A DNA stretch of 64,000 nt from Lachnospiraceae bacterium 28-4 (GTDB lineage Bacteria; Bacillota; Clostridia; Lachnospirales; Lachnospiraceae). The notes under the pieces are model-generated. The model searched no databases. It saw nothing but the letters and a program-made list of their open reading frames with translations, and was not told the DNA's origin. Below, piece by piece: positions 1 to 64,000 of this stretch. Made by a program: the position numbers and the translations under genes. Location: assembly GCA_000403275.2 (NCBI GenBank), contig KE159599.1, positions 1,198,147 to 1,262,146 on the forward strand. Direction: 5' to 3'. How positions within the stretch are numbered: the first letter of the stretch is position 1; the number at the start of each line of letters is the position of its first letter.

Positions 1-215
1 ATTTCGGTTTACGTTTACCCTTAGGGCTTCGGTTTGTATTGCAACCTTACCCACCTAATCGCCTTATCAAGTTTCTGTTCGTAGGCTCAAGAACTTTGCT
101 ACACCACTTCCTTCATCCATACCATTACTGATACCGACTTGTGGTTCGCTACACTTGGCGGTAAATACCCGTGACTGGACTTTCACCAGTAAGATTAGCG
201 CCATGCTCGGCACAC
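1..215 (-). mobile_element. Group IIC intron, 5' part of domain I (rest outside window)
   Basis: Read on the minus strand the sequence begins GUGUGCCGAGCAUGG at 215 and continues with blocks typical of bacterial group IIC ribozymes: a GGUGAAAGUCC segment, a GGAUGAAGGAAGUGG segment, a GAACAGAAACUUGAUAAGGC segment and a UUGCAAUACAAACC segment. These match from memory the order seen in the Oceanobacillus iheyensis IIC intron. The intron-encoded reverse transcriptase would lie to the left of the window. The 5' boundary is supported by the GUGYG consensus and by the terminator immediately upstream, the known insertion preference of class C introns. Confidence 0.8.
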
Positions 216-221
216 AATAAA

Positions 222-249
222 AAGTCCCAGAGTTGACGCTCTGGGGCTT
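222..249 (-). terminator. Rho-independent terminator used as group IIC intron target
   Basis: On the minus strand the stem AGCCCCAGAG/CTCTGGGACT closes a six-base loop and is followed by TTTTTATT and then the intron start GTGTG. It would end transcription of the small ORF at 250-336. Confidence 0.85.
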
Positions 250-336
250 TCATATGCTGTCCGCTATGGATCGCTTATATCTTTTTTCCAACTGGCTGTC
301 CGTAGGCACCCTGACGTAACATGCGCCTCTTACCAT
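250..336 (-). pseudogene. 28-residue ORF resembling a serine recombinase N-terminus
   Basis: The ORF starts with ATG after a good ribosome binding site (AAAGGAGC, six bases away) and encodes 28 residues beginning MVRGACYVRVPTDSQLE. The YVRV-TDSQ string resembles the catalytic N-terminus of resolvase-type serine recombinases, in which a Ser follows RV; here that position is Pro. The stop codon is directly followed by the terminator. It is probably a decayed start of a recombinase gene or an unrelated microprotein. The family assignment is inference from a short motif. Confidence 0.35.
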
Positions 337-613
337 GACGGCTCCTTTCTGTGGGTTGCGACGTCGCAAATTTTTTTAGTCCTGGTATATATCTTCCCTC
401 TTGATGGATTCAGGGCATCCATTATCAGACGTATATTTCCTCATAAGCGCAGCTGTGTTCGTATACATATTCTGGCGCACAATCTATTTCCCCATCCATG
501 TAAGGACTCCGTATACGATTTCGAAATCTTCAAACATAAATGGATTTCCTACAATGGATTGATTCTGTCGAAATGGTCGCTGCTGACCGCTTTGTTCCAA
601 GCGGCGTAATAGA
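337..613. other. No convincing gene; only short open frames
   Basis: Minus-strand reading shows an open frame from 648 to 484 without a usable start except an internal ATG at 537 (17 codons), plus two frames of 24-30 codons. None has a recognisable family. This stretch, between the coiled-coil gene and the recombinase-like remnant, looks like decayed mobile DNA. Confidence 0.4.
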
Positions 614-1573
614 TCAGAAACAATTGCCGCAGGTAGTGTATCCTCGTCCTACGAGTTCTTCAACAGAGCTGTCTGACGTAGCATAGTTTTGCGGGGCGAT
701 TTTTCTTACACTATGACAGGACGGGTAGTGTATTTTATGCGTATTTGTATTCAACACATAGGTGGCACTGGTCTGCTGCTGGGAAGCATTGTCGTAAGTA
801 TTGAAGTTGTTGCCTGTTCCGGCTTGCTCCTGGGAGGGCTTCTGCTGCGCCGTTTCTGCGGCCGCTTTCTCTTCGGCCGCTTTTTTTTGCGCTGCCGCTT
901 CCCGTTGCGCTTCTTCAGCCGCTTTCTCTTCAGCCGCTCTTTTTTGCTCCGCTTCTTCGGCAGCCTTCTCCTCCCTTAGCCGCTTTTGTTCTGCCTCCTC
1001 GGCCGCTTTTTCTGCTTCCTGCCTTTTACGTTCTGCTTCTTCAGCCGCTTTTTCTTCTTCTAATCTTTTCTGCGTCGCTTCTTTTAAAGCCTGTTCTTCG
1101 GCGGCACGCTGCCGCTCCGCTTCTTCGCGGGCAGCAATGTCTACAACATGAATGGATATAATGTCGCTGGTAACATCGCCGGATTTTACATAAATATTGA
1201 ATGAGCCTTCCAGTGAACCGGTGATAATACCGGATTCAGAAAATGTCAGGGCTCCGCCCTCTGATATGTATTCGAGGGAACCGGCATCTGCATTTTCCGG
1301 AAGAACGGTAATATTTACAGGTATTTCTGTATTGACATCGTATTCTTCCTGATAGCCGGGGATCGACAACACGATATCCTCCGGCTCAATGAGTTTGTCC
1401 ATTGTAATCCCAAAACCGATAAGGCCAGCCACCAATACCAGTGCCGATGCTCCTGCATATTTAAAACGTTTTTTAGAGGGGCGCTTTCGGATCATGCAGA
1501 TGACAGCCCACGCCATAAAAAAAGGAATCCCTAAGAAGCTAATAATTGTTAGTAAAAGAAATATATTGTTCAT
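614..1573 (-). CDS. Membrane-anchored coiled-coil protein with C-terminal Cys/His metal-binding module
   Basis: This 319-residue protein starts with a hydrophobic segment (about residues 5-27) and a second one (about 40-56), so it is probably membrane anchored. Residues about 65-145 look like an extracellular beta domain. Residues 147-245 form an Ala/Glu/Lys-rich heptad-like coiled coil built from repeats of the EEKAAEEAE kind. The last 48 residues hold HYPSC-(about 30)-CGNC, the pattern of the small Ada/nuclease-associated zinc-binding module often found at the C-terminus of Firmicutes nucleases and surface proteins. The biological role is unknown. The start has a moderate upstream AAAGGAAAAG. 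It is not in an obvious operon. Confidence 0.75.
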   Translation of the reverse strand: MNNIFLLLTIISFLGIPFFMAWAVICMIRKRPSKKRFKYAGASALVLVAGLIGFGITMDKLIEPEDIVLSIPGYQEEYDVNTEIPVNITVLPENADAGSLEYISEGGALTFSESGIITGSLEGSFNIYVKSGDVTSDIISIHVVDIAAREEAERQRAAEEQALKEATQKRLEEEKAAEEAERKRQEAEKAAEEAEQKRLREEKAAEEAEQKRAAEEKAAEEAQREAAAQKKAAEEKAAAETAQQKPSQEQAGTGNNFNTYDNASQQQTSATYVLNTNTHKIHYPSCHSVRKIAPQNYATSDSSVEELVGRGYTTCGNCF

Positions 1574-1784
1574 ATGCTTTTCCTTTCTTATGTATTCATA
1601 TTATTCTGATTGGTATATAATTAACCTTCCACACAAACAATATAACATATGAAAGTTTTTCCTACAATGTAATATCATTTATTTTTCGTAATCGATAATT
1701 AGCTTGGTTAAGAAAAAAACTGTTGCCGGCTGGAATAGAAATTTGTACAAACAGTACATACATAGAATAAAGAGAGGTGGTGTG

Positions 1785-1934
1785 ATGGCAGTAACAGTAA
1801 GAATCATTACAAATGATGGCAAGGTGCATCTGAAGCCTGAAGAGGTGCATATACCGAGGAACGAGAAATACGAGGCATTCTACCGGATGGTGGAAAACTA
1901 CAAGCCTGTACAGAAAAAGGATGAAACCGCTTAG
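1785..1934 (+). CDS. Small conserved protein (49 aa)
   Basis: ATG at 1785 is preceded by AGAGAGGTGGTG, a good ribosome binding site; a longer frame from 1704 lacks one. The product begins MAVTVRIITNDGKVHL and has the motif IPRNEKYEAFYRMVENYKP. From memory, small proteins of this type sit next to serine recombinase genes in Lachnospiraceae, but no intact recombinase is adjacent here. The function is unknown. A terminator follows about 60 bases downstream. Confidence 0.6.
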   Translation: MAVTVRIITNDGKVHLKPEEVHIPRNEKYEAFYRMVENYKPVQKKDETA

Positions 1935-1996
1935 GCGGATATATCCCTTACAAGAGAACAGAGCTGAATAGAACAAATCGTTTCCAAAAAGAAAAT

Positions 1997-2047
1997 GGCT
2001 ACAACCCGCATAATTACTGGAGCTGTAGCCGCTTTTTACTTTCACAA
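1997..2047 (+). terminator. Rho-independent terminator after the 49-aa gene
   Basis: GGCTACA at 1997-2003 pairs with TGTAGCC at 2034-2040 and is followed by GCTTTTT. The loop is long (30 bases) but contains further pairing potential. Confidence 0.6.
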
Positions 2048-2098
2048 GTGTTAAGTTCGAAATATTACCATATTTCTTTCCATAATGCAAGACCTAAT

Positions 2099-2620
2099 TT
2101 AAAATTTAGCCTTGTCCCCTTTCTGAACCATACGGTTCGCGATATGCTCTTCCATCTGTTCTTTGGGTACTCCTAACGCAACCGATAATTCGGAATACAA
2201 ATTATCTTCTGCCATCCGAAGGTATTTTTCATCCATTGCTGTCGTTTTTTTCCCCTGGGCAATCCTTTCCTGCTTGCGCAGGTATAACGTTTTAATAATC
2301 CTTATCCAATCCCTGCATTCGCAGCTGCGCATCGTCTCCTTGTATTTTTCTTCGCGGAGTTTATCGTTGCCCACCCACAGTTCTTCGATGTCCCTAATAT
2401 TGTCGATCAGAATATCTGCCTCTTCTTTTGTCAAAACCGCACGCATAACCGTCTTGTTACCTTCTACCGGCGTGAATATTTTGCTGTCCCTGTGATGTCT
2501 TGGACTCAAAATATAATAGAGCTTATTTTTTGCCGCCCCCTTCATGTCCAAAGTCGTTATATCCCTTACTTCACATACGCCTGCGTTGCCATACACAATA
2601 AATTCACCTTTCTCAAACAT
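2099..2620 (-). CDS. CarD/CdnL-family transcriptional regulator
   Basis: The 173-residue product starts MFEKGEFIVYGNAGVCEV. This is the N-terminal RNA-polymerase-interacting domain of the CarD/CdnL family, followed by an all-helical C-terminal half with a basic region (RIIKTLYLRKQERIAQGKK) resembling its DNA-binding domain. Family members bind the RNA polymerase beta subunit and stabilise open complexes at promoters. ATG at 2620 is chosen because GAAGGG lies just upstream; an open frame to 2659 lacks a ribosome binding site and is not family-like. It appears to be a single-gene unit. Confidence 0.85.
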   Translation of the reverse strand: MFEKGEFIVYGNAGVCEVRDITTLDMKGAAKNKLYYILSPRHHRDSKIFTPVEGNKTVMRAVLTKEEADILIDNIRDIEELWVGNDKLREEKYKETMRSCECRDWIRIIKTLYLRKQERIAQGKKTTAMDEKYLRMAEDNLYSELSVALGVPKEQMEEHIANRMVQKGDKAKF

Positions 2621-2799
2621 TTTATCCCTTCTTTTTCTTTTCCCAAACCAAATCGACAAGTATCCTTCTAAATATTATTTTACCCTAAAAAATGGGCTTA
2701 TGCTAATCATTTTTAATTTTTTCTTAATTTTTGTTGGTTTTTACAGATAATAAAGGCTTTTGTTTGTGTATTTTTCAAAACCTGCGCCGAATCGTTCCG

Positions 2800-3480
2800 T
2801 CAATGGACTTCCACCCATCCCTCCATGCTGTCAAAACTGAATTTCATAACAATCGTTGCTCCACTTTCGATCTTTTCGGAAAGATCGATATCCACGGACG
2901 CTACCACCTTGCCCGAATCTTCTACCGCTTCCAAATGCCAGAGTGTTTCCTCCTCCGTCATATAAAGGTTTAAAATATTCAACGTCTGAAATCCGCCCAT
3001 GCAGCCCATATCCTTTAATAAATTCTCTCCCTTATCTTCATCGGAAGCTTTATATAAATATAAACTGTAAATCTCAACTCCGGTATTGTTTTCAATCGTT
3101 ACGGGCACTTCCCATATTTTGTCTTCCGTCTCCCCGTTTTTCATTCCCTGCATGGTTTCCAGCATTTCATCATATTTCACTTTATAGCCATTCATTTCAT
3201 CTGCAACCGCATCTAATTCCGCATTCGTCATTCCCTGCGCATCCCTTTGCCCGATATCTTCTATCTTTTCTGCCATCGCATCCAATTCCTCATGAAAGGA
3301 ATCGTCTTCCAGACTTGCATATTCTTCCACTACTTCATTATGAAGATTCACCAGATCCGCATATATCCCCTGTACCTTTGCTATTTTTTCCCCGGACGGA
3401 CTGCCGCAGGCAGAAGCCGCCATCATCGCCAGGCAGATCAATACCACTTTTCCTTTGTTTCTGATTCTCGTTTTGTCCAT
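2800..3480 (-). CDS. Probable secreted lipoprotein, helical
   Basis: The protein (226 residues from ATG at 3480) has a basic N-terminus, a hydrophobic stretch VVLICLAMMAASAC and a lipobox-like ASAC, so it is probably a lipoprotein anchored at Cys. The mature first half is predicted helical and acidic (a LVNLHNEVVEEYASLEDD-like helix). The second half, from about residue 120, looks like a beta domain with a VTIENNTGVEIYSLYLY strand pattern seen in cell-surface beta-sandwiches. The ligand is unknown. Its start lies 12 bases after the stop of the aminoglycoside transferase-like gene, so the two are probably cotranscribed. ATG at 3480 has AACAGGGA upstream. Confidence 0.7.
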   Translation of the reverse strand: MDKTRIRNKGKVVLICLAMMAASACGSPSGEKIAKVQGIYADLVNLHNEVVEEYASLEDDSFHEELDAMAEKIEDIGQRDAQGMTNAELDAVADEMNGYKVKYDEMLETMQGMKNGETEDKIWEVPVTIENNTGVEIYSLYLYKASDEDKGENLLKDMGCMGGFQTLNILNLYMTEEETLWHLEAVEDSGKVVASVDIDLSEKIESGATIVMKFSFDSMEGWVEVH

Positions 3481-3491
3481 ATTCCCTGTTG

Positions 3492-4787
3492 TTAGCCCTT
3501 TCTCCACATCATCCTGTATTCCTGCTGTCCCGTGCTGCCGTCCAGCCGCTTCTCATCTGTTCGAAAACCTTCCCTCATATAAAAATTAAGAGCCTTTTCA
3601 TTTTCGGCATATACATGCAGCGATAATTTTTCATATTTTCCTTTGCAAAAATTCAGCAGACTTCTTCCTATTCTTTTGGAACGCATCTCCTTCTTTACAA
3701 AAATCCCCTGAATATATCCATTTTCCAGCCCTACGAATCCCTCTATTCCTTCATCGTCCTCGTATATATAAATTTCCGAATCCGATAGCTGGCGTTTTAC
3801 TTCCTCATAATTCCCCTTCCAATATTCTTCCGGCACAAAACCATGGGCATCCAGATTTCCTTCCAGCCATATGCCGGCTGCTTTCTCTTCATCCCCGGCT
3901 TTCATTTTCCGTACCATGACAAACTCTTTGGCTCCCTTTGGCAAGACAGAAGTACAGTCCAGATATAGTCTGCTATGATGGGCTTCCTTTTCATCATATG
4001 AATAGCCCAACTCCCGGCCCACCTTCCTTGCCGTTTCATCGAACAAGCCGCACATCTCGAAAACCGACTGCCATATGGCCTCTTCTTCTGCCGGAGGATA
4101 GGTCTTCATCAGCCTTTCATAGTGATCCTCCGCCAAATATCTGTGTAAGTATTTTCCGAACTTTCCCACGCTGCATGCAAAATCCCTTTCGGTTCCCACA
4201 TTCCAGGCAAGCATTTTCACAAGTTCCGGCCGCCCATGCATATTCAGCATGTCCATGACATAGGGAATTTCACCTCTCCACAACCCTTTTCCGATGCTGT
4301 TTAAAATCCACCAGAATTCATTACAGCAATGCAAATAGTCCTCTTCCTCCGGCCGCTTCACCCAATGATCCTCATCTGTTGACCGGGGAATCTCCGGCAA
4401 AACCATATCCTTATCCATCAATATCCTGCATAATCTGTCGTGCGCAATATCCTTCAAGGCAAACTCCAGCGTTACCACATGCAAATCCAGCCTGTTCCCG
4501 TCCGCAAGCTGCATCAGATATCCATAGCACTGCCCGATATCCGTCCCCGGCTCCGGCCTGTCGTCCGGATACTGCATATACAAGCGTCTGCCAAACACAT
4601 CGATCCACTCCCTGTCTTCCCGGAAAGATCCCGTTTCGCGCACGATGTACACGATATCATAATCCTGGAAGACATCTTTTGGGGCATTCGGATTGGTTCG
4701 CGAGCCTGTCATATACACGCCCCGGATACGCTCGTCCTTTTTGGCAACTCCCAATATCAAATCCATCATTTCTTTTTCATTTCTCAC
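3492..4787 (-). CDS. ANT(6)-like nucleotidyltransferase fused to a GNAT acetyltransferase domain
   Basis: The first about 285 residues match the streptomycin 6-adenylyltransferase (AadK/ANT(6)) family. They show RNEKEMMDLI, the nucleotidyltransferase motif GSR (residues 28-30), NPNAPKDVFQDYDIVYIV with metal-binding acidic residues, and a W-rich helical domain. From about residue 300 a GNAT fold follows (VRKMKAGDEEKAAGIW..., then a GIFVKKEMRSKRIGRSLL acetyl-CoA loop and HVYAENEKALNFYMREGF). Single-domain ANT(6) proteins are about 285-300 residues, so this is a fusion. Start: GTG at 4787 lies seven bases after GGAGG and gives the family N-terminus; ATG at 4793 is too close to it. The substrate is not established. 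Confidence 0.85.
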   Translation of the reverse strand: MRNEKEMMDLILGVAKKDERIRGVYMTGSRTNPNAPKDVFQDYDIVYIVRETGSFREDREWIDVFGRRLYMQYPDDRPEPGTDIGQCYGYLMQLADGNRLDLHVVTLEFALKDIAHDRLCRILMDKDMVLPEIPRSTDEDHWVKRPEEEDYLHCCNEFWWILNSIGKGLWRGEIPYVMDMLNMHGRPELVKMLAWNVGTERDFACSVGKFGKYLHRYLAEDHYERLMKTYPPAEEEAIWQSVFEMCGLFDETARKVGRELGYSYDEKEAHHSRLYLDCTSVLPKGAKEFVMVRKMKAGDEEKAAGIWLEGNLDAHGFVPEEYWKGNYEEVKRQLSDSEIYIYEDDEGIEGFVGLENGYIQGIFVKKEMRSKRIGRSLLNFCKGKYEKLSLHVYAENEKALNFYMREGFRTDEKRLDGSTGQQEYRMMWRKG

Positions 4788-4978
4788 AGGCATTCCTCCC
4801 CGCCCCAGCTGCTTTTCCGTTTTACGGATTCTACTCCCATGATTATAGCAGGAAAACATAAGATTGAAAAATGTATTTTATGTACTTTTTTTAATACCCG
4901 GAAAAAACTTGTGCAAAAAGTGTTTTCATCCGTCCTAAAATCTGATACATTCATACTATAACTTGAAGGAGGTTAAAA

Positions 4979-5653
4979 ATGAGGTATTTCTTTAACGGTA
5001 AAATCGAAAAACTAAACGACATTTATTCTATCCATATTCCTTTTAATGTTTGGGAAGTCTGCAAACAGCGCGATGTGATTCAGGCGGCGATCATATTTGA
5101 TAATAAAATCATCGATTGTGAATTGCTTCCGGAAGACAAAGCGGGCAATTACAAGATCCACCTCCAAAGCGAGTCTTTGGTTCATGCGGATATTACAAGA
5201 ACACATAAAATCCTTTTACACATATCCGGCAGCATTATCCAGATGAACCAGAACAGCCCTTACAGCTTTGACAACCCCATTCGCAAAATCGACAGCATGG
5301 AAGTGATCATCCAGCCGGAAGACGGCCTCTGCGGCCAAACTTGTGTCGCCATGCTGGCCGGAATCACTATTGCAGAAGTCGTCAGCGTAATGGACTGCCG
5401 CGAATGGCAGGCAACGATGGGCAGAGTCATTTCCGCCCTGAATTATTACGGCATCGACCATTCCGACATTATCATCTATACGGAAGGCCAGGAAGCGACG
5501 CTCCCCAAATGCTGCATTATGATGGAAAGAATGGGACGGTACTGCCACTATCTCGTACATTATGACGGCAAATTCTATGATTCCAACCTTGGCGTAATCA
5601 GCCACTATGATATGAGCAAACTGCTGGGATATCTGGAAGTCAAAGTAGAATAG
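4979..5653 (+). CDS. DUF1905-like domain plus papain-like (C39-type) cysteine domain protein
   Basis: The gene starts at ATG 4979 with AAGGAGG at 4966-4972. Residues 1-85 (FFNGKIEKL...IPFNVWEVCKQ...KILLHI) resemble the small beta-barrel DUF1905. Residues 108-224 look like a papain-like/C39 peptidase fold: a Q120-T-C122 nucleophile motif in DGLCGQTCVAMLAG, then H190 in CHYLVHYDGKFYDSN with D201 and N203 as possible partners. C39-type domains process double-glycine leader peptides, but no transporter or leader peptide is nearby, so the substrate is unknown. It stands alone, convergent with the zinc-ribbon gene. Confidence 0.7.
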   Translation: MRYFFNGKIEKLNDIYSIHIPFNVWEVCKQRDVIQAAIIFDNKIIDCELLPEDKAGNYKIHLQSESLVHADITRTHKILLHISGSIIQMNQNSPYSFDNPIRKIDSMEVIIQPEDGLCGQTCVAMLAGITIAEVVSVMDCREWQATMGRVISALNYYGIDHSDIIIYTEGQEATLPKCCIMMERMGRYCHYLVHYDGKFYDSNLGVISHYDMSKLLGYLEVKVE

Positions 5654-5656
5654 CTA

Positions 5657-6061
5657 TCAGCTCTTTTTTATGAATTCCGTTCCGCACTGCGGACACTTTA
5701 CCGCAATTTTTCCTTTTCCACGCGGTATTCTGATCTTCTGCCTGCATTGCGGACATTTATAGATATGATGCGTCTTTCTTTGGCGCATCATATTTTTTTG
5801 TCTGCCGATCCATCCTCTGATTTTTGCCGTATGTTTTATAAACGCCTGGTTTTCCGCATACCGTTTCGTATAATTCTTAGAAAACATTCTGAAATATGCA
5901 TATGCGAGAAAAGCCAGCGCCCCCCAATATGCAATCCTCCAGCGCACAAAAAGCGACAATACCATGAGCGCCAGCGCTCCTCCCAGTAAAAACCTGTTTA
6001 ACAGGTCCGGCCCATATGCCCCATACCTTCCCTGCATAAACCGTATCAATTTTTCTTTCAC
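5657..6061 (-). CDS. Small membrane protein with C-terminal zinc ribbon
   Basis: The 134-residue protein has two hydrophobic segments (about residues 24-39 and 43-58), a basic linker (NMMRQRKTHH) and a C-terminal zinc ribbon with C103-x2-C106 and C123-x2-C126 (YKCPQCRQKIRIP, VKCPQCGTEFIKK). This layout is common in Firmicutes as a small membrane protein of unknown role. Its stop lies four bases from the stop of the convergent papain-like gene. Confidence 0.75.
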   Translation of the reverse strand: MKEKLIRFMQGRYGAYGPDLLNRFLLGGALALMVLSLFVRWRIAYWGALAFLAYAYFRMFSKNYTKRYAENQAFIKHTAKIRGWIGRQKNMMRQRKTHHIYKCPQCRQKIRIPRGKGKIAVKCPQCGTEFIKKS

Positions 6062-6223
6062 AATATATAACCATGCCTTTCTGTCATCCGATACTGCAGT
6101 ACGGATTTTATTTCCGCCGGCAGCGCTACGTACACGCCCCTGACTTTCTTATATTGTAAATCTTATCCGTTAAAATGCAATAAAACCATTCACAAAAATC
6201 CATTAAAAAACGCTAAAGTCCGC

Positions 6224-6994
6224 CTATCGCAGCATAATATCCCCTAATCCCATAGCATATGCGATACCATACAGCAGCAGGATATGAACCGGATAAAAAA
6301 TATAGAAGAACCATTTCAGGTTCCATCCTCTTTTTCCATTGTACTTATGAATCGGAAGTAATACAAAAAAGGCAGTCACTTCATTTAATGACATCATTGT
6401 CAGAACTGTACATCCAACGCCCGCCTCCAGCACTCTGTTTTTGCGGAATAAATACATCGCCGCAATCGTCAGCACTCCCATGCCGCTGTAATCTGTCATC
6501 AGCCAGTTGGCCGCATACATTCCGGCCGCCAACACGAGAAAATCAAAAATGATCAAAAGAGGTTTTCCCCACTGCATTTTTTCCTCCGCAAAACGGAAGC
6601 CGATCAACACCAGCAGACCGATAAACAACGTAAAAAATACGTTCTGGTACTGCCAGTAAAATGCTTTTCCCATAAAGCCAAGGTCAAAAGGTATCTCCGA
6701 TATGAGCGCAAACAAAAACAGCCTCAATGCATATTTTTTCACATTCCGAGTATAACAAAAGCCCTCTATCAGCAAAAAACAGAAAATAGGAAAACCAAGC
6801 CTTCCGATCAGCCGCATGACGGCATAAACGATATACAAGTTCACTGTGTCCATCGAAAATCCCTGCACATACAACATTCTTTCCAAAATAACAGCCGCCG
6901 CATGATCGATAAACATCGTAATAATCGCTATCATCTTCAGCGAGCTTCCCGTCATCCCGTTTTTCTTTTCCATTACTTCCGTCATATTCTCCAT
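6224..6994 (-). CDS. TraX-family multi-pass membrane protein
   Basis: The 256-residue protein opens with GSSLKMIAIITMFIDHAAAV, the signature first helix of the TraX family, and has about eight predicted membrane segments. F-plasmid TraX acetylates the pilin N-terminus; chromosomal Firmicutes homologues are acyltransferase-like with unknown targets. The family call comes from the K-x-IA-x2-x-M-x-IDH motif and the hydrophobicity pattern. There is no pilin gene nearby, so a conjugation role is not implied. The start could instead be an ATG four or eight codons downstream. Confidence 0.8.
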   Translation of the reverse strand: MENMTEVMEKKNGMTGSSLKMIAIITMFIDHAAAVILERMLYVQGFSMDTVNLYIVYAVMRLIGRLGFPIFCFLLIEGFCYTRNVKKYALRLFLFALISEIPFDLGFMGKAFYWQYQNVFFTLFIGLLVLIGFRFAEEKMQWGKPLLIIFDFLVLAAGMYAANWLMTDYSGMGVLTIAAMYLFRKNRVLEAGVGCTVLTMMSLNEVTAFFVLLPIHKYNGKRGWNLKWFFYIFYPVHILLLYGIAYAMGLGDIMLR

Positions 6995-7114
6995 GCCCTT
7001 ACCCTTTGCTATCCTCCGATTCCGCCTTTTGTTTCCGTTTCTTATTGTACCATGATTCCTGTGTTCCTACAATATTACTATTTCTTTGGGGTATTGCATG
7101 AATTCATTCCAGCA

Positions 7115-9010
7115 TCAAAACAACGATGTTATTGCATGAAATAATATGCAGATCGTGCTGCCCAGTATGGCGGGAATCAGGAAGGCCAGCGCCGTCCATT
7201 TTATGCTCCCTGTCTCTTTACGGATTGTCAGGCATGTCGTCGCGCAGGGCCAATGCACCAGCGTAAAAAGCATGACGCTTACCGCTGTTTTCCAAGTCCA
7301 CCCGTTCGCAACCAGCAACTGCTTTAAGACATTTATGTCACCTATTTCTGACAAACTTGCCTGGGATAGATACGCCATAATGATAATCGGCATAACGATT
7401 TCATTTGCGGGCAGTCCTAAAATAAACGCCAATAAGATCACCCCGTCCATTCCCATGAGCCTCGCCGGAATATCGAGTACGCCGGCAAAATATGACAATA
7501 ACGTCATATTATTGATTTTCCAATTCGCCATCACCCAAAGAAGAATTCCCGCCGGAGCCGCCGTCAAAACCGCCCGCCCGAGTACGAACATCGTCCTGTC
7601 CAAAACCGAGCGGATAATCACCCTTCCTATTTGCGGCCTCCGGTAAGGCGGCATTTCCAATGCAAAAAAGGAAGGCGTCCCCTTCAGGAATGTAACGGAC
7701 AAAAACCAGGAAGCTAAAAATGTCAATCCTACCCCTAACAGAATCACTCCTGTCAGCATTAGCGCCGCCCCAAAGGAACCGCCAAGCCTTTCTCCCGCAA
7801 AAAACATCGCAATAATGGCGATCAAAATCGGGAACCTACCATTACAAGGAACAAAGCTATTGGTAATAATCGCAATCAGCCGTTCCCTCGGAGAATCAAT
7901 AATGCGGCACCCGACCACTCCCGCGGCATTACATCCAAATCCCATGCACATCGTCAACGCCTGTTTCCCGCATGCATTGCATTTTTGAAAGCACCGGTCC
8001 AGGTTAAATGCCACTCTCGGCAAATAACCGGAATCTTCCAATACCGTAAATAGCGGGAAAAAAATAGCCATCGGCGGCAGCATGACGGACACCACCCACG
8101 TCAGCACCCGATACAATCCATACACCAGCATTTCCCTTACGCTTTCCGGCACACCAAGCCGGCAAAACCCGTTCATAAGTTTTCCCTCCAAAGAAGAAAA
8201 AAAGGCATGCAAAGCCTCCGAAGGATAATTCGCCCCCACGATTGTCAGCCAGAAAACAGCAAAAAGCAAAAACAGCATAACCGGAATGCCCGTTATCTTT
8301 CCCGTAAAAAACCTGTCCTTTCTTCTGTCACCCGCCGCATATTTTTCATCTTCACACTTCACGATTCCCCTGCATATCTCCTCCGGCGTTTTCAGGCTGC
8401 CATTGGGTTTTCTCCTTCCATACGCTCCTTTTTCCCTTTCCGAATTCCCTCCCGCCAACTTTTTTATTGCCCCGTATAATTCTTCTATTCCGCTCCCGTT
8501 CCTCGCCGCCGTGCCGACCACCGGAATGCCCAGCCGGTTTTCCAACTCCTTCAGGTCGATTCTTATATGCTTCTTTTCTGCCTCATCCATCAAATTCACA
8601 CATACGACTACCTGCCCCGTCTGTCTCAAAACCTGAAGTACCAGCCGCATATTACGTTCCAGACACAAAGCGTCGCATACTATTACCGCCACATCATATT
8701 CCCCGGAACGTAAAAAATCGCCAGCCACCTCCTCTTCTGCCGAATGAGCATCCAAAGAATAACAGCCCGGGATATCCACCAGGACATATCCCTGCCCTTC
8801 ATAAAACGCATACCCCTGGACGCCCGCCACCGTTTTTCCGGCCCAGTTTCCGGTATGCTGCCGAAGCCCTGTCATCGCGTTAAACACCGTGCTCTTACCC
8901 ACGTTCGGATTACCCGCCAGCGCCGCCACGATATCGTCTCCCCTTTTCTTATGTATCTCCAGTCCAACATCCAATGCGCCCAGTCCTACCGAAGATTTAC
9001 TTAACCCCAT
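7115..9010 (-). CDS. feoB: Ferrous iron transport protein B
   Basis: This is the Fe(II) uptake permease with an N-terminal cytoplasmic G domain. Visible motifs are G1 GNPNVGKS (residues 33-40), G3 DIPG (79-82) and G4 NLMD (139-142). The membrane part carries the Gate motifs SFVPCNGRFP and FGCNAAGVVGCR with conserved Cys residues. At 631 residues it is slightly shorter than many FeoB proteins, but both Gate halves are present. It overlaps the feoA stop by 14 bases, so the two form an operon. No FeoC is seen. Iron control by Fur or DtxR is likely for the family, but no operator was identified with confidence. Confidence 0.95.
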   Translation of the reverse strand: MGLSKSSVGLGALDVGLEIHKKRGDDIVAALAGNPNVGKSTVFNAMTGLRQHTGNWAGKTVAGVQGYAFYEGQGYVLVDIPGCYSLDAHSAEEEVAGDFLRSGEYDVAVIVCDALCLERNMRLVLQVLRQTGQVVVCVNLMDEAEKKHIRIDLKELENRLGIPVVGTAARNGSGIEELYGAIKKLAGGNSEREKGAYGRRKPNGSLKTPEEICRGIVKCEDEKYAAGDRRKDRFFTGKITGIPVMLFLLFAVFWLTIVGANYPSEALHAFFSSLEGKLMNGFCRLGVPESVREMLVYGLYRVLTWVVSVMLPPMAIFFPLFTVLEDSGYLPRVAFNLDRCFQKCNACGKQALTMCMGFGCNAAGVVGCRIIDSPRERLIAIITNSFVPCNGRFPILIAIIAMFFAGERLGGSFGAALMLTGVILLGVGLTFLASWFLSVTFLKGTPSFFALEMPPYRRPQIGRVIIRSVLDRTMFVLGRAVLTAAPAGILLWVMANWKINNMTLLSYFAGVLDIPARLMGMDGVILLAFILGLPANEIVMPIIIMAYLSQASLSEIGDINVLKQLLVANGWTWKTAVSVMLFTLVHWPCATTCLTIRKETGSIKWTALAFLIPAILGSTICILFHAITSLF

Positions 9011-9269
9011 TTTCCATCCCGCTTTCGATTTCTACTTGAATCCTCCCCGCTTCCCCCCGCCGGATCGCAACCAACGCTCCCATAACATAATACGCCGCCG
9101 GATCGCCCCACGGACTTTGATAAGCGCATTCCACCGGCCTTCCCCGCTGAAACCCCATATCCTCCAGCTTCCGCCCTGTCCTTTCTTCCAGCAGCAATTC
9201 CTTGATCCACCCCTTTTCTCCGGGCTTTAACCGATCCAGGCTCACCGTCTTTTTTCCCATTTCTTCCAT
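8997..9269 (-). CDS. feoA: Ferrous iron transport protein A
   Basis: This small SH3-like cytoplasmic partner of FeoB has the family pattern LDRLKPGEKGWIKEL, LEDMGFQRGRPVE and YYVMGALVAIRRGEAGRIQV. The start at 9269 is chosen for the strong AAAGGAGGC upstream; an open frame reaches 9296. It is the first gene of the feoAB operon and overlaps feoB by 14 bases. Confidence 0.92.
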   Translation of the reverse strand: MEEMGKKTVSLDRLKPGEKGWIKELLLEERTGRKLEDMGFQRGRPVECAYQSPWGDPAAYYVMGALVAIRRGEAGRIQVEIESGMENGVK

Positions 9270-9296
9270 ATGCCGCCTCCTTTTCCCATCAGGCAT

Positions 9297-9533
9297 ACCC
9301 GTTCCCCTTATAGTAACTTATGCCAGGAAAAAGATATTGCTCTTATCATATGCTGTTCCGATTAAAAAAACCAGTTCCATCCATTTCGGTATATCTTCCT
9401 GTGTTGCAAAGACAATTTTATCCTGCCATTCTTTTTCATCTGAATTTGCAGGATTTTCGTTCAAAACATATCTGAGTAACAGTCTACTCCAAGCAGGAAA
9501 GATTTTTAGCCATTTTTTTCACGGAGGGCAATT
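9297..9533 (-). other. Upstream region of feoA with a degraded coding remnant
   Basis: No intact gene. On the minus strand an open stretch of about 50 codons ends at about 9318 and contains ATQEDIPKWMELV, which loosely recalls the N-terminus of GNAT acetyltransferases. It lacks a start and is probably a relic. The promoter of feoAB must lie here. Confidence 0.35.
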
Positions 9534-9665
9534 TTAAGAAGCATAGGCATGGATGCCGTCGCTTCCGGCTCGTCCGGTTGGATACCATATACCCAGGCCA
9601 AAACGCCTCAGCAGCCAGCGGACGCCGAATTCTTTGTTATGCTGTTCAATAAATCGATAAGCCTC
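9534..9665 (-). pseudogene. IS3-family transposase (OrfB) remnant
   Basis: The minus strand reads EAYRFIEQHNKEFGVRWLLRRFGL followed by out-of-family residues and TAA. The (Y/R)FIE-H--EFGVRWL-R--G string is the typical N-terminus of IS3-family OrfB integrases. Everything downstream, including the DDE domain, is absent. It marks an old insertion next to the LacI relic. Confidence 0.65.
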
Positions 9666-9803
9666 TAATCGATTTCTTTTGCGAAGAATGCTGCTGATTT
9701 TTGCCAATTAATTTTCGCTGGCGGCAAAATATTTACACACTTCTGTTTTAACATTATAATAATATTATGTCCGCCCGGTTTGGACGGCGGAACGGAGATT
9801 GTT

Positions 9804-10240
9804 ATGGGGATTATAATAAAAGACATTGCCAGAATATCGGGGATGGGTATTTCCACCGTATCCCGTGTTCTTAACAATACAGGATATGTCAGCGACGAAG
9901 TACGCCAAAAAGTTATGAAAACCGTGCGGGATCTGAATTACATCCCAAATATCAGCGCGCGCAATCTGAAATCCAACGATTCCAAAAATATTGCGATACC
10001 CGCCAAGGGAATCACCAACCCCTTTTTCAACAAAATAATCCGGGTTATCGAAGAAAAAGCGGCACTGCGGGGCTATTCCCTCATCATCCAAAACGTAGAC
10101 GACCATGTCAACGAACTGGATCTCGCCATCTGGGAAGCCAGAAGCTGCAATCCCGAGATAACGGCCGTCTTTGCCTTCACCGATGTACTGGCCCTGGGCG
10201 CCATGAAGGCAGCTTTCTCCATGAGCCTTACGATGCCGTA
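9804..10240 (+). pseudogene. LacI-family regulator, internally deleted and truncated
   Basis: ATG at 9804 begins GIIIKDIARISGMGISTVSRVLNN, a perfect LacI helix-turn-helix with hinge, followed by the start of the periplasmic-binding-like domain. After NELDLAIWEA the sequence jumps to ITAVFAFTDVLALGAMKAA, which normally lies about 100 residues later. After residue about 145 the homology ends and the frame runs on into sequence antisense to the DUF1284 gene. A functional LacI protein is about 330-340 residues, so this is a relic. Confidence 0.8.
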
Positions 10241-10275
10241 CTCACCAAAAGGAGATCCTGCAAACCGCCCAAAAA

Positions 10276-10641
10276 CTAGCACAGGGAGTCCCATTGGCAG
10301 TCTCTACAGACTGCCTTTCTTTTTCCCTGATCCAGAATCTTCTTTTTCACAAGCTCCTCAAAGACCTTCCATTCCAATTCCGCACCGGCCTCCAAACCGC
10401 ATAATGCGAGAACCTTGCGATCATAAGCCGCAACTTTTTCCGCGCTCCGGCAGACCGTTGACACGCAATGGGGACAGCACACGCATATATCATCCGTCTC
10501 ATCCTCAAGACAAACCATGGGATTTTTCTCCAGCTCCCGCTTTATCTTTTCCATATGCTCTGTAAACTCCCTGCTGTAACCCTTTCCCTGAAAAAAAGCA
10601 AGGCACATCCCATGATGCGCCCTTATCCGATAAATTTTCAT
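10276..10641 (-). CDS. DUF1284-family Cys-rich protein
   Basis: The 121-residue protein starts YRIRAHHGMCLAFFQGKGYS and has DDICVCCPHC and CRDCQWDSLC, the conserved pattern of the DUF1284 family, which probably binds a metal or iron-sulfur cluster through its Cys residues. The function is unknown. It starts 28 bases after the bioY stop on the same strand, so it is probably the second gene of a biotin-regulated operon. Confidence 0.8.
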   Translation of the reverse strand: MKIYRIRAHHGMCLAFFQGKGYSREFTEHMEKIKRELEKNPMVCLEDETDDICVCCPHCVSTVCRSAEKVAAYDRKVLALCGLEAGAELEWKVFEELVKKKILDQGKRKAVCRDCQWDSLC

Positions 10642-10668
10642 CCTCTTCCCTTTCCAATATTTCCTTCA

Positions 10669-11238
10669 TTACTGCATCTTTATAACCGTTGTCAGCCTTT
10701 TGCTCAAAACAAGAGCCAGCGCGATCTTGATCAGATCCGGAACCAAGAATGGAAATACACACCATCCCAGAGCGGTAGTAAGCCCTATCGCTCCCGCCTC
10801 TTTTGCATATATGGCCATAAACCATACTGTCCCAAAAGCATAGCAAACTACCAGGCCGGCCACCATGGACAATGCCAGAACCCACATTTTTTTCCCAAGC
10901 ATCATCTCCATCGCCCACATCACCAGCGCAGAAAAAAGAAATCCCACAATGTAGCCGCCCGTATTTCTCAACAAAATACCGATTCCTCCGGTAAATCCGG
11001 CAAAAACCGGAACGCCGATCGCTCCCAGAAGGATATAAACCAATACTGCCAGGCTTCCTCTCTTCCCGCCAAGCACGCCGATTGCAAGAAATACTCCAAA
11101 AGTCTGCAAGGTGAATGGCACTACGGTCGGAATGGAGATCCAGGAGCATATCGCCATCAATACCGCGAATACCGCTATGTACACCATATCATATGTTTTA
11201 CTTTTCTCTGCTGTCATTGTCGTCATAATTTTCCTCAT
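10669..11238 (-). CDS. bioY: Biotin ECF transporter substrate-binding protein BioY
   Basis: This is the membrane S-component for biotin uptake. The protein (about 189 residues) has six predicted helices and the family signature VPFTLQTFGVFLAIGVLGGKRGSLAVLVYILLGAIGVPVFAGFTGG (read in parts) plus GGYIVGFL. The start ATG at 11238 follows GAAGGCGCAGAA; an in-frame open stretch to 11334 runs through the operator and is not coding. It would work with an EcfAAT module encoded elsewhere. The palindrome at 11304-11334 indicates repression by BirA with biotin. Confidence 0.9.
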   Translation of the reverse strand: MRKIMTTMTAEKSKTYDMVYIAVFAVLMAICSWISIPTVVPFTLQTFGVFLAIGVLGGKRGSLAVLVYILLGAIGVPVFAGFTGGIGILLRNTGGYIVGFLFSALVMWAMEMMLGKKMWVLALSMVAGLVVCYAFGTVWFMAIYAKEAGAIGLTTALGWCVFPFLVPDLIKIALALVLSKRLTTVIKMQ

Positions 11239-11303
11239 TTCTGCGCCTTCTTTTGTATCGCGCTTTTCTTGAATTGGGAAAAGTATAACATTGGCAGGTT
11301 TAA

Positions 11304-11334
11304 TTGTCAACTTATTTTTTAAATAAGTTGACAA
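11304..11334. promoter_or_regulatory. BirA-type biotin operator upstream of bioY
   Basis: TTGTCAAC (11304-11311) and GTTGACAA (11327-11334) form a perfect inverted repeat with a 15-base AT-rich spacer. This is the half-site and spacing of known BirA operators and lies 66 bases upstream of the bioY start. Confidence 0.85.
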
Positions 11335-11508
11335 TTTGGAACGTTATGTCTGTTTTACATCCATCAATCATTAGAATCTAAACAATACCTATTTCTGCAC
11401 TCGATATTATTGGCCATACTGTATATAATTATATTGATAAACTTTGAAAAAAGGACGGGTAAAAGCCGATTGGCGGCAGGACGAAAAAGGAAGGGAGAGG
11501 AATAACAA

Positions 11509-12195
11509 ATGAAGCGATTATTTTTACTGGAAGATGATTGGAGCTTAATCAATGGTCTTTCCTTTGCTGTAAAGAAACAGGGGTATGAAATAGACGTTGC
11601 CCGTACCACACTGGAAGCTGATACATTATGGGCAAACGGGAAATATGATTTAGCTATTCTGGACGTAGCACTTCCCGACGGTTCTGGTTTTGACCTCTGC
11701 AAAAAGATAAGGCAGACTTCAAAAGTGCCTATCATGTTTCTTACTGCTGCTGATGAAGAAACAGATATTATTATGGGGCTTGATATTGGCGGCGACGATT
11801 ACATTACAAAGCCGTTCAAATTGGCGATATTCCTGTCAAGGCTTAATGCGCTGCTCCGCAGGAGTGAAAATTTCAATACCGACGTTACAGAATTGAAATC
11901 CAACGATATAAGTATAAGTCTTCTGAAAGGCGAGGTTTATAAACAGGGGAAGCTGCTTCTCCTGACGGCGAGCGAGTATAAATTGTTATGTCTGTTCATG
12001 GAAAATCCCGACCAGATACTTTCCCCGGAACAGATTTTAGGAAAACTCTGGGATTGCAGCGGACATTATGTAGATAATAATTCCCTTACCGTATATATCC
12101 GCAGACTCCGTACAAAAATCGAAGACAATCCGGGGGAACCGAAACGGATTGTTACAGTTCGCGGCATGGGCTATAAATGGAATACGGCAGATTGA
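11509..12195 (+). CDS. OmpR-family response regulator
   Basis: This cytoplasmic regulator of 228 residues has a receiver domain with acidic pocket E8-D9-D10, phospho-acceptor D52 (LAILDVALPDGSG) and the conserved Lys in YITKPF. A winged-helix DNA-binding domain follows from about residue 130 (SLTVYIRRLRTKIEDNPGEPKRIVTVRGMGYKW). The start follows GGAAGGGAGAGG. The sensor kinase begins six bases after its stop, and an ABC exporter follows, a layout typical of peptide-sensing resistance modules. A TATAAT-like -10 lies near 11416-11425. Confidence 0.9.
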   Translation: MKRLFLLEDDWSLINGLSFAVKKQGYEIDVARTTLEADTLWANGKYDLAILDVALPDGSGFDLCKKIRQTSKVPIMFLTAADEETDIIMGLDIGGDDYITKPFKLAIFLSRLNALLRRSENFNTDVTELKSNDISISLLKGEVYKQGKLLLLTASEYKLLCLFMENPDQILSPEQILGKLWDCSGHYVDNNSLTVYIRRLRTKIEDNPGEPKRIVTVRGMGYKWNTAD

Positions 12196-12200
12196 GGTGT

Positions 12201-13241
12201 ATGATGAAACTATTAGCGAACCGAAAAATCAAATCCCTGTTTGTCGGTATTTTGTCTTGTATCATGGTTTTTATACTGGTTTCAGCGGCATTGGTAATTT
12301 TTGAAATTAGAAATGCGGTATACTATATTATTATTTGCGGCGTATGTATGGGGATTGTAGTGTTGCTGCTCTGCTATGGGTATTTCAAAGAGCAGCATAA
12401 AATCATGGAATTCGCCATAACGCAGATTACAGAATATATATCCGGCAGCAAAGACGTTACGATTGAGTGCAACGACGAGGGCGAGCTCTACAGGTTATTC
12501 CATGAGGTAAATTCTTTAGTAGCTATCTTGAACGCCCACGCTGAAAATGAAAAAAGTGCGAAGAAATTTTTACGCAATACCATATCGGATATTTCCCATC
12601 AGTTAAAAACGCCGCTTGCCGCCCTTAATATTTACAACGGGCTTATACAGGACGAAGCAAAAGAACTCCCGGCCATACAGGAATTCAGCCAGCTCTCCGA
12701 ACAGGAACTTGACCGTATAGAAACCCTGGTACAGAACCTTTTGAAAATCACAAAACTGGACGCGGATACGATTATATTAGAAAAGTCTTTAGAAAATGTA
12801 TCCGAACTTGCCGAGGATATAAAAAGGCATTTCCTGTTCCGCACCGGACAGGAGGGAAAAGAAATCTGCTTATCGGGGAATGAAGATATTTCGCTTTTAT
12901 GTGATCGTAACTGGATAATAGAAGCTATCAATAACCTTGTAAAAAATGCTCTTGACCACACAGAAAAAGGCGGTGTTATCCGTATCGAGTGGCGGGCGTT
13001 TACTTCTATTGTCCAGATAACCGTAAAGGATAATGGAAGCGGCATACACCCGGAAGACTTACACCATATTTTCAAGCGGTTTTACCGCAGCCGTTTTTCC
13101 AAAGACACACAGGGCATTGGGCTTGGCCTGCCGCTTACGAAAGCGATTGTGGAAGCTCATAACGGGACGATCGAAGTTGACAGCACATTAGGCACAGAGA
13201 CCTCTTTCATAATGAATTTTTTGAATCCTACAAAATTGTAG
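12201..13241 (+). CDS. Sensor histidine kinase
   Basis: This membrane kinase has two N-terminal transmembrane helices (about residues 12-34 and 40-62) separated by almost no extracellular loop. It is therefore an intramembrane-sensing type, as in BceS-like systems. H133 lies in SDISHQLKTPLAAL, and the ATPase domain shows NNLVKNALDH, DNGSGI and GIGLGLPLTKAIV. The start at 12201 follows TTGAGGTGT; the longer frame from 12177 overlaps the regulator gene. Family logic suggests that signalling depends on the adjacent ABC exporter. Confidence 0.9.
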   Translation: MMKLLANRKIKSLFVGILSCIMVFILVSAALVIFEIRNAVYYIIICGVCMGIVVLLLCYGYFKEQHKIMEFAITQITEYISGSKDVTIECNDEGELYRLFHEVNSLVAILNAHAENEKSAKKFLRNTISDISHQLKTPLAALNIYNGLIQDEAKELPAIQEFSQLSEQELDRIETLVQNLLKITKLDADTIILEKSLENVSELAEDIKRHFLFRTGQEGKEICLSGNEDISLLCDRNWIIEAINNLVKNALDHTEKGGVIRIEWRAFTSIVQITVKDNGSGIHPEDLHHIFKRFYRSRFSKDTQGIGLGLPLTKAIVEAHNGTIEVDSTLGTETSFIMNFLNPTKL

Positions 13242-13264
13242 GCTGATTGTAATATTGGTGTAGG
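13237..13264 (+). promoter_or_regulatory. Direct repeat upstream of the ABC exporter, candidate regulator site
   Basis: TGTAGG occurs at 13237 and 13259, exactly 22 bases (two helical turns) apart, between the kinase stop and the ATPase gene. The first copy is also part of the short palindrome CCTACAAAATTGTAGG. This spacing suits an OmpR-family dimer site, by inference. Confidence 0.4.
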
Positions 13265-13312
13265 ATTTCTTTGTTATATTGAGGCTATCAAAACAGAAAG
13301 AGGTATTTACAC

Positions 13313-13996
13313 ATGAACTTATTAGAAGTCAACAATATCTGTAAAATATACGGAAGCGGAGAAACTGCCGTACGCGCTTTGAAAAAAGTCAGCTTTTCCG
13401 TTCCAAAGGGCGAGTATGTTGCTATCATCGGGGAATCCGGCTCTGGAAAAAGTACGCTGCTCAATATGATAGGCGCGCTTGACACACCTACATCTGGCAA
13501 AGTAAAGATTGGCGGCAAGGATATTTTTTCCATGGACGACCGCAAACTGACCGTTTTCCGTCGGAGAAATATCGGCTTTATCTTTCAGGCGTTCAACTTA
13601 ATTCCCGAACTGACTGTTGAGCAGAATATCATTTTCCCGGTGCTGCTTGATTATCAGAAACCCGATAAGAAGTATCTGGAAGAATTGCTTACGGTTCTTA
13701 ATCTGAAAGAACGGCGTAACCACTTACCGAGCCAGTTGTCCGGTGGACAGCAGCAGCGCGTGGCAATCGGACGCGCCCTTATCACGCGCCCGTCCTTAAT
13801 CCTTGCCGACGAGCCGACCGGAAACCTTGACACGCAGAACAGCAGCGAAGTTATCGCCCTGTTAAAAGAAGCGTCAAAGAAGTATGAGCAGACCATTATT
13901 ATGATTACCCACAACCGCAGTATCGCACAGACCGCAGACCGGGTGTTACAGGTGTCAGACGGCGTTCTGTCTGATTTAGGGAGGTGCCGGGAATGA
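13313..13996 (+). CDS. ABC transporter ATP-binding protein (MacB/BceA type)
   Basis: The 227-residue ATPase has Walker [10 protein letters not shown], the Q-loop [17 protein letters not shown], signature [15 protein letters not shown], Walker [13 protein letters not shown] and the H-switch ITHN. The [12 protein letters not shown] and DEPTGNLDT strings are characteristic of the MacB/LolD/BceA branch. It overlaps the permease gene by four bases (ATGA), so translation is coupled. Together with the kinase and regulator it probably handles antimicrobial peptides. Confidence 0.93.
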
Positions 13997-15795
13997 AAAG
14001 TTATCTTAGTCTTATACCTATTTCGGCAAAGGTGAATAAGCGGCAGAACAGAATGACCATTTTATGTATTATTTTCGCCGTTTTCTTGGTGACTGCCATT
14101 TTCAGTATGGCAGAAATGGGTATTAGAATGGAGCAAACAAGATTGTTAAATAAGCATGACGATTTAACATTGCAGGATATCATAAGCAGCACAACCGGGC
14201 AATCGCTCTGTAACGTTGCTATTGTATTCTTTGTGTTAGTGTTGATAGTAGGCGCATTGATGATTTCAAGCAGTATCAATAGTAACGTAACACAAAGGAC
14301 AAAATTTTTTGGAATGATGCGCTGCATTGGAATGAGTAAACGGCAAATTATTCATTTTGTAAAACTGGAAGCTCTGAATTGGTGCAAAGCAGCTATTCCG
14401 ATAGGCGTTGCACTTGGCATTATCATCACATGGGGTTTATGTGCTGTTTTACGTTTTCTTGTCGGAGAGGAATTTTCTGACATTCCTCTTTTTGGTATCA
14501 GCATGGCCGGTATCATCAGTGGAATTATCGTAGGTATTGTTGCAGTATTGATTGCTGCCAGAACCCCGGCAAAACGGGCAGCAAAAGTATCTCCTGTAAC
14601 GGCGGTTTCTGGAAATTCAGAAATCACAGGAAGTATAAACCATGCGGCAAAGGTCAACTTATTCAAAATTGAAACAGCTCTGGGTATTCACCATGCAGTA
14701 GCGGCAAAGAAAACTCTGATACTTATGACGGGGTCATTTTCCCTTAGTATTATTCTTTTTCTGAGCTTTTCTGTTTTGGTAAAATTTGTTGGTTATATCA
14801 TGCCACAATCTGCCGCCACCGCTGATATTAACATTTCAAGTGTTGACGTTTCAAATGGTGTAGATAGTGCTTTACTTGATACTATCGACACAATGGACGG
14901 AGTAAAACGTATTTTCGGACGCCGCAGCGTTTTTAACGTTCCGGCGCAGCTAAATGCAAATGCGGTTGAAATTGACATGATTTCTTATGATGATTTTGAT
15001 TTGAACTGTCTTGTGAAAGACAATATGCTGAAAAAAGGCAGTGATATTTCTAAAGTATATGGAAACAGTCATTATGTGCTTGCGGCATGGGGCAAAGACA
15101 GTTTTCTGGAAATTGGCGATAAAATATTTGTTGCCGACGAAGAATTTGAAATTGCGGGTTTGCTGAAATATGATCCGTTCAACAGCGACGGGCTTACAAA
15201 CGGAGAAATAACCCTTATTACTTCTGGCGATACCTTTATTCGCTTAACGGGAATAACGGATTATTCTCTCATTATGGTACAAACAACGAGTGACGTAACG
15301 GACGAAGATGTAACGGCCATTCGGGATCTCTTAGACGGCGACTGCACCTTAAACGATTTACGCGACCAACGAACTTCTGGGACTTATACTGCATTTGTGT
15401 TCTGTATTTATGCGTCTTTAGCCATTATTGCTCTGATAACGGTATTAAATATTGTAAACAGCATTTCTATGAGTGTGTCCTCAAAAATTAAGTCATACGG
15501 AGCAATGCGGGCAGTAGGGATGAACGAACATCAGATAACTAAAATGATTGTTGCTGAAGCATTTACCTATGCTTTGTTGGGAGGTATTGTTGGCAGTATA
15601 GTCGGGCTGATAGTTTACAGGCTACTATACACCATTCTTATAGGCACTCATTTCAGCTATGCAATATGGAGTTTTCCAGCAATTCCTTTACTAATCATTT
15701 TGCTATTTGTTTGTATGGCAGCTATCATAGCAGCTTATATTCCGGCAAAACGCATTCACAACATGGCAATAACCGAAATAATCAATGAATTATAA
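13993..15795 (+). CDS. FtsX-type ABC permease (MacB/BceB-like)
   Basis: The 600-residue permease has an N-terminal helix, an FtsX-like three-helix block (about 75-205), a fifth membrane helix near 245-270, a large extracellular domain (about 275-470) and a C-terminal FtsX block (475-600). The paired conserved stretches [12 protein letters not shown] and [15 protein letters not shown] mark the two FtsX domains. ATG at 13993 follows GGGAGGTG and gives the ATGA overlap; GTG at 13984 is less likely. No terminator was recognised, but decayed element sequence begins about 30 bases downstream. Confidence 0.9.
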
Positions 15796-15828
15796 TTGCA
15801 TTCCACTTTTGAGAATTTAATGTAATAT

Positions 15829-16053
15829 CTGCCGGACGAAAAACATGTCACGATTCTGCTGTACTACTTTTTTGATATGAGCGACCCAGACGCTATGAAA
15901 ATTGTACTGAACCGATATGACGGCAATATGATTGTCCTATCTACCCGTAAAATGCATGACGAGCGCGAAAATACATATTACGGCGTAGACTAGGACATTT
16001 ATGACCGTTTACGGTCAAGACTTATCCAAGTTATTTTGGACTTTAGGATTTAA
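15829..16053 (+). pseudogene. Relic chimera of Tn916-type sigma factor and HTH ORF
   Basis: The frame reads LPDEKHVTILLYYFFDMSD, matching the middle of the ICE sigma factor at 22536-22970. It continues without a frame change into DAMKIVLNRYDGNMIVLSTRK, matching the ICE helix-turn-helix ORF at 22310-22549. The join therefore reflects an in-frame deletion. An amber codon at 15991 interrupts the frame where the relative has Glu, and homology resumes to TAA at 16051. There is no start codon. It is the tail of an older, decayed Tn916/Tn1549-type element. Confidence 0.8.
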
Positions 16054-16152
16054 TGCTGGCTATTGCTTGCGATTTCCCTTTCCGCAAGCACAAAGCATTT
16101 AACCGATTTTGAACCTTGATAAAGAAAGTGGGGTAAGAAAACGGCGAGAACG

Positions 16153-16341
16153 CAGCTTATCGTTGACGGGTACAGCCGCTTTTTATTCCTTAACCGAAAC
16201 GGCTTACCGAAGATAGCAGCAAGTTATGAAAATATGTTCCAGGAGCTTGTGAAGAAATACAACAAGCACCATGAGGAAACCTTACCAAAAGTAATGACGC
16301 CGCACACCTTACGTTACCCAAATATCAAGTCCAAGACATAA
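16153..16341 (+). pseudogene. Tyrosine integrase fragment of a decayed Tn916-type element
   Basis: The open frame reads IVDGYSRFLFLNRNGLPK and then KYNKHHEETLPKVMTPHTLR, closely matching the C-terminal part of the intact integrase at 20312-21508. It stops matching in the middle of the catalytic HTLRH motif and ends with TAA nine codons later. The N-terminal 60 percent and the final catalytic residues are missing. It lies next to the 3' end of the large broken gene, suggesting that the older element also integrated or recombined here. Confidence 0.85.
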
Positions 16342-16374
16342 ATTTTTTGCTTGAAAAAATCAATCTATATCTCC

Positions 16375-16769
16375 CTATTCTCGTAATTTTCTATTGTCCT
16401 CAATATTTTGTAGTGCCTCACTATGATAAAGCTTTGCTAAAAGGCGTAGTTTTTCTGCAAACCGAAATAACCCTAACGCATCAATTTGCATAGCATACTC
16501 ATTATATTTCTTTTCTAACACAAACTCCGGGGTACCAGATGGATCAACAAAATATGCACCTCTTGACTTGATGGCTTCACTATAATATCCTTCTCTAAGA
16601 TCACCTCCTTCTTTATGTAAAAGTTCTGCAATTGAATGATGGATGAATAATCCATCCGGGTCCGGTGGACTGTAAAAAAATGATGCTCCAATGAGTTGCA
16701 TTGCAGCCTTATACCGATCTTTTTTTTGGCTGGCTGTTTTTACAGATGAAAACCATGTGTGCAGTTTAC
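16375..16769 (-). pseudogene. 3' part of a large helical protein gene, cut off by IS630
   Basis: From the IS junction (16769) the minus strand reads KLHTWFSSVKTASQKKDRY and on through FFYSPPDPDGLFIHHSIAELL, SRGAYFVDPSGTPEFVLEKKY and AEKLRLLAKLYHSEA to a stop at 16375. Joining it across the element to 18053-20158 keeps one reading frame. An ATG-started version begins at 16701 (108 residues) but is probably not a gene in its own right. The SRG-x-x-x-x-DP and AEKLR-LA--Y strings recall C-termini of large STAND-type defence proteins; this is a memory-based and tentative resemblance. Confidence 0.75.
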
Positions 16770-16771
16770 TA

Positions 16772-18052
16772 GTATAATATCTTTTTAATAGCTCGACTAT
16801 ATTTAAGACCTGTGCTATAATGTCTTTATAAAAATTTTGGAGGACATTTTCATGGGCAAAAAAGCATCATCAATCGAACTTAGCAATGAAGAAAGAGAAT
16901 ATCTGGAACTTCAAACTCGTGCCAGAACAATTCAAGCTCAAACCGTTACAAGAGCGCGAATTTTATTATTACGTGCGGATGCCATGTCAATAGATGCGAT
17001 TGCTGATAAAGTAGGTCTCAACCGCTGCAGCGTCATGCTCTGCCTTAAAAAGTTTAAAGAAGGAGGCATTGAAAACGCACTCTTTGATGCTCCCGGCCGT
17101 GGAAGAAATGCTGAGATTACAGACGAAGAAAAAGCCTGGATCATTAACACCGCGTGCCAGAAGCCAGTTGATTTTGGATATGCTGCCGAAACCTGGACTT
17201 ATGCAGGGCTGACCTCACATATTAATAAAACTGCTGAAGCAGCTGGATACACAAGACTTTCCACCATTCATAAAAGTACAGTAAATACGATTCTTGACGA
17301 GGCAGACATAAAACCACATAAAATAACTTATTATTGTGAGAACAGAGATCCTGATTTTGATTCCAAAATGCATAATGTACTGCTTGTGTATAAGCAGCTT
17401 GAAATGCAGTTTAACGAATCCGGAGAACTTATTGTATCTGATGATTCACCCGTACATGTGCTGTCTTATGATGAAAAGCCTGGAATACAGGCTGTTGCAA
17501 CAACATCGGATGATTTAATGCCGGACGAAAGGCATCAGGCCATCAGTAGGGATTACGAATACAAACGTTTAGGTACTCTTTCATTATTAGCTGCAATCGA
17601 TCTCCAAACAGGAGAAGCGATTCCGCTTGTAAGAGACAGGCACAGCAGCAGGGAATACATAGAATTTTTAAAGCTGTTAGACGACAAGTACCAAAAGGGA
17701 GACAAAATCCGCATAGTACTCGATAATCTTAAAGTTCATACATCGGAGGCAACCAGAAAATACCTGGCAACCGTACCAGGAAGATTCGAATTTGTATTCA
17801 CTCCCAAACATGGATCATGGCTTAATATGGTTGAAGGTTTCTTCAGCAAGATGACTCGTCAGATGCTTAAAGGCATCCGTGTCAAATCTAAGGAGGAACT
17901 TACTAATCGCATCTACAACTATTTTGCAGAAATAAACGAAGAACCGATTGTGTTCCACTGGAAATATAAACTTGATGACATTGATGTATCGGAAGAAATC
18001 ATTGTTGATACTCTGCCTGTCAAAAAGTCGATTTAATTAAAAGATGAAATAC
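16772..18052. mobile_element. IS630-family insertion sequence, 1281 bp, intact
   Basis: Ends are defined by TA duplications at 16770-16771 and 18053-18054 and by 26-bp imperfect inverted repeats (GTATAATATCTTTTTAATAG at the left, GTATTTCATCTTTTAATTAA at the right read inwards, both ending in TCGAC; 19 of 26 positions match). TA duplication is the hallmark of IS630/Tc1-mariner transposition. Removing the element and one TA rejoins the flanking gene in frame. Confidence 0.92.
16852..18036 (+). CDS. IS630-family DDE transposase
   Basis: The 394-residue transposase has an N-terminal helix-turn-helix (AIADKVGLNRCSVMLCLKKF), a linker with the PGRGRNAEIT motif and a catalytic domain. In that domain the acidic residues fall in VLSYDEKPG, RIVLDNLKVH and GSWLNMVEGFFSKM, the spacing of the IS630 DDE family. 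The start at 16852 follows TTTTGGAGG; the frame can also be read from a TTG at 16837. The frame is intact, so the element may be active. The stop lies in the right inverted repeat. Confidence 0.93.
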   Translation: MGKKASSIELSNEEREYLELQTRARTIQAQTVTRARILLLRADAMSIDAIADKVGLNRCSVMLCLKKFKEGGIENALFDAPGRGRNAEITDEEKAWIINTACQKPVDFGYAAETWTYAGLTSHINKTAEAAGYTRLSTIHKSTVNTILDEADIKPHKITYYCENRDPDFDSKMHNVLLVYKQLEMQFNESGELIVSDDSPVHVLSYDEKPGIQAVATTSDDLMPDERHQAISRDYEYKRLGTLSLLAAIDLQTGEAIPLVRDRHSSREYIEFLKLLDDKYQKGDKIRIVLDNLKVHTSEATRKYLATVPGRFEFVFTPKHGSWLNMVEGFFSKMTRQMLKGIRVKSKEELTNRIYNYFAEINEEPIVFHWKYKLDDIDVSEEIIVDTLPVKKSI

Positions 18053-20158
18053 TAGGGTCAATTCTTCCATCTTTATTTGTTCCAGGAGTAAGATTCCAAT
18101 GATATAATACATCAAATGAATGCTCTCTAATTTGGGATTCTTCATTACTGATTTCTTTTTTTTCCTCATGATGGCCTTTAAACGCATGGCAAAGCATTTC
18201 CATAAAGAAATCTGGATTATTTGCCAGAGTCATATACAATCTCCTTGGCCCTTTTGAACCGTAAGATTGAAACAATTTGAAATACCACCATTCGAGCAGT
18301 ATTACTCTTTCATCATCCCAGTTTTCTTGAAGCCATTCAATCAAATTGACAACTGTATAAGCATCGTGCTGAATAATGTCGTTATGCTGTACAGTGGCAA
18401 GGGATTTTAATGTTTCAAAAATAGTTTCTCCCTCAAGAAAATGTCCTGCATAGTACATAGCACCAATTAATTCTAATGCATCTGACGGTCTTTCATACAG
18501 CAAAAGCTTTTGGATTATATAGTCTGCTTTTGTGGCATCTTCTAGTCCCCAAACAGGAACTTGCTTCCAGTATCCATCAAGCTGGTCGGTTAGGAGTTGT
18601 TCCGCTAAGAACATGCTTTCTAATGTAAGAGGAATTGATCTTAAAACCATAGCGATTTCTTCGTGACTGTGCCCCTCCAATTGCGTTTTGAGCCAGGAAA
18701 TTCCATGAATTCGAAATCTCTCCTGTAAATATTCTTTTGCTAATGCCTTGCGTTTGTCATGTGAAGAGGCTAACCATTCATAGATGTTGTTGTCGCATTC
18801 GCCTGTAAAGTTCAATCTTGCTAAAATGGAACCGACAGATCGCACTGAGTCAAATGAATCAATACAACAAACAAGTAATTCCAATCCATAGGTTTGATAA
18901 CACCAGTCCAACTCTTTTGAACGCAACATGATTAACACTGTGTCCCTTTCAACATATGAATTATACTTCTCTGGCAAAATATCGTGTGTCTCATTTTGAA
19001 ATAGCCGCCGGATTTTTATTCGCCGATCTTTTGGAGCTATCTTCTCTGCCAATGACGCAATTGCATCTAAGGGTTCTTCTGGCATTGTCCAGTCTGCATC
19101 AGAAAACTGTTTGTGTTTACAGAAAAGGTTCAATAATTCGTTCCAAATATCGTATTTTTCGTCATCTGTGTAGTTTAAACTGGCTGTCTCAACTGCGATC
19201 AACATCTTGTAAAATATATCTTCCGGGGTTTTATCAAGAAATTCCAGCAGCGCCAAAAGCCGTTTTTTATGACTGGTACCTTTTTCGATCGCAAGTTCTA
19301 AATAAGCATCAGATTCTTCCCAGTAAGTATCTGAGTTTGAGTTTCGTTCTTCAATTTTGCAGGCCAAATATTTAGGCTTCTCAAATGCTCCGCAAGTTGT
19401 TGTTTGTCCAGGCAAAAGTGTGCATAAAAACTCCCACGCCAAGGCATCATCCTCTTCAAAAAACTGCTTGATTATTGAAATACGTTGTGGAAAAGGAGCC
19501 TCTGTTTTGGACGCCCATGGCAGAAATATTGATGTCAAAGTCTCAAGATGCTCAGGCCGTATTTTTAGAACACAGAAAGCAGAAAAACACGCATGGGAAA
19601 AGAATTCCTGTTTACAGGAAACTAGTGTAAGTGCGTAAACCAACCGGGAGCCATAAAACTGTTTACCAAATAAATCTTCAGATTCCGACAAATAGGAACA
19701 CAGACCGCTATCCTCAGCAGTAATAGCATCCTGAACGGATTTTGTAAAGCATAATGGACTTGCCTCAGCAAAAAGCTGAAAATTGTTCTCCATTGTCGCT
19801 ATAATCCGCCAATCAGAGGACTCAATTACTTTTCTAATCATGTCATCAATCAACTTTTTCAATTTCCACGATGAGCATGATGGAAATTTCTCTGGAAAGT
19901 TTCCAGTAATAGCAAGAAAATTGCTGAGTCCATACCGGATTGATGCAGAATATTGAGAGGACTTATAATAAAGAGATGCTGCAAAGCGATCAGCTGATTT
20001 TAAGTCATACTTTGTATCATAATCTGAAAATGCCCGTTCCATAAGTACACGGATTTTTGCAATGTGGCTATCGTATAGCTGGATGCCCAATTCCTCTAAA
20101 ATTGCTTCTGGATTCTTAACATTCCAAATATTATTGCTAAAATTTATGGTGAATTTAG
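18053..20158 (-). pseudogene. Large helical protein (possible STAND-type defence protein), 5' and 3' truncated
   Basis: An open frame of about 700 codons runs from an in-frame stop at 20158 to the IS630 junction. The first possible start is a TTG at 20090 with no ribosome binding site, and coding-like residues (IWNVKNPEAILEELG) continue upstream of it. The true N-terminus is therefore missing, cut off where the ICE begins. The sequence is rich in short amphipathic helices (TPR-like). Stretches such as IFLPWASKTEAPFPQRISIIKQFF followed by WEFLCTLLPGQ recall the C-terminal sensor repeats of large STAND/AVAST-like NTPases, from memory. The NTPase and effector parts are not visible. Confidence 0.6.
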
Positions 20159-20169
20159 ATTATCTCTTT

Positions 20170-20262
20170 AGAAGTTCTTATATGTCGGTATAGCCCGTAT
20201 TTTCGGGCTTTCCCGGCATTTTAGATATGGGGAGAAGTTCTTATATACCCTCAAAACTTCTT
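20170..20262. repeat. Direct repeats at the ICE end, candidate integrase arm sites
   Basis: AGAAGTTCTTATAT occurs at about 20170 and again at about 20233, and a related inverted AAAACTTCTTAGG follows at about 20252. They lie between the integrase stop and the putative ICE end, where Tn916-type elements have the DR sites bound by the integrase N-terminal domain. A GC-rich hairpin (GCCCGTATTTTCGGGC) lies between them. Confidence 0.6.
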
Positions 20263-20311
20263 AGGTTTTCCCTCTCAATGGTAGTAAAAGAAGTAGTAAA
20301 TCCGTCTGCGG

Positions 20312-21508
20312 TTATGCTGCAATCAGCCTTTCCATTTCAGCCTTTGCGGAAGCGAAAGTTGCGTGTGCGTAATAGTTCAGCGTCATGGTGATGTTGGAAT
20401 GTCCCATGATATACTGTAACGCTTTCGGGTTCATGCCCGCATTGGCTAAGTTGGTGCAGAACGTATGGCGCAGGGTGTGGGGTGTCATTACTTTAGGTAA
20501 GGCTTCCTCATGGCACTTGTTGTACTTTTTCGCAAGCCCCCGGAACATGGTTGCGTAGTTCACATTCGTTTTCGGGCAGCCGTCCCGGTTGAGGAAAAGG
20601 AAATTGCTGTAACCGTCAATGGTGATCTTCTTCGCTCCCTTGCGGTTCTCCAACACGCGCCCCAACGCTTCATACACTTTTTCACTCATTGGAATTTGTC
20701 TGATACCGCTCTGCGTTTTGGGTTTCTCTATGTAGTAGCCTGTTTCCGCGCTCCGTAAAAGCTGGTGGTCTACATTGATTACCCGGTTTTCAAAATCAAG
20801 GTCGGTTTCAGTCAGTCCGCAGAGTTCGGATATCCTAAGCCCTGTCCCCAGCAGTATGATAACCTCGTCACGGTATTTCTGATAGACGCTATCACCTTGC
20901 ATAAAGGATAAAAGGCTTTCTTCCTGTTCTCCTGTGAGGGGTACTTTCGGCTCCGTGTCGTCCTCGATCACGGTGTTTAGCTGGAAGTCAAAGGGATTTT
21001 TCCTTATGCAGTCGTCCTGTATCGCTGTGTAAAAAGCAGCTTTTAGAGAACGCTTGTCATTGCTTATGGTCTTGTAGGATATTCCCTTTTCTTTCATGCG
21101 CAACGCCCATTCTTTCGCGTCGGACAGCTTCACACTGTCAATGGGGCAGGAACCAAGTTTATCCGCTTCCAGCAGCTTCATCAGCCGTTCGCGCCCCTTT
21201 GTGGTGTTGTGCCTTACATTCCCCCGGTGGCGGTTCTGCTTCGCGTAAAGCTCGCAGACGGTCATTTTCTTTCCGATTGTGTCTATCCCGTCGTCAAGGT
21301 CTTTCTGTATCTCTTTTTCCTTTTCTCTAAGGGATATGTCGTCACGCTTCCCGGCAGGGGTCTTGTCCGTAGGCACTAACTTCCACGCATAGACAAATTG
21401 CACTTTACCAAAAGTATCGGTATATTTGTAAGCATATCTCCCGTCTTTTCTCTGGCTCTCTCCCGAACGCAAAATGCGGTTTCTATTATCACGTCTTTTC
21501 TCCGACAT
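20312..21508 (-). CDS. int: Tyrosine integrase, Tn916 Int family
   Basis: This site-specific recombinase integrates and excises the ICE. The 398-residue protein begins MSEKRRDNRNRILRSGESQRKDG, the Tn916 Int arm-binding domain. It has a core-binding SAM-like domain (about 90-170) and a catalytic domain with Arg in GTGLRISELCGL, HTLRHTFCTN, GHSN and the nucleophile Tyr in LNYYAHATF. The start at 21508 follows AAAGGAGC; the open frame to 21586 lacks a site. Tn916 Int is 405 residues, so the gene is full length. It is downstream of xis on the same strand. Confidence 0.96.
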   Translation of the reverse strand: MSEKRRDNRNRILRSGESQRKDGRYAYKYTDTFGKVQFVYAWKLVPTDKTPAGKRDDISLREKEKEIQKDLDDGIDTIGKKMTVCELYAKQNRHRGNVRHNTTKGRERLMKLLEADKLGSCPIDSVKLSDAKEWALRMKEKGISYKTISNDKRSLKAAFYTAIQDDCIRKNPFDFQLNTVIEDDTEPKVPLTGEQEESLLSFMQGDSVYQKYRDEVIILLGTGLRISELCGLTETDLDFENRVINVDHQLLRSAETGYYIEKPKTQSGIRQIPMSEKVYEALGRVLENRKGAKKITIDGYSNFLFLNRDGCPKTNVNYATMFRGLAKKYNKCHEEALPKVMTPHTLRHTFCTNLANAGMNPKALQYIMGHSNITMTLNYYAHATFASAKAEMERLIAA

Positions 21509-21597
21509 TGTTTTTGCTCCTTTCCGTGTCGGAAAGAGCCTTGATATGCCTAATCTTATTATAGCACATTCAAGGCTCCTTTTCACTATCTTTTTCG

Positions 21598-21801
21598 CTA
21601 AATTGCGTCCAGCGTGTCAATGATCTTTTCAAACTGTTTCCTCTTGATCTGAATACGGTTGCCGTTCAAGAATATCCAGCCCGCCGTAGGATTTTCTTCT
21701 GCAAGTTTCCGCAACTTGTTTTCCCCAATGCGGAAATATTTTGACGCTTCCTCAATGGTAAGCGTGTACTTTTCCCAAATAGGCACATCAGCATTGCTCA
21801 T
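21598..21801 (-). CDS. xis: Excisionase, Tn916 Xis family
   Basis: This is a 67-residue basic protein with [33 protein letters not shown] and [19 protein letters not shown] (here with VPIWEK), essentially the Tn916 Xis sequence and length. It binds element ends and directs Int toward excision. It lies 89 bases upstream of int in the same operon. Confidence 0.95.
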
Positions 21802-22309
21802 TCTATATATCCCCCTTTCAAAAATGGGTAAAAGGTTAATTGTGAAAAAGGGGCTGTGATCGGACGGTTATCAGCGTAACCTCACGGGAGTTTCACCCCT
21901 GCATGGTTCTCATGCAGCCCTACCCATTGCCTGCGACGCTTTTAACGCTCGGACTGTGGCGGTAAGGGAGTATCATTATATATCCTGCGCTGTCGTCGCC
22001 CGCAAGCTGCTAAACTTGCTCCCCGGCGCGGTGTTGGTCGCTCGGCTGTCCCGGCAGGGAAAAGAAAACCCCGCCGGGATAGCGTCGTGGCGCACCCGCC
22101 GTATGGCTCGGCGCAAAAGGGACGTATCCGATCTGCCCTATGCTGCGCTGCCGTTATCTTGCGCCGCTTTCTTTGTCAAGGTTCAAAATCAAGAGCTTGT
22201 CGGCTCACGGAAGCATACCGCGCTGGGCGGTATGCCCCGGTGAAATGACAAGCAGCCCGGAAGCGGAAGCGCGGAAAGGGGGACGCGCCCCGCTGGGGAC
22301 AGCCTGTGT
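21802..22309. other. Structured non-coding region between the HTH ORF and xis
   Basis: No convincing gene was found on either strand. The stretch is GC-rich with several hairpins: CTGCATG/CATGCAG near 21912, TCCCGGC/GCCGGGA near 22049-22081, and GCATACCGC/GCGGTATGC near 22213. It corresponds to the Tn916 region upstream of xis that is read through during excision control. The hairpins may act as terminators or attenuators. Confidence 0.5.
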
Positions 22310-22549
22310 TTAGCCTACGTTAAAGGCAAGGGTGCGGGTAATCAGCCGCACTTGCAGCCTGTTCTTCATTTCCTCGTCAACGTAGGAATAAGTATTGCCC
22401 GCGTCGTCTTTCAGCGTCCGGGTGCAGAGCGTCGCTATGTAACCCTCGTAATGCTTCAAAACTGCGCACATGGCTTCCGTGTCGCCGCCCGCCGCTGCTG
22501 CAATAACAGGGAACGGCAACAGGGCAACGGATTTTTTATTTCTGTTCAT
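22310..22549 (-). CDS. Helix-turn-helix domain protein of Tn916/Tn1549-type elements
   Basis: The 79-residue protein from ATG 22549 (after GGAGGG) contains FPVIAAAAGGDTEAMCAVLKHYEGYIATLCTRTLKDDAGNTY (read in parts), the conserved small helix-turn-helix protein that follows the sigma-like gene in Tn916-type elements. Its start overlaps the sigma gene stop by 14 bases. It probably takes part in control of conjugation or excision genes. Confidence 0.85.
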   Translation of the reverse strand: MNRNKKSVALLPFPVIAAAAGGDTEAMCAVLKHYEGYIATLCTRTLKDDAGNTYSYVDEEMKNRLQVRLITRTLAFNVG

Positions 22550-22970
22550 CTGTTTTTCCCTCCATATACAGTTTGATTTTTTCAAGCGCGGTTTTCCTGT
22601 GCCGGAAAATCGTACTGCGCACAACATTCAGCAGACCGCCTATTTCCTCGTCGCTCATATCCAAAAAGTATGACAAAAGGATAATGTCACGCTTCTTTTC
22701 GGGCAGGGCTTGTAAGGCTTCGCCAAGCAGCTCATTTTTCACAAGCACATCATAGCCGGACACTTCAAAGCGGTAGTAATCGCTCTCGTACTCGTCCAGC
22801 GTGTAAAGCTGTGAGAGTTCCGCTTCGCTCATTTCCGAAAAATTCACTTCAAGGGCTGCGCGTTTGGAAAGCTCCCGGTAATAACTTCTTGCTTCGCCTT
22901 TGAGGACTTTTTTTGCAAGTGCGTCATACTGATGTTGGATCGTTTTCATTTCAGAAGAAGATAGCTCCAT
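22536..22970 (-). CDS. Sigma-70-like factor of Tn916/Tn1549-type elements
   Basis: The 144-residue protein begins MELSSSEMKTIQHQYDALAKKVL after GGAGGTGA. It carries a sigma region 4 near its end (LPEKKRDIILLSYFLDMSDEEIGGLLNVVRSTIFRHRKTALEKIK, read in parts). Such small sigma-like proteins of Tn916-type elements activate transfer or excision genes. Start 22970 is chosen over 23033 on the ribosome binding site. The gene is shared, in broken form, with the relic at 15829-16053. Confidence 0.9.
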   Translation of the reverse strand: MELSSSEMKTIQHQYDALAKKVLKGEARSYYRELSKRAALEVNFSEMSEAELSQLYTLDEYESDYYRFEVSGYDVLVKNELLGEALQALPEKKRDIILLSYFLDMSDEEIGGLLNVVRSTIFRHRKTALEKIKLYMEGKTDEQK

Positions 22971-23036
22971 AGAGTTCACCTCCTTCCTTCGTGGTGTAAA
23001 AGACAAAAGGCTTGTCCTTCCGTCCCCTTTCACACC

Positions 23037-23270
23037 CTATCCGTATGGAAAAGGCTCTTTTGTTGCGCTTTCCAAGCAGCTTTTTAAGAAAACCAAAGGG
23101 CGCAAAAAAAGCCCGCCCACAAAAAATGCGGACAGGCAAAATAGCATTGATAACTGTATTAAGATGATTAGACAGTTCATATTGATAAGCGGAATTTTCC
23201 CCGGTGGTGGACGGGCTTTTTTTGATATGTCAATGACCGTCGGATTTTGTCGATAGGGTGTGTGCTTCAT
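23037..23270 (-). CDS. Candidate leader peptide or small membrane peptide within an attenuator-like region
   Basis: ATG at 23270 follows AAAGGAGGTAGCCGCC, one of the strongest ribosome binding sites in the window. The frame begins MKHTPYRQNPTVIDISKKARPP and continues for 77 codons, with a hydrophobic stretch near residues 31-60. The coding sequence overlaps a long inverted repeat with T-runs (see next entry), so it may be a leader peptide whose translation controls read-through into the sigma operon. No family is recognised. Confidence 0.4.
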   Translation of the reverse strand: MKHTPYRQNPTVIDISKKARPPPGKIPLINMNCLIILIQLSMLFCLSAFFVGGLFLRPLVFLKSCLESATKEPFPYG

Positions 23271-23440
23271 GGCGGCTACCTCCTTTAGCCGCCGCTTTTA
23301 ACAGTGAAACCACGTCATTCCTTGAGAAGATAAAAAAGAAACGGCGGCTTTGATTTCTCAAAAGCCGCCGCATAAGAATAGGAATGTGAAAATACTTCTG
23401 CTGTACGACGGCTTTTTTTCTTTTGCCGTCGTGCGGCAGA
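23108..23440 (-). terminator. Cluster of terminator-like inverted repeats upstream of the sigma gene
   Basis: AAAAAAAGCCCGYCCAC arms near 23104-23120 and 23207-23223 can pair across about 95 bases, each bordered by A or T runs. GGCGGCTA/TTAGCCGCC lies at 23271-23293. A terminator-like CGGCGGCTTT/AAAGCCGCCG lies near 23342-23371. ACGACGGC/GCCGTCGT lies near 23404-23432. Together they separate the YxeA/ABC unit from the sigma unit and suggest attenuation control. Confidence 0.55.
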
Positions 23441-23477
23441 TTTGCTATTAACTTAGCAGACGTTATTCTTCACTGAA

Positions 23478-23846
23478 TTATTTTGGTAAGGTATATTGCT
23501 CTTGAACAGCTATCGGAAGCTCGTCATATTGTATCTCGCTCCATTCGAGGACACCGCGAATAGGCATTACCGTCAGACGAATAAAAGCGTACTCTTTCAA
23601 TTCCCTTGACGTTCCAAAGGTAATGTCCTTTTCGTTTCCGTCCTCGTCATAGCAGCGCAGCGTATAGGAGAAATCCATGCTCCCTTCGAAGTTAATTACA
23701 CCTCCGGCAGATTCCGTCTGTTCGATCTTGCTGTTGTCAATCTGCGAATAATAGTAGGTGCTGCCTGCCCCTGAAAGCAGAAAAACGCCAAAACAAATTA
23801 CAATTAAAAAGACAACACCAATTCCAAATAATATTTTTTTCTTCAT
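23478..23846 (-). CDS. YxeA-family (DUF1093) secreted or membrane-anchored protein
   Basis: The 122-residue protein has an N-terminal hydrophobic segment (ILFGIGVVFLIVICFGVFLL) and a small beta domain with TYYYSQIDNSKIE, YTLRCYDEDGNEKDITF and ELPIAVQ, the YxeA/DUF1093 pattern. In several Firmicutes yxeA-like genes lie next to bacitracin or lantibiotic ABC transporters, as here, 16 bases after a permease gene. An accessory role in peptide resistance is inferred. Confidence 0.75.
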   Translation of the reverse strand: MKKKILFGIGVVFLIVICFGVFLLSGAGSTYYYSQIDNSKIEQTESAGGVINFEGSMDFSYTLRCYDEDGNEKDITFGTSRELKEYAFIRLTVMPIRGVLEWSEIQYDELPIAVQEQYTLPK

Positions 23847-23861
23847 GTGAAAGCCCTCCTG

Positions 23862-24644
23862 TTACCAACCTTTTTTGGGAACGGTTTTTTTTACCTTTTT
23901 TACGATTTTTGCCGACGAAGCATTTTTTGTTGTGGCTACAATAGCCGCAGAAATCAATAAAACAGTAATCATGCTAATACTACATAATCCAATATTCCAA
24001 TATACGGCTGCGTCGTAGCTCCGATACTGAATTAGTCCCATACTTGCTGTTATAGGATAGATGTTTGCAAGCGTCATGTTTCCTGCCGCAAACATTCCTC
24101 CATAACCATAGACAAATGCAAGAATGACACCTATCATGTGTCCGTTAGGGATACGGGCGGTAAAGGCTATAATCGGCGTTACGGCTATATATAAAAATAA
24201 AGTATTAAGAGTAATCTGTATCAAAGCCTGTATTACGGCTGTTGCCGAAAATCCCGGAAAGCCAACAAGTAATTCCGCAGCGACAGTAAAAGCCGTACTC
24301 GCTATACCCAAAAATACGGACAGGAAGCCGCAAATAATCAGTTTTCCTCCAATCAACGCGGGATAGGAAACAGGTATTGTCATAATGCTCTTTAAGGTAT
24401 CATCAGATTTCTCACGCGCAATAACATATCCTGCAATCAGAGTAATACACATAGGAAAAATGGTTGTCGTATTATTTTGAATGACCCGCTCTGCCAAATG
24501 CGGAAACGTCCAAACTGTACCGTCTAATGCGGTAGAACTAAAAAGAGTAATTCCGACAGAAAGAAACATTAACAGAACACCTGCCCAAATGACATGGTAT
24601 CTCTTTAGCTTCCATAATTCTGTTTTGATAATCCGACACATCAT
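23862..24644 (-). CDS. ABC-2-type permease, lantibiotic-immunity type (second)
   Basis: The 260-residue permease from ATG 24644 (after AAGGGGGGAATA) has about six membrane helices and the motif REKSDDTLKSIMTIPVSYPALIGGKL, which aligns with ERDNDTFKNLRTIPITSTQMIMAKI in the neighbouring permease. The two are therefore paralogues, probably forming a heterodimer. Its start overlaps the preceding stop. An ATG-to-stop frame extends to 24842, but that part overlaps the other permease and has no site. The role inferred is export of, or immunity to, a cationic peptide. Confidence 0.85.
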   Translation of the reverse strand: MMCRIIKTELWKLKRYHVIWAGVLLMFLSVGITLFSSTALDGTVWTFPHLAERVIQNNTTTIFPMCITLIAGYVIAREKSDDTLKSIMTIPVSYPALIGGKLIICGFLSVFLGIASTAFTVAAELLVGFPGFSATAVIQALIQITLNTLFLYIAVTPIIAFTARIPNGHMIGVILAFVYGYGGMFAAGNMTLANIYPITASMGLIQYRSYDAAVYWNIGLCSISMITVLLISAAIVATTKNASSAKIVKKVKKTVPKKGW

Positions 24645-25438
24645 TATTCCCCCCTTTTCTTGTATAAGAAATCTATTAAATAGATTGATATAACAGCCAT
24701 TAGCCCTAAAATGAGAACCGTCTGAAAGGTTGACGGAATAATCTTTTCCAAAGCTGTTACGTTTAATGGAAACCCGTGTTTTACCATATCTCCCGCACCC
24801 CAGAGCGTTGTCATGGGGATCGGCAGAAGCCAACATAACCATTTAGGCAATGTCCCGAATAGTGTTTCAACGGTAAGGCTTGCCACACTGTAAAACACAC
24901 ATAATAAAATGGAAAAAATATATGTCTTGCTGAAAAAAACAACAAGTACAATTATAGGCAAAGTTCCTGCTGTAATAAAAATACCAAGCTCGATTGCAAC
25001 TAATAGTTTATAGGCAATCCCATGTATTTCCATTGAGAAACTACCACAAATAACAGTAGCAAACATGGAAGCAAGACAAAAAATAATTCCAAAAGCAAAC
25101 AGGACAATGATTTTTGCCATAATCATTTGAGTACTTGTTATCGGGATTGTGCGTAAATTTTTGAACGTGTCATTATCACGCTCCATAAAAAACAACATAG
25201 CAGCAATGACCCCAATAATACATGGCAGAAGAAAGATAACACCATATCCCATAACCATATTGAATAATCCGTCAAAAAGAACCGTTTTGTTCGGATACCG
25301 TTCCAGCATCCTCGGTGTTGCCATAAGGAATGTGATAGGAATAGGGAATAAAAAGGCAGACAAAAACACAAAAGGGATAAATTTCTTTCTCTTTAATTTC
25401 ATAAATTCACACTTTATAAGATCAAGCAATCCCTTCAC
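24644..25438 (-). CDS. ABC-2-type permease, lantibiotic-immunity type (first)
   Basis: The 264-residue permease has six predicted membrane helices. It starts MKGLLDLIKCEFMKLKRKKFIP, the typical N-terminus of MutE/SpaE/BcrB-like permeases, and has the conserved ERDNDTFKNLRTIPIT loop. It overlaps the end of the ATPase gene by 17 bases and the next permease by one. The genes form a single operon with the ATPase. Confidence 0.88.
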   Translation of the reverse strand: MKGLLDLIKCEFMKLKRKKFIPFVFLSAFLFPIPITFLMATPRMLERYPNKTVLFDGLFNMVMGYGVIFLLPCIIGVIAAMLFFMERDNDTFKNLRTIPITSTQMIMAKIIVLFAFGIIFCLASMFATVICGSFSMEIHGIAYKLLVAIELGIFITAGTLPIIVLVVFFSKTYIFSILLCVFYSVASLTVETLFGTLPKWLCWLLPIPMTTLWGAGDMVKHGFPLNVTALEKIIPSTFQTVLILGLMAVISIYLIDFLYKKRGE

Positions 25439-26345
25439 CCCCTGTTACACGCTTAAAATAATCTTCAAGGCTTTCTTCGCAGATATAGGCTTCTGATACG
25501 GTAAGCCCGTTTTCGACAAAGGCGGTTACAATTTCCCCGACAGAAATATCTAAATTATGCAGACGCATCTTGTAGTCGTCCTGTATGGTAAACTGCGTTT
25601 CATGGAAACCTCGTTCTAAAATTCTTGCCGCCTGTGTTGTACTGGAAACGGTAAAACGGATATGTCTGCTGCTCTTTGCTTCCAGTTCTGCAAGGCTTTC
25701 TTCCTCCAATAATGCGCCGTGGTCGATAATGCCTATATCATCAGCCAACAATGCAATCTCGGAAAGAATATGGCTGGAAATCAATATTGTTTTCCCTCTT
25801 TCAGTACAGAGGTCACGGATAAAAGAGCGCACTTCCGCAATTCCAATTGGGTCAAGACCGTTAATCGGTTCGTCCAAAATCAAAAGCTCCGGGTCGTGCA
25901 TAATGGCAAGGGCAATCGCCAACCGCTGCTTCATGCCAAGGGAATATTGGGAAAACAGTTTTTTGTCTTTATAGGGAAGCCCCACTAAATCAAGCGCATT
26001 TTTAATTGCATTACGGTTCGGCACTCCCCGTAGGGTTGCAAAAATGCGCAGGTTTTCTGTGGCAGTCAAGTTCGGGTAAAATCCGGGGGATTCAATCAGA
26101 CTGCCAATCCGGGGCAACAGCTTTTTCTCATTTGTCCGTAAAGGCTTTCCCCAAATTGTAACTTCCCCGGAAGTGGGCTGTGTCAGCCCAAGCAGCATTT
26201 TCATGGTCGTTGTCTTTCCGGCTCCGTTTCTGCCAAGCAGACCGTAGATGCGTCCTTGCCTTACATGGATATTCAGATCTGCAACGCTTTTTTGTGTTCC
26301 GTATTGTTTGGTAAGATTTTTTGTTTCGATTACATATTTGCTCAT
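25422..26345 (-). CDS. ABC transporter ATPase, BcrA/lantibiotic-immunity type
   Basis: The 307-residue ATPase has Walker A GRNGAGKTT, signature YSLGMKQRLAIALAI, Walker B LLILDEPINGLDP and an H-loop ISSH. The C-terminal extension (about 230-307) is typical of BcrA-like drug or peptide exporters. The start follows GGAGG in the GAAAAGGAGGTTTCGCA context. The three 11-bp repeats at 26383-26415 sit just upstream and probably bind the adjacent response regulator. Confidence 0.92.
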   Translation of the reverse strand: MSKYVIETKNLTKQYGTQKSVADLNIHVRQGRIYGLLGRNGAGKTTTMKMLLGLTQPTSGEVTIWGKPLRTNEKKLLPRIGSLIESPGFYPNLTATENLRIFATLRGVPNRNAIKNALDLVGLPYKDKKLFSQYSLGMKQRLAIALAIMHDPELLILDEPINGLDPIGIAEVRSFIRDLCTERGKTILISSHILSEIALLADDIGIIDHGALLEEESLAELEAKSSRHIRFTVSSTTQAARILERGFHETQFTIQDDYKMRLHNLDISVGEIVTAFVENGLTVSEAYICEESLEDYFKRVTGGEGIA

Positions 26346-26382
26346 TGCGAAACCTCCTTTTCATATTTGCTATTCTATCACG

Positions 26383-26415
26383 CTAACCTTGCCAAAACCT
26401 TGCCGAAACCTTGCT
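26383..26415 (-). promoter_or_regulatory. Three tandem 11-bp repeats, probable response-regulator operator
   Basis: On the plus strand three contiguous 11-mers read CTAACCTTGCC, AAAACCTTGCC and GAAACCTTGCT (on the coding strand GGCAAGGTTT-type units). Helical-turn spacing of direct repeats before an ABC gene is typical of OmpR-family regulator sites in peptide-sensing systems such as NisR or CprR. They lie about 40 bases upstream of the ATPase start. Confidence 0.65.
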
Positions 26416-26456
26416 TTTTTCATGTTTTTACAGTTAAGCGAAATTTGACAAACTGA

Positions 26457-26480
26457 AAAATCCCCGTATTATTACAGGGA
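26457..26480 (-). terminator. Hairpin at the end of the kinase gene
   Basis: AAATCCC and GGGATTT flank a ten-base loop at the kinase stop codon. It separates the regulator/kinase unit from the ABC operon promoter. Confidence 0.5.
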
Positions 26481-27395
26481 TTTCGGAAGTAATACGGTAA
26501 ATGCAGTCCCCCTATTGGGAGTGCTATCAACGGTGATTGTTCCTTTGTGAGCAGCTACAAGTTCTTTTACGATTGATAAGCCTAATCCATTTCCACCAGC
26601 AGACCGTGACTGATCGCATTGGTACATTCTTTCAAAAATATGTGGCAGATGATCGGGAGATATTCCTTTTCCATTATCTGTTATAGTGATTTTAGCTTGC
26701 AAATTATCTTCAAAAACATGGAATACTATTTTACTTCCCTTGCTATGGATAAGAACATTCTGCAACAGATTGTTGAGGATGCGACTATAAGCGTTTGCAT
26801 CTATACGCATAAGATATTCTGCTTCCGGTATATCAAACGCATAGTCAAAATTACTATTTTCTAAAATAGAAATCCAATCAACTATAATATTCCGGGATAA
26901 TTCGTTTAGGTCTAAAGTTTCAAAATGAAAAATCTGTTCCCCGGAGTCCAGTTTTACCCACTCAAAGAGATTTTCCACGAAATGCTTTAGGTAGTGAGCT
27001 TTCTCAAATGCAACGTGAACATATTCGTCTTTTTCTTCTCCTGCAACGATCTTACATTCTATTGCTTCCAAATAACCAACCAAAGAAGCAAGGGGAGTTT
27101 TTACATCATGGGAAATACTTGTCATTAACCGTTTATATGCCTGTTCAGATTGTTTTTGCTTGATAAGCTGTGTTTGGCTGTTCATTGCAATATCGTTTAT
27201 ACCGTAGCAGATTTTTCTTGTCATATCGTTCTTTTTAGTCAACATACGGCGGTTTAAATTCCCGGATTTTATATCTTCAAGGGCTTCTTCGATAATAGAT
27301 AGTTGTCCCCGTACACTCCTAAGTTTTTTGACAAGAAACAAGATAAATAAAAGTGCGATACAAAACGCAATCAATAAAAACAGATTAACATTCAT
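26472..27395 (-). CDS. Sensor histidine kinase of the peptide-resistance module
   Basis: The 307-residue kinase from ATG 27395 (after GGGAGGCATAAC) has one N-terminal membrane helix, a HAMP-like segment and H96 in TSISHDVKTPLASL. The ATPase domain shows NNLLQNVLIH, DNGKGISPDHLPHIFERMY and GNGLGLSIVKEL. It has almost no extracellular region, so sensing probably goes through the ABC transporter or the membrane. It starts two bases after the regulator's stop. Confidence 0.92.
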   Translation of the reverse strand: MNVNLFLLIAFCIALLFILFLVKKLRSVRGQLSIIEEALEDIKSGNLNRRMLTKKNDMTRKICYGINDIAMNSQTQLIKQKQSEQAYKRLMTSISHDVKTPLASLVGYLEAIECKIVAGEEKDEYVHVAFEKAHYLKHFVENLFEWVKLDSGEQIFHFETLDLNELSRNIIVDWISILENSNFDYAFDIPEAEYLMRIDANAYSRILNNLLQNVLIHSKGSKIVFHVFEDNLQAKITITDNGKGISPDHLPHIFERMYQCDQSRSAGGNGLGLSIVKELVAAHKGTITVDSTPNRGTAFTVLLPKSL

Positions 27396-27396
27396 G

Positions 27397-28098
27397 TTAT
27401 GCCTCCCTGTTAAAACGATAACCAACGCCACGGACGGTTAAAATATAAAAAGGGTGTTCCGGGTCTGGTTCAATTTTTTTTCGTAATTTGCTGATAAAAG
27501 ACATGATATTGCTATCATCAAAAGCATATTCTTCCTCCCATACATGGGTATAAATCTGCTTTTTCGTAAATACTTTCCCTTTGTTCGCCGCAAGAAAAGA
27601 GAGCAGATCAAATTCTTTTCCTGTAAGCTCCACTTGTACGTCGTTCATAAAAACAAGACGATTAAGATTATCAATAGTCATTCCTTGAAACACCATACAA
27701 TCCGTTTCGGTGCTGGAAGTTGGATTGAGCAGGGTATAACGCCGGATAAGGGAATTGACACGCGCCATAAGCTCGTTAATGCTAAATGGCTTTGTCAGAT
27801 AATCGTCTGCCCCCATTCGTAAACCGGACACTTTATCTTCTTCATTGCTTTTTGCAGTGAGCATAAGAACGGGGACATTGCTTGTCTGCCGTATTTGCTG
27901 CAATACTTGAAAACCGTCTAAATCGGGCATCATAATATCAAGAATAATAAGTGAACAGACATTTTTGTTTTCCTCCAACATCTGCAAGCCCTCTATACCG
28001 CCGCCTGCAACAACCGCAGTAAGGTTTTCCTGCTCTACGCATTTTTTCATAAGTGTGCAAAGCTCTTTATCATCATCAATAATTAAAACTTTATTCAT
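27397..28098 (-). CDS. OmpR-family response regulator of the peptide-resistance module
   Basis: The 233-residue regulator has a receiver with D8-D9-D10, phospho-acceptor D54 in IILDIMMPDLDGF and K in YLTKPFSINEL, and a C-terminal winged helix (IMSFISKLRKKIEPDPEHPFYILTVRGVGYRF, read in parts). It overlaps the preceding small HTH gene by eight bases. Its likely target is the 11-bp repeat array at 26383-26415. Confidence 0.93.
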   Translation of the reverse strand: MNKVLIIDDDKELCTLMKKCVEQENLTAVVAGGGIEGLQMLEENKNVCSLIILDIMMPDLDGFQVLQQIRQTSNVPVLMLTAKSNEEDKVSGLRMGADDYLTKPFSINELMARVNSLIRRYTLLNPTSSTETDCMVFQGMTIDNLNRLVFMNDVQVELTGKEFDLLSFLAANKGKVFTKKQIYTHVWEEEYAFDDSNIMSFISKLRKKIEPDPEHPFYILTVRGVGYRFNREA

Positions 28099-28288
28099 GT
28101 TTTTTCTTCCTTTCTGCTTTCAACCGGGCATCTGTTGGTTTTTCAGCGTCTTTTGGTATCAGCCATAGCCGACTAAATTTTGCTACACCCGGTATACGGT
28201 TTTCCTCACATAGCTTTTGCACCCGTCTTTCTGAAATGCCCCATTTTTGCGCTGCTTCCGGGGCAGAAATATACTCTAACATCTTCAT
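28091..28288 (-). CDS. Small MerR/excisionase-like helix-turn-helix protein
   Basis: The 65-residue protein reads MLEYISAPEAAQKWGISERRVQKLCEENRIPGVAKFSRLWLIPKDA (in parts), the pattern of the helix-turn-helix domain used by excisionase-like and MerR-like proteins. It has a basic C-terminus. It is the first gene of the regulator-kinase unit. It may be an auxiliary regulator rather than an excisionase, since xis is elsewhere. Confidence 0.8.
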   Translation of the reverse strand: MKMLEYISAPEAAQKWGISERRVQKLCEENRIPGVAKFSRLWLIPKDAEKPTDARLKAERKKKHE

Positions 28289-28444
28289 TCACCCTTTCTC
28301 TAACTTCTATCAGTATAATTATATGCGTCCAGCCGAATAACTTCAAGACAAATTTTGCTGGATATAGGAATTATTTCAGCTAACTGATAGAACTGTGTAA
28401 ACATATCCAAAAAGAAAGGTGAACAGTAAAATGTAGTAGGGTGA

Positions 28445-28807
28445 ATGAATATGGCAAAAAGACCAGTACCACAATATGATTTTAAGGCTTTTGGTGAAGC
28501 AATCAAAGCGGCGCGTAAAGGGCGTAAGGAAAGCAGGAAAAAGGTGTGCGACGAAATGTATATATCCCCGCGTTACCTTGCGAATATTGAGAACAAGGGG
28601 CAGCACCCCAGCGTACAGATATTCTTTGAGCTTATGCTCCGCTATGATATATCCGTAGACCAGTTTCTTTTTTCGGAAAAGGAAGCGGAAAAGTCCACGC
28701 AGCGGCGGCAGCTCGATACATTGCTTGACAGCATGGATAAGAAAGACTTGACGATTATCACTGCTACGGCAAAGGGAATACAGGAAGCCAAAGGGACAGA
28801 CGATTAG
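28445..28807 (+). CDS. Xre-family transcriptional regulator
   Basis: The 120-residue protein has an N-terminal lambda-repressor-like helix-turn-helix (AFGEAIKAARKGRKESRKKVCDEMYISPRYLANIENKGQHPSV, in parts) and a helical C-terminus. It is divergent from the HTH-regulator-kinase unit and precedes the mobilisation genes, so it may repress either. The start has AGGGTGA upstream; a second ATG two codons on is possible. Confidence 0.88.
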   Translation: MNMAKRPVPQYDFKAFGEAIKAARKGRKESRKKVCDEMYISPRYLANIENKGQHPSVQIFFELMLRYDISVDQFLFSEKEAEKSTQRRQLDTLLDSMDKKDLTIITATAKGIQEAKGTDD

Positions 28808-28843
28808 ACCGCTGTTCCCTTTTTCCGTTGCTGGTTAGGATAG

Positions 28844-28875
28844 TTGCAGCCGTTTTTGTGCTGCAATATTTTTTT
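28844..28875 (+). terminator. Terminator after the Xre gene
   Basis: TTGCAGC (28844-28850) pairs with GCTGCAA (28860-28866), followed by TATTTTTTT. Confidence 0.75.
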
Positions 28876-28935
28876 GCACCAAATTCAGAGAAAAATGCAA
28901 CAAATAAGCTCTTTTCAAGGGGATAGTGAGTAGGA

Positions 28936-29025
28936 TAGCAAGCATAGGAAAAGAGTACCCTTTTCCGTATTTCTGCCCGCCCCGTCGGTCAGAAATGGCT
29001 TGTTGGGAAGTGTCCCAAACCCTCT
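28936..29025 (+). repeat. Inverted-repeat copy A, candidate ICE oriT
   Basis: Two conserved blocks (34 bases at 28936-28969 and 28 bases at 28998-29025) flank a variable hairpin (TTTCTG/CAGAAA). Block 1 contains the palindrome GGAAAAG/CTTTTCC. Block 2 contains TTGGGA-AGTG-TCCCAA. The same blocks occur in inverse orientation at 37688-37787. Copy A lies directly upstream of mobC and the relaxase, the usual place for an origin of transfer. Confidence 0.6.
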
Positions 29026-29051
29026 ATGAGAACGGAAAGGAGCGAAAAACT

Positions 29052-29381
29052 ATGAACGGACGCAAAAGGACGGTACAGGTCAAATTCTATGTGACAGAGG
29101 AAGAACGCAACTTGATTGAGGAAAAAATGAAGCTCGTCCCCACAAGCAACATGGCGGCATATCTGCGCAAAATCGCCATTGACGGGTACATTATCCAAGT
29201 AGACCACACGGACATAAAAGCAATGACAGCAGAGATACAGAAAATCGGTGTCAATGTTAATCAGATCGCACGTCGCGTAAACGCGACGGGAAACGCCTAC
29301 AAAGAGGATATAGAGGAAATCAAGGGGGTGCTTGCGGAAATATGGCGGTTACAAAGATTAAGCCTGTTAAAAGCACTTTGA
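29052..29381 (+). CDS. MobC-family mobilisation accessory protein
   Basis: The 109-residue protein from ATG 29052 (after AAAGGAGC) has an N-terminal ribbon-helix-helix (RTVQVKFYVTEEERNLIEEKM) and the MobC signature IQKIGVNVNQIARRVNATG. MobC proteins bind and open oriT for the relaxase. The longer frame from 28926 runs through the candidate oriT and is not coding. It overlaps the relaxase start by 40 bases. Confidence 0.9.
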   Translation: MNGRKRTVQVKFYVTEEERNLIEEKMKLVPTSNMAAYLRKIAIDGYIIQVDHTDIKAMTAEIQKIGVNVNQIARRVNATGNAYKEDIEEIKGVLAEIWRLQRLSLLKAL

Positions 29382-30694
29382 GCAAAGCCCTTGACTATAT
29401 CGAAAACCCGGACAAGACGGACGGAAAAATGCTGGTGTCCTCTTTCGGGTGCAGCTATGAAACGGCAGATATTGAGTTTAGCTATACCCTCTCGCAAGCG
29501 CGGGATAAGGGCAATAATTTAGCCTTTCACTTGATACAATCCTTTGCGCCGGGGGAAGTGGACTATGAGAAAGCCCATGAGATCGGGCGGCAGCTTGCCG
29601 ACGCGGTGACAAAGGGGCAGCATGAATATGTACTCACGACGCACATTGACAAGGGGCATATCCATAACCACATTATTTTCTGCGCGGTCAACTTCGTAGA
29701 TCATCACAAGTACGTTTCCAACAAACGGACGTATTATGGCATACGGAACATGAGTGACAAGCTGTGCCGGGACAACGGGCTTTCCGTCGTCGTTCCCGGT
29801 AAAGGCAGCAAGGGAAAGAGCTATGCAGAATATCAAGCGGAGAAAACCGGGACAAGCTGGAAAGGCAAGCTAAAGATTGCCGTGGACGCGTTCATTCCCC
29901 AAGTTTCCAGCTTTGAAGAACTATTGCAGCGGTTACAGGCGGCGGGCTATGAGATCAAGCCGGGAAAATATGTGTCATGCCGCGCACCGGGGCAGGAACG
30001 GTTTACCCGCCTTAAAACCCTCGGCGCAGATTATACAGAGGAAGCCATAAGGGAACGGATAGCGGGCAAGCGCACCCGTGCCGCCAAAGCTCCCAAGACA
30101 GAGCGCAGGGGCGTTAATCTTCTCATTGACATTGAGAACAGTATCAAGGCACAACAGAGCCGGGGCTATGAACAGTGGGCGAAAATCCACAATCTGAAAC
30201 AGGCAGCAAAGACTATGAATTTCCTTACCGAAAATAAGATTGAGCAGTACGCCGATCTGCTGTCCCGGATAGAGGAAATCACCACGGCAAGCGAACAGAC
30301 GGGGGACAGCCTAAAGGAAGTGGAAAAGCGGCTTTCTGATATGGCATTGCTGATTAAGAACGTCACTACCTACCAAAAGACAAAGCCCCTTTATGAAGTC
30401 TACCGCAAAGCCCGGAACAAGGAGAAGTACCGGGCAGAGCATGAACGGGGTATTATCCTCCATGAAGCGGCGGCAAAGGCACTAAAGGCAGCGCAGATCG
30501 GCGGCAAGCTCCCCAGCGTCCCCGTTCTGCAAGCAGAGTATGAAAAACTCCAAGCGCAAAAAGAAAGCCTTTACGCCGACTATGGCAAGCTGAAAAAACA
30601 GGTTGCGAAGTACGACGTTATCAAGCGGAACATAGACAGTATTTTACAGTCAGAAAAACAGCCGGAACGGGAACGGCAGACAGAGCGCGGATAA
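29342..30694 (+). CDS. Relaxase of the ICE, MobP type
   Basis: The 450-residue protein has an N-terminal relaxase domain. A candidate catalytic Tyr lies in ALDYIENPDKT, and the His triad falls in HIDKGHIHNHIIF (H106, H108, H110). The C-terminal half is a long basic coiled coil. Relaxases nick oriT, stay bound to the 5' end and pilot the strand through the type IV channel. It is translationally coupled to MobC and followed by a terminator, so the two form one operon reading opposite to the secretion genes. Confidence 0.93.
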   Translation: MAVTKIKPVKSTLSKALDYIENPDKTDGKMLVSSFGCSYETADIEFSYTLSQARDKGNNLAFHLIQSFAPGEVDYEKAHEIGRQLADAVTKGQHEYVLTTHIDKGHIHNHIIFCAVNFVDHHKYVSNKRTYYGIRNMSDKLCRDNGLSVVVPGKGSKGKSYAEYQAEKTGTSWKGKLKIAVDAFIPQVSSFEELLQRLQAAGYEIKPGKYVSCRAPGQERFTRLKTLGADYTEEAIRERIAGKRTRAAKAPKTERRGVNLLIDIENSIKAQQSRGYEQWAKIHNLKQAAKTMNFLTENKIEQYADLLSRIEEITTASEQTGDSLKEVEKRLSDMALLIKNVTTYQKTKPLYEVYRKARNKEKYRAEHERGIILHEAAAKALKAAQIGGKLPSVPVLQAEYEKLQAQKESLYADYGKLKKQVAKYDVIKRNIDSILQSEKQPERERQTERG

Positions 30695-30710
30695 AAGCAC
30701 AAAAAAAGAG

Positions 30711-30753
30711 CCGGGACGCGGCAGCTTTTCAGTAGCCACCGCGCCCCGGTTTT
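30711..30753 (+). terminator. Terminator after the relaxase gene
   Basis: CCGGGACGCGG (30711-30721) pairs with CCGCGCCCCGG (30739-30749) with one mismatch and is followed by TTTTCT. Confidence 0.75.
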
Positions 30754-30876
30754 CTCATGGGTGCAGAGATTGGATTGTTACGCAATAGAACCGCATTTTC
30801 GGGGGTAAAGGTATAAATCCCTTGCCGCCTTATTTTCCCGCCCGGAAAGCCGCATAAATCAAGGCTTATTTCGTCC

Positions 30877-31242
30877 CTATCGCGTCACATTCGCCCGTAG
30901 TTTTCTCATACGCTCGGCGGTCTGTCTGCGGGTGATACGCTTCCGGCAGTCGGGGCAGTAGATCGCCCGGTTAGAGCTGGACGCAAAAGGTGAGCCGCAC
31001 ACGCTACACCGCCGCATATCCTCCGCATGGTAAAGCTCGGCGTACAGCTCCTTATCTGCGGGCAGTACGGCGATACGGAACCATTTACAGAGCAGGGAAT
31101 AGGAAATAAGCTGCGGACATACGCACTCGTCCCCGTCGTCCAGCAAGATACAGTTTCCACTATCATAATTGCAGCACGTCCGGCGCACAAGGGCGTTGAC
31201 TTTCCGGCTTTGGGGCGGCGTGAGCCGCTTGATCCCGTTCAT
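30877..31242 (-). CDS. Cysteine-rich VLP domain protein
   Basis: The 121-residue protein has RRTCCNYDSGNCILLDDGDECVCPQLISYSLLCKWF (in parts), then AVLPADKELYAELY, a zinc-binding C-x2-C pair (RRCSVCGSPF, YCPDCRK) and a basic tail. This is the small Cys-rich VLP family found in Tn1549-like elements; the role is unknown, possibly a DNA-binding regulator. It overlaps the preceding TTRAP gene by four bases and is convergent with the relaxase gene. Confidence 0.85.
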   Translation of the reverse strand: MNGIKRLTPPQSRKVNALVRRTCCNYDSGNCILLDDGDECVCPQLISYSLLCKWFRIAVLPADKELYAELYHAEDMRRCSVCGSPFASSSNRAIYCPDCRKRITRRQTAERMRKLRANVTR

Positions 31243-31460
31243 ACCTCGTCGGCGGGGTAAAGGGCAAGCCCCGCAAATTCCGCTTCGGTCATGCGCCCTA
31301 CTTTGGCAAGGGTACGGGCGGCAAAGTCCCGCATTTCCCCCTCCATAAAGGGCAGCGCGGCGTTCATAGCCACCAAAAGCCCCTCCTTGCTGCCTGTCAT
31401 GTAGATACTCAAAAGGTTGGTTTCCTCAACCGTAAAATTATTATATGTGTTCATGCTCAT
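31239..31460 (-). CDS. Transposon-transfer assisting protein (TTRAP family)
   Basis: The 73-residue protein with NNFTVEETNLLSIYMTGSKEGLL and MTEAEFAGLALYPADEV matches the TTRAP family of small proteins carried by Clostridia ICEs. The family name reflects association with transfer; the mechanism is unknown. It overlaps both neighbours by four bases (ATGA), so it is part of a translationally coupled chain. Confidence 0.8.
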   Translation of the reverse strand: MSMNTYNNFTVEETNLLSIYMTGSKEGLLVAMNAALPFMEGEMRDFAARTLAKVGRMTEAEFAGLALYPADEV

Positions 31461-32410
31461 ACCTCCAATCCGTGATTTTGTGTTTTCGCCGCCGCTTTCT
31501 TCGGGGCGGTTCTCTTTTTGTCCTGTGCAAGCTGCGCCCGGACAGAGGGGCGGGGCTTCCTTATCTGCCTGTCCCGGTTCTCGTCCTTGCCGATCAGCGC
31601 GTATGTGCCGTAGCTGTTCTTGATTTGTGAGAAAGCAAGGGTCTTGTAGGGCAGCATGGAGAAAAGACGTTCTGTGTCCTTTGTGGAAGCAAGCCGCATA
31701 AAGGACGGGGACAGCTCCACCATGAAATGAGATTTGTCCGGGCTGTTGGGGGCAGACAGCTTTTTCATGTCTGCCACAATGCGCCGCGCTTCCCGTTCGA
31801 TCATGCCCTCATGCAATGCGGCGATATGCTCCTTAAAATCCCCCGGTTTCAGTTTGTCCCGGCTTTCCTTTTCCTCCTGTAACAGAAATTGCAGGGCTTC
31901 CGGGTTTTGGGGCTGTACCTCGAAGCGTTCAAACTTCCCAAGCTGGGGGTCGGGATAACCGTCAAAGCGTCGGTCTGCGGGCTGCTCCCGCGTACCATGC
32001 TCATACACAAGCGTCACCGTCCCGGCTGCAAGGGTATTGTCTTTGACGCGCTCATAGTGCTTTTCATAGTCCAGCTCATACAGGTTGCCCTTGATCTTCC
32101 CGCCCTCTGTCCCGGTCAGCTCTACGGCATACGCAAGAATAGGGTCGCGGCTCTGCTCCTTGTAATAACGCCATGTGTTGTGCGGGGCGGTGTCGCTGAT
32201 GAAAATGTCACGCTCCCGGAAACAGTACGTCCCGGACGGGCGGGAAAGCCACAAGAGGGTTTTATCCTCCTTGCTGGGGCTTGCCGCCTTTTCCGCAATG
32301 ATCTGTTTGTCAATGTCAAAATCGCTCTGATAAAATCCCGTGTTCTGTTTCAGAATGGCTTCAAGGGAAGCCAGCACATCCACATTTTCAAATTTATTCC
32401 GTTTCCCCAT
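31457..32410 (-). CDS. Conserved ICE protein with basic C-terminal tail
   Basis: The 317-residue cytoplasmic protein has no recognised domain. Residues 1-215 look globular (FENVDVLASLEAILKQNTGFYQ, SGTYCFRERDIFISD). Residues 215-270 contain AARMKKLSA-like helices and FMVELSPSFMRLASTKDTERLFSML. The last 35 residues are strongly basic (KPRPSVRAQLAQDKKRTAPK...) and match the tail of the 1712-residue neighbour. It overlaps the TTRAP gene and starts five bases after the polyvalent gene stop. It is common in Tn1549-like elements; the function is unknown. Confidence 0.7.
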   Translation of the reverse strand: MGKRNKFENVDVLASLEAILKQNTGFYQSDFDIDKQIIAEKAASPSKEDKTLLWLSRPSGTYCFRERDIFISDTAPHNTWRYYKEQSRDPILAYAVELTGTEGGKIKGNLYELDYEKHYERVKDNTLAAGTVTLVYEHGTREQPADRRFDGYPDPQLGKFERFEVQPQNPEALQFLLQEEKESRDKLKPGDFKEHIAALHEGMIEREARRIVADMKKLSAPNSPDKSHFMVELSPSFMRLASTKDTERLFSMLPYKTLAFSQIKNSYGTYALIGKDENRDRQIRKPRPSVRAQLAQDKKRTAPKKAAAKTQNHGLEV

Positions 32411-32414
32411 AGGG

Positions 32415-35400
32415 TCAGCTCCTTTCCAAGTCCTGCGACTTACTTCTTGCCTGTTTCTTTTGCGCCGCCCGTTCCTTGTCGGCTTTAAGCTGCGCCCGGA
32501 TAGAGGGCTTCTTTTCCGGCTTTTTCCCCGGCTCCGCTTTCTTGCCCTGTTCCTTATCCGCTTTCAGTGCAGCGGCATACTCGGCAAGGGAGATCTGTTC
32601 GCCGCTTCTCGCCTTTGCTTCCAGCTCGTCGGCGGTAGGGGTGGGCGTGTTGTTGATGATACCGTCAAAATTATTGTCGTTCTGCTCGATAGCGTCCTCG
32701 ACGTGCTTTAAGGGGTTTGCCTTTTCCGGCTGCTCTGCGGCGACTGCAAACGCCTGTGTCCCGTTCCCCATAATGAGATATTTTCCGTCCTCCGACGTGT
32801 GGTGAAGCCCGTACCCGGCTTCCCGCATTTGCTCGGCGGTCATATCGGTTACAGAAAAGCTCCCCCGTGGCGTTCTGATCTGCTCCCCGGTCATGCGGGT
32901 GTCGGGGGTAAGCTGCGGTGTCTGCTCCTGTAAAAACTCCGGCACTTCCCGATAACCGTAACTGTCTGCATAGTGGGCGGTGTCCTGTCCGTTCTGATGA
33001 AGCACTACCACGTCAGAGGTTGAAAGGCTGTGTCCCTTAAAATCTTTCGGGTGGTCGATATTGAAACGGACGGAAATATCTTCAAGCGTCATATCCGGCG
33101 CAAGTGGCGCGGTATAGATAAGGTCATAATTCGCCGCTTCCACGGAAAGCCCCGCCGCCTGTAAGCGATCGTAAGGTTCAAAGCGGTAGTCCCTTGTTTC
33201 GTCGCCGCGCTTTAGCTGGTAAATGGTAAAGGTGTCCTTGTCCGGCTCTTTCTCTGCGGCGGTCGGCTCCGGCGTTTCCTGTCCCGGCTCGGCTGCGGGC
33301 TGTACTTCCTGTGCCTTTGCATAGAGTTCTTTCACGTCGCCCTGTGTCAGCTCCCCGGCTTCCAGCTTCCCCAAAAGCTCCCGGCATTTCTCCGGCGTTC
33401 CTGTGTAGAGAATGTCCCCCAGCTTTGCCATGCCGTTTTCCTGTGTCACATACTCCTGCAAGATAGAGCTGTTTTCCGGACTGTCGCTGTATGGGTTCTG
33501 CCGCACCTTATAAATGCTTTCCGGCTCAAAAGGTTTCTCCGGCGTGTCCGTGGTTCCCGGCTCCGCGCCCTGTGCTTCCTCCTGCGGCTGTTCCGGGGCG
33601 GCTTCTTTCTGTGCGGCGGCTTCCTGCCTTGCCCGCTTCTGTAACTCGGTGGGGCTTTCCCCGGTAAGGGGCTGTATGCACCCTATACGGTCGGCGGCGT
33701 AGATCGCATTTTCGTTTAGCTGCCGCTGCCATGCTTCCGCGCTGGGCGCATAGCGGAAGCCGTTCCCTTTGAGTTCCTCCCGTATCTCCTTATCCGGCTT
33801 TTCATCAAAGAAAATCTGCAAGCGGTTATCGGCTGTGTTGGCTTCCACACGTCCCCCGTCAAACTCCCAGCCCACATATCCAAGCTCTTTCCTCCGGGCA
33901 AGGGCGGTAATGCGGTCTTTCAGCCTGTGGATTTCCGCGTTGTTGTTGGATAGCTGGTAGCTCTCAAAAGGTTTCGGGTTCGCCCGGTAGCTGCCGGACA
34001 TGGACGCTTTCAGCTTTTCGATCTGCTCCGGGGATAAATGGGGGCAGCCGTCAAGGGTCTTATTCTTTCGGTAGTAGGCGTTGACCGCTTTCATGGTTTC
34101 CTGCAAGGCTTCCAGCTTTGCAAGTTTGCTTTCCAGCTTAGAAACAGCGTTGGGGTCGTCGGCACTGATACCGCCCATGCCCGTACTGCGGATTTTGTCA
34201 AGCAAGCCCTGTATCTCACGGTATTCCTCCATGTTCTTATCTGCGGCGGCGTTCTGTTTCTCCTTTTTACGGACAGGGAAATTGCTTCCCCCTGCAATAA
34301 GGATAGAGGGGACGCGCCCCGCGATTTCATAGCCCTTATTCATGTTTGCCGCCAGTTTCCGGGCGTAAGCGTCAAGCAGCCCGTCAATCCGTTCATGGAA
34401 AGAGGGGTCAACACGTCTTTTCTGCCTTGCGGCAATCTCGGCGGCTTCGTCTACATAGTGGCGGTATTCTGCCGTTGCGCTTCCGGGCTTGTAATCATAA
34501 AAGCTATTTACCGTATTTGCATGACGGGCGGCGTTCTCATTGATCGGGTAGTATGTAACCGTTGTTTCCGTCGGCTCCGGGGTAGAAGTCTGCGCCGCTT
34601 CGCTGGTGGTTGGCTCTGCCTGTTCCGGTGTGTCTGCCTTTTCGGAAGCGGTGCTTTCCGGCTCCTGCGGCTTTTCCTGTGCTTTGGGTTCTCCCGGCTC
34701 CTGCGGTTCGGCGGTCTGCGCTGCTTCCGGCTCCGGCGTGGTGTAAGGCTCATACCCATTAGCGGCGTATTCCTCCACGGTCATTCCCGCGTCTGCCGCT
34801 TCCTGTGCGATTTCTGCCTTGACGTGTTCCTTGTAGGCGGCAAGCTCCACGTCAAAATCTTTGAGCTGTGGGACGGGCGGCAAATGGTATTCGCCTTGAT
34901 TGATAAGCCCCCGGCACTCGGCAACGTAGGCTTGCATGGCGGTATGGTAGGCGGTTTCCGTTGGGGTAAGGCTCTCCCCGGCTAACAAGGCTCCTCCGGC
35001 GATACGCTCCATTTCGGATAAACTGCAATGCAGTTTCAGATAGGGGATAAACTCATTCAGCAGCATTGCCCGCTGTTCCTTGTCGGCTTCCAGTGCTTCC
35101 TTGCCCTCATGCTGTAAAAGGTAGTTTTCCCACTCTTTATCGTTCAGATAAAAGGTATGGTGCTGTTCGATATGCTCCATAAGGGAACCGTCCCCGTCGC
35201 CAAAATCCTGTTGCCCCTCGTAATGGTCGGGCTTTCCGTTCATTACATAATCAATCTGAAATCTCGTCTTGAAATAACGGGGCGTATCAAGGCTGGCTTC
35301 GTCCAGCACCGCAAACAGGGTATCGGCACGGGACAGGGGGATTGTTTCGCCCTCCCGTAGCTGGCTGCTTTCACTCCAAAGGATTGTGACCGTTGGCTCT

Positions 35401-37553
35401 GCCGAAAGGTCGGGTGTCGGCTCTTTTTCAGCTTCCTGTGCTTTCTCCGCTTCCCGTTCTTTTCTGATTTCCGCTAAATGCCCGTCAATGGTGTTAATCA
35501 GATCGGCGGCGGTGCTGCGGATTGTGGCAAGGGATTTTTTCAGCTCTGCAAGCTCCCGCCCGCTGCTCCATGTGGCAATGTAATTGAAAGAGTAGTCGGA
35601 CGTGTCAAGCCCGTAGTGCTGGCATACGGTGTAAGCGATACTTTCCGCCTGTACCTCCCTTGTGCTTCGGTCGGGGCGTTCCGGCGCGTCCCGGTCTATG
35701 TTGTGCAGCGTCGCGTGGGCGATTTCATGGATAGCGGTCTTTACGTTCTGAAGCTCGCTCATTCCCTCGTTGATCGCTATGCGCTGCCCGTCATAAAAGC
35801 AGCGTCCCTTTACTGTACCCTCCAACGCTTCAAAGCCCATAGCAAAGGGGGAAGTCCTTTCAAGGGCGGTAAAAAAGTCCCGGTATTGCTCCACGTCGCC
35901 TGTCAATTCGTTATCCGTAATGCCCGGTATCTCTTTCCCCTCGGTCTGTGATACGTCAAAAACAGACACTATCTTAAAGGCGGGGATTTGGATTTCCTTT
36001 GTTTCCGTGACGGGCTTCCCGTCTTTGCCGATTATGGGCTTTTGGGTTTGCGGGTCAATCTTTTCAACCTCCCGCTTGACTATGTAGGGGGACGGTGCAA
36101 GTATCTTGATAGATTTCTCGTCGGGCTTTACATGGCGGTCAAATTCCTTTTTCCATTGCTGGTAGCCTTTGACAAACGTTCCGCCCTGCATGGCAATCAG
36201 TACGGTGTTGTTAAAGCTGTAATTATGGAACTTTGATAAGGTTTGCAGATAATCGGTGTACCGCCCGTTTTCAAATACCCCCATAATTCCATGCTCCAAA
36301 CGGTCTGTGATTTCTTTCATTTTGTCGGTGGAATTTTTGGAAGTAAGGATAATCGGGGCAACCGGGCGCGGCTCAAAAACGGGTTCCGCTGCCGCTTCAA
36401 AATCCGATTTCTCCGGGGCGGGGCGTTCCGGCTCCGGGAAGCTCATAACCTTGTATTCTTTCGGTATGTCATTGTCACGCCCTTTGTACCACTGTGAAAA
36501 GGTGTTGCCGTTGTTGTAGATATAGCCTTGATCGGTAAACTGCCCTTTATCTTTCTGAACCGCGTCCCGCCCGTATTCCTCGTACTTGAAATACTTCTTT
36601 ACTTCTTCGGGCAGCTCCAATTCGTCCAGCTCGTCAATGAGGTAATAGCCGTAGTCGGCTTCGGTTCGGACAGCAGGGTATATCCAGTAGCAGTCAAGGT
36701 TCTGTGCAAGGTTGATAAGGTCTTTCACGCTCCCGGCGTGTTCCCCCAGCGTTACCGCCGCCGTGAATTTGTCCCTGTCCTCGTCGCTTTGCATTTCTAA
36801 GAGCTTTCCTAAATAATTCAGCTCGTCAATGGTGCTGCCCTGTATCACGGAAAGCGGCACGTCAAAGGGCTGCTTCTCGGTGTTTGCAAAACCGTTGATG
36901 AAAAAGTCCTGCGGGTTCTCTGCGGTAATGCCGACGCTTCTCATAACGGCGTGAAGCTGCTCCGTAGTGGTCGGCATGGAAAGCCACTCGCCGCCCGGTT
37001 TCCCGGTTTCAAAGCGGGTGCGGCTGTCGATTAGAATTGAAAATGTTTCGCTCATGCGTTTGCTCCTTTCTTTGTTCATCATGCGGTGCATAAGCTCGAA
37101 ATCTTCTATGCTCATGCTCCCGTCAAATACATAGGGGTTAAAGTCCTCCCCGTCCCGGTAGGGCTTTTCCGAAAAGGGAAGCCCTGCGGCGTGGGCGGCG
37201 GCTCTTGCTTCCTCCAACAGCTCCGGGGGTAAGGTGTCGTCGTGGGCTTCGATAAAGTCAGCCACGTTGTTATAGCCGTTCTCATAGTGGCGGCGTACCC
37301 CGGCGGTCAGCTCCGCAAGGTTCATGTCCTCGCCCAAGTAACCGCAATAGTAGCCGTTTAGGACAACGGCGGCGGGGTCTTTTTCCTGTATCTCCCGCAA
37401 GCGTCCCCTGTCCTCCGGGGTGAGGGTGTCGTCCGTTTCAAGGTAGATATAATCGCTGTGCCATGAACGCCCCTCCCGCCAAAACGCTACCCATGCAATC
37501 CCCGCTTGCAGTTCGTCTTGATAGTCCCTTACGGCTTCCCGTAAACCTGCCAT
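32415..37553 (-). CDS. Polyvalent antirestriction protein: N-terminal DUF, ArdA-like, ArdC-like zincin, LPD domains, YodL, DUF4316
   Basis: The 1712-residue protein is a string of modules. Residues 1-160 are a small unassigned domain. About 167-375 is ArdA-like (FSILIDSRTRFETGKPGGEWLSMPT, DFFINGF, EEYGRDAVQKDKGQFTDQGYI). About 400-700 is an ArdC-like ssDNA-binding and metallopeptidase region with HEIAH at 609-613. Then come large-polyvalent-protein-associated domains, an EWFDGG-type module near 1300 (GYVGWEFDGGRVEAN), YodL (about 1475-1580) and DUF4316 (about 1590-1712). Such proteins are thought to enter the recipient with the strand and block restriction or other defences. An internal ATG at 37055 with AAAGGAGC could give a shorter ArdA-started form. 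Confidence 0.85.
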   Translation of the reverse strand: MAGLREAVRDYQDELQAGIAWVAFWREGRSWHSDYIYLETDDTLTPEDRGRLREIQEKDPAAVVLNGYYCGYLGEDMNLAELTAGVRRHYENGYNNVADFIEAHDDTLPPELLEEARAAAHAAGLPFSEKPYRDGEDFNPYVFDGSMSIEDFELMHRMMNKERSKRMSETFSILIDSRTRFETGKPGGEWLSMPTTTEQLHAVMRSVGITAENPQDFFINGFANTEKQPFDVPLSVIQGSTIDELNYLGKLLEMQSDEDRDKFTAAVTLGEHAGSVKDLINLAQNLDCYWIYPAVRTEADYGYYLIDELDELELPEEVKKYFKYEEYGRDAVQKDKGQFTDQGYIYNNGNTFSQWYKGRDNDIPKEYKVMSFPEPERPAPEKSDFEAAAEPVFEPRPVAPIILTSKNSTDKMKEITDRLEHGIMGVFENGRYTDYLQTLSKFHNYSFNNTVLIAMQGGTFVKGYQQWKKEFDRHVKPDEKSIKILAPSPYIVKREVEKIDPQTQKPIIGKDGKPVTETKEIQIPAFKIVSVFDVSQTEGKEIPGITDNELTGDVEQYRDFFTALERTSPFAMGFEALEGTVKGRCFYDGQRIAINEGMSELQNVKTAIHEIAHATLHNIDRDAPERPDRSTREVQAESIAYTVCQHYGLDTSDYSFNYIATWSSGRELAELKKSLATIRSTAADLINTIDGHLAEIRKEREAEKAQEAEKEPTPDLSAEPTVTILWSESSQLREGETIPLSRADTLFAVLDEASLDTPRYFKTRFQIDYVMNGKPDHYEGQQDFGDGDGSLMEHIEQHHTFYLNDKEWENYLLQHEGKEALEADKEQRAMLLNEFIPYLKLHCSLSEMERIAGGALLAGESLTPTETAYHTAMQAYVAECRGLINQGEYHLPPVPQLKDFDVELAAYKEHVKAEIAQEAADAGMTVEEYAANGYEPYTTPEPEAAQTAEPQEPGEPKAQEKPQEPESTASEKADTPEQAEPTTSEAAQTSTPEPTETTVTYYPINENAARHANTVNSFYDYKPGSATAEYRHYVDEAAEIAARQKRRVDPSFHERIDGLLDAYARKLAANMNKGYEIAGRVPSILIAGGSNFPVRKKEKQNAAADKNMEEYREIQGLLDKIRSTGMGGISADDPNAVSKLESKLAKLEALQETMKAVNAYYRKNKTLDGCPHLSPEQIEKLKASMSGSYRANPKPFESYQLSNNNAEIHRLKDRITALARRKELGYVGWEFDGGRVEANTADNRLQIFFDEKPDKEIREELKGNGFRYAPSAEAWQRQLNENAIYAADRIGCIQPLTGESPTELQKRARQEAAAQKEAAPEQPQEEAQGAEPGTTDTPEKPFEPESIYKVRQNPYSDSPENSSILQEYVTQENGMAKLGDILYTGTPEKCRELLGKLEAGELTQGDVKELYAKAQEVQPAAEPGQETPEPTAAEKEPDKDTFTIYQLKRGDETRDYRFEPYDRLQAAGLSVEAANYDLIYTAPLAPDMTLEDISVRFNIDHPKDFKGHSLSTSDVVVLHQNGQDTAHYADSYGYREVPEFLQEQTPQLTPDTRMTGEQIRTPRGSFSVTDMTAEQMREAGYGLHHTSEDGKYLIMGNGTQAFAVAAEQPEKANPLKHVEDAIEQNDNNFDGIINNTPTPTADELEAKARSGEQISLAEYAAALKADKEQGKKAEPGKKPEKKPSIRAQLKADKERAAQKKQARSKSQDLERS

Positions 37554-37687
37554 AGCTTCATTCCTCCTTTCCGTTGGGGCAGAAAAAGGGCGCGGCGTTC
37601 CGGCTCCCTTGTCCGTCCTACACCGCGCCCGCGCTTTCTGCCAAAGTTTTTTATTTTTTCAAAGAGGGTAAAACCCTCTAAAGATAC

Positions 37688-37787
37688 AGAGGGTTTGGGA
37701 CACTTCCCAACAAGCAAAATCCCCGTCCGGCGCGTCAGCGTCGAAAGGGGATTTACGGAAAAGGGTACTCTTTTCCTATGCTTGCTA
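37688..37787 (-). repeat. Inverted-repeat copy B of the candidate oriT
   Basis: The 28-base block at 37688-37715 and the 34-base block at 37754-37787 are exact reverse complements of the blocks at 28998-29025 and 28936-28969. The spacer differs and forms another hairpin (AAATCCCC/GGGGATTT). It lies between topoisomerase III and the polyvalent gene. Confidence 0.85.
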
Positions 37788-37798
37788 CGCTACGAAAC

Positions 37799-39580
37799 TT
37801 ATTTTTTCTTCGGTATCTCTATCTTGTAGTTGACATACTTCCCGCCCGTATCAGTTAAAACAACGGTTCCGTCATATGTTTTGCCTGTTTTCGGGGAATA
37901 CAAGCCCTTGACATTCGCCTTGCCGGACTTTAAGAGGGCGGCGGCAATCTTCGGGGTAAAGGTAACTTTTCTTTCCTCAAAGAAACGGTCGTTTTTCCAC
38001 ATGGTAAAGGCGCAATCCCGGTTAGAGCAGTAGAAATTCTTCTTGCCCTCATAGACGGGGGAACCGCAACGGGGGCATTTCCCGATAGAGGGCTTTTCCT
38101 CCCCGCCCGTGAAAGCCGCCTTGCCTTTGTCGGCGGCGGTGTTTTCCTTTACCAGCTCCCGCGCCATAGCTTCAATGCGCTGCATAAACTCCCCAGCGTC
38201 GGCGGCTCCCTTTGCGATCTGCGTCAGATTGTTTTCCCATTCGGCGGTAAGCTGCGGGGAAGTCAGCATATCCGGCAGGACAGACACAAGGGCGGCTCCG
38301 TTCTGCGTGGGGATAAGCTGCTTGCCTTTTCTTTCCGCAAAGCCGGACTTCACCAGCTTTTCAATGACAGCGGCGCGGGTGGCGGGAGTGCCAAGCCCCC
38401 GGCGTTCCGCGTCCGGGTCGGTGTCCCCGTTCCCGGCGCGTTCCATTGCTGAAAGCAAAGTTGCTTCGTTGTGGGGCTTCGGCGGCGTTGTGAAATGCTC
38501 TGTCACCTTTGCCGTAGGGCTTGTAAAGGTCTGTCCCTCGGAAAGCTCCGGCAGGGTGTTTTCTTCGTCCCCGTCCTCCGGGTCGGGCTTGCCTTTGAGG
38601 GTTGCCCGGTAGCGGCGTTCAAGCTCTTTCCAGCCGCCCGCAAGCACTGTCTTTCCCCGTGCCGTAAACTCCGTACCAGCGCATGAGAAAACCGCCGTGA
38701 CCGCTTCAAAAATATGCGGCTCGGCGGCAGCGAAAATAAGACGCGCCCCGGCAAGGGTGAGGATATTCCTTTCACTTTCCGGCAGGGCGGCAGGGTCGGT
38801 CTTTGCAAGCTCCATAGTGGGGATAATGGCGTGGTGGTCGCTCACTTTGCTGCTGTCAAGCGTCCGGGAAACGTCCGGGGTAAACTCCGCGCCCTCCATA
38901 AAAGGCAGCTTGCCGGACAGCATGGTAACAGTCTTTGCCGCCGTTTCCCCCATGTCATCCGTCAGAAATGCGCTGTCTGTCCGGGGATAGGTAAGCAGCC
39001 GTTTTTCATATAAGGTCTGTGCAAGGTCAAGGGTCTGTTTCGCCGTGTAGCCGTAGATTTTATTGGCTTCCCGCTGTAAGGAAGTGAGGTCAAAGAGCTT
39101 CGGCGGGGCGGCGGTCTTTTTCTCTTTAGTGAGGGAAACACATACCGCCGTTTCCGCTTCACAAGCCGCTTTCAGTGTATCGGCTCCCGCCTTATCTGAA
39201 ATCCTTTCGCTGGCGGCTTCTGCGCCGGATAAGTCAAGGCGCACATGGTAGTATTTTTCTTTCTTGAAATGGGAGATCGCTTCGCCCCTCTCTACCAGCA
39301 TTTTCAGCGTGGGGGTCTGCACCCGCCCCACGTTCAAGGTCTTGTGATACAGGCAGGAGAAAAGGCGCGTCGCGTTGATACCGATTATCCAGTCGGCTTT
39401 TGCCCTGCACAATGCGGAAGCATAGAGCGCGTCATAGTCCCGCCCGTCTTTGAGGTCGGCAAAGCCCGCCTTGATCGCCTTATCCTCCATTGAGGAAATC
39501 CACAAGCGGCGCATGGGCTTGTTACACTGTGCCACGCCATACACAAAGCGGAAGATCAATTCCCCCTCGCGCCCAGCGTC
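37799..39580 (-). pseudogene. topB: Topoisomerase III, C-terminal part (split by IME1)
   Basis: This is about 590 residues of a type IA topoisomerase. It starts in DAGREGELIFRFVYG and includes KPMRRLWISSMED and the catalytic Tyr region KRLLTYPRTDSAFL. A zinc ribbon (CPRCGSPVYEGKKNFYCSNRDC) and a C-terminal YNKEIPKKK-like tail (KYVNYKIEIPKKK) close it. The N-terminal Toprim part is at 46626-46942, separated by IME1. A GTG/ATG-like start inside this part could at best give an inactive fragment lacking Toprim residues. The enzyme in ICEs is thought to resolve DNA during transfer or replication. Confidence 0.93.
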
Positions 39581-39590
39581 TGTTGGATAG
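39581..39590. repeat. IME1 left terminal inverted repeat
   Basis: TGTTGGATAG, perfect inverse of the right end. Confidence 0.9.
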
Positions 39591-39618
39591 TTGGAATAGG
39601 TGACTTAGAAAATATCCA

Positions 39619-41256
39619 TTATTCAAGGGTTTCCAGTGCCCCTATGAACTTGTAATGGATAGTAAGTCGTTGAATTTTCTGCCCGTCTATCTCTACGGGT
39701 TCAGAAACAAGAATTTTTTCTATAAGTTGGTTGATTATCTTAAAATTGAGTTCCGTTATTCCTGCATAACCGCTTATCTGCTCCGCAAAATGCTCAATGG
39801 AAGATAACTGTTCTTTGTCCGCTATGGCACTTTTTTCAAGTTCCTTTATCTTGGCTGTCAGTTCTTCCTGCTCGCTGTCATACCTTGCCGACAACATTTG
39901 GAAACGCTTTTCCGTTATCAGTTCCCTTGTCAAATCCTCATACAGTTTGGCATACAGGTTTTCTATTTCCGACACTCGCTGTTTACATTGCCTTAGTTCC
40001 TTTTTCTGCTGTTCCTTGTCCGCTGACAGTTGGAGATTAAGACGCTCCGCAATTTCCGTTACCATTGCTTTCCTGTCCGCCAGTGCCTGTCCTGCGTGCT
40101 TCTGAATGTCCGCAAGCACAACTTCGTGAACCGTCCTCGCCTCAATGGTGTGTGATGAACAGCCCTCTTTCCCAAACTTGCGGTATTTGGTACAGCAGTA
40201 GAAAGTCTTGTCCAGTACGTTGTTCCGCTTTCTTTTCTGCTCGACTTTGGCAAGCATGGCACTCCCACAATCAGCGCATTTTATAATCCCTCGGAAAATG
40301 TTGTCATATCCGCTTGAGCTTTCCCCGATAACGGGCGGTCTGCCGTCCAAAATCTTCTGTACGGTGTTCCAACGGTTCTGTTCAATGATTGGCTCATGTG
40401 TTCCATAGATGATTTCACGCTCCGCATACGGGATATACTGTCTTTTCTTGGAACGCATGGTCTTTGTCGGTCTTTCCGCTACGGTGAGGTTTCCTGCATA
40501 GACGGGATTGCGTAAAATCTTGCTGACATAGGCAGTATCCCAGTCATACATTTTTTCCTCGTCAGTGTACCGCTCAAACATTTCCTTTTTGTAGAAACTC
40601 GGCTTAATGACTTTTGCCTTGCGCAAGCGGTTACAGATAGTGTGAAGCCCCACACCCTCCTCGGCAATTGAGAAAATCAGTTCCACAACAGGGGCGGTCA
40701 CTTCATCAATGACAAGGTGGTTATGGTCTTTCTCGTCTTTCTGATAACCGAACGGGGCGGTAGTAGCCATATACTTGCCCTGCATTCTCCTTGCATGGAG
40801 TGCGCTCTTGATTTTCCTTGACGTGTCCTTTGCGTACATTTCATTGATGATGTTGCGAAACGGCGTAATATCCATTTGTGCGTTGTCTATGGAGTCCACA
40901 CCGTCATTGATTGCAATGTACCGCACGTTATGGTTGGGGAAAAACACCTCGATATATGTACCCGTTTCAAGATAATTCCTCCCCAAACGTGACAGGTCTT
41001 TTGTGATGAGCGTTGACACTTCCCCGTCCTGTATGTCCTCGATAAGCTGTCGGAAAGCGGGGCGGTCATAGTTCGTACCGCTGTAACCGTCATCAACGTA
41101 AAACTGGCAGTTGAGAAAACCGTTGCGCTTGGCATATTCTTTCAGCATGGTTTTCTGTGTGCTGATACTCATGCTCTCGTTGTTTGTGCCGTCGTCTTTG
41201 GAAAGCCTGCAATATAAAGCAGTGATTTTGTCGTTATTCAGTTTTGCCCTTTTCAT
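39619..41256 (-). CDS. Large serine recombinase of IME1 (TndX/TnpX-like)
   Basis: The 545-residue recombinase has an N-terminal resolvase domain with nucleophile S19 (ALYCRLSKDDG) and YSGTNYDRPAFRQL and LSRLGRNYLETG motifs. A recombinase domain and a Zn-ribbon follow (CADCGSAMLAK, then FYCCTKYRKFGKEGCSSH), then a long coiled coil. It catalyses integration and excision at GA dinucleotides. It lies 38 bases inside the left end, as usual for such elements. Confidence 0.95.
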   Translation of the reverse strand: MKRAKLNNDKITALYCRLSKDDGTNNESMSISTQKTMLKEYAKRNGFLNCQFYVDDGYSGTNYDRPAFRQLIEDIQDGEVSTLITKDLSRLGRNYLETGTYIEVFFPNHNVRYIAINDGVDSIDNAQMDITPFRNIINEMYAKDTSRKIKSALHARRMQGKYMATTAPFGYQKDEKDHNHLVIDEVTAPVVELIFSIAEEGVGLHTICNRLRKAKVIKPSFYKKEMFERYTDEEKMYDWDTAYVSKILRNPVYAGNLTVAERPTKTMRSKKRQYIPYAEREIIYGTHEPIIEQNRWNTVQKILDGRPPVIGESSSGYDNIFRGIIKCADCGSAMLAKVEQKRKRNNVLDKTFYCCTKYRKFGKEGCSSHTIEARTVHEVVLADIQKHAGQALADRKAMVTEIAERLNLQLSADKEQQKKELRQCKQRVSEIENLYAKLYEDLTRELITEKRFQMLSARYDSEQEELTAKIKELEKSAIADKEQLSSIEHFAEQISGYAGITELNFKIINQLIEKILVSEPVEIDGQKIQRLTIHYKFIGALETLE

Positions 41257-41328
41257 TTTGTCCTCCTTGATGAAAAGGGACTTCCTCTTAACTCATATTA
41301 TACTATATTCCCTTTTCCGTTTCCAGTG

Positions 41329-41502
41329 CTAATTTGCGTTGTTTGCCGCTATCTCCTTAACCTTTTTTGTTATCTGTTCCTCGGCTATCCGCTTGAATAC
41401 TGTTTCCATTTTTTCAGTGCCTACATAGTGCCTTTCCACAATAATTTTTGTGGGTGGGTGCTGTCGGGTGGCTCTTTGCTGTGTATTGCTGTCTTTGCTC
41501 AT
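41329..41502 (-). CDS. 57-residue transposon-encoded protein upstream of the recombinase
   Basis: ATG at 41502 is preceded by AAAGGAGCAGATTT, an excellent ribosome binding site. The product starts MSKDSNTQQRATRQHPPTK and ends with a basic helix (FKRIAEEQITKKVKEIAANN). Small basic proteins in this position are typical of TnpX/TndX-type elements and may assist excision. The frame is short but well supported by the site and by its position 72 bases before the recombinase. Confidence 0.7.
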   Translation of the reverse strand: MSKDSNTQQRATRQHPPTKIIVERHYVGTEKMETVFKRIAEEQITKKVKEIAANNAN

Positions 41503-41526
41503 AAATCTGCTCCTTTAAAATAAAAT

Positions 41527-41554
41527 AGAGCGCATAGATTTTCCTATACGCTCT
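41527..41554 (-). terminator. Terminator after the hydrolase gene
   Basis: On the minus strand AGAGCGTATAG pairs with CTATGCGCTCT around a six-base loop and is followed by ATTTTATTTT. Confidence 0.75.
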
Positions 41555-41619
41555 GACGCTGTGTTACTTATTCAGTTCTGATTGTGGGAAATGGTTGTTT
41601 AGATACACAGGAATTTGTA

Positions 41620-42360
41620 TCAGCTTTGCAGATATTCAATCAGCTTATTTGCATATTCATCGCTATGCTCGTGTAAATACTGCCCATGTCCCATATGTTC
41701 AATCTCTATATCTACTATAGCAGGCAGATATTTCTTTAACAAAGTAACGCTCTTTCTTGGATATTGCTCATTTGAGCCTCTCCAGAACAAAATAACCCCC
41801 TTGTAATTTCTTATACTTTCAGGAATATGATACCTATACACAAATTCACACGCATTTTTTATAGTATTTGAGGTGATGCCCGTATAAAGCATTTCGATAA
41901 TACTGTTGTTATCTTTTCCCATAACGGCGTCCATCATAAATTTAGGGATTGCTTTTCCGTTTTGAATCCGCTTGATTGCTTTGCAGAATATATATTCATA
42001 TGGCTTTGTCAACAAGCCCATCTTTGTCAGAAACGCCGCATCCAAATGTGTTTTAGCGACATTAACATTGCCTCTTCCAATAATTTCAACAGCCATTGTT
42101 GCTCCCATAGAAAATCCAGACAGACAATACAAATTACCAGATAGATTATTTATTATGTAATTTTCTATCTCGTCGCAATTGTTTTTAAGACTGACAAGTT
42201 CATCTGTTCTTTCACTGTGACCATCCACTTCTGCCAATATCACATAATAATCTGCCAAATGTTTTAAAATTGGTTCATAGCAAAGCATTGCTGTGGAAGC
42301 CATTCCATGTATAAATAGTATTGACCTATTATTTTTATCGCCAAAACATAAAAAATTCAT
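41620..42360 (-). CDS. Alpha/beta hydrolase cargo gene of IME1
   Basis: The 246-residue protein starts MNFLCFGDKNNRSILFIHGMA after GGAGGATAGTGTT. It has the nucleophile elbow GFSMGA (GxSxG), an acidic residue in the RGSNEQYP strand region and a C-terminal His in HMGHGQYLHEH. This is the alpha/beta hydrolase fold; the substrate is unknown. Its base composition is clearly lower in GC than the MobA gene beside it, so it is probably late cargo. A longer frame starts at 42411. Confidence 0.85.
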   Translation of the reverse strand: MNFLCFGDKNNRSILFIHGMASTAMLCYEPILKHLADYYVILAEVDGHSERTDELVSLKNNCDEIENYIINNLSGNLYCLSGFSMGATMAVEIIGRGNVNVAKTHLDAAFLTKMGLLTKPYEYIFCKAIKRIQNGKAIPKFMMDAVMGKDNNSIIEMLYTGITSNTIKNACEFVYRYHIPESIRNYKGVILFWRGSNEQYPRKSVTLLKKYLPAIVDIEIEHMGHGQYLHEHSDEYANKLIEYLQS

Positions 42361-42439
42361 AACACTATCCTCCATCAATTCCGATTTTGTACCTTTAACA
42401 GAATACCACAATCAAACCCATATTTCTATTGAATTTCCA

Positions 42440-44014
42440 TTAAATTTCTTCCTCCCTCCGCTTAGTCTTGTTTTGTTGTCTGCTATGCTGTCGGCTCTCG
42501 TTCTGAAGCTCCCTTTCAAGGTTCTTTCTGTTGTAGCTGATTACTTCCGCATAAGCTAATTCTGTGGCGGTTTTGGTCTGCTCCTTGCCGATACTGTCAT
42601 ATTCCGATTGCAAAGACTGTATCTCTGCTTTCCACTGTTTAGGCGTTATCTTCTCGCCGTTCTGTAAAAGGCTCTGCATACGCTCCTTTAGTTCGGGGTA
42701 CTTTGCAAGGCTTTCTTTATGCTCCTTATCGTATCTCATTTTCGCAAGTCCTTTGAGTGACTGGCTCTCTTTATAGGTAGCTTGGATTGGCGCATAGAGG
42801 GCATACATTTTTGACAGTTCCTTTAATCGGTTTAGTTTCTGCCCCTTTGAAAGATGTACCGTTTCCAACTCTTGGTATCTCTGTTCCTTATCCGCTGTGA
42901 ATTTCGCAAGGCTCTCAAAGCTGTCTATCTTCCTTGTCGTGATGAATTTTTCTGCATTGTCGGCTGACTGCAAGGCGGTTCTGTCGGATATTCTTCTTAG
43001 GTGCTTTCCGCTGACAATCGGCAAATCAAGTCTGCCTTTGCGCTCCCTTACTTTTGCAATCATTTCCATGACTTCATTCTTCACGCTGACCGCTGTATTT
43101 TTAATCTTGGCATACTGTGCGCTGTGAAGTTCCTGCTTGGCAAGCATGAGCATTTCTTTCGCCTGTTCTAACAGCATATTGTTTTTGATGATTTCCCGAT
43201 TGATGTTTCCCCTCTCGGTCTGTATGCCCTTACGCTCTAAAGCGTTGGCAACTGCCCCGATATGGATAGTTGGCTCTTTATCAATGCCTTGCTCCTTAAA
43301 AGAACGGTGTTCCCAGTGAAGCGCAATCCCCAACTGCTCATTGGTGGCATTGATTGTGTCGGCTAAATCCTTGCGCCACATCTTGGCGTTTTCCTTACTG
43401 TTCCAGTCGGTGCTGTCGGCGGTGTGGCATTTCCACTGTTTACGGTTTTGCTTGTCAACTTTCTGCTGACCTGTCTTTTTATCAATCACTGGTATCTTTT
43501 CGCCGTTTTCGTCAAGGTCATAGATTTTCTTCTGTTTCGCTCCCCATTCCCCGTTTTCAGTGAGAGGGCGCATTGTGAGTAAAACATGGATATGGAGATT
43601 GCGCTGTCCTTTATCATTCTCGCTGTCATGTATCGCCCAGTCAGCGCACATTCCTTTATCAACAAAATTCCTCTGCACATAATCCCTCACGACTTCCTCC
43701 GCAAGTTCATAACTCCATTCGTTGGGAAGTGACGCTTTCAGCATTCTTGCAAGCTGTGATTTCTGCCCTTTCTCTGACAGTTCAACAGCGTTCCATAAGG
43801 TGGCTCTGTCTGCATACTCTTTAGGTGCGTTGGGTGGGAGAGAGATTTCACTGTGGACTAAATCTTCATGGTATTTAGGGCGGTAGGTCTGCCCGTCATA
43901 CTCACTCACAAGAATACTCCTGCTGATGTATGATGCTTTCTCAACTGCCGACTGCCCCTTGCTCCGTTTGACTATGGAAAAACGTGTGCTTGCCTGTTTC
44001 GTGACCTTACCCAT
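42440..44014 (-). CDS. MobA/MobL-type relaxase of IME1
   Basis: The relaxase domain begins TRFSIVKRSKGQSAVEKASYISR. The metal-binding HUH motif lies in QRNLHIHVLLTMRP (H141, H143), with DWAIHDSEND before it. A long helical C-terminal half with basic clusters follows. This is the MOBQ-type layout. ATG at 44014 is preferred over GTG at 44023 because AGGTG lies seven bases upstream. The oriT-like region lies immediately upstream, so the element can be mobilised in trans by the host ICE channel. Confidence 0.92.
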   Translation of the reverse strand: MGKVTKQASTRFSIVKRSKGQSAVEKASYISRSILVSEYDGQTYRPKYHEDLVHSEISLPPNAPKEYADRATLWNAVELSEKGQKSQLARMLKASLPNEWSYELAEEVVRDYVQRNFVDKGMCADWAIHDSENDKGQRNLHIHVLLTMRPLTENGEWGAKQKKIYDLDENGEKIPVIDKKTGQQKVDKQNRKQWKCHTADSTDWNSKENAKMWRKDLADTINATNEQLGIALHWEHRSFKEQGIDKEPTIHIGAVANALERKGIQTERGNINREIIKNNMLLEQAKEMLMLAKQELHSAQYAKIKNTAVSVKNEVMEMIAKVRERKGRLDLPIVSGKHLRRISDRTALQSADNAEKFITTRKIDSFESLAKFTADKEQRYQELETVHLSKGQKLNRLKELSKMYALYAPIQATYKESQSLKGLAKMRYDKEHKESLAKYPELKERMQSLLQNGEKITPKQWKAEIQSLQSEYDSIGKEQTKTATELAYAEVISYNRKNLERELQNESRQHSRQQNKTKRREEEI

Positions 44015-44237
44015 ACATAACACCTACATTCTGCCGACAGGGTAGTGGGGCGCATGGACAGACTTTGTGGGCAGATAAAAGCCGCACTTTGGCTTTTGTC
44101 TGAACGCAAAGTTCACTAAAGGGTAGCAAGCGCAGCTTGCGAAGGGGAATTGTCGTTTCCCCTTTTGGCTGTCGCAAGACAGACAACGCCCTCCGCAGGA
44201 GTCCATGCAAGTGAAACTTGCCCCTCGGAGAGCGCAC

Positions 44238-44285
44238 ATACCACCTCTGGTGGTATATCTGTGCGCACCCCGTAAACGGGGTGAA
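44238..44285 (+). promoter_or_regulatory. IME1 oriT-like region
   Basis: A hairpin ATACCACC-TCT-GGTGGTAT (44238-44256) is followed by ATCTGTGCG and a second hairpin CACCCCG-TAAA-CGGGGTG. An inverted repeat next to a TGCGC-type core is the design of MOBQ (RSF1010-like) origins of transfer. The whole interval 44,024-44,320 upstream of the relaxase is rich in inverted repeats, and its layout recurs at the window end (63,790-63,985). Confidence 0.6.
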
Positions 44286-44320
44286 TATGTTACCTCGGCT
44301 TTCCAGTGTCCTTGCCTTTG

Positions 44321-44662
44321 TCATTCCGTACCGCCCTCGCTTTCATTTTCGGCATTGGGGAGAGTGGATTGTGGGGGAGTGGTTTCTCGGCTTTCCGCTT
44401 TGATTTTAGAGATAATCTGCTGACACTCCCTTGTCTGCAATGCAACCGACAAGATACGGTTTAACTCGCCCTCGTCATAGCGGTAGCAGTCGGGGAAATA
44501 CTTCACAATGATACCGCCCATGATGTACTTGTGGTGGTTCTCGGCTTTGCGTTTTTTCTCGTTCTGCTTTTTCTTCTCATTGGCTACACGCTGTTTCGCC
44601 TGTTCCAATGCCTGCAATGCTTTTTCTAAATTTCTGCTTGCGTCATTTTTGCTCTCAATCAT
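44321..44662 (-). CDS. Small helical accessory mobilisation protein (DUF3847-like)
   Basis: The 113-residue protein has an N-terminal coiled coil (NLEKALQALEQAKQRVANEKKKQNEKKRKAENHHKYIMGG, in parts) and then IIVKYFPDCYRYDEGELNRIL. Small proteins of this type precede MobA in related elements and probably help relaxosome assembly. It is on the same strand, upstream of the oriT-like region and the relaxase. Confidence 0.65.
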   Translation of the reverse strand: MIESKNDASRNLEKALQALEQAKQRVANEKKKQNEKKRKAENHHKYIMGGIIVKYFPDCYRYDEGELNRILSVALQTRECQQIISKIKAESRETTPPQSTLPNAENESEGGTE

Positions 44663-44813
44663 CTTGATACCTCATTCTTTCTGTACTGTGTTGATTAGTT
44701 TTGGAAATAAAAAAGGTAGCTGATTGTCTGTTAAGATAATCGCTACCTAAAGGTAAACAATATTTAGTTTTCATATCATTTTTCTGTCTTGATTTTTCCC
44801 GACAAACTGGAAT

Positions 44814-45392
44814 TTATTGAAATGTAATTCTCAAAAGACAAAAATCAAATCCTTGCCGTATGCTTTGCACAATTTCTACATAGACAGGTTTTTCAAAAAC
44901 AATCTCAAATAATTTTTTGTTATATCCAGCAGTGCAGTGACACCATGTTAATGAATTTGAATTTTTTGCTTTTTCTAACATAGGACATTCACAAGTAAAC
45001 ATTTTTGTATACAGTTGATTATCTTTAATAAACCAACCGGCACCATTTTCGTTCAGAGCATTGACAAATCTATGCAAATCCTTATCCAAAGAGAGATAGA
45101 GTTGTTTCAAGTTATTTGCTGTATCTTCTAACCTACCATTTTCATTACAATAGCACTCTTGGCGAATGTTTTTTACCGTTTTTTTATCAAATCTATTTTC
45201 AAGAATAGCAGATAGCTTTTCTACCCACTCGGCTCGAATGTCTGGTGTTGAATTTATAGATAATGGAATTTCCTTTATTATGCTTTCTGCAACTTCCCTT
45301 GATACATTCTTTTCCAAACTATGTTTCAACCTCATTAACTCATCTATTTCTAATGTCGGAGAAACTTGCTCTGGCATAGAAAAATTTTTCAT
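44814..45392 (-). CDS. Cys-rich cytoplasmic protein (DUF6144 / ATC-hydrolase-like), IME1 cargo
   Basis: The 192-residue protein has a helical N-terminal half and Cys motifs ECYCNENG, FTCECPML and TWCHCTAGYNKKLFE, then PVYVEIVQSIRQGFDFC. This resembles the DUF6144 / L-2-amino-thiazoline-4-carboxylate-hydrolase-like group, whose members probably bind metal. The physiological role is unknown. It is AT-rich relative to the neighbours, as are its flanks, suggesting cargo inserted between mobilisation genes. Confidence 0.65.
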   Translation of the reverse strand: MKNFSMPEQVSPTLEIDELMRLKHSLEKNVSREVAESIIKEIPLSINSTPDIRAEWVEKLSAILENRFDKKTVKNIRQECYCNENGRLEDTANNLKQLYLSLDKDLHRFVNALNENGAGWFIKDNQLYTKMFTCECPMLEKAKNSNSLTWCHCTAGYNKKLFEIVFEKPVYVEIVQSIRQGFDFCLLRITFQ

Positions 45393-45477
45393 ATTCTTTC
45401 TCCTTAAATTCGATTTGTTAAATTGTTCAATGTCATTATCTTACCACAAACGCATACACAATTCCATTAAATTTTCT

Positions 45478-45759
45478 TTAATTTCCCTTTGCCTTGTTAT
45501 TTGCAATCATCATCTGCCTTGCCCGTTCCCTCTGCTCTGTACTGAACGCCCTCGGCTTGCGGTAGCAGACGTATGACTTTGGAAAAGAATAGGTCTTAGA
45601 TACCTCGTCCTGCCCTGTCAGCTTGTATGTGTCGGGGAAGTCGGCAACAAGCGTGTCAAGTTTCCGCATAACCGCTTTATCCCTTGTATAGAGGGTGGCG
45701 GTCTTTTCTCCTGCATTATAATTGACAATCGTTTCCTGTTCGTATCGGGAAAGTTTCAT
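45478..45759 (-). CDS. Conserved small IME protein (93 aa)
   Basis: The product reads MKLSRYEQETIVNYNAGEKTATLYTRDKAVMRKLDTL (in parts), with SKTYSFPKSYVCYRKPRAFSTEQRERARQMM. Proteins like this are widespread next to MobA-type elements of Clostridia without known function; the basic C-terminus suggests nucleic acid binding. It overlaps the next upstream gene by four bases. Confidence 0.7.
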   Translation of the reverse strand: MKLSRYEQETIVNYNAGEKTATLYTRDKAVMRKLDTLVADFPDTYKLTGQDEVSKTYSFPKSYVCYRKPRAFSTEQRERARQMMIANNKAKGN

Positions 45760-46364
45760 AGTGCCATATCCCCCTTTCCTTTGCTGTGGGTTCTGTGCTT
45801 TTTTCCCTCGGAAACTGTCGGCTGTTTTGCCTGTTCCTTTGCTCTGGCTAACCTTGTCCTTATGGAGTGGTCACGCTCGGTCAGTTTCCGTCTTTTGGTG
45901 GTGGCGGTCAGTTCCGCACACGTTTCTTCTGACAGGGAATTTAATTTCTTTAAGGTGCTACTTACTATCTGCTTTGTGTTATCGTCTTTTATCTGCGGAA
46001 GAATAGCAGACAGACTGGCGCACGTTTCCGCTTTTCCCTGTTCTCCAAACTGGTAAATCAGATTGATTTCATCAGCGTTAAAAGGTATCTGTATATTTGC
46101 GCCCTCACATAAACGCTCCACGCCCACGCACTTAGGGAGATTTTTTGTCAGTTCGTAATTATCCCTCGCTGTGATTGTTCCATGCCTGTCGGTCTGCCTT
46201 ACCTCGACTTCACACTGGCTTTTCTGTTCCAACACAAGCCACTGGTATTTATCGTTTTCTTTCGTAAATACAGTCTGATGCGCATTGGAGTGTGTCTTGC
46301 TACGGATATATTTGTCGGCGGTACTGTAATAGTCCAAAATCTGTTGTTCCTGCTTTTTATTCAT
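45756..46364 (-). CDS. Conserved IME1 protein of unknown function (202 aa)
   Basis: The protein starts MNKKQEQQILDYYSTADKYIRSK, has a beta-rich middle (WLVLEQKSQCEVEVRQTDRHGTITARDNYELTKN, in parts), an acidic/helical segment and a basic tail (LTATTKRRKLTERDHSIRTRLARAKEQ, in parts). No domain is recognised. It is the first gene of the IME1 mobilisation unit, coupled by ATGA overlap to the 93-residue gene. Confidence 0.65.
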   Translation of the reverse strand: MNKKQEQQILDYYSTADKYIRSKTHSNAHQTVFTKENDKYQWLVLEQKSQCEVEVRQTDRHGTITARDNYELTKNLPKCVGVERLCEGANIQIPFNADEINLIYQFGEQGKAETCASLSAILPQIKDDNTKQIVSSTLKKLNSLSEETCAELTATTKRRKLTERDHSIRTRLARAKEQAKQPTVSEGKKHRTHSKGKGDMAL

Positions 46365-46615
46365 GGTCTTTGCCCTCCTGTGATATGGATTGATATGATT
46401 GATTGGTTTCGGTGTTGATATATGATTTTTTCTCGTTACTTGTTGGGAGATTTGATTGCGGAATACTGTTGTTGGGTATTTCTCCGCTTGGGGAATAGGA
46501 GTTCATTTCATACGGTAATTACCGCATGAAAAAAGACTATAACCGATACTGTCATAGCCTTTTAAGGATTGAGGAAGTCCCTTTTTTATTTGTATTTGTT
46601 TGTCGCCCCTCCGCA

Positions 46616-46625
46616 CTATCCAACA
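46616..46625. repeat. IME1 right terminal inverted repeat
   Basis: CTATCCAACA, perfect inverse of the left end. The interval 46365-46615 holds no gene and probably contains the promoter of the IME1 mobilisation unit. Confidence 0.9.
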
Positions 46626-46942
46626 TCGCAAGCATTGACTACCTCGGAAACGTCGGCGCGGTGCATAAGCTCTTTTAAGGTCTTGAACTGTTTCCCTTTG
46701 TCGGCGGCGACGGTGTACTGCCATTCCTCCGGCAGAATGGGTAAGCTCTCATAGCTCCACTTTTTATACTGCTCCCCGTAGGCGGCAGCGTCCGCAAGCT
46801 CCACCAAATGACCGACACACCAAGAAATGAGGTAGCCCCCGCCCTCGATATATCCGTCTTTCTTTTCCTTAACGCCAAGCGCGGCGGCGATACTTCCCGC
46901 GACGCTGGGCTTTTCTGCAATCACTAATCTATGTGAAGTCAA
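46626..46942 (-). pseudogene. topB: Topoisomerase III, N-terminal Toprim part (split by IME1)
   Basis: From TTG at 46942 (nine bases after AAAGGAGG) the frame reads RLVIAEKPSVAGSIAAALG and GGYLISWCVGHLVELAD to VVNAC, then GA at the IME1 crossover point, after which element sequence gives VG and a stop. These are the Toprim Glu and the first conserved blocks of topoisomerase III. The rest is at 37799-39580. Confidence 0.93.
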
Positions 46943-46958
46943 TTAGAAAATCCTCCTT

Positions 46959-47144
46959 TCATTTTCTTGTGGTTTTCTTTTCTGTCAGCTTCTTGATACA
47001 GTACCCCACGCAGGGCGGCTCCCGGTTGTAGGGACAGTCTTTGCAGCGCGGGGGAATGGAAGCGGGCGGCGATTTTCCACGCCGCCCGTCACCCGGTTTC
47101 TGTATCATCATTCTTTCTAAGGGGTTGTCGGTGAACAGGGTCAT
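46959..47144 (-). CDS. Small Cys-rich ICE protein (61 aa)
   Basis: The product has MTLFTDNPLERMM at the start and a CKDCPYNREPPCVGYC cluster of four Cys near the end, probably a metal-binding knuckle. It overlaps the DUF4366 stop by four bases (ATGA) and ends 17 bases before the topoisomerase gene, so it belongs to the transfer operon. The function is unknown. Confidence 0.7.
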   Translation of the reverse strand: MTLFTDNPLERMMIQKPGDGRRGKSPPASIPPRCKDCPYNREPPCVGYCIKKLTEKKTTRK

Positions 47145-47860
47145 TCCTCGTCGTCCTCCGTTCCCCCGTCGTCCCCGGCTTCGTCCTCCTGTTCCGGCTC
47201 GTCCTCGTCGTAATCGTCAAAATCGAAATCGTCAAGGTCTGTGCCGCCCTTTACGTCCTGCTTCGGCTTCATAACCTTAAAGTAGTAGAACGCGCCGCCG
47301 CCCCCGGCAACGGCGACGATCAGAAAGAGCAGCAGCCCGCCCGTGCCTGTTTTCTTCTCCGGCTTTTCTGTGGGTTCCTCCGTTTCCGGCTCCGCTGCCT
47401 TGCCGCTGCAAGCGGTCATGTTGGTGCTGCACACCGGGCATTGGGTATTGACCGCGCCCGCTTCGCATTTCTCCGTACAGTTGCAGACTGCGGGCGGCTC
47501 CGTTTTCGTTTCCCCGTCCTCGATCAGTGCCATAAGGTCGGCTTCGTCCACTTGATTGAGGAAATGCACGGTGTTTTCTCCCTCGTCGTCCCGGTCAATG
47601 AGGATATAAAAGTAATTGCCGTTTTTGGTCGTCACGGTGATAAGCTGTTTGTTGCCGCCGAAATCGTCTACAAGGGTCGCGTTCCCGTCCGGGGTGAGGG
47701 GTTCTTCCTTTTCGGGTTCCTCGTAGACAACGCCGCTGTCGTCGGTCGCGTCGTCCTGCCCCTCCGGGGTCTGCGCGTAGGCGGTGACGGAAAAGCCGCC
47801 CATGAGGATAAGGGCGGCGCATAAGGTCAAAAGCATTTTAAGGGTTTTCTTATTCTTCAT
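47141..47860 (-). CDS. DUF4366 (CD1107-type) secreted, membrane-anchored transfer protein
   Basis: The 239-residue protein has a signal peptide (LLTLCAALILMGGFSVTAYAQ) and an extracellular domain with NYFYILIDRDDEGENTVHFLNQVDEADLMAL (in parts) and four Cys (VCNCTEKC, CPVCS). A single membrane helix near residue 185 (GGLLLFLIVAVAGGGGAFYYF in parts) and an acidic cytoplasmic tail follow. It is a core protein of Tn1549-like type IV systems, assumed to sit at the cell surface. It overlaps DUF4315 by 11 bases. Confidence 0.88.
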   Translation of the reverse strand: MKNKKTLKMLLTLCAALILMGGFSVTAYAQTPEGQDDATDDSGVVYEEPEKEEPLTPDGNATLVDDFGGNKQLITVTTKNGNYFYILIDRDDEGENTVHFLNQVDEADLMALIEDGETKTEPPAVCNCTEKCEAGAVNTQCPVCSTNMTACSGKAAEPETEEPTEKPEKKTGTGGLLLFLIVAVAGGGGAFYYFKVMKPKQDVKGGTDLDDFDFDDYDEDEPEQEDEAGDDGGTEDDEE

Positions 47861-48119
47861 CTTCGTTTTCCTCCTGTTCGTCGTTGTCTGCGCCGCTATA
47901 AACGGGCGCGAGTGTCATGCCGGGGATTGCGCCCCCGGACAGCATGGAAGTAAGCTCTGCGGGGGAAAGCCGCATGGAGCGCACAAGCTGGACGATCTGC
48001 AAATTCTCCGCTTCGGTTTTCTGCGCTTCCAGCCCTTTCAGTTTGTTCTGATACTCGGTGATCTTCTCGCGGGTCTTTTCAATTTCCCGGTTGATACGGT
48101 CAATCTTGTTTACTGCCAT
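47850..48119 (-). CDS. DUF4315 protein
   Basis: This 89-residue protein has an N-terminal coiled coil (KIDRINREIEKTREKITEYQNKLKGLEAQ, in parts) and an IVQLVRSMRLSPAELTSML helix, the DUF4315 pattern, found between the CHAP hydrolase and DUF4366 genes in Tn1549-like elements. The role in transfer is unknown. Confidence 0.85.
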   Translation of the reverse strand: MAVNKIDRINREIEKTREKITEYQNKLKGLEAQKTEAENLQIVQLVRSMRLSPAELTSMLSGGAIPGMTLAPVYSGADNDEQEENEDEE

Positions 48120-48152
48120 AGTGTAAAACTCCTTTCATAGTCAAAAATGTTT

Positions 48153-50270
48153 TCAGTTCCAATTCATCAGCCCATAGCCTTTAATACAGCCATAGTCAAG
48201 GGGATAGCTCTTGATCTTGCAAGCGTCCCCGGAATTGCCCTCGACGGTGTAAACGCGCTGCCCGTCCGTGCCGATCACAAGCCCTACATGGTCTGCGCTC
48301 CCGTCACCGTCCCAGTCAAAAAAGATCGCGTCGCCGGGTGCGATATTCGCGTAGCCCCTCGCGCCCCATTGCCCCCGTGACTGGAACCACGGTACGCCCT
48401 GCGACTGGCACGCGGCAAAGCGCGGCTCGCTTTTCCCGGCTTGATTGTAGCACCATGAAACGAAACAGGCGCACCATTCCACACGGCTGTTGAAGCCGTA
48501 CCAGCTCCAATAGGGCTGTCCCCCTACATTGCCTACCTGTGACTTTGCCCGGTCTACAATGGCGGTGTTTCCGGGGCGTGTGCCGTTTACAAGCTGTACG
48601 CCGCTTAAATCCTCGGACGCTCCCGTGTCGGGAGTGCCGCCGCCAAAAATAAGGGGCTTGTTCCCGCTGGTTTCCAAGTACACCCGGAACATTTCAAGCT
48701 GCTCCGGCGTGAGCAGCCCCGGCGCAAGGTCGGATATGGGCTTGTTCTCCAGCTTGATATTGAGGATAAAATACTCATAGGGGACTTCCTCGGTGGTGGT
48801 TTCCCCAGTGTCCGGGTCTGTGCTTGTTTCTGTGCGGTAACGTATTTCCACTTCCTCCGTCAGCGTGAGGGTATATTGAAGTTCAAAGATACGCTGTATT
48901 TCTGCCTGTGCGGTCGCCGGGGTGTAGGTCTGTAAAAGCGCGGTCAGATAGGACGCTAATTCATGGGGGTTATGCCCGATACTGTCAAGGTCATAGCGGT
49001 ACTCGTCATAGCCGGGGTTGTCGCGCTCGATATTGTCAATCCTGCGCTGCAAGTCCGTTTCCAGTGCCGCATAGTTATTTTCCACGGCGACTAAATCCGC
49101 GTCCTCCGACGTGTAGGAAGTCCCGACAATGCCGTTAATCATGCCGGAAAACATAGCCCCGCAAGAAGATAATGCGGAAGAAATCATAATGAAAAGCAGC
49201 AGCGCACCTATGGCGATACATACGCCCGCCGGGTGTCGCCCGACAAATGCGATTGCCTTTTTGGTTCCCCCGGCGGTCTTTTTGGCGGCTTTTCTTGTGT
49301 TCTCCGCTGCGTTCTTGACAGACTTTGCGCCCTGTGCCTTGACAGTCTTTGCATACTGCTTTTTAATGCGCTGCTTCTGCATATACCGGGAGAATGGATT
49401 TGACGCTGCGATCTGCGGGTTGTCATGGAGTGCCTTTTGGTAGAGATAGTTGGCGTTTGCTTTCTGCGCCGCCTTTTCAGCCTTTGCCGCCGCCCGGTAG
49501 GGTTTGAGCTTGTGGCTGCGGTAGCCCTCCTTGACTTTCCGCGCCCCGTACTTCGCGGCTTTTTCGGCGGTTTCCTCGGATTTGTGCGCACCCTCCACGC
49601 CGGAATTGTCCTTTTCCACGGAATGTACCTTGTTATGGACGAAAATACCCGCTTCCTGCGCGGGGCGGGATAACGGGTTTTTATGTGCCTTGCCGCCGTT
49701 CATTGGCTTTTCCCGTTCCTCGAAACGTAGGCGGGTCTTGCCTTTCCCGGTGGCTTCGGCAAAGGTGCGTTCCCTTACAAGTTTCTTTTCCTTTGGGATT
49801 TTCGCCCTTGCTTCGTCCAGCCTGTCAGCGGCTTTGTCGGATTTTTTGATATACTTTTCAAGCTCCGGCGTTGCCCGTTCTTCCTCGGTGAATTGCAGCC
49901 GGGAGGTGCGGGCGCGGCTTTCGGCTTCTGCCTGTGCTTTCCGTGCCGCCTTTTTGCTGGCTGCGCGGGTATGCGCCCCGTCGATATGCTCTAAGACGCG
50001 CTCGGCGGTTCCCGTGTCCTGTGGGGCTTCCGTCCCCGGCGCATGGGGCAGGGGCGGCGCATTGGGGGATATGTCCGGGGCGGGATTGCCCGGTATGGGC
50101 TGCGCTGCCTGTGCGTCCTGTGCCGCCTGTTGCTCCGGCGTTTTCAGTAAGGCAGCTTCCCGCGCCCGTTTGCTGATACGCTTTTGTTTCCCGGTCGCCG
50201 CGTTTACCTCGATAGCCCCGTCACGGGTCATTTTCTGCGTGATCTTGTCGCGGGCTTTGTACTGCTTCAT
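48153..50270 (-). CDS. CHAP-domain peptidoglycan hydrolase of the type IV secretion system (CD1108-type)
   Basis: The 705-residue protein has a long basic cytoplasmic N-terminal region (about 1-340) and one membrane helix (about 345-370, GVCIAIGALLLFIMISSAL). An extracellular stalk follows, then a C-terminal CHAP amidase with catalytic Cys in VEWCACFVSWCYNQAG and His in GSADHVGLVIG. It is the VirB1-like local cell wall opener for the conjugation channel. The start follows GGAGGTGAACCACC. It lies 60 bases after VirB4. Confidence 0.88.
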   Translation of the reverse strand: MKQYKARDKITQKMTRDGAIEVNAATGKQKRISKRAREAALLKTPEQQAAQDAQAAQPIPGNPAPDISPNAPPLPHAPGTEAPQDTGTAERVLEHIDGAHTRAASKKAARKAQAEAESRARTSRLQFTEEERATPELEKYIKKSDKAADRLDEARAKIPKEKKLVRERTFAEATGKGKTRLRFEEREKPMNGGKAHKNPLSRPAQEAGIFVHNKVHSVEKDNSGVEGAHKSEETAEKAAKYGARKVKEGYRSHKLKPYRAAAKAEKAAQKANANYLYQKALHDNPQIAASNPFSRYMQKQRIKKQYAKTVKAQGAKSVKNAAENTRKAAKKTAGGTKKAIAFVGRHPAGVCIAIGALLLFIMISSALSSCGAMFSGMINGIVGTSYTSEDADLVAVENNYAALETDLQRRIDNIERDNPGYDEYRYDLDSIGHNPHELASYLTALLQTYTPATAQAEIQRIFELQYTLTLTEEVEIRYRTETSTDPDTGETTTEEVPYEYFILNIKLENKPISDLAPGLLTPEQLEMFRVYLETSGNKPLIFGGGTPDTGASEDLSGVQLVNGTRPGNTAIVDRAKSQVGNVGGQPYWSWYGFNSRVEWCACFVSWCYNQAGKSEPRFAACQSQGVPWFQSRGQWGARGYANIAPGDAIFFDWDGDGSADHVGLVIGTDGQRVYTVEGNSGDACKIKSYPLDYGCIKGYGLMNWN

Positions 50271-50330
50271 GGTGGTTCACCTCCAAACTGCGCCCCAAGA
50301 GGGCGCAAGGCTGATAAAATAATCTGCGGG

Positions 50331-52754
50331 TTACGCGCCGCCCACTTCCTCCGGCTTTGTCGTCATAACACGGTACAGCTCGGTATCTTTGGGGAAACGG
50401 TCTACAAAGGGCAGAATGACGTTGCCATAAAATAAAAGCCCCTCGCCCGCTTCGGAATGGGTGACATAGCTCATTTGCTGCGGGGAAATATTAAGCTGCT
50501 TCGCAAGGATAGCCCGGTCGCCCGCCGCTTGATTGAGCATGAGGACAAAATCGCTGTTCTCAAAGATATTTTCCACTTCCCGGCTTGCTAAAAGGTCTTT
50601 CACGTTCTGCGTAATGGCTGTGGGTATGCCGCCCCACTTTCTGAAACGCTTCCAAATTTCGACGCTGTAAGCGGCGGTCTGTTCGTCTTTCAGTAACAGG
50701 TGAAATTCGTCCATAAAATACCGCGTGGACTTCTTCGCTGCCCGGTTCACGGTGACACGGTTCCACACTTGATCCTGCACAATCAGCATACCTAACTTTT
50801 TGAGCTGCTTTCCAAGCTGTTTAATGTCAAAGCAGACAAGGCGGTTGTTAAGCTCTACATTTGTCCTGTGGTTAAATACGTTAAGGCTCCCGGAAACGTA
50901 AAGCTCCAATGCCGCCGCGATACGCGCCGCTTCCGGCTCCGGCTGCTTCAAAAGCTCGTCGTAAAGGTCGCCCAAAATCGGCATTTTTGCCGGGTCGGGG
51001 GCTGCAAGGAAAGGACGGTACATGTTCCTAACAGCTCGGTCAATGACGGTCTTATCCACGGGCTGCAAGCCCTCCTTGCCGCCGACGATCAGCTCACAAA
51101 GGGAGAGGATAAAATCGCTTTTCAGCGCAAGCGGGTTGTCGTCCTCGGAATAGTTGAGGTTTATATCCATAGGGTTGACGTAGTGCGGGCTGGTGGGGGA
51201 AAGCCTTATCACCTGTCCCTGTAACCGCTGCACAAGGGGGTAATACTCTGCTTCCGGATCGCAGATGATTATATCGTCGTCCGTAATGAGGAAAGCGTTT
51301 GTCATTTCCCGCTTTGCAGCAAAGGATTTCCCGCTTCCCGGCGTTCCCAAGATCAAACCGTTGGGGTTTTTAAGCTGCTTGCGGTCGCAGAGTATCATGT
51401 TGTTACTAAGGGCATTTAAGCCATAGTAAAGGCTTGCGCCCCTCTGAAAAAGCTCCTGCGTGATAAAGGGGATAAAGATCGCCGTGCTGGAAGTCGTCAA
51501 GCCCCGCTGAATGGGGATAAGGTTCTCACCGATAGGGACGCTGCTCATAAGCCCCGCTTCCTGCTGGTAGTCAAGCCGGGTGAGGGCGCAGTTATATTTC
51601 TGTGCGATACCCGCCGCCGCGAAAATGTCATTTTCCAGCTTCCTTTTTGTGTCTGCCATGTTCACCACAAGGAACGTCAAGAGGAACATTCTTTCATTGC
51701 GGCTCTGTAAATCCTGCAATAGATTTTTCGCTTCGCCGCCGAACGTGGCAAGGTCGGACGGTATAATATCCATGTCGTACCCGGCGCGGACGGCTTTCTT
51801 CTGTTCCTCGATCTTCATCTTGTCAAGGTCGGTGATCTTGCGCTTGACGGTCTTGATTGCTTCCGTCTGGTCGATACTGCGGATATGCAGGTTTACGATT
51901 ACGCCCGTTTCAAGGTCTAACATATCCGCTAAGATACGGTCGTTTAACTCCGGCGCAAGTATCTGTAAGAACGATACCGCGCCGATCTTGCGCCCCATAC
52001 GGAAGTAACGCCCCTCGCCAAAACGGAAAGAGGGCGGGGCGATAAAGTCCTTTGTGGTAAGCCCGGACGGGGCAAGCCATGAGAAATCAAAACTGAACGG
52101 CTCCCCCTCCGGGTGGAATACCCCGTGCATGGTCTGTAACCGTTCGTACCCGGTCATAGGGCGGGCAGATACCCCCAGCACCTTGAAATTGTTCAGTATG
52201 TCCGTTTCGATACGGGAAAGGCGGGATTTTGCCGCGCTCATGTTGTCGGCTTCGATAGTGAACGTGATATATTTGTGCTTCACAAGCCCGTTGTTCCCTT
52301 TGGAAAGCTGGCTCCCCAGCATATCCCCGTATTCGGTACGGATAGAATTGAAAGCGTCGTCCTGCGCCGGAATGTTGATCGCCTTTTCCGCTTCCTCCCG
52401 TTTAGTCCCTTGATTGATGAAAGAAAGCTGCACCGATACGGAAGCGTCAAAGTAGTTGAGGAAGTCGCACCAGTTCTCAAAAATGGCGGTCTTGTCGTCT
52501 GCCTGTGCAAGCTGGTAGTTTATATCCTCAAAGACAATGCTTTTGCTGTATTTCCGTTCCGTTACCCGGCATATCCCGTCCGGGTACAGGTTGATGTAGG
52601 GGATCGTCTGCTGGGCGGTGTGCGCCTTTCCGTCCCCTTTTGCCTGTCTGATCGCGGCGGCGATCTGCTTCTTCTCGCTGTGGGTCAGTTTCCGCTTCGC
52701 CTTAGTTCCGGGGCTTTTTCCCGGTGCGCCGCCTTTGGTTGGTTCCTTTGACAA
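50331..52754 (-). CDS. VirB4-family conjugation ATPase
   Basis: The 807-residue cytoplasmic ATPase energises the secretion channel. Walker A is GTPGSGKS (residues 470-477 from the TTG start). Walker B lies in TRYFMDEFHLLL, and there are RKWGGIPTAITQN and LMLNQAAGDRAIL motifs. The TTG at 52754 is chosen because AAAAGGAGG lies nine bases upstream; the frame from 52844 would overlap PrgI by 143 bases. It overlaps PrgI by 53 bases. Confidence 0.93.
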   Translation of the reverse strand: MSKEPTKGGAPGKSPGTKAKRKLTHSEKKQIAAAIRQAKGDGKAHTAQQTIPYINLYPDGICRVTERKYSKSIVFEDINYQLAQADDKTAIFENWCDFLNYFDASVSVQLSFINQGTKREEAEKAINIPAQDDAFNSIRTEYGDMLGSQLSKGNNGLVKHKYITFTIEADNMSAAKSRLSRIETDILNNFKVLGVSARPMTGYERLQTMHGVFHPEGEPFSFDFSWLAPSGLTTKDFIAPPSFRFGEGRYFRMGRKIGAVSFLQILAPELNDRILADMLDLETGVIVNLHIRSIDQTEAIKTVKRKITDLDKMKIEEQKKAVRAGYDMDIIPSDLATFGGEAKNLLQDLQSRNERMFLLTFLVVNMADTKRKLENDIFAAAGIAQKYNCALTRLDYQQEAGLMSSVPIGENLIPIQRGLTTSSTAIFIPFITQELFQRGASLYYGLNALSNNMILCDRKQLKNPNGLILGTPGSGKSFAAKREMTNAFLITDDDIIICDPEAEYYPLVQRLQGQVIRLSPTSPHYVNPMDINLNYSEDDNPLALKSDFILSLCELIVGGKEGLQPVDKTVIDRAVRNMYRPFLAAPDPAKMPILGDLYDELLKQPEPEAARIAAALELYVSGSLNVFNHRTNVELNNRLVCFDIKQLGKQLKKLGMLIVQDQVWNRVTVNRAAKKSTRYFMDEFHLLLKDEQTAAYSVEIWKRFRKWGGIPTAITQNVKDLLASREVENIFENSDFVLMLNQAAGDRAILAKQLNISPQQMSYVTHSEAGEGLLFYGNVILPFVDRFPKDTELYRVMTTKPEEVGGA

Positions 52755-53106
52755 TCGCTGATACCTCCTTTTCCAGTTTCCGTTGCTTCTCCAAGACAGC
52801 GTATAAATTCTGTGTCTGATAGGGTCGCTCCTTTGGTCGGACAAACTTTGTCTGAATGATGTTCTTTATCACGACTTCAAGGGGCTGTCCGTGCTTCTCG
52901 TACATTGCCATGAGGAAGCAGGGGAGCATGACGACGATCATCACAAACGCCGCTGCGCTGGTTCCCGCGCTGTCCTTTAGCAAGAAAAAAAGCGGCAAGC
53001 CTATAATGAGTGCTGCCGCAAAACAAACGATCTGCCGCTTCGTGAGATTAAAGGCGACTTTCGTTTTTATCTTTGATAAATCCTTTGGTACGGGTACATA
53101 CGCCAT
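52702..53106 (-). CDS. PrgI-family conjugation protein (VirB3-like)
   Basis: The 134-residue protein starts MAYVPVPKDLSKIKTKVAFNLTKRQIV and has two close membrane helices (about 28-42 and 47-68). A cytoplasmic tail follows with EVVIKNIIQTKFVRPKERPYQT, the PrgI family pattern. It is the membrane partner of VirB4. Confidence 0.9.
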   Translation of the reverse strand: MAYVPVPKDLSKIKTKVAFNLTKRQIVCFAAALIIGLPLFFLLKDSAGTSAAAFVMIVVMLPCFLMAMYEKHGQPLEVVIKNIIQTKFVRPKERPYQTQNLYAVLEKQRKLEKEVSAIVKGTNQRRRTGKKPRN

Positions 53107-53125
53107 ACCGAAAACCTCCTTTCTG

Positions 53126-53662
53126 TCAGAGTTCTATGCTGTTTTTGGTTTCGTTCCCCCATGTGTCCCAGCCCGCCGTTTCCTGCCTTGCGAAAAGCTC
53201 TATCCGGGGAATGTCGCCCATAAGGGCAACGATTTTGTCCCGCGTTATATCCGGCTTTTTGCTGTGCTGCTCAATAGGGGAAATAATGAATTGATGTATT
53301 CCCGCAGACTTCCGCTTCGGGTGTCCCCGTGTGGCAAATAAGCAGAGTTCCGCGTTTCCCCGCGTCCAAAATCCCAAACCATAAAACCATGTATAGGATT
53401 TTTTATTGAGTTTCAGCCATACAAAGGCGGCGGTCTTATAGGTAAAGCCCCAAGCCTTGATAAGCCGCAGGGCTTCGGGAAGCTGGGGAAATGTCGCCCA
53501 CAAAAAAAGTGCGCTGTCCTCTGCCGCAATATCCGCGACTGAAAGCGCACATAATTCCTCTATGCTCATGGTCGGGTAGTGGTGTTCTGCCGCGCCGGAA
53601 AGCCGCTTCTGTGCGTACTTCCACGGGGGATCGGCGTAGATTATGCCGTATTTCTTTTCAAT
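53126..53662 (-). CDS. MT-A70-family DNA adenine methyltransferase with probable ATT start
   Basis: The protein contains Y-A-DPPW (D11-W14), MSIEELCALSV, FLWATFPQLPEALRLIKAWGFTYKT and ELFARQETAGWDTWGNE, the MT-A70 pattern of N6-adenine methyltransferases. An ATG frame starting at 53569 would lack the catalytic DPPW. The frame extends upstream to ATT at 53662, which lies after AAAGGAGG and overlaps the stop of a small ORF as ATTGA. ATT is therefore the likely initiator (178 residues). Such enzymes may protect the transferred DNA from restriction. Confidence 0.85.
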   Translation of the reverse strand: MEKKYGIIYADPPWKYAQKRLSGAAEHHYPTMSIEELCALSVADIAAEDSALFLWATFPQLPEALRLIKAWGFTYKTAAFVWLKLNKKSYTWFYGLGFWTRGNAELCLFATRGHPKRKSAGIHQFIISPIEQHSKKPDITRDKIVALMGDIPRIELFARQETAGWDTWGNETKNSIEL

Positions 53663-53822
53663 GGGTTCTCGTACCTCCTTTCGTCTGTGCTTCCTGCAAG
53701 TCCCCCATTATGGCAGTCAAGGCAAAGGTCAATGTATGCCCTTTGCCCGTCCCTATTGTATGGGGTTTTTCCCGCGTCAAGGTCGGGTCGTATTTTCGCC
53801 GCTTCGCTCTGAAAATCTCCAC
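53658..53822 (-). CDS. Possible 54-residue ORF coupled to the methyltransferase
   Basis: GTG at 53822 opens a basic frame (MEIFRAKRRKYDPTLTREK) that ends in TGA overlapping the ATT start of the methyltransferase. The ribosome binding site is weak, and an alternative frame across the same DNA (DLCLDCHNGGLAGS) is also open, so the coding frame is not certain. No family is recognised. Confidence 0.35.
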   Translation of the reverse strand: MEIFRAKRRKYDPTLTREKPHTIGTGKGHTLTFALTAIMGDLQEAQTKGGTRTH

Positions 53823-53840
53823 CCTGCCCTTGACACGCCT

Positions 53841-54710
53841 TTAGTGCGCCGCGAAAATTGACTTTGCAAGTGCGCCGGATTTGAACAGGGAAAAGCAGAG
53901 GATCACCGTATAAGCCGCAAGGGAAAATATCGCGCTGTGTAGGTTGTCTGCCACGGTGATATTGTTCACCAACACCGCGTAAATGCCGACGCACACCATA
54001 ATGAGGAAGCCTTGAAAACCGATAGCGAACAGGGCTTTTAAGTAGTTGTTGCCGATCTGCCCCCATTCTCTGTTTGTCATTGTTGCAAATGGGATAGGCG
54101 ACACGGAACAGTAAAGGTAAATTTCAATCATTCTGCCGTACAGGATAACCGTAATAAGCACCGACATAATTTTCATGCAAAGGCTTACAAGGCTTGTTTC
54201 CATGACAAGCAGGAGTAATTCGGGGATTTCCATTGCGTCAAGCCCGGACTGCATGGAAGCAAGGGCGGCGGCAACGTCAATTTCTGTGCTGCCGCTTATC
54301 ACCCCCGCCGCGCCGGAAACGACGTGCTGCGCAACGTCAAAGACTGCCATAGTAATATCAAAGGTGTGGGTGACAAGGTACACCGCCACCCACGCCTTGA
54401 AAAACCACTTGAAAAACATAAATGTGTCAACGTCGTGCATATTGTTCTTTTCCGTTACCATGCTGATTAGCTCCACGCATAGGACGTAAGTAATGACAAG
54501 CCCCGCTATGGGGACAATGACATTCTCTGATAACGTGCGTATCATGCTGAAAATGCCCGCGTTCCAGCCCTGCGGGGTCTGCCCTACCTCTGCGGCAATC
54601 GTGCCGACTTTCTCGTTTACGTCCCCGAACATAGTTGACAGATTCCCGTTAATGGCTCCTATGAGGATTTCCTTTATCCATTCCGTGATCGCGTCAAGTA
54701 TGCTCTGCAT
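53841..54710 (-). CDS. VirB6/TrbL-like conjugal transfer membrane protein
   Basis: The 289-residue protein has about six membrane helices with motifs AITEWIKEILIGAINGNLSTMFGDV, NVIVPIAGLVITYVLCVELI, MFFKWFFKAWVAVYLVTH and REWGQIGNNYLKALFAIGFQGFLIMVCVGIY (in parts). It matches the polytopic VirB6/TrbL-like proteins of Tn1549-type systems, which line the inner-membrane channel. It starts 20 bases after the Maff2 stop. Confidence 0.88.
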   Translation of the reverse strand: MQSILDAITEWIKEILIGAINGNLSTMFGDVNEKVGTIAAEVGQTPQGWNAGIFSMIRTLSENVIVPIAGLVITYVLCVELISMVTEKNNMHDVDTFMFFKWFFKAWVAVYLVTHTFDITMAVFDVAQHVVSGAAGVISGSTEIDVAAALASMQSGLDAMEIPELLLLVMETSLVSLCMKIMSVLITVILYGRMIEIYLYCSVSPIPFATMTNREWGQIGNNYLKALFAIGFQGFLIMVCVGIYAVLVNNITVADNLHSAIFSLAAYTVILCFSLFKSGALAKSIFAAH

Positions 54711-54729
54711 AGGCTCTTACCTGCGCTTT

Positions 54730-54814
54730 TTAGCCGAACAGCCCGGAAAGCAGGGGTACAAGGGTCATGCCGATCAGGGCAACGCCGCCGCCCGCCATAA
54801 GCTGTGTTATCCCC
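54730..54814 (-). pseudogene. Maff2 small membrane protein, C-terminal fragment
   Basis: The frame ends GITQLMAGGGVALIGMTLVPLLSGLFG, the typical second helix and end of the Maff2 family of small integral membrane proteins encoded between VirD4 and VirB6-like genes. Upstream of GITQ the frame meets a stop, and IME2 sequence begins. The N-terminal half (about 40 residues) is not in the window. Confidence 0.85.
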
Positions 54815-54856
54815 AATTAGTAGAAACAATACAGCTTTCTGGCGGGCGGCGGCACG
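54785..54856. repeat. Inverted repeat spanning the Maff2/IME2 junction
   Basis: GCCGCCGCCCGCC (in Maff2) and GGCGGGCGGCGGC (54844-54856), each next to AAGCTG/CAGCTT, face each other across about 35 AT-rich bases containing the junction. It may be part of the IME2 attachment site or a terminator for the element's recombinase. Confidence 0.6.
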
Positions 54857-54906
54857 TCAAGAAATATATATGGAGTTTTTAAGAATCCCCCCGGAGCGGG
54901 GAGCGG

Positions 54907-56571
54907 TCAGCCTGTGACCTGCTCCACTTCCGGTATGGGTTTGAGATTAAAATGAATTTCGATAGAAATGTGTCTTGTCTTATCGCTGTCTATGGTTTCA
55001 TGGACAACGATTTCTTTAATCAGGCGGTTTAAGGTGGAAGCATCCAGCTCGTTGATGTCCCGGTATTCCTGTATGGATTCCACCCACTGCCTTGCGTCCA
55101 CGGCAAGCCGGATTTCATCGGCAAGGCGTTTCCGGCCTTCCTCAACCTTGGCTTTTAATTCCGCCTGTTCCTTCTGTGTCTTTTCCAGCAGGAGATTGAA
55201 GTTTTCTTCTGTGATTCGTCCGGCTACCATATCCTCATAGAGCCGCAATACCATCTTTTCCAGCACTTCAATCCGTTCTTCGTCTTTGGCAAGAGTGCGC
55301 TCCATCGCTTCCCGCTGGTCTTTCTGCTCGGTCTGGCAGGTGTCGGTCAGCCGTCCGGCCACCGCTTCGCTGTCGGTCAGGGCAGCGGCGGCGCACTCCC
55401 GGATTTTGTTCAGCACAAGAGAATAGAGCGTGTCAAATTCAACCCGGTGCTGTGTGCAGTGCTGCTTCCCATAGGCATTATAGGTCTTGCAGGAGAAAAT
55501 CCGCTTCGGGAACTTCTCATGCGTGGTGCGGATGGTGAGAGCCTTTCCGCACTCCCCGCATTTTATCAGCCCTGCAAAGAGGTTGATTTCCCCGGATTTG
55601 CCCGGTCGCTGGCGGGATTTCAGTTTTTCCTGCACAATCGCAAAGTCCTTTTTGTCCACCAGCGGCTCATGCGTCCCCTCCACCACAATCCAGTCCTCCG
55701 GCTTCTTATCCCGGATAGTGCCGATTTTAAAGCGGTACTCGGTCTTTTGGGAAGCGATTGCGCCGGTGTAGACGGGGTTCATCAGGATTTCCTTAATCAC
55801 GGAGAAGTCCCAGACGTACCGCCCGTTTTCCGGGTCTTTCTTTTCCCATTTGGTGCGGATGTTCCGGTGTCCCCGCTTCCGGTTCCACCATGTCGGGCAG
55901 GGGTGCTTTTCTTCCTCCAGCCTGCGCCGGATGTAGTTGGGGCCGTGGCCGTCCAGCGCATATCCGAAAATCAGCCGGACAACCGGGGCGGTTTCCCCGT
56001 CAATGAGAAGGTGGTTCTTGTCCTCCGGGTCTTTCTTGTAGCCAAACGGGGCGATACAGCCGGTGAACTGGCCTTTCTGCGCCTTCAGTACATAGGAAGA
56101 ATGGACTTTCTTGGAAATATCCTTGCTGTACATTTCATTCAGGATATTTTTAAAGGGCGCAATGTCGTTGTTGTCCCGCATGGTGTCGATACCGTCATTC
56201 ATGGCGATGTAGCGCACACCGTTTCTTGGGAAGAAGTCCTCGATAAGCTGCCCGGTCTGCAAGTAGTTCCGTCCTAACCTCGATAAATCCTTTGTAATCA
56301 CAAGGTTTACCTGTTTCCGCTCAATGGCTTTCAACATCCGTTTCAGGTCGGGACGTTCCATGTTCAAGCCGGTAAAGCCGTCGTCCTGATAGACTGCCGC
56401 AACCTCCCATCCCTGCTTTTCGCAGAACTTTTCCAGCATATCCCGCTGGTTTGCGATGCTGGCACTCTCGCCCTGAAGGTCGTCGTCTTTCGAGAGCCTG
56501 CAATAGATAGCTGCCCGGAAACTCCCGGCAAGGAGTGCGTCCATCCCTGTATATTCCATTGTGTTCATCAT
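54907..56571 (-). CDS. Large serine recombinase of IME2
   Basis: The 554-residue recombinase has nucleophile S27 in AAIYCRLSKDDD and the DDGFTGLNMERPDL and LSRLGRNYLQTG motifs. A zinc ribbon (CGECGKALTIR, then CKTYNAYGKQHC) and a coiled-coil C-terminus follow. It is a different branch from the IME1 enzyme, with about 40 percent visible similarity. It is the integrase of IME2. The start is ATG-ATG at 56571 just after the preceding stop. Confidence 0.94.
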   Translation of the reverse strand: MMNTMEYTGMDALLAGSFRAAIYCRLSKDDDLQGESASIANQRDMLEKFCEKQGWEVAAVYQDDGFTGLNMERPDLKRMLKAIERKQVNLVITKDLSRLGRNYLQTGQLIEDFFPRNGVRYIAMNDGIDTMRDNNDIAPFKNILNEMYSKDISKKVHSSYVLKAQKGQFTGCIAPFGYKKDPEDKNHLLIDGETAPVVRLIFGYALDGHGPNYIRRRLEEEKHPCPTWWNRKRGHRNIRTKWEKKDPENGRYVWDFSVIKEILMNPVYTGAIASQKTEYRFKIGTIRDKKPEDWIVVEGTHEPLVDKKDFAIVQEKLKSRQRPGKSGEINLFAGLIKCGECGKALTIRTTHEKFPKRIFSCKTYNAYGKQHCTQHRVEFDTLYSLVLNKIRECAAAALTDSEAVAGRLTDTCQTEQKDQREAMERTLAKDEERIEVLEKMVLRLYEDMVAGRITEENFNLLLEKTQKEQAELKAKVEEGRKRLADEIRLAVDARQWVESIQEYRDINELDASTLNRLIKEIVVHETIDSDKTRHISIEIHFNLKPIPEVEQVTG

Positions 56572-56577
56572 AACCGT

Positions 56578-56775
56578 TTACCCGCACAATCCAGACGGAA
56601 CACGGTCACATGGAACCTCGTCTTTATTATATCTCATTTCTTGTGTTTTAGCAAGATATTCTTTATCTATTTTTCTGGTGTGTTTCTGTGCGATAAGGCT
56701 CACGAAAACGTCCGTAGCGTCCAGTTCGCCGTCAAATATTGTGGTGACATGAATCTCTGTTTTATTTTTCGCCAT
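56578..56775 (-). CDS. Small conserved protein upstream of the IME2 recombinase (65 aa)
   Basis: ATG at 56775 follows GGAGGACAACTGCCT. The product reads MAKNKTEIHVTTIFDGELDATDVFVSLIAQK and ends VPSGLCG. Small proteins of this kind often precede TndX-like recombinase genes. The function is unknown. The longer frame from 56838 lacks a ribosome binding site. Confidence 0.75.
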   Translation of the reverse strand: MAKNKTEIHVTTIFDGELDATDVFVSLIAQKHTRKIDKEYLAKTQEMRYNKDEVPCDRVPSGLCG

Positions 56776-56818
56776 AGGCAGTTGTCCTCCATAGATGAAA
56801 ACAGCCAGACAGGGAAGG

Positions 56819-57010
56819 CCGGCAACGAAGTCCGGCAACGGGCTTCAAAAAACCTTGGAACTAATCCTTGTCTGGCAGTTGGGTTATTTTATACTTTTTC
56901 TTTTATTTTTCTGTTGCTTTGGTTGTTAAAGGGGAGAAAAGCCGACAGTTACGGGATTTTGCCTGGCAACCGGCCCGGCAACGGGACAGCAACGAAGTGT
57001 GCAACGGGCT
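56819..57010. repeat. Iteron-like GCAACG repeats
   Basis: GCAACGAAGT followed by GCAACGGGCT occurs at 56822-56844 and again at 56989-57010. A further CCGGCAACGGG lies at 56975-56985, and inverted GTTGCC copies lie at about 57100-57113 inside the helicase gene. They lie between the recombinase unit and the VirE/primase genes, the place expected for a replication origin. Confidence 0.55.
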
Positions 57011-57028
57011 GTCATTTGCCGGATTTTT

Positions 57029-58450
57029 TCAGAATGGAAGCTCCATCTGCTCCGGCACTGGTGTAAATCCCTCCGGGGTTTTTCCCGCCCCGTTGCCAGT
57101 GTCCGTTGCCAAGGCACAAGCGTCAGCTTTTGCCTTTTGTTCCCGCTCCCATCCTTTTTGTCTGCCGTACCCGGCAAACATACGGGGATTGGAGAAATAA
57201 TTCCAGCCGGTGACGCACTGGTTCATTATCTCGTTGATTTCCCGTATCTCCCATTGTTTCGGCTCGTCAAAAGCGTGGTTTAAGGCTTCTTTGTAAAGCT
57301 GTTTGGAGCAGACGGTATCGCCGGGGTAGCTGTCAAGGAAAGCCTGAATCATCCCGGCTTTGGTGTCCTCCGGCATAAAGTCCCGCTGGTGTTCTTTTAG
57401 ATAGCGCACCATTTCCGGGCTGAATGTCAGCTTCCATCTGCCGCTTCTGTAAATCTCCATCGCTTCCGCCCATACTTGGTTTAAATAGGCTCTGGAAGCG
57501 GCTTCGTCCTCTAAAATATGGATTTCCGCCTGCTCCGGGCATACCTGTATGGGAATAAAACGGCGGTTGCCGGAGCGGTCAAGGGGCAGGAAGTCAAGGG
57601 CGTTGGACGTGCCGCCGAACACGCACTGCCTTGGGCGGTCTGCCGGGTGGGTTTCGTAAGGTATCTTGTAGACTTCCTTCTGGCGGCTCAAAAATGACTT
57701 GATTTCCTCTATGCTCTTGGCGTTTGCCGTGGCAATCATTTCCGACATCTCGATTATCCAGTGGCCTTGCAGCTTGCGGTATACATTGTCATCGTCCAGC
57801 TTCCGCAAATCATCGGAGAACCACTCATCTTTGACCGCCAGCAGACGGAAGAAGGTGGACTTCCCGGCTCCCTGACCGCCTACCAGACAGAGCATGACTT
57901 CAAACTTACAGCCGGGAGAAAATGCCCGGTGGATGGCTCCCAACAAGAACAGGCGCAGGGATTGGAAAGTATAATCGTCCTCACCGGCTCCCAAAAAATG
58001 CCGCAGGCAGGAGCGTATCCGTTCGGTTCCGTCCCATGTCAGGCTGTTTAAATACTCCCGGACAGGGTGGTAGCTGTTCTGGTGGGCGGCAAGGTCGGCG
58101 GCATCCTGTATCTTTTTTTCGCTTGTCAGGCCGTAGGTTTCTTCCAGATACAGACGGATATATTTCATGTCCGTATCGGTCATGGGGCTGCCCGGAGTCC
58201 TCTTGTAGCCGACAGGCTTTAAAATATCCGTGCGGTCAGTCAGAAGGTTATAAGCAACCGCCCCGGACAGGAGCGGGTCGCACTGGAACACGGTCAGGCA
58301 GTTGCTTATGCTGTTGCGGAAGCCGCCTTTTTCGGTGGTTTCCAGCAAAGCCTTGACGTCCTCAACGCTCCGGGGCGGCCCAGTGCTGTCTGCCATGTTC
58401 ACTAGTTCCTGCCGTATCTGCGGCGGTAAATTCTGCCATTCGCCTTTCAA
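57029..58450 (-). CDS. VirE-family (virulence-associated E) replicative helicase-like ATPase
   Basis: The 473-residue protein has an N-terminal domain and a C-terminal SF3-like ATPase with Walker A GGQGAGKST (191-199), FSDDLRKLDDDNVYRKLQGHWIIEMSEM and FGGTSNALDFLPLDRSGNRRFIPI (in parts), the VirE pattern. Such proteins act with a primase in replication of phage-like or plasmid-like elements. TTG at 58450 follows GTGAGGAACC; an ATG at 58396 is an alternative. It overlaps the primase gene by 89 bases. Confidence 0.88.
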   Translation of the reverse strand: MKGEWQNLPPQIRQELVNMADSTGPPRSVEDVKALLETTEKGGFRNSISNCLTVFQCDPLLSGAVAYNLLTDRTDILKPVGYKRTPGSPMTDTDMKYIRLYLEETYGLTSEKKIQDAADLAAHQNSYHPVREYLNSLTWDGTERIRSCLRHFLGAGEDDYTFQSLRLFLLGAIHRAFSPGCKFEVMLCLVGGQGAGKSTFFRLLAVKDEWFSDDLRKLDDDNVYRKLQGHWIIEMSEMIATANAKSIEEIKSFLSRQKEVYKIPYETHPADRPRQCVFGGTSNALDFLPLDRSGNRRFIPIQVCPEQAEIHILEDEAASRAYLNQVWAEAMEIYRSGRWKLTFSPEMVRYLKEHQRDFMPEDTKAGMIQAFLDSYPGDTVCSKQLYKEALNHAFDEPKQWEIREINEIMNQCVTGWNYFSNPRMFAGYGRQKGWEREQKAKADACALATDTGNGAGKTPEGFTPVPEQMELPF

Positions 58451-59009
58451 GGTTCCTCACTTCCTTTCCGTGTCCTGTGATAAGCGCCGCCCGCTCCGGA
58501 AGATCCCCCGAGAGAAGCACGTCCATCAGGTATTCCACCCGGCTCATGTTCTGCATGGCTTCCACAAACCGGGGGTTCCATGCTTCATCGGGCTGGCGTG
58601 GGGCGTATTCCTCCTTCCAGCGGCGCAGGAGATGGTAATAGTCGGACAACACCCGGAAACAATGCCGCTCCATACGCTTAAATTTCTGTTCCTCCCTTTC
58701 CCTCCGCAAACGTGGCCGGATGGGCGGCTTCCCGGCATTCCTCCCATCCTCATAGGGGATGGAGAAGTCCTGCGCCAGCATGAGGGCGGCTTCCTTACTG
58801 CCGATTCCATAAAAACGGGAAACAAAGTCAATCACGTCCCCGGTGGCTCCGCAGCCGAAACAGTAAAAGCGGCGGTCAACCTTCATGCTTGGGTTCTTGT
58901 CGTTGTGGAACGGGCAGACGCACATCCCATTCCGGTTTACATGGATTCCATAATGCTCCGCAGCCTGCCTTGTGGTGACGGACTGCTTCACGGCTTCAAA
59001 TACGTTCAA
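58362..59009 (-). CDS. CHC2 zinc-finger primase domain protein
   Basis: The 215-residue protein begins MNVFEAVKQSVTTRQAAEHYGI and has a CHC2 zinc finger (C32-P-F-H35, C50-F-G-C53: CVCPFHNDKNPSM, FYCFGCGATGDVIDFV) as in DnaG. The catalytic Toprim domain is absent, and the rest is helical. With the VirE protein it forms a replication module that could let IME2 persist as a circle after excision. Confidence 0.9.
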   Translation of the reverse strand: MNVFEAVKQSVTTRQAAEHYGIHVNRNGMCVCPFHNDKNPSMKVDRRFYCFGCGATGDVIDFVSRFYGIGSKEAALMLAQDFSIPYEDGRNAGKPPIRPRLRREREEQKFKRMERHCFRVLSDYYHLLRRWKEEYAPRQPDEAWNPRFVEAMQNMSRVEYLMDVLLSGDLPERAALITGHGKEVRNLERRMAEFTAADTAGTSEHGRQHWAAPER

Positions 59010-59032
59010 TAGGCGTTTCCTCCTGATAATCC

Positions 59033-59063
59033 CAACGTGAGCGACACAATGTCGTTCACGTTG
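59033..59063. repeat. Near-perfect 14-bp palindrome upstream of the primase gene
   Basis: CAACGTGAGCGACA (59033-59046) and TGTCGTTCACGTTG (59050-59063) pair with one mismatch around CAA. It lies in the gap between the MobA stop and the primase start and could be an operator, a terminator without T-run or a replication hairpin. Confidence 0.6.
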
Positions 59064-59134
59064 TCTGTAAATCCATCTTGTTTAAAATGAAAAAGCACCT
59101 GCCAGCGATTTCCAATCACAAAACAAGTGCCTGT

Positions 59135-60724
59135 TTAAAGTTCCATATTCTGTTGTTTCTGTGTCCGGGGTGGCTGGCGTTTCTCTGCCTGCTCCTGCCG
59201 GATGCGTTCCTGCCGCCCTTTCAGGTTCCCCTGTACGGACGGTTTCTTCCCCGGCTCGGCGGTCTGGCGGTACTGCTCGGACGGCAATACCTGATTGAGC
59301 CAGCGGCGCACATCCCGCAGCACTTTTACATCTGCCTGAACCGCTTCCAGCTCCTCCCCCTGTTCCGGCAGGGCAGAAGCAAGCTGTTCCCGTTCGGATT
59401 CCAAATCTTTGCGGGAGTAAGAGTTGCCTTTCAGGTTGGCTTTCAAATACCGGATGGCGGCATTGTAAGCGTCCAGTTCCTCCCGGTGGCTCTCCGCAAA
59501 CTGCTCCTTTTTCTTCTTCCAGCCGATGGCGGCGTACTCCTTATGGACTGGCTTGTTGGCTTCGTATTTGTCAATGTAGGACAGCATGGTGTCGATGGCT
59601 TTGATACGCTTCTCGCTTTTTTTCACGCCCTCCATGACAGAAACGGCGGTCTGGCTGATTTCGTCCAGCCGGGTGTCAAGGCTCTCCACGGTGGAGATTC
59701 CTTTTTTCCGCAGAAAATCCATTGCCGCCTGTACCTTGTTGAAATCGGCAACTGTGCCTTTGAGCTTCCCTCTGGAAGTCCAGTCGGCACGCTGTCCGCT
59801 CCGCAGTTCTAAATACTGTGAGAGCAGCTCCGGTATGGTCGGTTCCTTCGTCTGCTCCAATGCTTCCATCAGAGCGGCTTTTTTCTCTTTTAAATCGGCA
59901 ATCCAGCCTTTTAAGTGGCGCACCATCTGGCGGATGGACTGCATGAGGGAGTTGGCGGCTTTGATGTCCCGGTTCAGGTTGCCGATGCTGGTCTGGATTC
60001 CCTTCTTCTCCATCTGGCAGGCGGCTGGCCCCATGTGGACGGTGGGGATTTTATCAATCCCCTGCCGGGCATAGGAGCGCAGGTCAAGCCGTTCCGGGCG
60101 GTGATTGGCTTCTAAGTAACGGTTAGCCGTGTCCGCCCATCCCTGCCGCCAGATTTCGGCGTACTTCTGGTCGTTCCAGTCCACGGTGTCCTCCTTGTGG
60201 CTTTTCCATCTGCCGGACGGGAGCCGGACTCTTTCGCCGTTCCCGTCAAGGTCGTATACCTTGCGGCACTTGGGGAGCCATTTGCCATTTTCGTCCATCG
60301 CCCGCATGGTGAGCAGGATATGGGCGTGGGGGTTCCCGTCCCCTTTGTCATGGATGGCAAAATCGGCAATCATGCCTTTGGAAACAAAAAACTCCCGGCA
60401 GTAGTCACGGAGAAGGTCGGCGTACTGTTCCGACGGGATTTCCCTTGGGATGGCAAGCACGAACCTCCGGGCAAGCTGGGAGTTCCATTGTTTTTCCTGC
60501 GCTTCGGCGGAGTTCCATAAGGTGTTGCGGTCTGCAAACTCCGGCGGTGCATGGGGCGGGAGCATGATTTCCTTGTGGGTGACTTCGTTCTTGTAAGGAT
60601 AGTATTTCTGCTCTTGGTCGTATTCAGAGAACAGCTTCTCGCCGCTCTGGTAGGCAGCGGCGGAAACGGCGGATTCGTTATTACTCCGTTTGATGATGGT
60701 GATTTTACAGTGCGGGCATGGCAA
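59135..60724 (-). CDS. MobA/MobL-type relaxase of IME2
   Basis: The 529-residue relaxase starts CPHCKITIIKRSNNESAVSAAAYQSG, with candidate catalytic Tyr25, and has HUH residues H133 and H135 in NPHAHILLTMRAM. A long coiled coil and a basic C-terminal tail (GKKPSVQGNLKGRQER) follow. It is distinct from, but homologous to, the IME1 relaxase, and would nick its own oriT and use the ICE channel. The start follows AAAGGAGG. Confidence 0.93.
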   Translation of the reverse strand: MPCPHCKITIIKRSNNESAVSAAAYQSGEKLFSEYDQEQKYYPYKNEVTHKEIMLPPHAPPEFADRNTLWNSAEAQEKQWNSQLARRFVLAIPREIPSEQYADLLRDYCREFFVSKGMIADFAIHDKGDGNPHAHILLTMRAMDENGKWLPKCRKVYDLDGNGERVRLPSGRWKSHKEDTVDWNDQKYAEIWRQGWADTANRYLEANHRPERLDLRSYARQGIDKIPTVHMGPAACQMEKKGIQTSIGNLNRDIKAANSLMQSIRQMVRHLKGWIADLKEKKAALMEALEQTKEPTIPELLSQYLELRSGQRADWTSRGKLKGTVADFNKVQAAMDFLRKKGISTVESLDTRLDEISQTAVSVMEGVKKSEKRIKAIDTMLSYIDKYEANKPVHKEYAAIGWKKKKEQFAESHREELDAYNAAIRYLKANLKGNSYSRKDLESEREQLASALPEQGEELEAVQADVKVLRDVRRWLNQVLPSEQYRQTAEPGKKPSVQGNLKGRQERIRQEQAEKRQPPRTQKQQNMEL

Positions 60725-60916
60725 GAGTGCGCCCTCCTTTCTCCCGGATTCCGGGCAAAAAAATAGCAGGATACCTTTTTAGATTTCCTGCTTGGTTGTG
60801 CCGCTGGTGGACGGCGGATTATTTAGTTTTTTGATAGGCTGTCAGTTCGACAAACTGGAATTTTAGAGTGTTTAACAGATAATAAGTTTATTCTCCTTGA
60901 CTGTAATAATCTACTA

Positions 60917-61411
60917 CTAATCTAAAATAAAGCGATTATAAGCTATCCTTTTTCCTGTGTTTGTTTTAAAGTTTTCATCTATACACTTTTTTATCTTTTC
61001 CTGTTCTTTTTCTTTATCCATAACCGTTAAATTTTCAAGCAAATCAGCTTCCCATTGTATTTGAAAATCAAGTCCATCAATTTTAGATGGAGTATGATGG
61101 TTGCCTATTATAAAGCATATTCTATCAATATTTTTGTTATAGCCTACCTTTTTTAATATTTCTTTCGCTACTTCTGGTCCTTCCTTTTCTTGATAAACAC
61201 CATCAATAGAACCGTATTTTTTTTGTGCTTCAACCGCACCAATATCATGTAGTATAGCAATAATACTGATGAATTCTTTTTCTTCCTCTCCGATATTTTC
61301 TCCTTTCATTATATCTTCTGCATTTTTCAAAACTTTGAGAGTATGCTCTATGCCAAAAGGAATTTCTTTGAATACTTCTTTCATCTCTATAATAATTTTT
61401 TCTTTAAACAT
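60917..61411 (-). CDS. HD-domain phosphohydrolase, IME2 cargo
   Basis: The 164-residue protein has the HD signature with His in FGIEHTLKVLKNAEDI, HD in IIAILHDIGAVEAQKKYGS and a later HH in FIIGNHHTPSK, typical of small HD hydrolases acting on nucleotides. The substrate is unknown. It is AT-rich and starts 37 bases after the methyltransferase stop, so the two are probably cotranscribed. Confidence 0.85.
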   Translation of the reverse strand: MFKEKIIIEMKEVFKEIPFGIEHTLKVLKNAEDIMKGENIGEEEKEFISIIAILHDIGAVEAQKKYGSIDGVYQEKEGPEVAKEILKKVGYNKNIDRICFIIGNHHTPSKIDGLDFQIQWEADLLENLTVMDKEKEQEKIKKCIDENFKTNTGKRIAYNRFILD

Positions 61412-61448
61412 AAATTACCTCCATTTATACCTTATAGGTGTTTTAGTT

Positions 61449-62189
61449 CTATCTATCCACTTTTTTGTTCGCCGATACAATCAGCATCATGGGACGACGC
61501 ATTTCATCCTGCATTCCCGGAATATCCATCATGTTTTCTGGCGGCTGCGGCTCCACAATATGATTTATTATAAAACCATTTGAAAGCAGTGTATTTAGAT
61601 ATGTGGTCAGTGTTCTATGATATTTTGTAACCTTTTCTCCCAAAAACACAGCTGTCCGTTTGCCCTCATAATAATAATTATCCACCGGAAAATGCAGTAT
61701 TTCTCCTTTTTCGTTATAATGCCAGTCTTGTGTTCCATAGGCAGTAAAAACAGGATGTTCAACCGTAAAAACTAGCTTACCACCAGACTTCAGTATTCTA
61801 TATATCTTTTTTACTAAAATCTCATAATCTGCTACATAGTGAAACGCAAGTGAGCTTAATATTACATCAAAACTCTCCTCTGGGAATTCCACATCTTCTA
61901 TAGCACAGCATTTATATTCAACCTGTGGAAAATGTGTTTTTTCTTTGGCTACCTCGAGCATTTTATGAGAAATATCAACACCTACAACAGAAGACGCTCC
62001 GTGTTCCATCGCATAAATACAGTGCCATCCATAGCCGCATCCTAAATCAAGCACACGCTTATCTTTAAAATCCGGCAGCAGCTTTCTCAATGTTTCCCAT
62101 TCTCCTGCACCGGCTAGTCCCTGCTGTGAGCGACTCATTTGACTGTATTTTTGAAAAAATATATTATCATCATATTTGTTTTCTTTCAT
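61449..62189 (-). CDS. SAM-dependent methyltransferase, IME2 cargo
   Basis: The 246-residue protein has a class I methyltransferase fold: motif I VLDLGCGYGWHC, motif II VVGVDIS, motif IV SFDVILSSLAFHYV and motif V LKSGGKLVFTVEHP. It resembles small-molecule methyltransferases (UbiE/biotin-type). The substrate is unknown. It is part of an AraC-controlled cargo cluster. Confidence 0.88.
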   Translation of the reverse strand: MKENKYDDNIFFQKYSQMSRSQQGLAGAGEWETLRKLLPDFKDKRVLDLGCGYGWHCIYAMEHGASSVVGVDISHKMLEVAKEKTHFPQVEYKCCAIEDVEFPEESFDVILSSLAFHYVADYEILVKKIYRILKSGGKLVFTVEHPVFTAYGTQDWHYNEKGEILHFPVDNYYYEGKRTAVFLGEKVTKYHRTLTTYLNTLLSNGFIINHIVEPQPPENMMDIPGMQDEMRRPMMLIVSANKKVDR

Positions 62190-62216
62190 CTGAATTCCCC
62201 TCGTTTAAAAAATTAT

Positions 62217-62306
62217 TTATCTCCGTTCTTCTTCGCTTAGGTTATGGCAATGATATTCAAACAACTGCCACGCGATATCTAACTGAAATAATATTTCTTT
62301 TTTCAT
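62217..62306 (-). pseudogene. Truncated DinB-like ORF (29 aa)
   Basis: ATG at 62306 opens MKKEILFQLDIAWQLFEYHCH and ends at 62217. The sequence looks like the start of DinB/DUF664-type proteins, which are about 150-170 residues, so this is probably a truncated relic. It overlaps the zone after the AraC stop without a clear ribosome binding site. Confidence 0.4.
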
Positions 62307-62321
62307 AGGATTGTCCGTTTC

Positions 62322-63191
62322 TTATCGTTCTTTTTTCACTACAGGAATCCATATCTCGCTATACGCATGTCCTTGTCTATCAGGATTCATTTTTGCAAAC
62401 GAAAACGAAAGGGATTCTGCCAGCTCATAATCCGCTGTCATAAACCATTCTGCATAAATTCTTGCCATTGTATTTTGAAGTGTGGACGGAAACTCTCCTT
62501 CATTTGGAAATACCGCCCATGTTCCTGCTTTCATTGGCAAAGTTTCTAAGCCTGCACCGATTTCTTTTTCTGTTGTCAAAACACCAATCAAATGTGTCAG
62601 ATAACCTTCTTCTTTCTTAAACTCTGTGTCTGAATTATAGGAAACATTGACAACTTCAAACGGTTCCATATTTTGCAGACGATGCATTTCTTCTCTTTGT
62701 TCCTGCGTGATGCTGTTTGCAAGATCCACAATTGCGTTATTAACTCCTTCAAACTGCATCGGTACTCGTTTACTTACACCGACAAAAATGAATGCCGATT
62801 TTTCAATAATTCTGCATTCCATGCTGTTTCCTCCGCTTACTTTTACTATGAAATTAAATTTGGGAAACACTTTATGTTCCCCCCTCTTTGAAATCTCGGA
62901 GGGTAAGAAACCACACCAGTTTTTAAATGCTCGTGTAAACCCATCCATCGATTGATAGCCATACTTAAAAGCAATATCCGTCACTTTTTTGCCATGAAGC
63001 AAATCATAGTTTGCCTCAGACAATCTTCGGTTTTTAACATATTCATTGATAGACATACCTGTTAGAAAGAAAAAAACATTTTTAAAATGTAGTTCCGAAA
63101 CGCTGACTCTTTTCATTGCTTCGTCAATCACTTTTTCATCCAATAAATGTTCTTCAATATAATTGATGGTGTCGTTCAATTGCTTAAGCAT
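62322..63191 (-). CDS. AraC-family regulator with GyrI-like effector-binding domain
   Basis: The 289-residue protein from ATG 63191 (after AAGGAGG) has two AraC helix-turn-helix motifs in the first 100 residues (AMKRVSVSELHFKNVFFFLTG, VTDIAFKYGYQSMDGFTRAFKNWCG). A GyrI-like domain follows (about 130-289) with AGTWAVFPNEGEFP and YSEIWIPV. Such proteins sense hydrophobic cationic compounds and activate neighbouring genes, here probably the methyltransferase/HD unit and possibly itself. Confidence 0.9.
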   Translation of the reverse strand: MLKQLNDTINYIEEHLLDEKVIDEAMKRVSVSELHFKNVFFFLTGMSINEYVKNRRLSEANYDLLHGKKVTDIAFKYGYQSMDGFTRAFKNWCGFLPSEISKRGEHKVFPKFNFIVKVSGGNSMECRIIEKSAFIFVGVSKRVPMQFEGVNNAIVDLANSITQEQREEMHRLQNMEPFEVVNVSYNSDTEFKKEEGYLTHLIGVLTTEKEIGAGLETLPMKAGTWAVFPNEGEFPSTLQNTMARIYAEWFMTADYELAESLSFSFAKMNPDRQGHAYSEIWIPVVKKER

Positions 63192-63321
63192 TTCCTTACC
63201 TCCTTGCCACAAATTATAGTAGCTTTAGGAAACCATTGCTCGACTTTATCATTATAAAAAAAATCGAATTATATTTTTACACATCTGCAAATTTCGATTT
63301 TTTGATTCATCAAACAGGAAT

Positions 63322-63699
63322 TTATCTACGAAGCCCTTCTTCTGTAAAAGTTCTTTTTAATGCCTTCTCTGTCGGGAATATAGAGCCTATCAAAACAGCA
63401 ATTTGAATAAATGTCAAAATCAAGCCGACAATTCCAATAGCATCATCTGAAGCTCCATAAAATGGAAGATGAATAATAAGTGACGGAACTAAAATAATCC
63501 AGCCAATTCGCCACCAAAGTTTTCCACAGTAATGATGAGCAAAATGCCATGTATCCATATTCTTCATAGAACGAGAGGTTCTATATCCAATCAGAGAATT
63601 TATCTTTTGCGGCGGACGCTTCCACATAAGCCGTCCAATAACTATCATCAGCAACGGAATCATTAAATCACAGCAAAGCATAAACCACCAAAACCACAT
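63322..63699 (-). CDS. SdpI-family membrane protein
   Basis: The 125-residue protein from ATG 63699 (after AGAGGTGA) has an N-terminal membrane helix, then RPPQKINSLIGYRTSRSMKNMDTWHFAHHYCGKLWWRIG (in parts), the SdpI signature, and two further helices. SdpI of Bacillus gives immunity to the SdpC toxin; a similar protective role is possible. The longer frame to 63930 runs through the oriT-like region and is not coding. Confidence 0.85.
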   Translation of the reverse strand: MWFWWFMLCCDLMIPLLMIVIGRLMWKRPPQKINSLIGYRTSRSMKNMDTWHFAHHYCGKLWWRIGWIILVPSLIIHLPFYGASDDAIGIVGLILTFIQIAVLIGSIFPTEKALKRTFTEEGLRR

Positions 63700-63789
63700 T
63701 ACATTCACCTCTACAATTTGCGATTTGTCGCTGGCTCTATTATACAGCTTTGACTTGCCAAATGGAATAGACTTTCTGAAAGATTTTCG

Positions 63790-63985
63790 GGTGGCAAGTT
63801 CACAAAGGGGTAGCTGGCGGAGCCAGCGCAGGGGAAGGGTAGCTTCCCCTGTGATGATTGGAACAGATTGGAAATCTACGGAAATCATCCGCTGTCCGCA
63901 GGACGCTCCCGGCAGGGCGCAATGCACCACTTCCCCAAGTGGTGTATAATTGCGCCCTATCCAAGAACTCGGATAGGGCGCATTA
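63790..63985 (+). promoter_or_regulatory. IME2 oriT-like region
   Basis: The stretch begins with a block shared with the IME1 region (CAAGTTCAC then AAAGGGGTAGC) and continues with inverted repeats. It ends with the hairpin CACCACTT-CCCC-AAGTGGTG (63925-63944), TATAATTGCGCCC, and a 12-bp perfect hairpin TGCGCCCTATCC/GGATAGGGCGCA (63951-63982). An inverted repeat followed by AT-rich bases and TGCGCCC is the RSF1010/MOBQ nic-region pattern. Confidence 0.6.
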
Positions 63986-64000
63986 TCCGAGATTTTTAAT

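Follow-up and report, generated by a model that had tools for sequence, protein, structure and literature searches.

Tagged proteins of the window

The window, i.e., the whole stretch of 64,000 nucleotides analyzed here, harbors an ICE and two IMEs (Table 1). The ICE carries the Tn1549-like (CD1115/CD1110/CD1112) set, comprising VirB4, VirB6, PrgI, hydrolase, topoisomerase III, and a MOBP relaxase, and its gene set and order resemble those of the annotated plasmid region L238. Neither PcfB nor VirD4 had a tblastn match within the window and the 20 kb that follow it; the genome holds five VirD4 matches, none of them on contig C2. IME1 lies approximately between the two segments to which a homologous topoisomerase aligns (37814–39580 and 46619–46936).

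Table 1. Positions of tagged and untagged proteins, their C-terminal tags, and the IMEs in the window.
Feature	Position	Strand	Remark
MOBP relaxase of the window ICE, untagged	29342..30694	+	tail score 0.4 bits
317-aa tagged ICE protein	31457..32410	-	no Pfam/NCBIfam match
C-terminal tag of the 317-aa protein (KPRPSVRAQL...HGLEV)	31460..31558	-	end ...RKPRPSVRAQLAQDKKRTAPKKAAAKTQNHGLEV
1712-aa polyvalent protein	32415..37553	-	LPD15, ArdA, ArdC-N, M78 peptidase, LPD25, YodL, DUF4316, tag
C-terminal tag of the 1712-aa polyvalent protein (KKPSIRAQL...DLERS)	32418..32513	-	end ...KKPEKKPSIRAQLKADKERAAQKKQARSKSQDLERS
IME1 interval, approximate	39581..46618	.	interrupts topoisomerase gene
IME1 recombinase	39619..41256		
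IME1 relaxase, untagged	42440..44023		tail score 1.8 bits
TTRAP protein of IME1	45756..46364	-	PF14203, E 1.6e-15
Tag-like C-terminus of the 202-aa TTRAP protein of IME1	45759..45872	-	RDHSIRTRLARAKEQ...GDMAL
IME2 coding span, recombinase to tagged relaxase	54907..60724	-	coding limits only, not element ends
MOBQ (MobA_MobL) relaxase of IME2	59135..60724	-	
C-terminal tag of the IME2 relaxase (KKPSVQGNL...QNMEL)	59138..59248	-	end GKKPSVQGNLKGRQERIRQEQAEKRQPPRTQKQQNMEL

A sequence-only reading of this DNA had proposed that the 317-aa and 1712-aa proteins end in a common tail, and both tails are indeed present. The core KPS(I/V)RAQL given for both applies to the 1712-aa protein, but the 317-aa protein reads R-P-S instead of K-P-S. 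The related tail proposed for the IME2 relaxase was likewise found at its C-terminus, where it scores 9.9 bits if window proteins are kept out of the model and 3.5 bits with a relaxase-free model. A fourth, less clear candidate, absent from that reading, is the TTRAP protein of IME1 (14.4 bits with the model built without window proteins). Its tail may alternatively be a shortened DUF5720 start; TTRAP-DUF5720 proteins contain an internal NSIRxRLA stretch.

The 317-aa protein is predicted to consist of a confident globular body and a flexible tail, and no Pfam or NCBIfam family and no fold match at E ≤ 0.001 among PDB or viral structures were found for the body. Of 45 public loci of its family, 44 encode a protein that ends in the tail, the exception (L043) being without the C-terminal half. 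An alignment of 29 rows, two of them of doubtful homology, has just two invariant columns, S289 and L294. The 1712-aa protein combines several disparate domains, including ArdC-N, a zincin-type peptidase, and LPD domains, and is encoded on a conjugative element, which identifies it as a polyvalent protein.

Anatomy and specificity of the tail

The tail begins with the pattern K/R-P-S-(I/V)-x-x-x-L, and the roughly 24 residues between this pattern and the stop are mostly basic and apparently flexible. The length from Ser to the end is 24–36 residues, mostly 28–32, and the net charge over this part averages +3.8 (range +1 to +9) in a set of 51 tails. These tails were cut by a pattern requiring S-(I/V/L)-x-x-x-(L/I), so that their Ser and two hydrophobic positions follow from the selection itself. 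In predicted models, a helix begins directly after Ser and the remainder is flexible, at low confidence in that region. Tail matches in named families terminate at or near the stop, except for TTRAP-DUF5720 (internal) and L080 (33 residues before the stop). A positively charged tail had been proposed as the form of the signal; the charge is net positive, but the tail is defined by the motif P-S-(I/V)-x-x-x-L and a narrow length range, not by charge alone.

A model of 11 tails, searched against the whole source genome, yielded 16 matches at E ≤ 10, of which nine had E ≤ 1.2e-10, with the next best at E 0.12. All nine strong matches lie in ICE/IME proteins, i.e., the three window families, the TTRAP protein, and their copies. 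A wider model of 14 tails, searched against 196 genomes of the class, gave 54 matches at E ≤ 0.1 (32 at E ≤ 0.001), compared to three for the reversed model (best E 0.0035), and none of 418 control C-termini reached 5 bits. The tail match between the window proteins is thus not due to chance, and the motif is not equally common in unrelated non-mobile proteins, the outcome that would have spoken against the sequence-only reading.

The tail stands at the stop in at least a dozen Pfam-distinct families, including ArdA, ArdC-metallopeptidase, YodL/DUF4316, LPD34, methylase-helicase, PcfB/DUF3801, and some MOBQ and few MOBP relaxases. An alkaline phosphatase fused to the tail (L071/L144) is probably a chimera or remnant and was not counted as a family; the weak matches L081, L083, and L085–L087 look like chance. 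When each family was left out in turn, 51 of 51 tails outscored the best of 418 control ends from the same round, a test that is not independent, since most tails came from earlier tail models and the fixed cutting pattern. Surveys of relaxases, ArdA, and VirD4 are fairer tests than tails collected by a model.

Distribution across conjugative elements

The tail is absent from the machine parts examined. In 40 stretches chosen around tail matches, it was found on none of the VirB4 (0/32), VirB6 (0/29), PrgI (0/23), and VirD4 (0/35) proteins, and neither on hydrolase (0/18), topoisomerase (0/13), serine recombinase (0/22), RepA (0/15), nor MobC (0/10). The 317 family (8/8), polyvalent proteins (8/12), ArdA (7/9), ArdC (4/7), and LPD34 (4/4) were tagged in the same stretches, fractions that are biased upwards by this choice of stretches, whereas the zeros are not.

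The tail is linked to VirD4 and PcfB. Among the 196 genomes, 15 contain a tail at E ≤ 0.001, and VirD4 is present in 14 of them versus 60 of the 181 others (p = 5e-6). PcfB proteins found by model were tagged in 11 of 11 cases in tail stretches, a fraction likewise biased upwards by the choice of these stretches, and in 7 of 11 cases in 20 other VirD4 stretches (18/22 together), the remaining four scoring below 5 bits; these counts were preferred to an alternative count of 14/14, which is biased by a sequence cut-off that excluded the four low scorers. In a VirD4 tree, 15 of 16 VirD4 proteins with a tagged PcfB fall into one well-supported clade, with labels that are rough (L166 is drawn without PcfB, yet has a tagged one). 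The tail is not universal to PcfB systems: it is missing from pCF10, where both PcfB and VirD4 are annotated, 4 of 11 PcfB proteins are low-scoring as described above, and among six plasmid PcfB regions outside pCF10 only L238 bears the canonical tail on PcfB. On pEfmO_03, PcfB and an ArdC-like protein have a distinct tail in common (score 79 vs. 47 ± 6.5; 1 of 2000 shuffles), with other pairs reaching their scores in 5 (PcfB–relaxase) and 203 (ArdC–relaxase) of 2000 shuffles. This low-complexity tail is unlike that of the window and only suggestive.

Relaxases were sampled by family, not by tail, and scored with a model holding no relaxase; loci without an ORF over the match were dropped (2/30 MOBP, 4/30 MobA_MobL). 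Nine of 28 MobA_MobL rows reached at least 7 bits, the best of 355 control ends being 2.3 bits, and two of these nine (L172 and L181) are without the Ser core; 17 rows scored below 4 bits or were unscored. For MOBP, 2 of 29 rows reached at least 7 bits, and the relaxase of the window ICE is itself untagged. As most surveyed relaxases lack the tail, it is not required by every substrate. Relaxase tails were also compared with a PcfB tail specific to one subclade, and the match was rejected as weak (7–8 bits vs. 5.2–7.0 for unrelated ends).

In the ArdA survey, whose counts leave out four polyvalent ArdA loci and L250, four ArdA proteins of 164–166 aa in Tn916-like stretches had no tail, and no VirD4, PcfB, or tail was found around them. 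Both of the two untagged-ArdA stretches examined by Pfam contain an FtsK-type ATPase. Tagged and untagged ArdA are both present in one genome (G048). Untagged ArdA is, however, not confined to surroundings free of tails and VirD4: one (L266) adjoins a tagged ArdA, and the stretch of another (L252, in L299) has VirD4 without PcfB.

The tail also varies in an element-specific manner. Across families, two tails from one element resemble each other more closely (1.56) than tails from different elements do (1.35 ± 0.055; 0 of 5000 permutations), which holds after removal of the one element with near-copies (1 of 5000). This likeness could stem from gene conversion.

A putative recruitment signal and its alternatives

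We consider it probable that the tail acts as a C-terminal signal for recruitment to a PcfB–VirD4 type IV secretion system, to which it would bind for transfer, and that establishment proteins use it and IMEs have copied it. The relevant machine would be the Tn1549-like conjugative system, in which PcfB (DUF3801) adjoins a CD1115-type VirD4. In the donor, the short amphipathic helix starting at the Ser of P-S-(I/V)-x-x-x-L, followed by the basic flexible stretch, would dock onto VirD4 or onto PcfB bound to VirD4. Tagged ArdA, ArdC-type polyvalent proteins, methylase-helicases, and others would then enter the recipient with the DNA, where they would protect and establish the incoming element. 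IMEs would use the channel of the ICE by placing the same tail on the relaxase, or perhaps on a helper. The distribution agrees with the type IV secretion signal proposed earlier, considering the position at the stop, the many Pfam-distinct anti-restriction and polyvalent carriers, its presence on some relaxases, a class of proteins known to be transferred, no tail seen on machine parts, and the link to VirD4 and PcfB, but most of the surveyed relaxases, that of the window ICE among them, are untagged. The tagged proteins may also, as had been suggested, disarm restriction in the recipient, judging from domain names (ArdA, ArdC-N) and a 2017 proposal for polyvalent proteins.

A less probable alternative is that the tail serves not translocation but docking to PcfB or to the relaxosome/DNA, in donor or recipient, so that anti-restriction and processing proteins assemble on the strand being transferred. 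This would be consistent with the tagging of PcfB itself (18/22), which is encoded beside VirD4, with the untagged ArdA near VirD4 without PcfB, which suggests that the tag may track PcfB rather than VirD4, with the basic nature of the tail (+3.8), and with ArdC-N, which is described as DNA binding (PMC5512222). However, conservation of I/V and L points to binding in a protein pocket more than to charge-based contact with DNA, the element-specific variation suggests a cognate protein, and docking by itself leaves the untagged MobC (0/10) and topoisomerase (0/13) unexplained. Far less probable is an old recombining module without a function of its own that spread by homology among element genes. 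Some within-element tails are near-copies in DNA, one pair having 22 of 25 identical codons, but other pairs keep their residues despite codon differences, like the window pair with 10 of 17. Moreover, the PSIRAQLKAD core is conserved far above the ten residues of the preceding linker (mean pairwise identity 0.79 vs. 0.34; 14 sequences), and no tail was seen on machine parts. A degradation tag or a membrane/pole targeting helix of early-expressed conjugation proteins, which a short basic amphipathic helix at the stop could represent, is just as improbable, as it leaves both the VirD4/PcfB linkage and the tail on MobA_MobL relaxases unexplained.

Regarding known systems, a recruitment signal of this kind would not be a BID- or XVIPCD-type signal domain (100–120 residues), as the tail has only about 30 residues and is predicted to be flexible past one short helix; a BID domain spans about 100 aa. 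BID is described as a signal module common to effectors and conjugative relaxases and tied to VirD4 (PMC10025392; PMC6509941), a domain adjoining a charged tail (PMC10025392). The present tail similarly occurs on some relaxases as well as on other proteins and is linked to VirD4. XVIPCD, described as a C-terminal module of about 120 residues that interacts with VirD4 and occurs on interbacterial T4SS effectors for bacterial killing (PMC10025392), has the C-terminal position in common with the tail, which is found on conjugation establishment proteins instead. VirB/VirD4 substrates, i.e., VirF, other Vir effectors, and MobA via its last 48 aa, are described as having positively charged C-terminal translocation signals, which likewise are common to accessory proteins and relaxases (PMC10025392). 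Unlike these, the tail has a defined S-(I/V)-x-x-x-L core and a narrow length range, and occurs in a dozen or more families of Gram-positive elements. Polyvalent proteins of conjugative elements, the same kind of proteins that carry the tail, were proposed in 2017 to be delivered with DNA, and no delivery tag is described for them in the parts of the literature searched (PMC5512222); here, the tag is also found on non-polyvalent proteins and relaxases. The T4SS of F plasmid pED208 is described to move ParA, ParB1, ParB2, SSB, PsiA, and PsiB to recipients (PMC8406263). It is a precedent for plasmid protein transfer by a conjugative T4SS, although Gram-negative and with different proteins. We know of no common tail on the proteins transferred by pED208.

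More tentatively, the tail could be a compact address code for conjugative protein delivery in Gram-positive bacteria. Each element would spell this C-terminal tag of 30 residues in its own way, to match its own PcfB–VirD4; ICEs would use it to inject anti-restriction proteins, methylase-helicases, and other establishment proteins into the recipient, and IMEs would forge it to board a foreign ICE. If true, the set of proteins that any such element injects could be predicted from its sequence through the tag, and the old proposal of anti-restriction proteins shipped with conjugative DNA would become a testable cargo list. The tag would further provide a handle on substrate choice by Gram-positive VirD4, suggest how IMEs find a helper ICE, and offer a short tag for protein delivery between gut bacteria in the laboratory.

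Occurrence of the C-terminal tail

The sequence-only reading had claimed a tail common to two ICE proteins of 317 and 1712 residues. Both proteins are present where it placed them and share this tail, i.e., a basic C-terminal stretch of about 30 residues with the core P-S-(I/V)-x-x-x-L that ends at the stop codon; the related tail it assigned to the IME2 relaxase is likewise borne out at the C-terminus of that protein. A TTRAP protein of IME1, absent from that reading, has a tag-like end that matches more loosely, and the IME1 relaxase is untagged. The 1712-residue polyvalent protein comprises LPD15, ArdA, ArdC-N, a zincin-type peptidase, LPD25, YodL, and DUF4316, and the 317-residue protein has no family match in Pfam or NCBIfam. 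Across 45 loci from public genomes, the 317 family carries the tail at the stop in 44, the sole exception (L043) missing its C-terminal half, and the adjoining polyvalent gene is tail-ended in at least 38. Two short family members keep the tail at the stop although the C-terminal portion of their body is missing.

Coordinates of the features discussed in the text
Feature	Source	Position	Strand
317-residue protein	window	31457-32410	minus
1712-residue polyvalent protein	window	32415-37553	minus
TTRAP protein of IME1	window	45756-46364	minus
Topoisomerase III matches	window	37814-39580 and 46619-46936	
Interrupted topoisomerase III gene	window	37814-46936	
Part with VirB6 and IME2 and what lies beyond	window	53841-64000	
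IME2 relaxase	window	59135-60724	
Second IME2 relaxase copy	L056, G000:C1	1287979-1291101	
Short 317-family member	L136	11953-12693	
Short 317-family member	L140	13631-14365	
Run of four tagged genes	L136	9674-15535	
Run of four tagged genes	L164	757-5145	
ORF with alkaline phosphatase N-terminus	L071 / L144	L144:475-2031	
PcfB / ArdC-like protein pair of pEfmO_03	L240	19224-20378 and 32608-33639	

The 4.28 Mb genome was searched in six frames with a model of 11 tails, without anchoring to stops. Nine matches had E ≤ 1.2e-10, namely three 317-family proteins, three polyvalent proteins, the TTRAP protein of IME1, and two IME relaxase copies. Among seven weaker matches (best E 0.12), three are truly tail-ended, i.e., DUF3801 proteins (L062 and L064) and a DUF3849 protein (L060) whose LPD26-SpoVG neighbor ends in a tail of this kind. 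The remaining four (L058, L059, L061, and L063) have an internal stretch, NSIRxRLA, resembling the tail core in TTRAP-like proteins; the two scanned with Pfam (L059 and L061) are DUF5720. None of 418 control ORF ends, taken from 20 stretches away from elements, reached 5 bits.

A model of 14 tails was applied to 196 genomes of the same class, revealing 54 matches at E ≤ 0.1, spread over 24 genomes; tightening the cutoff to 0.01 left 40, and a cutoff of 0.001 left 32, in 15 genomes. With every tail reversed, three matches were obtained in the same genomes (best E 0.0035). At E ≤ 0.01, 39 of the 40 matches lie in mobile-element family proteins or in genes lined up alongside these (a chimeric ORF of genome G161 beside an ArdA fragment is included), and the remaining one is a 39-residue frame in G079. 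In a phylum-wide draw of 398 genomes, a 42-tail model found matches at E ≤ 0.01 in seven genomes, of which three belong to the same class as the window, and the tag is therefore thin outside this class.

Tagged and untagged protein families

Pfam scans identified the tagged proteins as ArdA-containing proteins (ArdA alone in L070 and L136, ArdA-DUF3846, and ArdA-DUF3846-LPD18-DUF4316), ArdC-N proteins with a metallopeptidase or DUF3849, and YodL-DUF4316, DUF3849, DUF4313, DUF3846-DUF4314, LPD34, LPD1, LPD26-SpoVG, and DUF6674 proteins. SNF2-type helicases of 2460 residues (also weakly matching an Eco57I methylase) and 3508 residues are tagged as well, as is DUF3801, which adjoins CD1115-family VirD4 and is annotated as PcfB family in public plasmid records. 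Tagged genes can form runs, as in L136 and L164. Untagged families were counted in the window, in 40 stretches fetched round tail matches, and in 20 further stretches with VirD4. The tag was not found there on VirB4 (0/32), VirB6 (0/29), PrgI (0/23), VirD4 (0/35), hydrolases (0/18), DUF4366 (0/14), topoisomerases (0/13), MobC (0/10), Cys-rich VLP (0/9), short TTRAP (0/5), serine recombinases (0/22), integrases (0/3), or RepA (0/15). Tagged families also include members without it (4/12 polyvalent, 2/9 ArdA, and 3/7 ArdC). Separately, an ORF in L071 and L144 joins an alkaline phosphatase N-terminus to a conjugation tail, and may be a chimera, a remnant, or an assembly fault. In the Enterococcus faecium plasmid pEfmO_03, PcfB and an ArdC-like protein have another C-terminal stretch in common, unlike the window tail.

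Relaxases were picked by family, not by tail, and scored with a model from 51 non-relaxase tails; the rows include near-copies (L167/L196 and L186/L187), some fragments, and one wrong ORF (L190). At ≥ 7 bits, 9/28 MobA_MobL rows scored (best of 355 control ends, 2.3 bits), seven of them with the Ser core (all except L172 and L181). Despite low scores, the core is visible by eye in L176 (−0.3 bits), L185 (4.0), and the window IME2 relaxase (3.5). Only 2/29 MOBP rows reached this threshold (32 and 23 bits), the ICE's own MOBP relaxase scored 0.4 bits, and a third tagged MOBP relaxase (L079) was met in the tail search.

ArdA was found in 22/196 genomes by family search. Among the ORF ends read, six are tagged and four, from proteins of 164–166 residues, are untagged; longer untagged ArdA also exist, one (L266) beside a tagged ArdA. 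The solved ArdA (2w82, ORF18; 165 residues) matches residues 13–189 of a 264-residue tagged ArdA, and both types occur in genome G048. The stretches around the four small ArdA (L295–L298) yielded neither VirD4 nor PcfB nor the tail; by Pfam, L295 and L298 each encode an FtsK/SpoIIIE-type ATPase and L295 also encodes a Rep_trans relaxase, and we take these stretches to be Tn916-like elements.

Anatomy and element-specific spelling

For the anatomy, 51 tails were extracted with the pattern S-(I/V/L)-x-x-x-(L/I), which fixes the Ser. Pro precedes it in 42 and K/R stands at −2 in 49; I or V occupies the first hydrophobic position in 48, and L the second in 49. From Ser to end, 41/51 tails measure 28–32 residues (range 24–36), and the tails carry an average net charge of +3.8. 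In 14 polyvalent sequences, mean pairwise identity is 0.79 in the block PSIRAQLKAD vs 0.34 in the ten residues just upstream. AlphaFold2 modeled the body of the 317-residue protein confidently (mean pLDDT 87.1), with a helix at 290–300 directly after Ser289 (pLDDT about 57–69) followed by disorder; in a low-confidence PcfB model (mean pLDDT 69.4, pTM 0.40), a helix begins directly after the matching Ser129. We read the tail as a predicted helix, capped by the Ser and carrying I/V and L on the same face, that leads into a flexible basic end.

Cross-family tail pairs were compared in 16 elements, permuting element labels within families. The 71 within-element pairs scored 1.56 per residue vs 1.35 ± 0.055 permuted (0/5000), and 61 pairs 1.48 vs 1.315 ± 0.041 (1/5000) after removal of the element that holds near-copies, related elements not being independent in this test. 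Near-identical codons in one tail pair point to gene conversion or duplication. Because the elements are related and this pair is so alike, the likeness could reflect a cognate receptor or, alternatively, shared history.

Association with PcfB and VirD4

VirD4 (PF02534) occurs in 74/196 genomes and in 14/15 tail genomes (p = 5e-6), the exception being G161 with its chimeric tail ORF. PcfB, located by a body-only model and called tagged at ≥ 5 bits, is tagged in all 11 cases from the 40 tail stretches, and in 7/11 from the 20 other VirD4 stretches. In a tree of 39 VirD4, 15/16 with tagged PcfB fall in one 22-row clade (support 100/99), under rough labels (L166, drawn without PcfB, has a tagged one). 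Clustering of the label exceeds all 500 shuffles, yet there is no single origin, and near-copies contribute. L299 (G066:C16), where an untagged ArdA lies near VirD4 and no PcfB was found, is a hint that the tag tracks PcfB and not simply VirD4.

The window ICE retains VirB4, VirB6, PrgI, and the hydrolase, and its topoisomerase III gene is interrupted by IME1 after about residue 107. Neither VirD4 nor PcfB was found in the window, including the part beyond VirB6 and IME2, or in the 20 kb that follow; all five VirD4 matches in the whole genome lie on other contigs. Contig C1 holds two sister ICEs, each with VirD4 and PcfB; export of the window ICE's tagged proteins would therefore presumably be possible only in trans. 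A second, closely similar IME2 relaxase copy in this genome lies near another ICE (L133), whose DUF6674 and SpoVG proteins are tagged.

Iyer et al. 2017 (PMC5512222) proposed that polyvalent proteins are delivered with DNA, and a delivery tag is not described in the passages and term searches of that paper covered here. C-terminal basic signals, BID, XVIPCD, and substrate recruitment by VirD4 are treated in parts of two reviews (PMC10025392 and PMC12624023). Our literature search, including literal motif strings, found no paper naming the tail, most subscription papers being outside its scope. Since most MOBP relaxases are tailless, relaxases must have another route to VirD4; internal signals provide one in other systems, according to passages of PMC10025392. 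On the best reading, the tail is a C-terminal signal that recruits proteins to the PcfB-VirD4 machine. PcfB itself may be transported as cargo or may act as an adaptor displaying the same peptide. The machine's own parts are untagged, some hitchhiking relaxases bear the tag, and the tagged proteins are ones that would be of use in the recipient.
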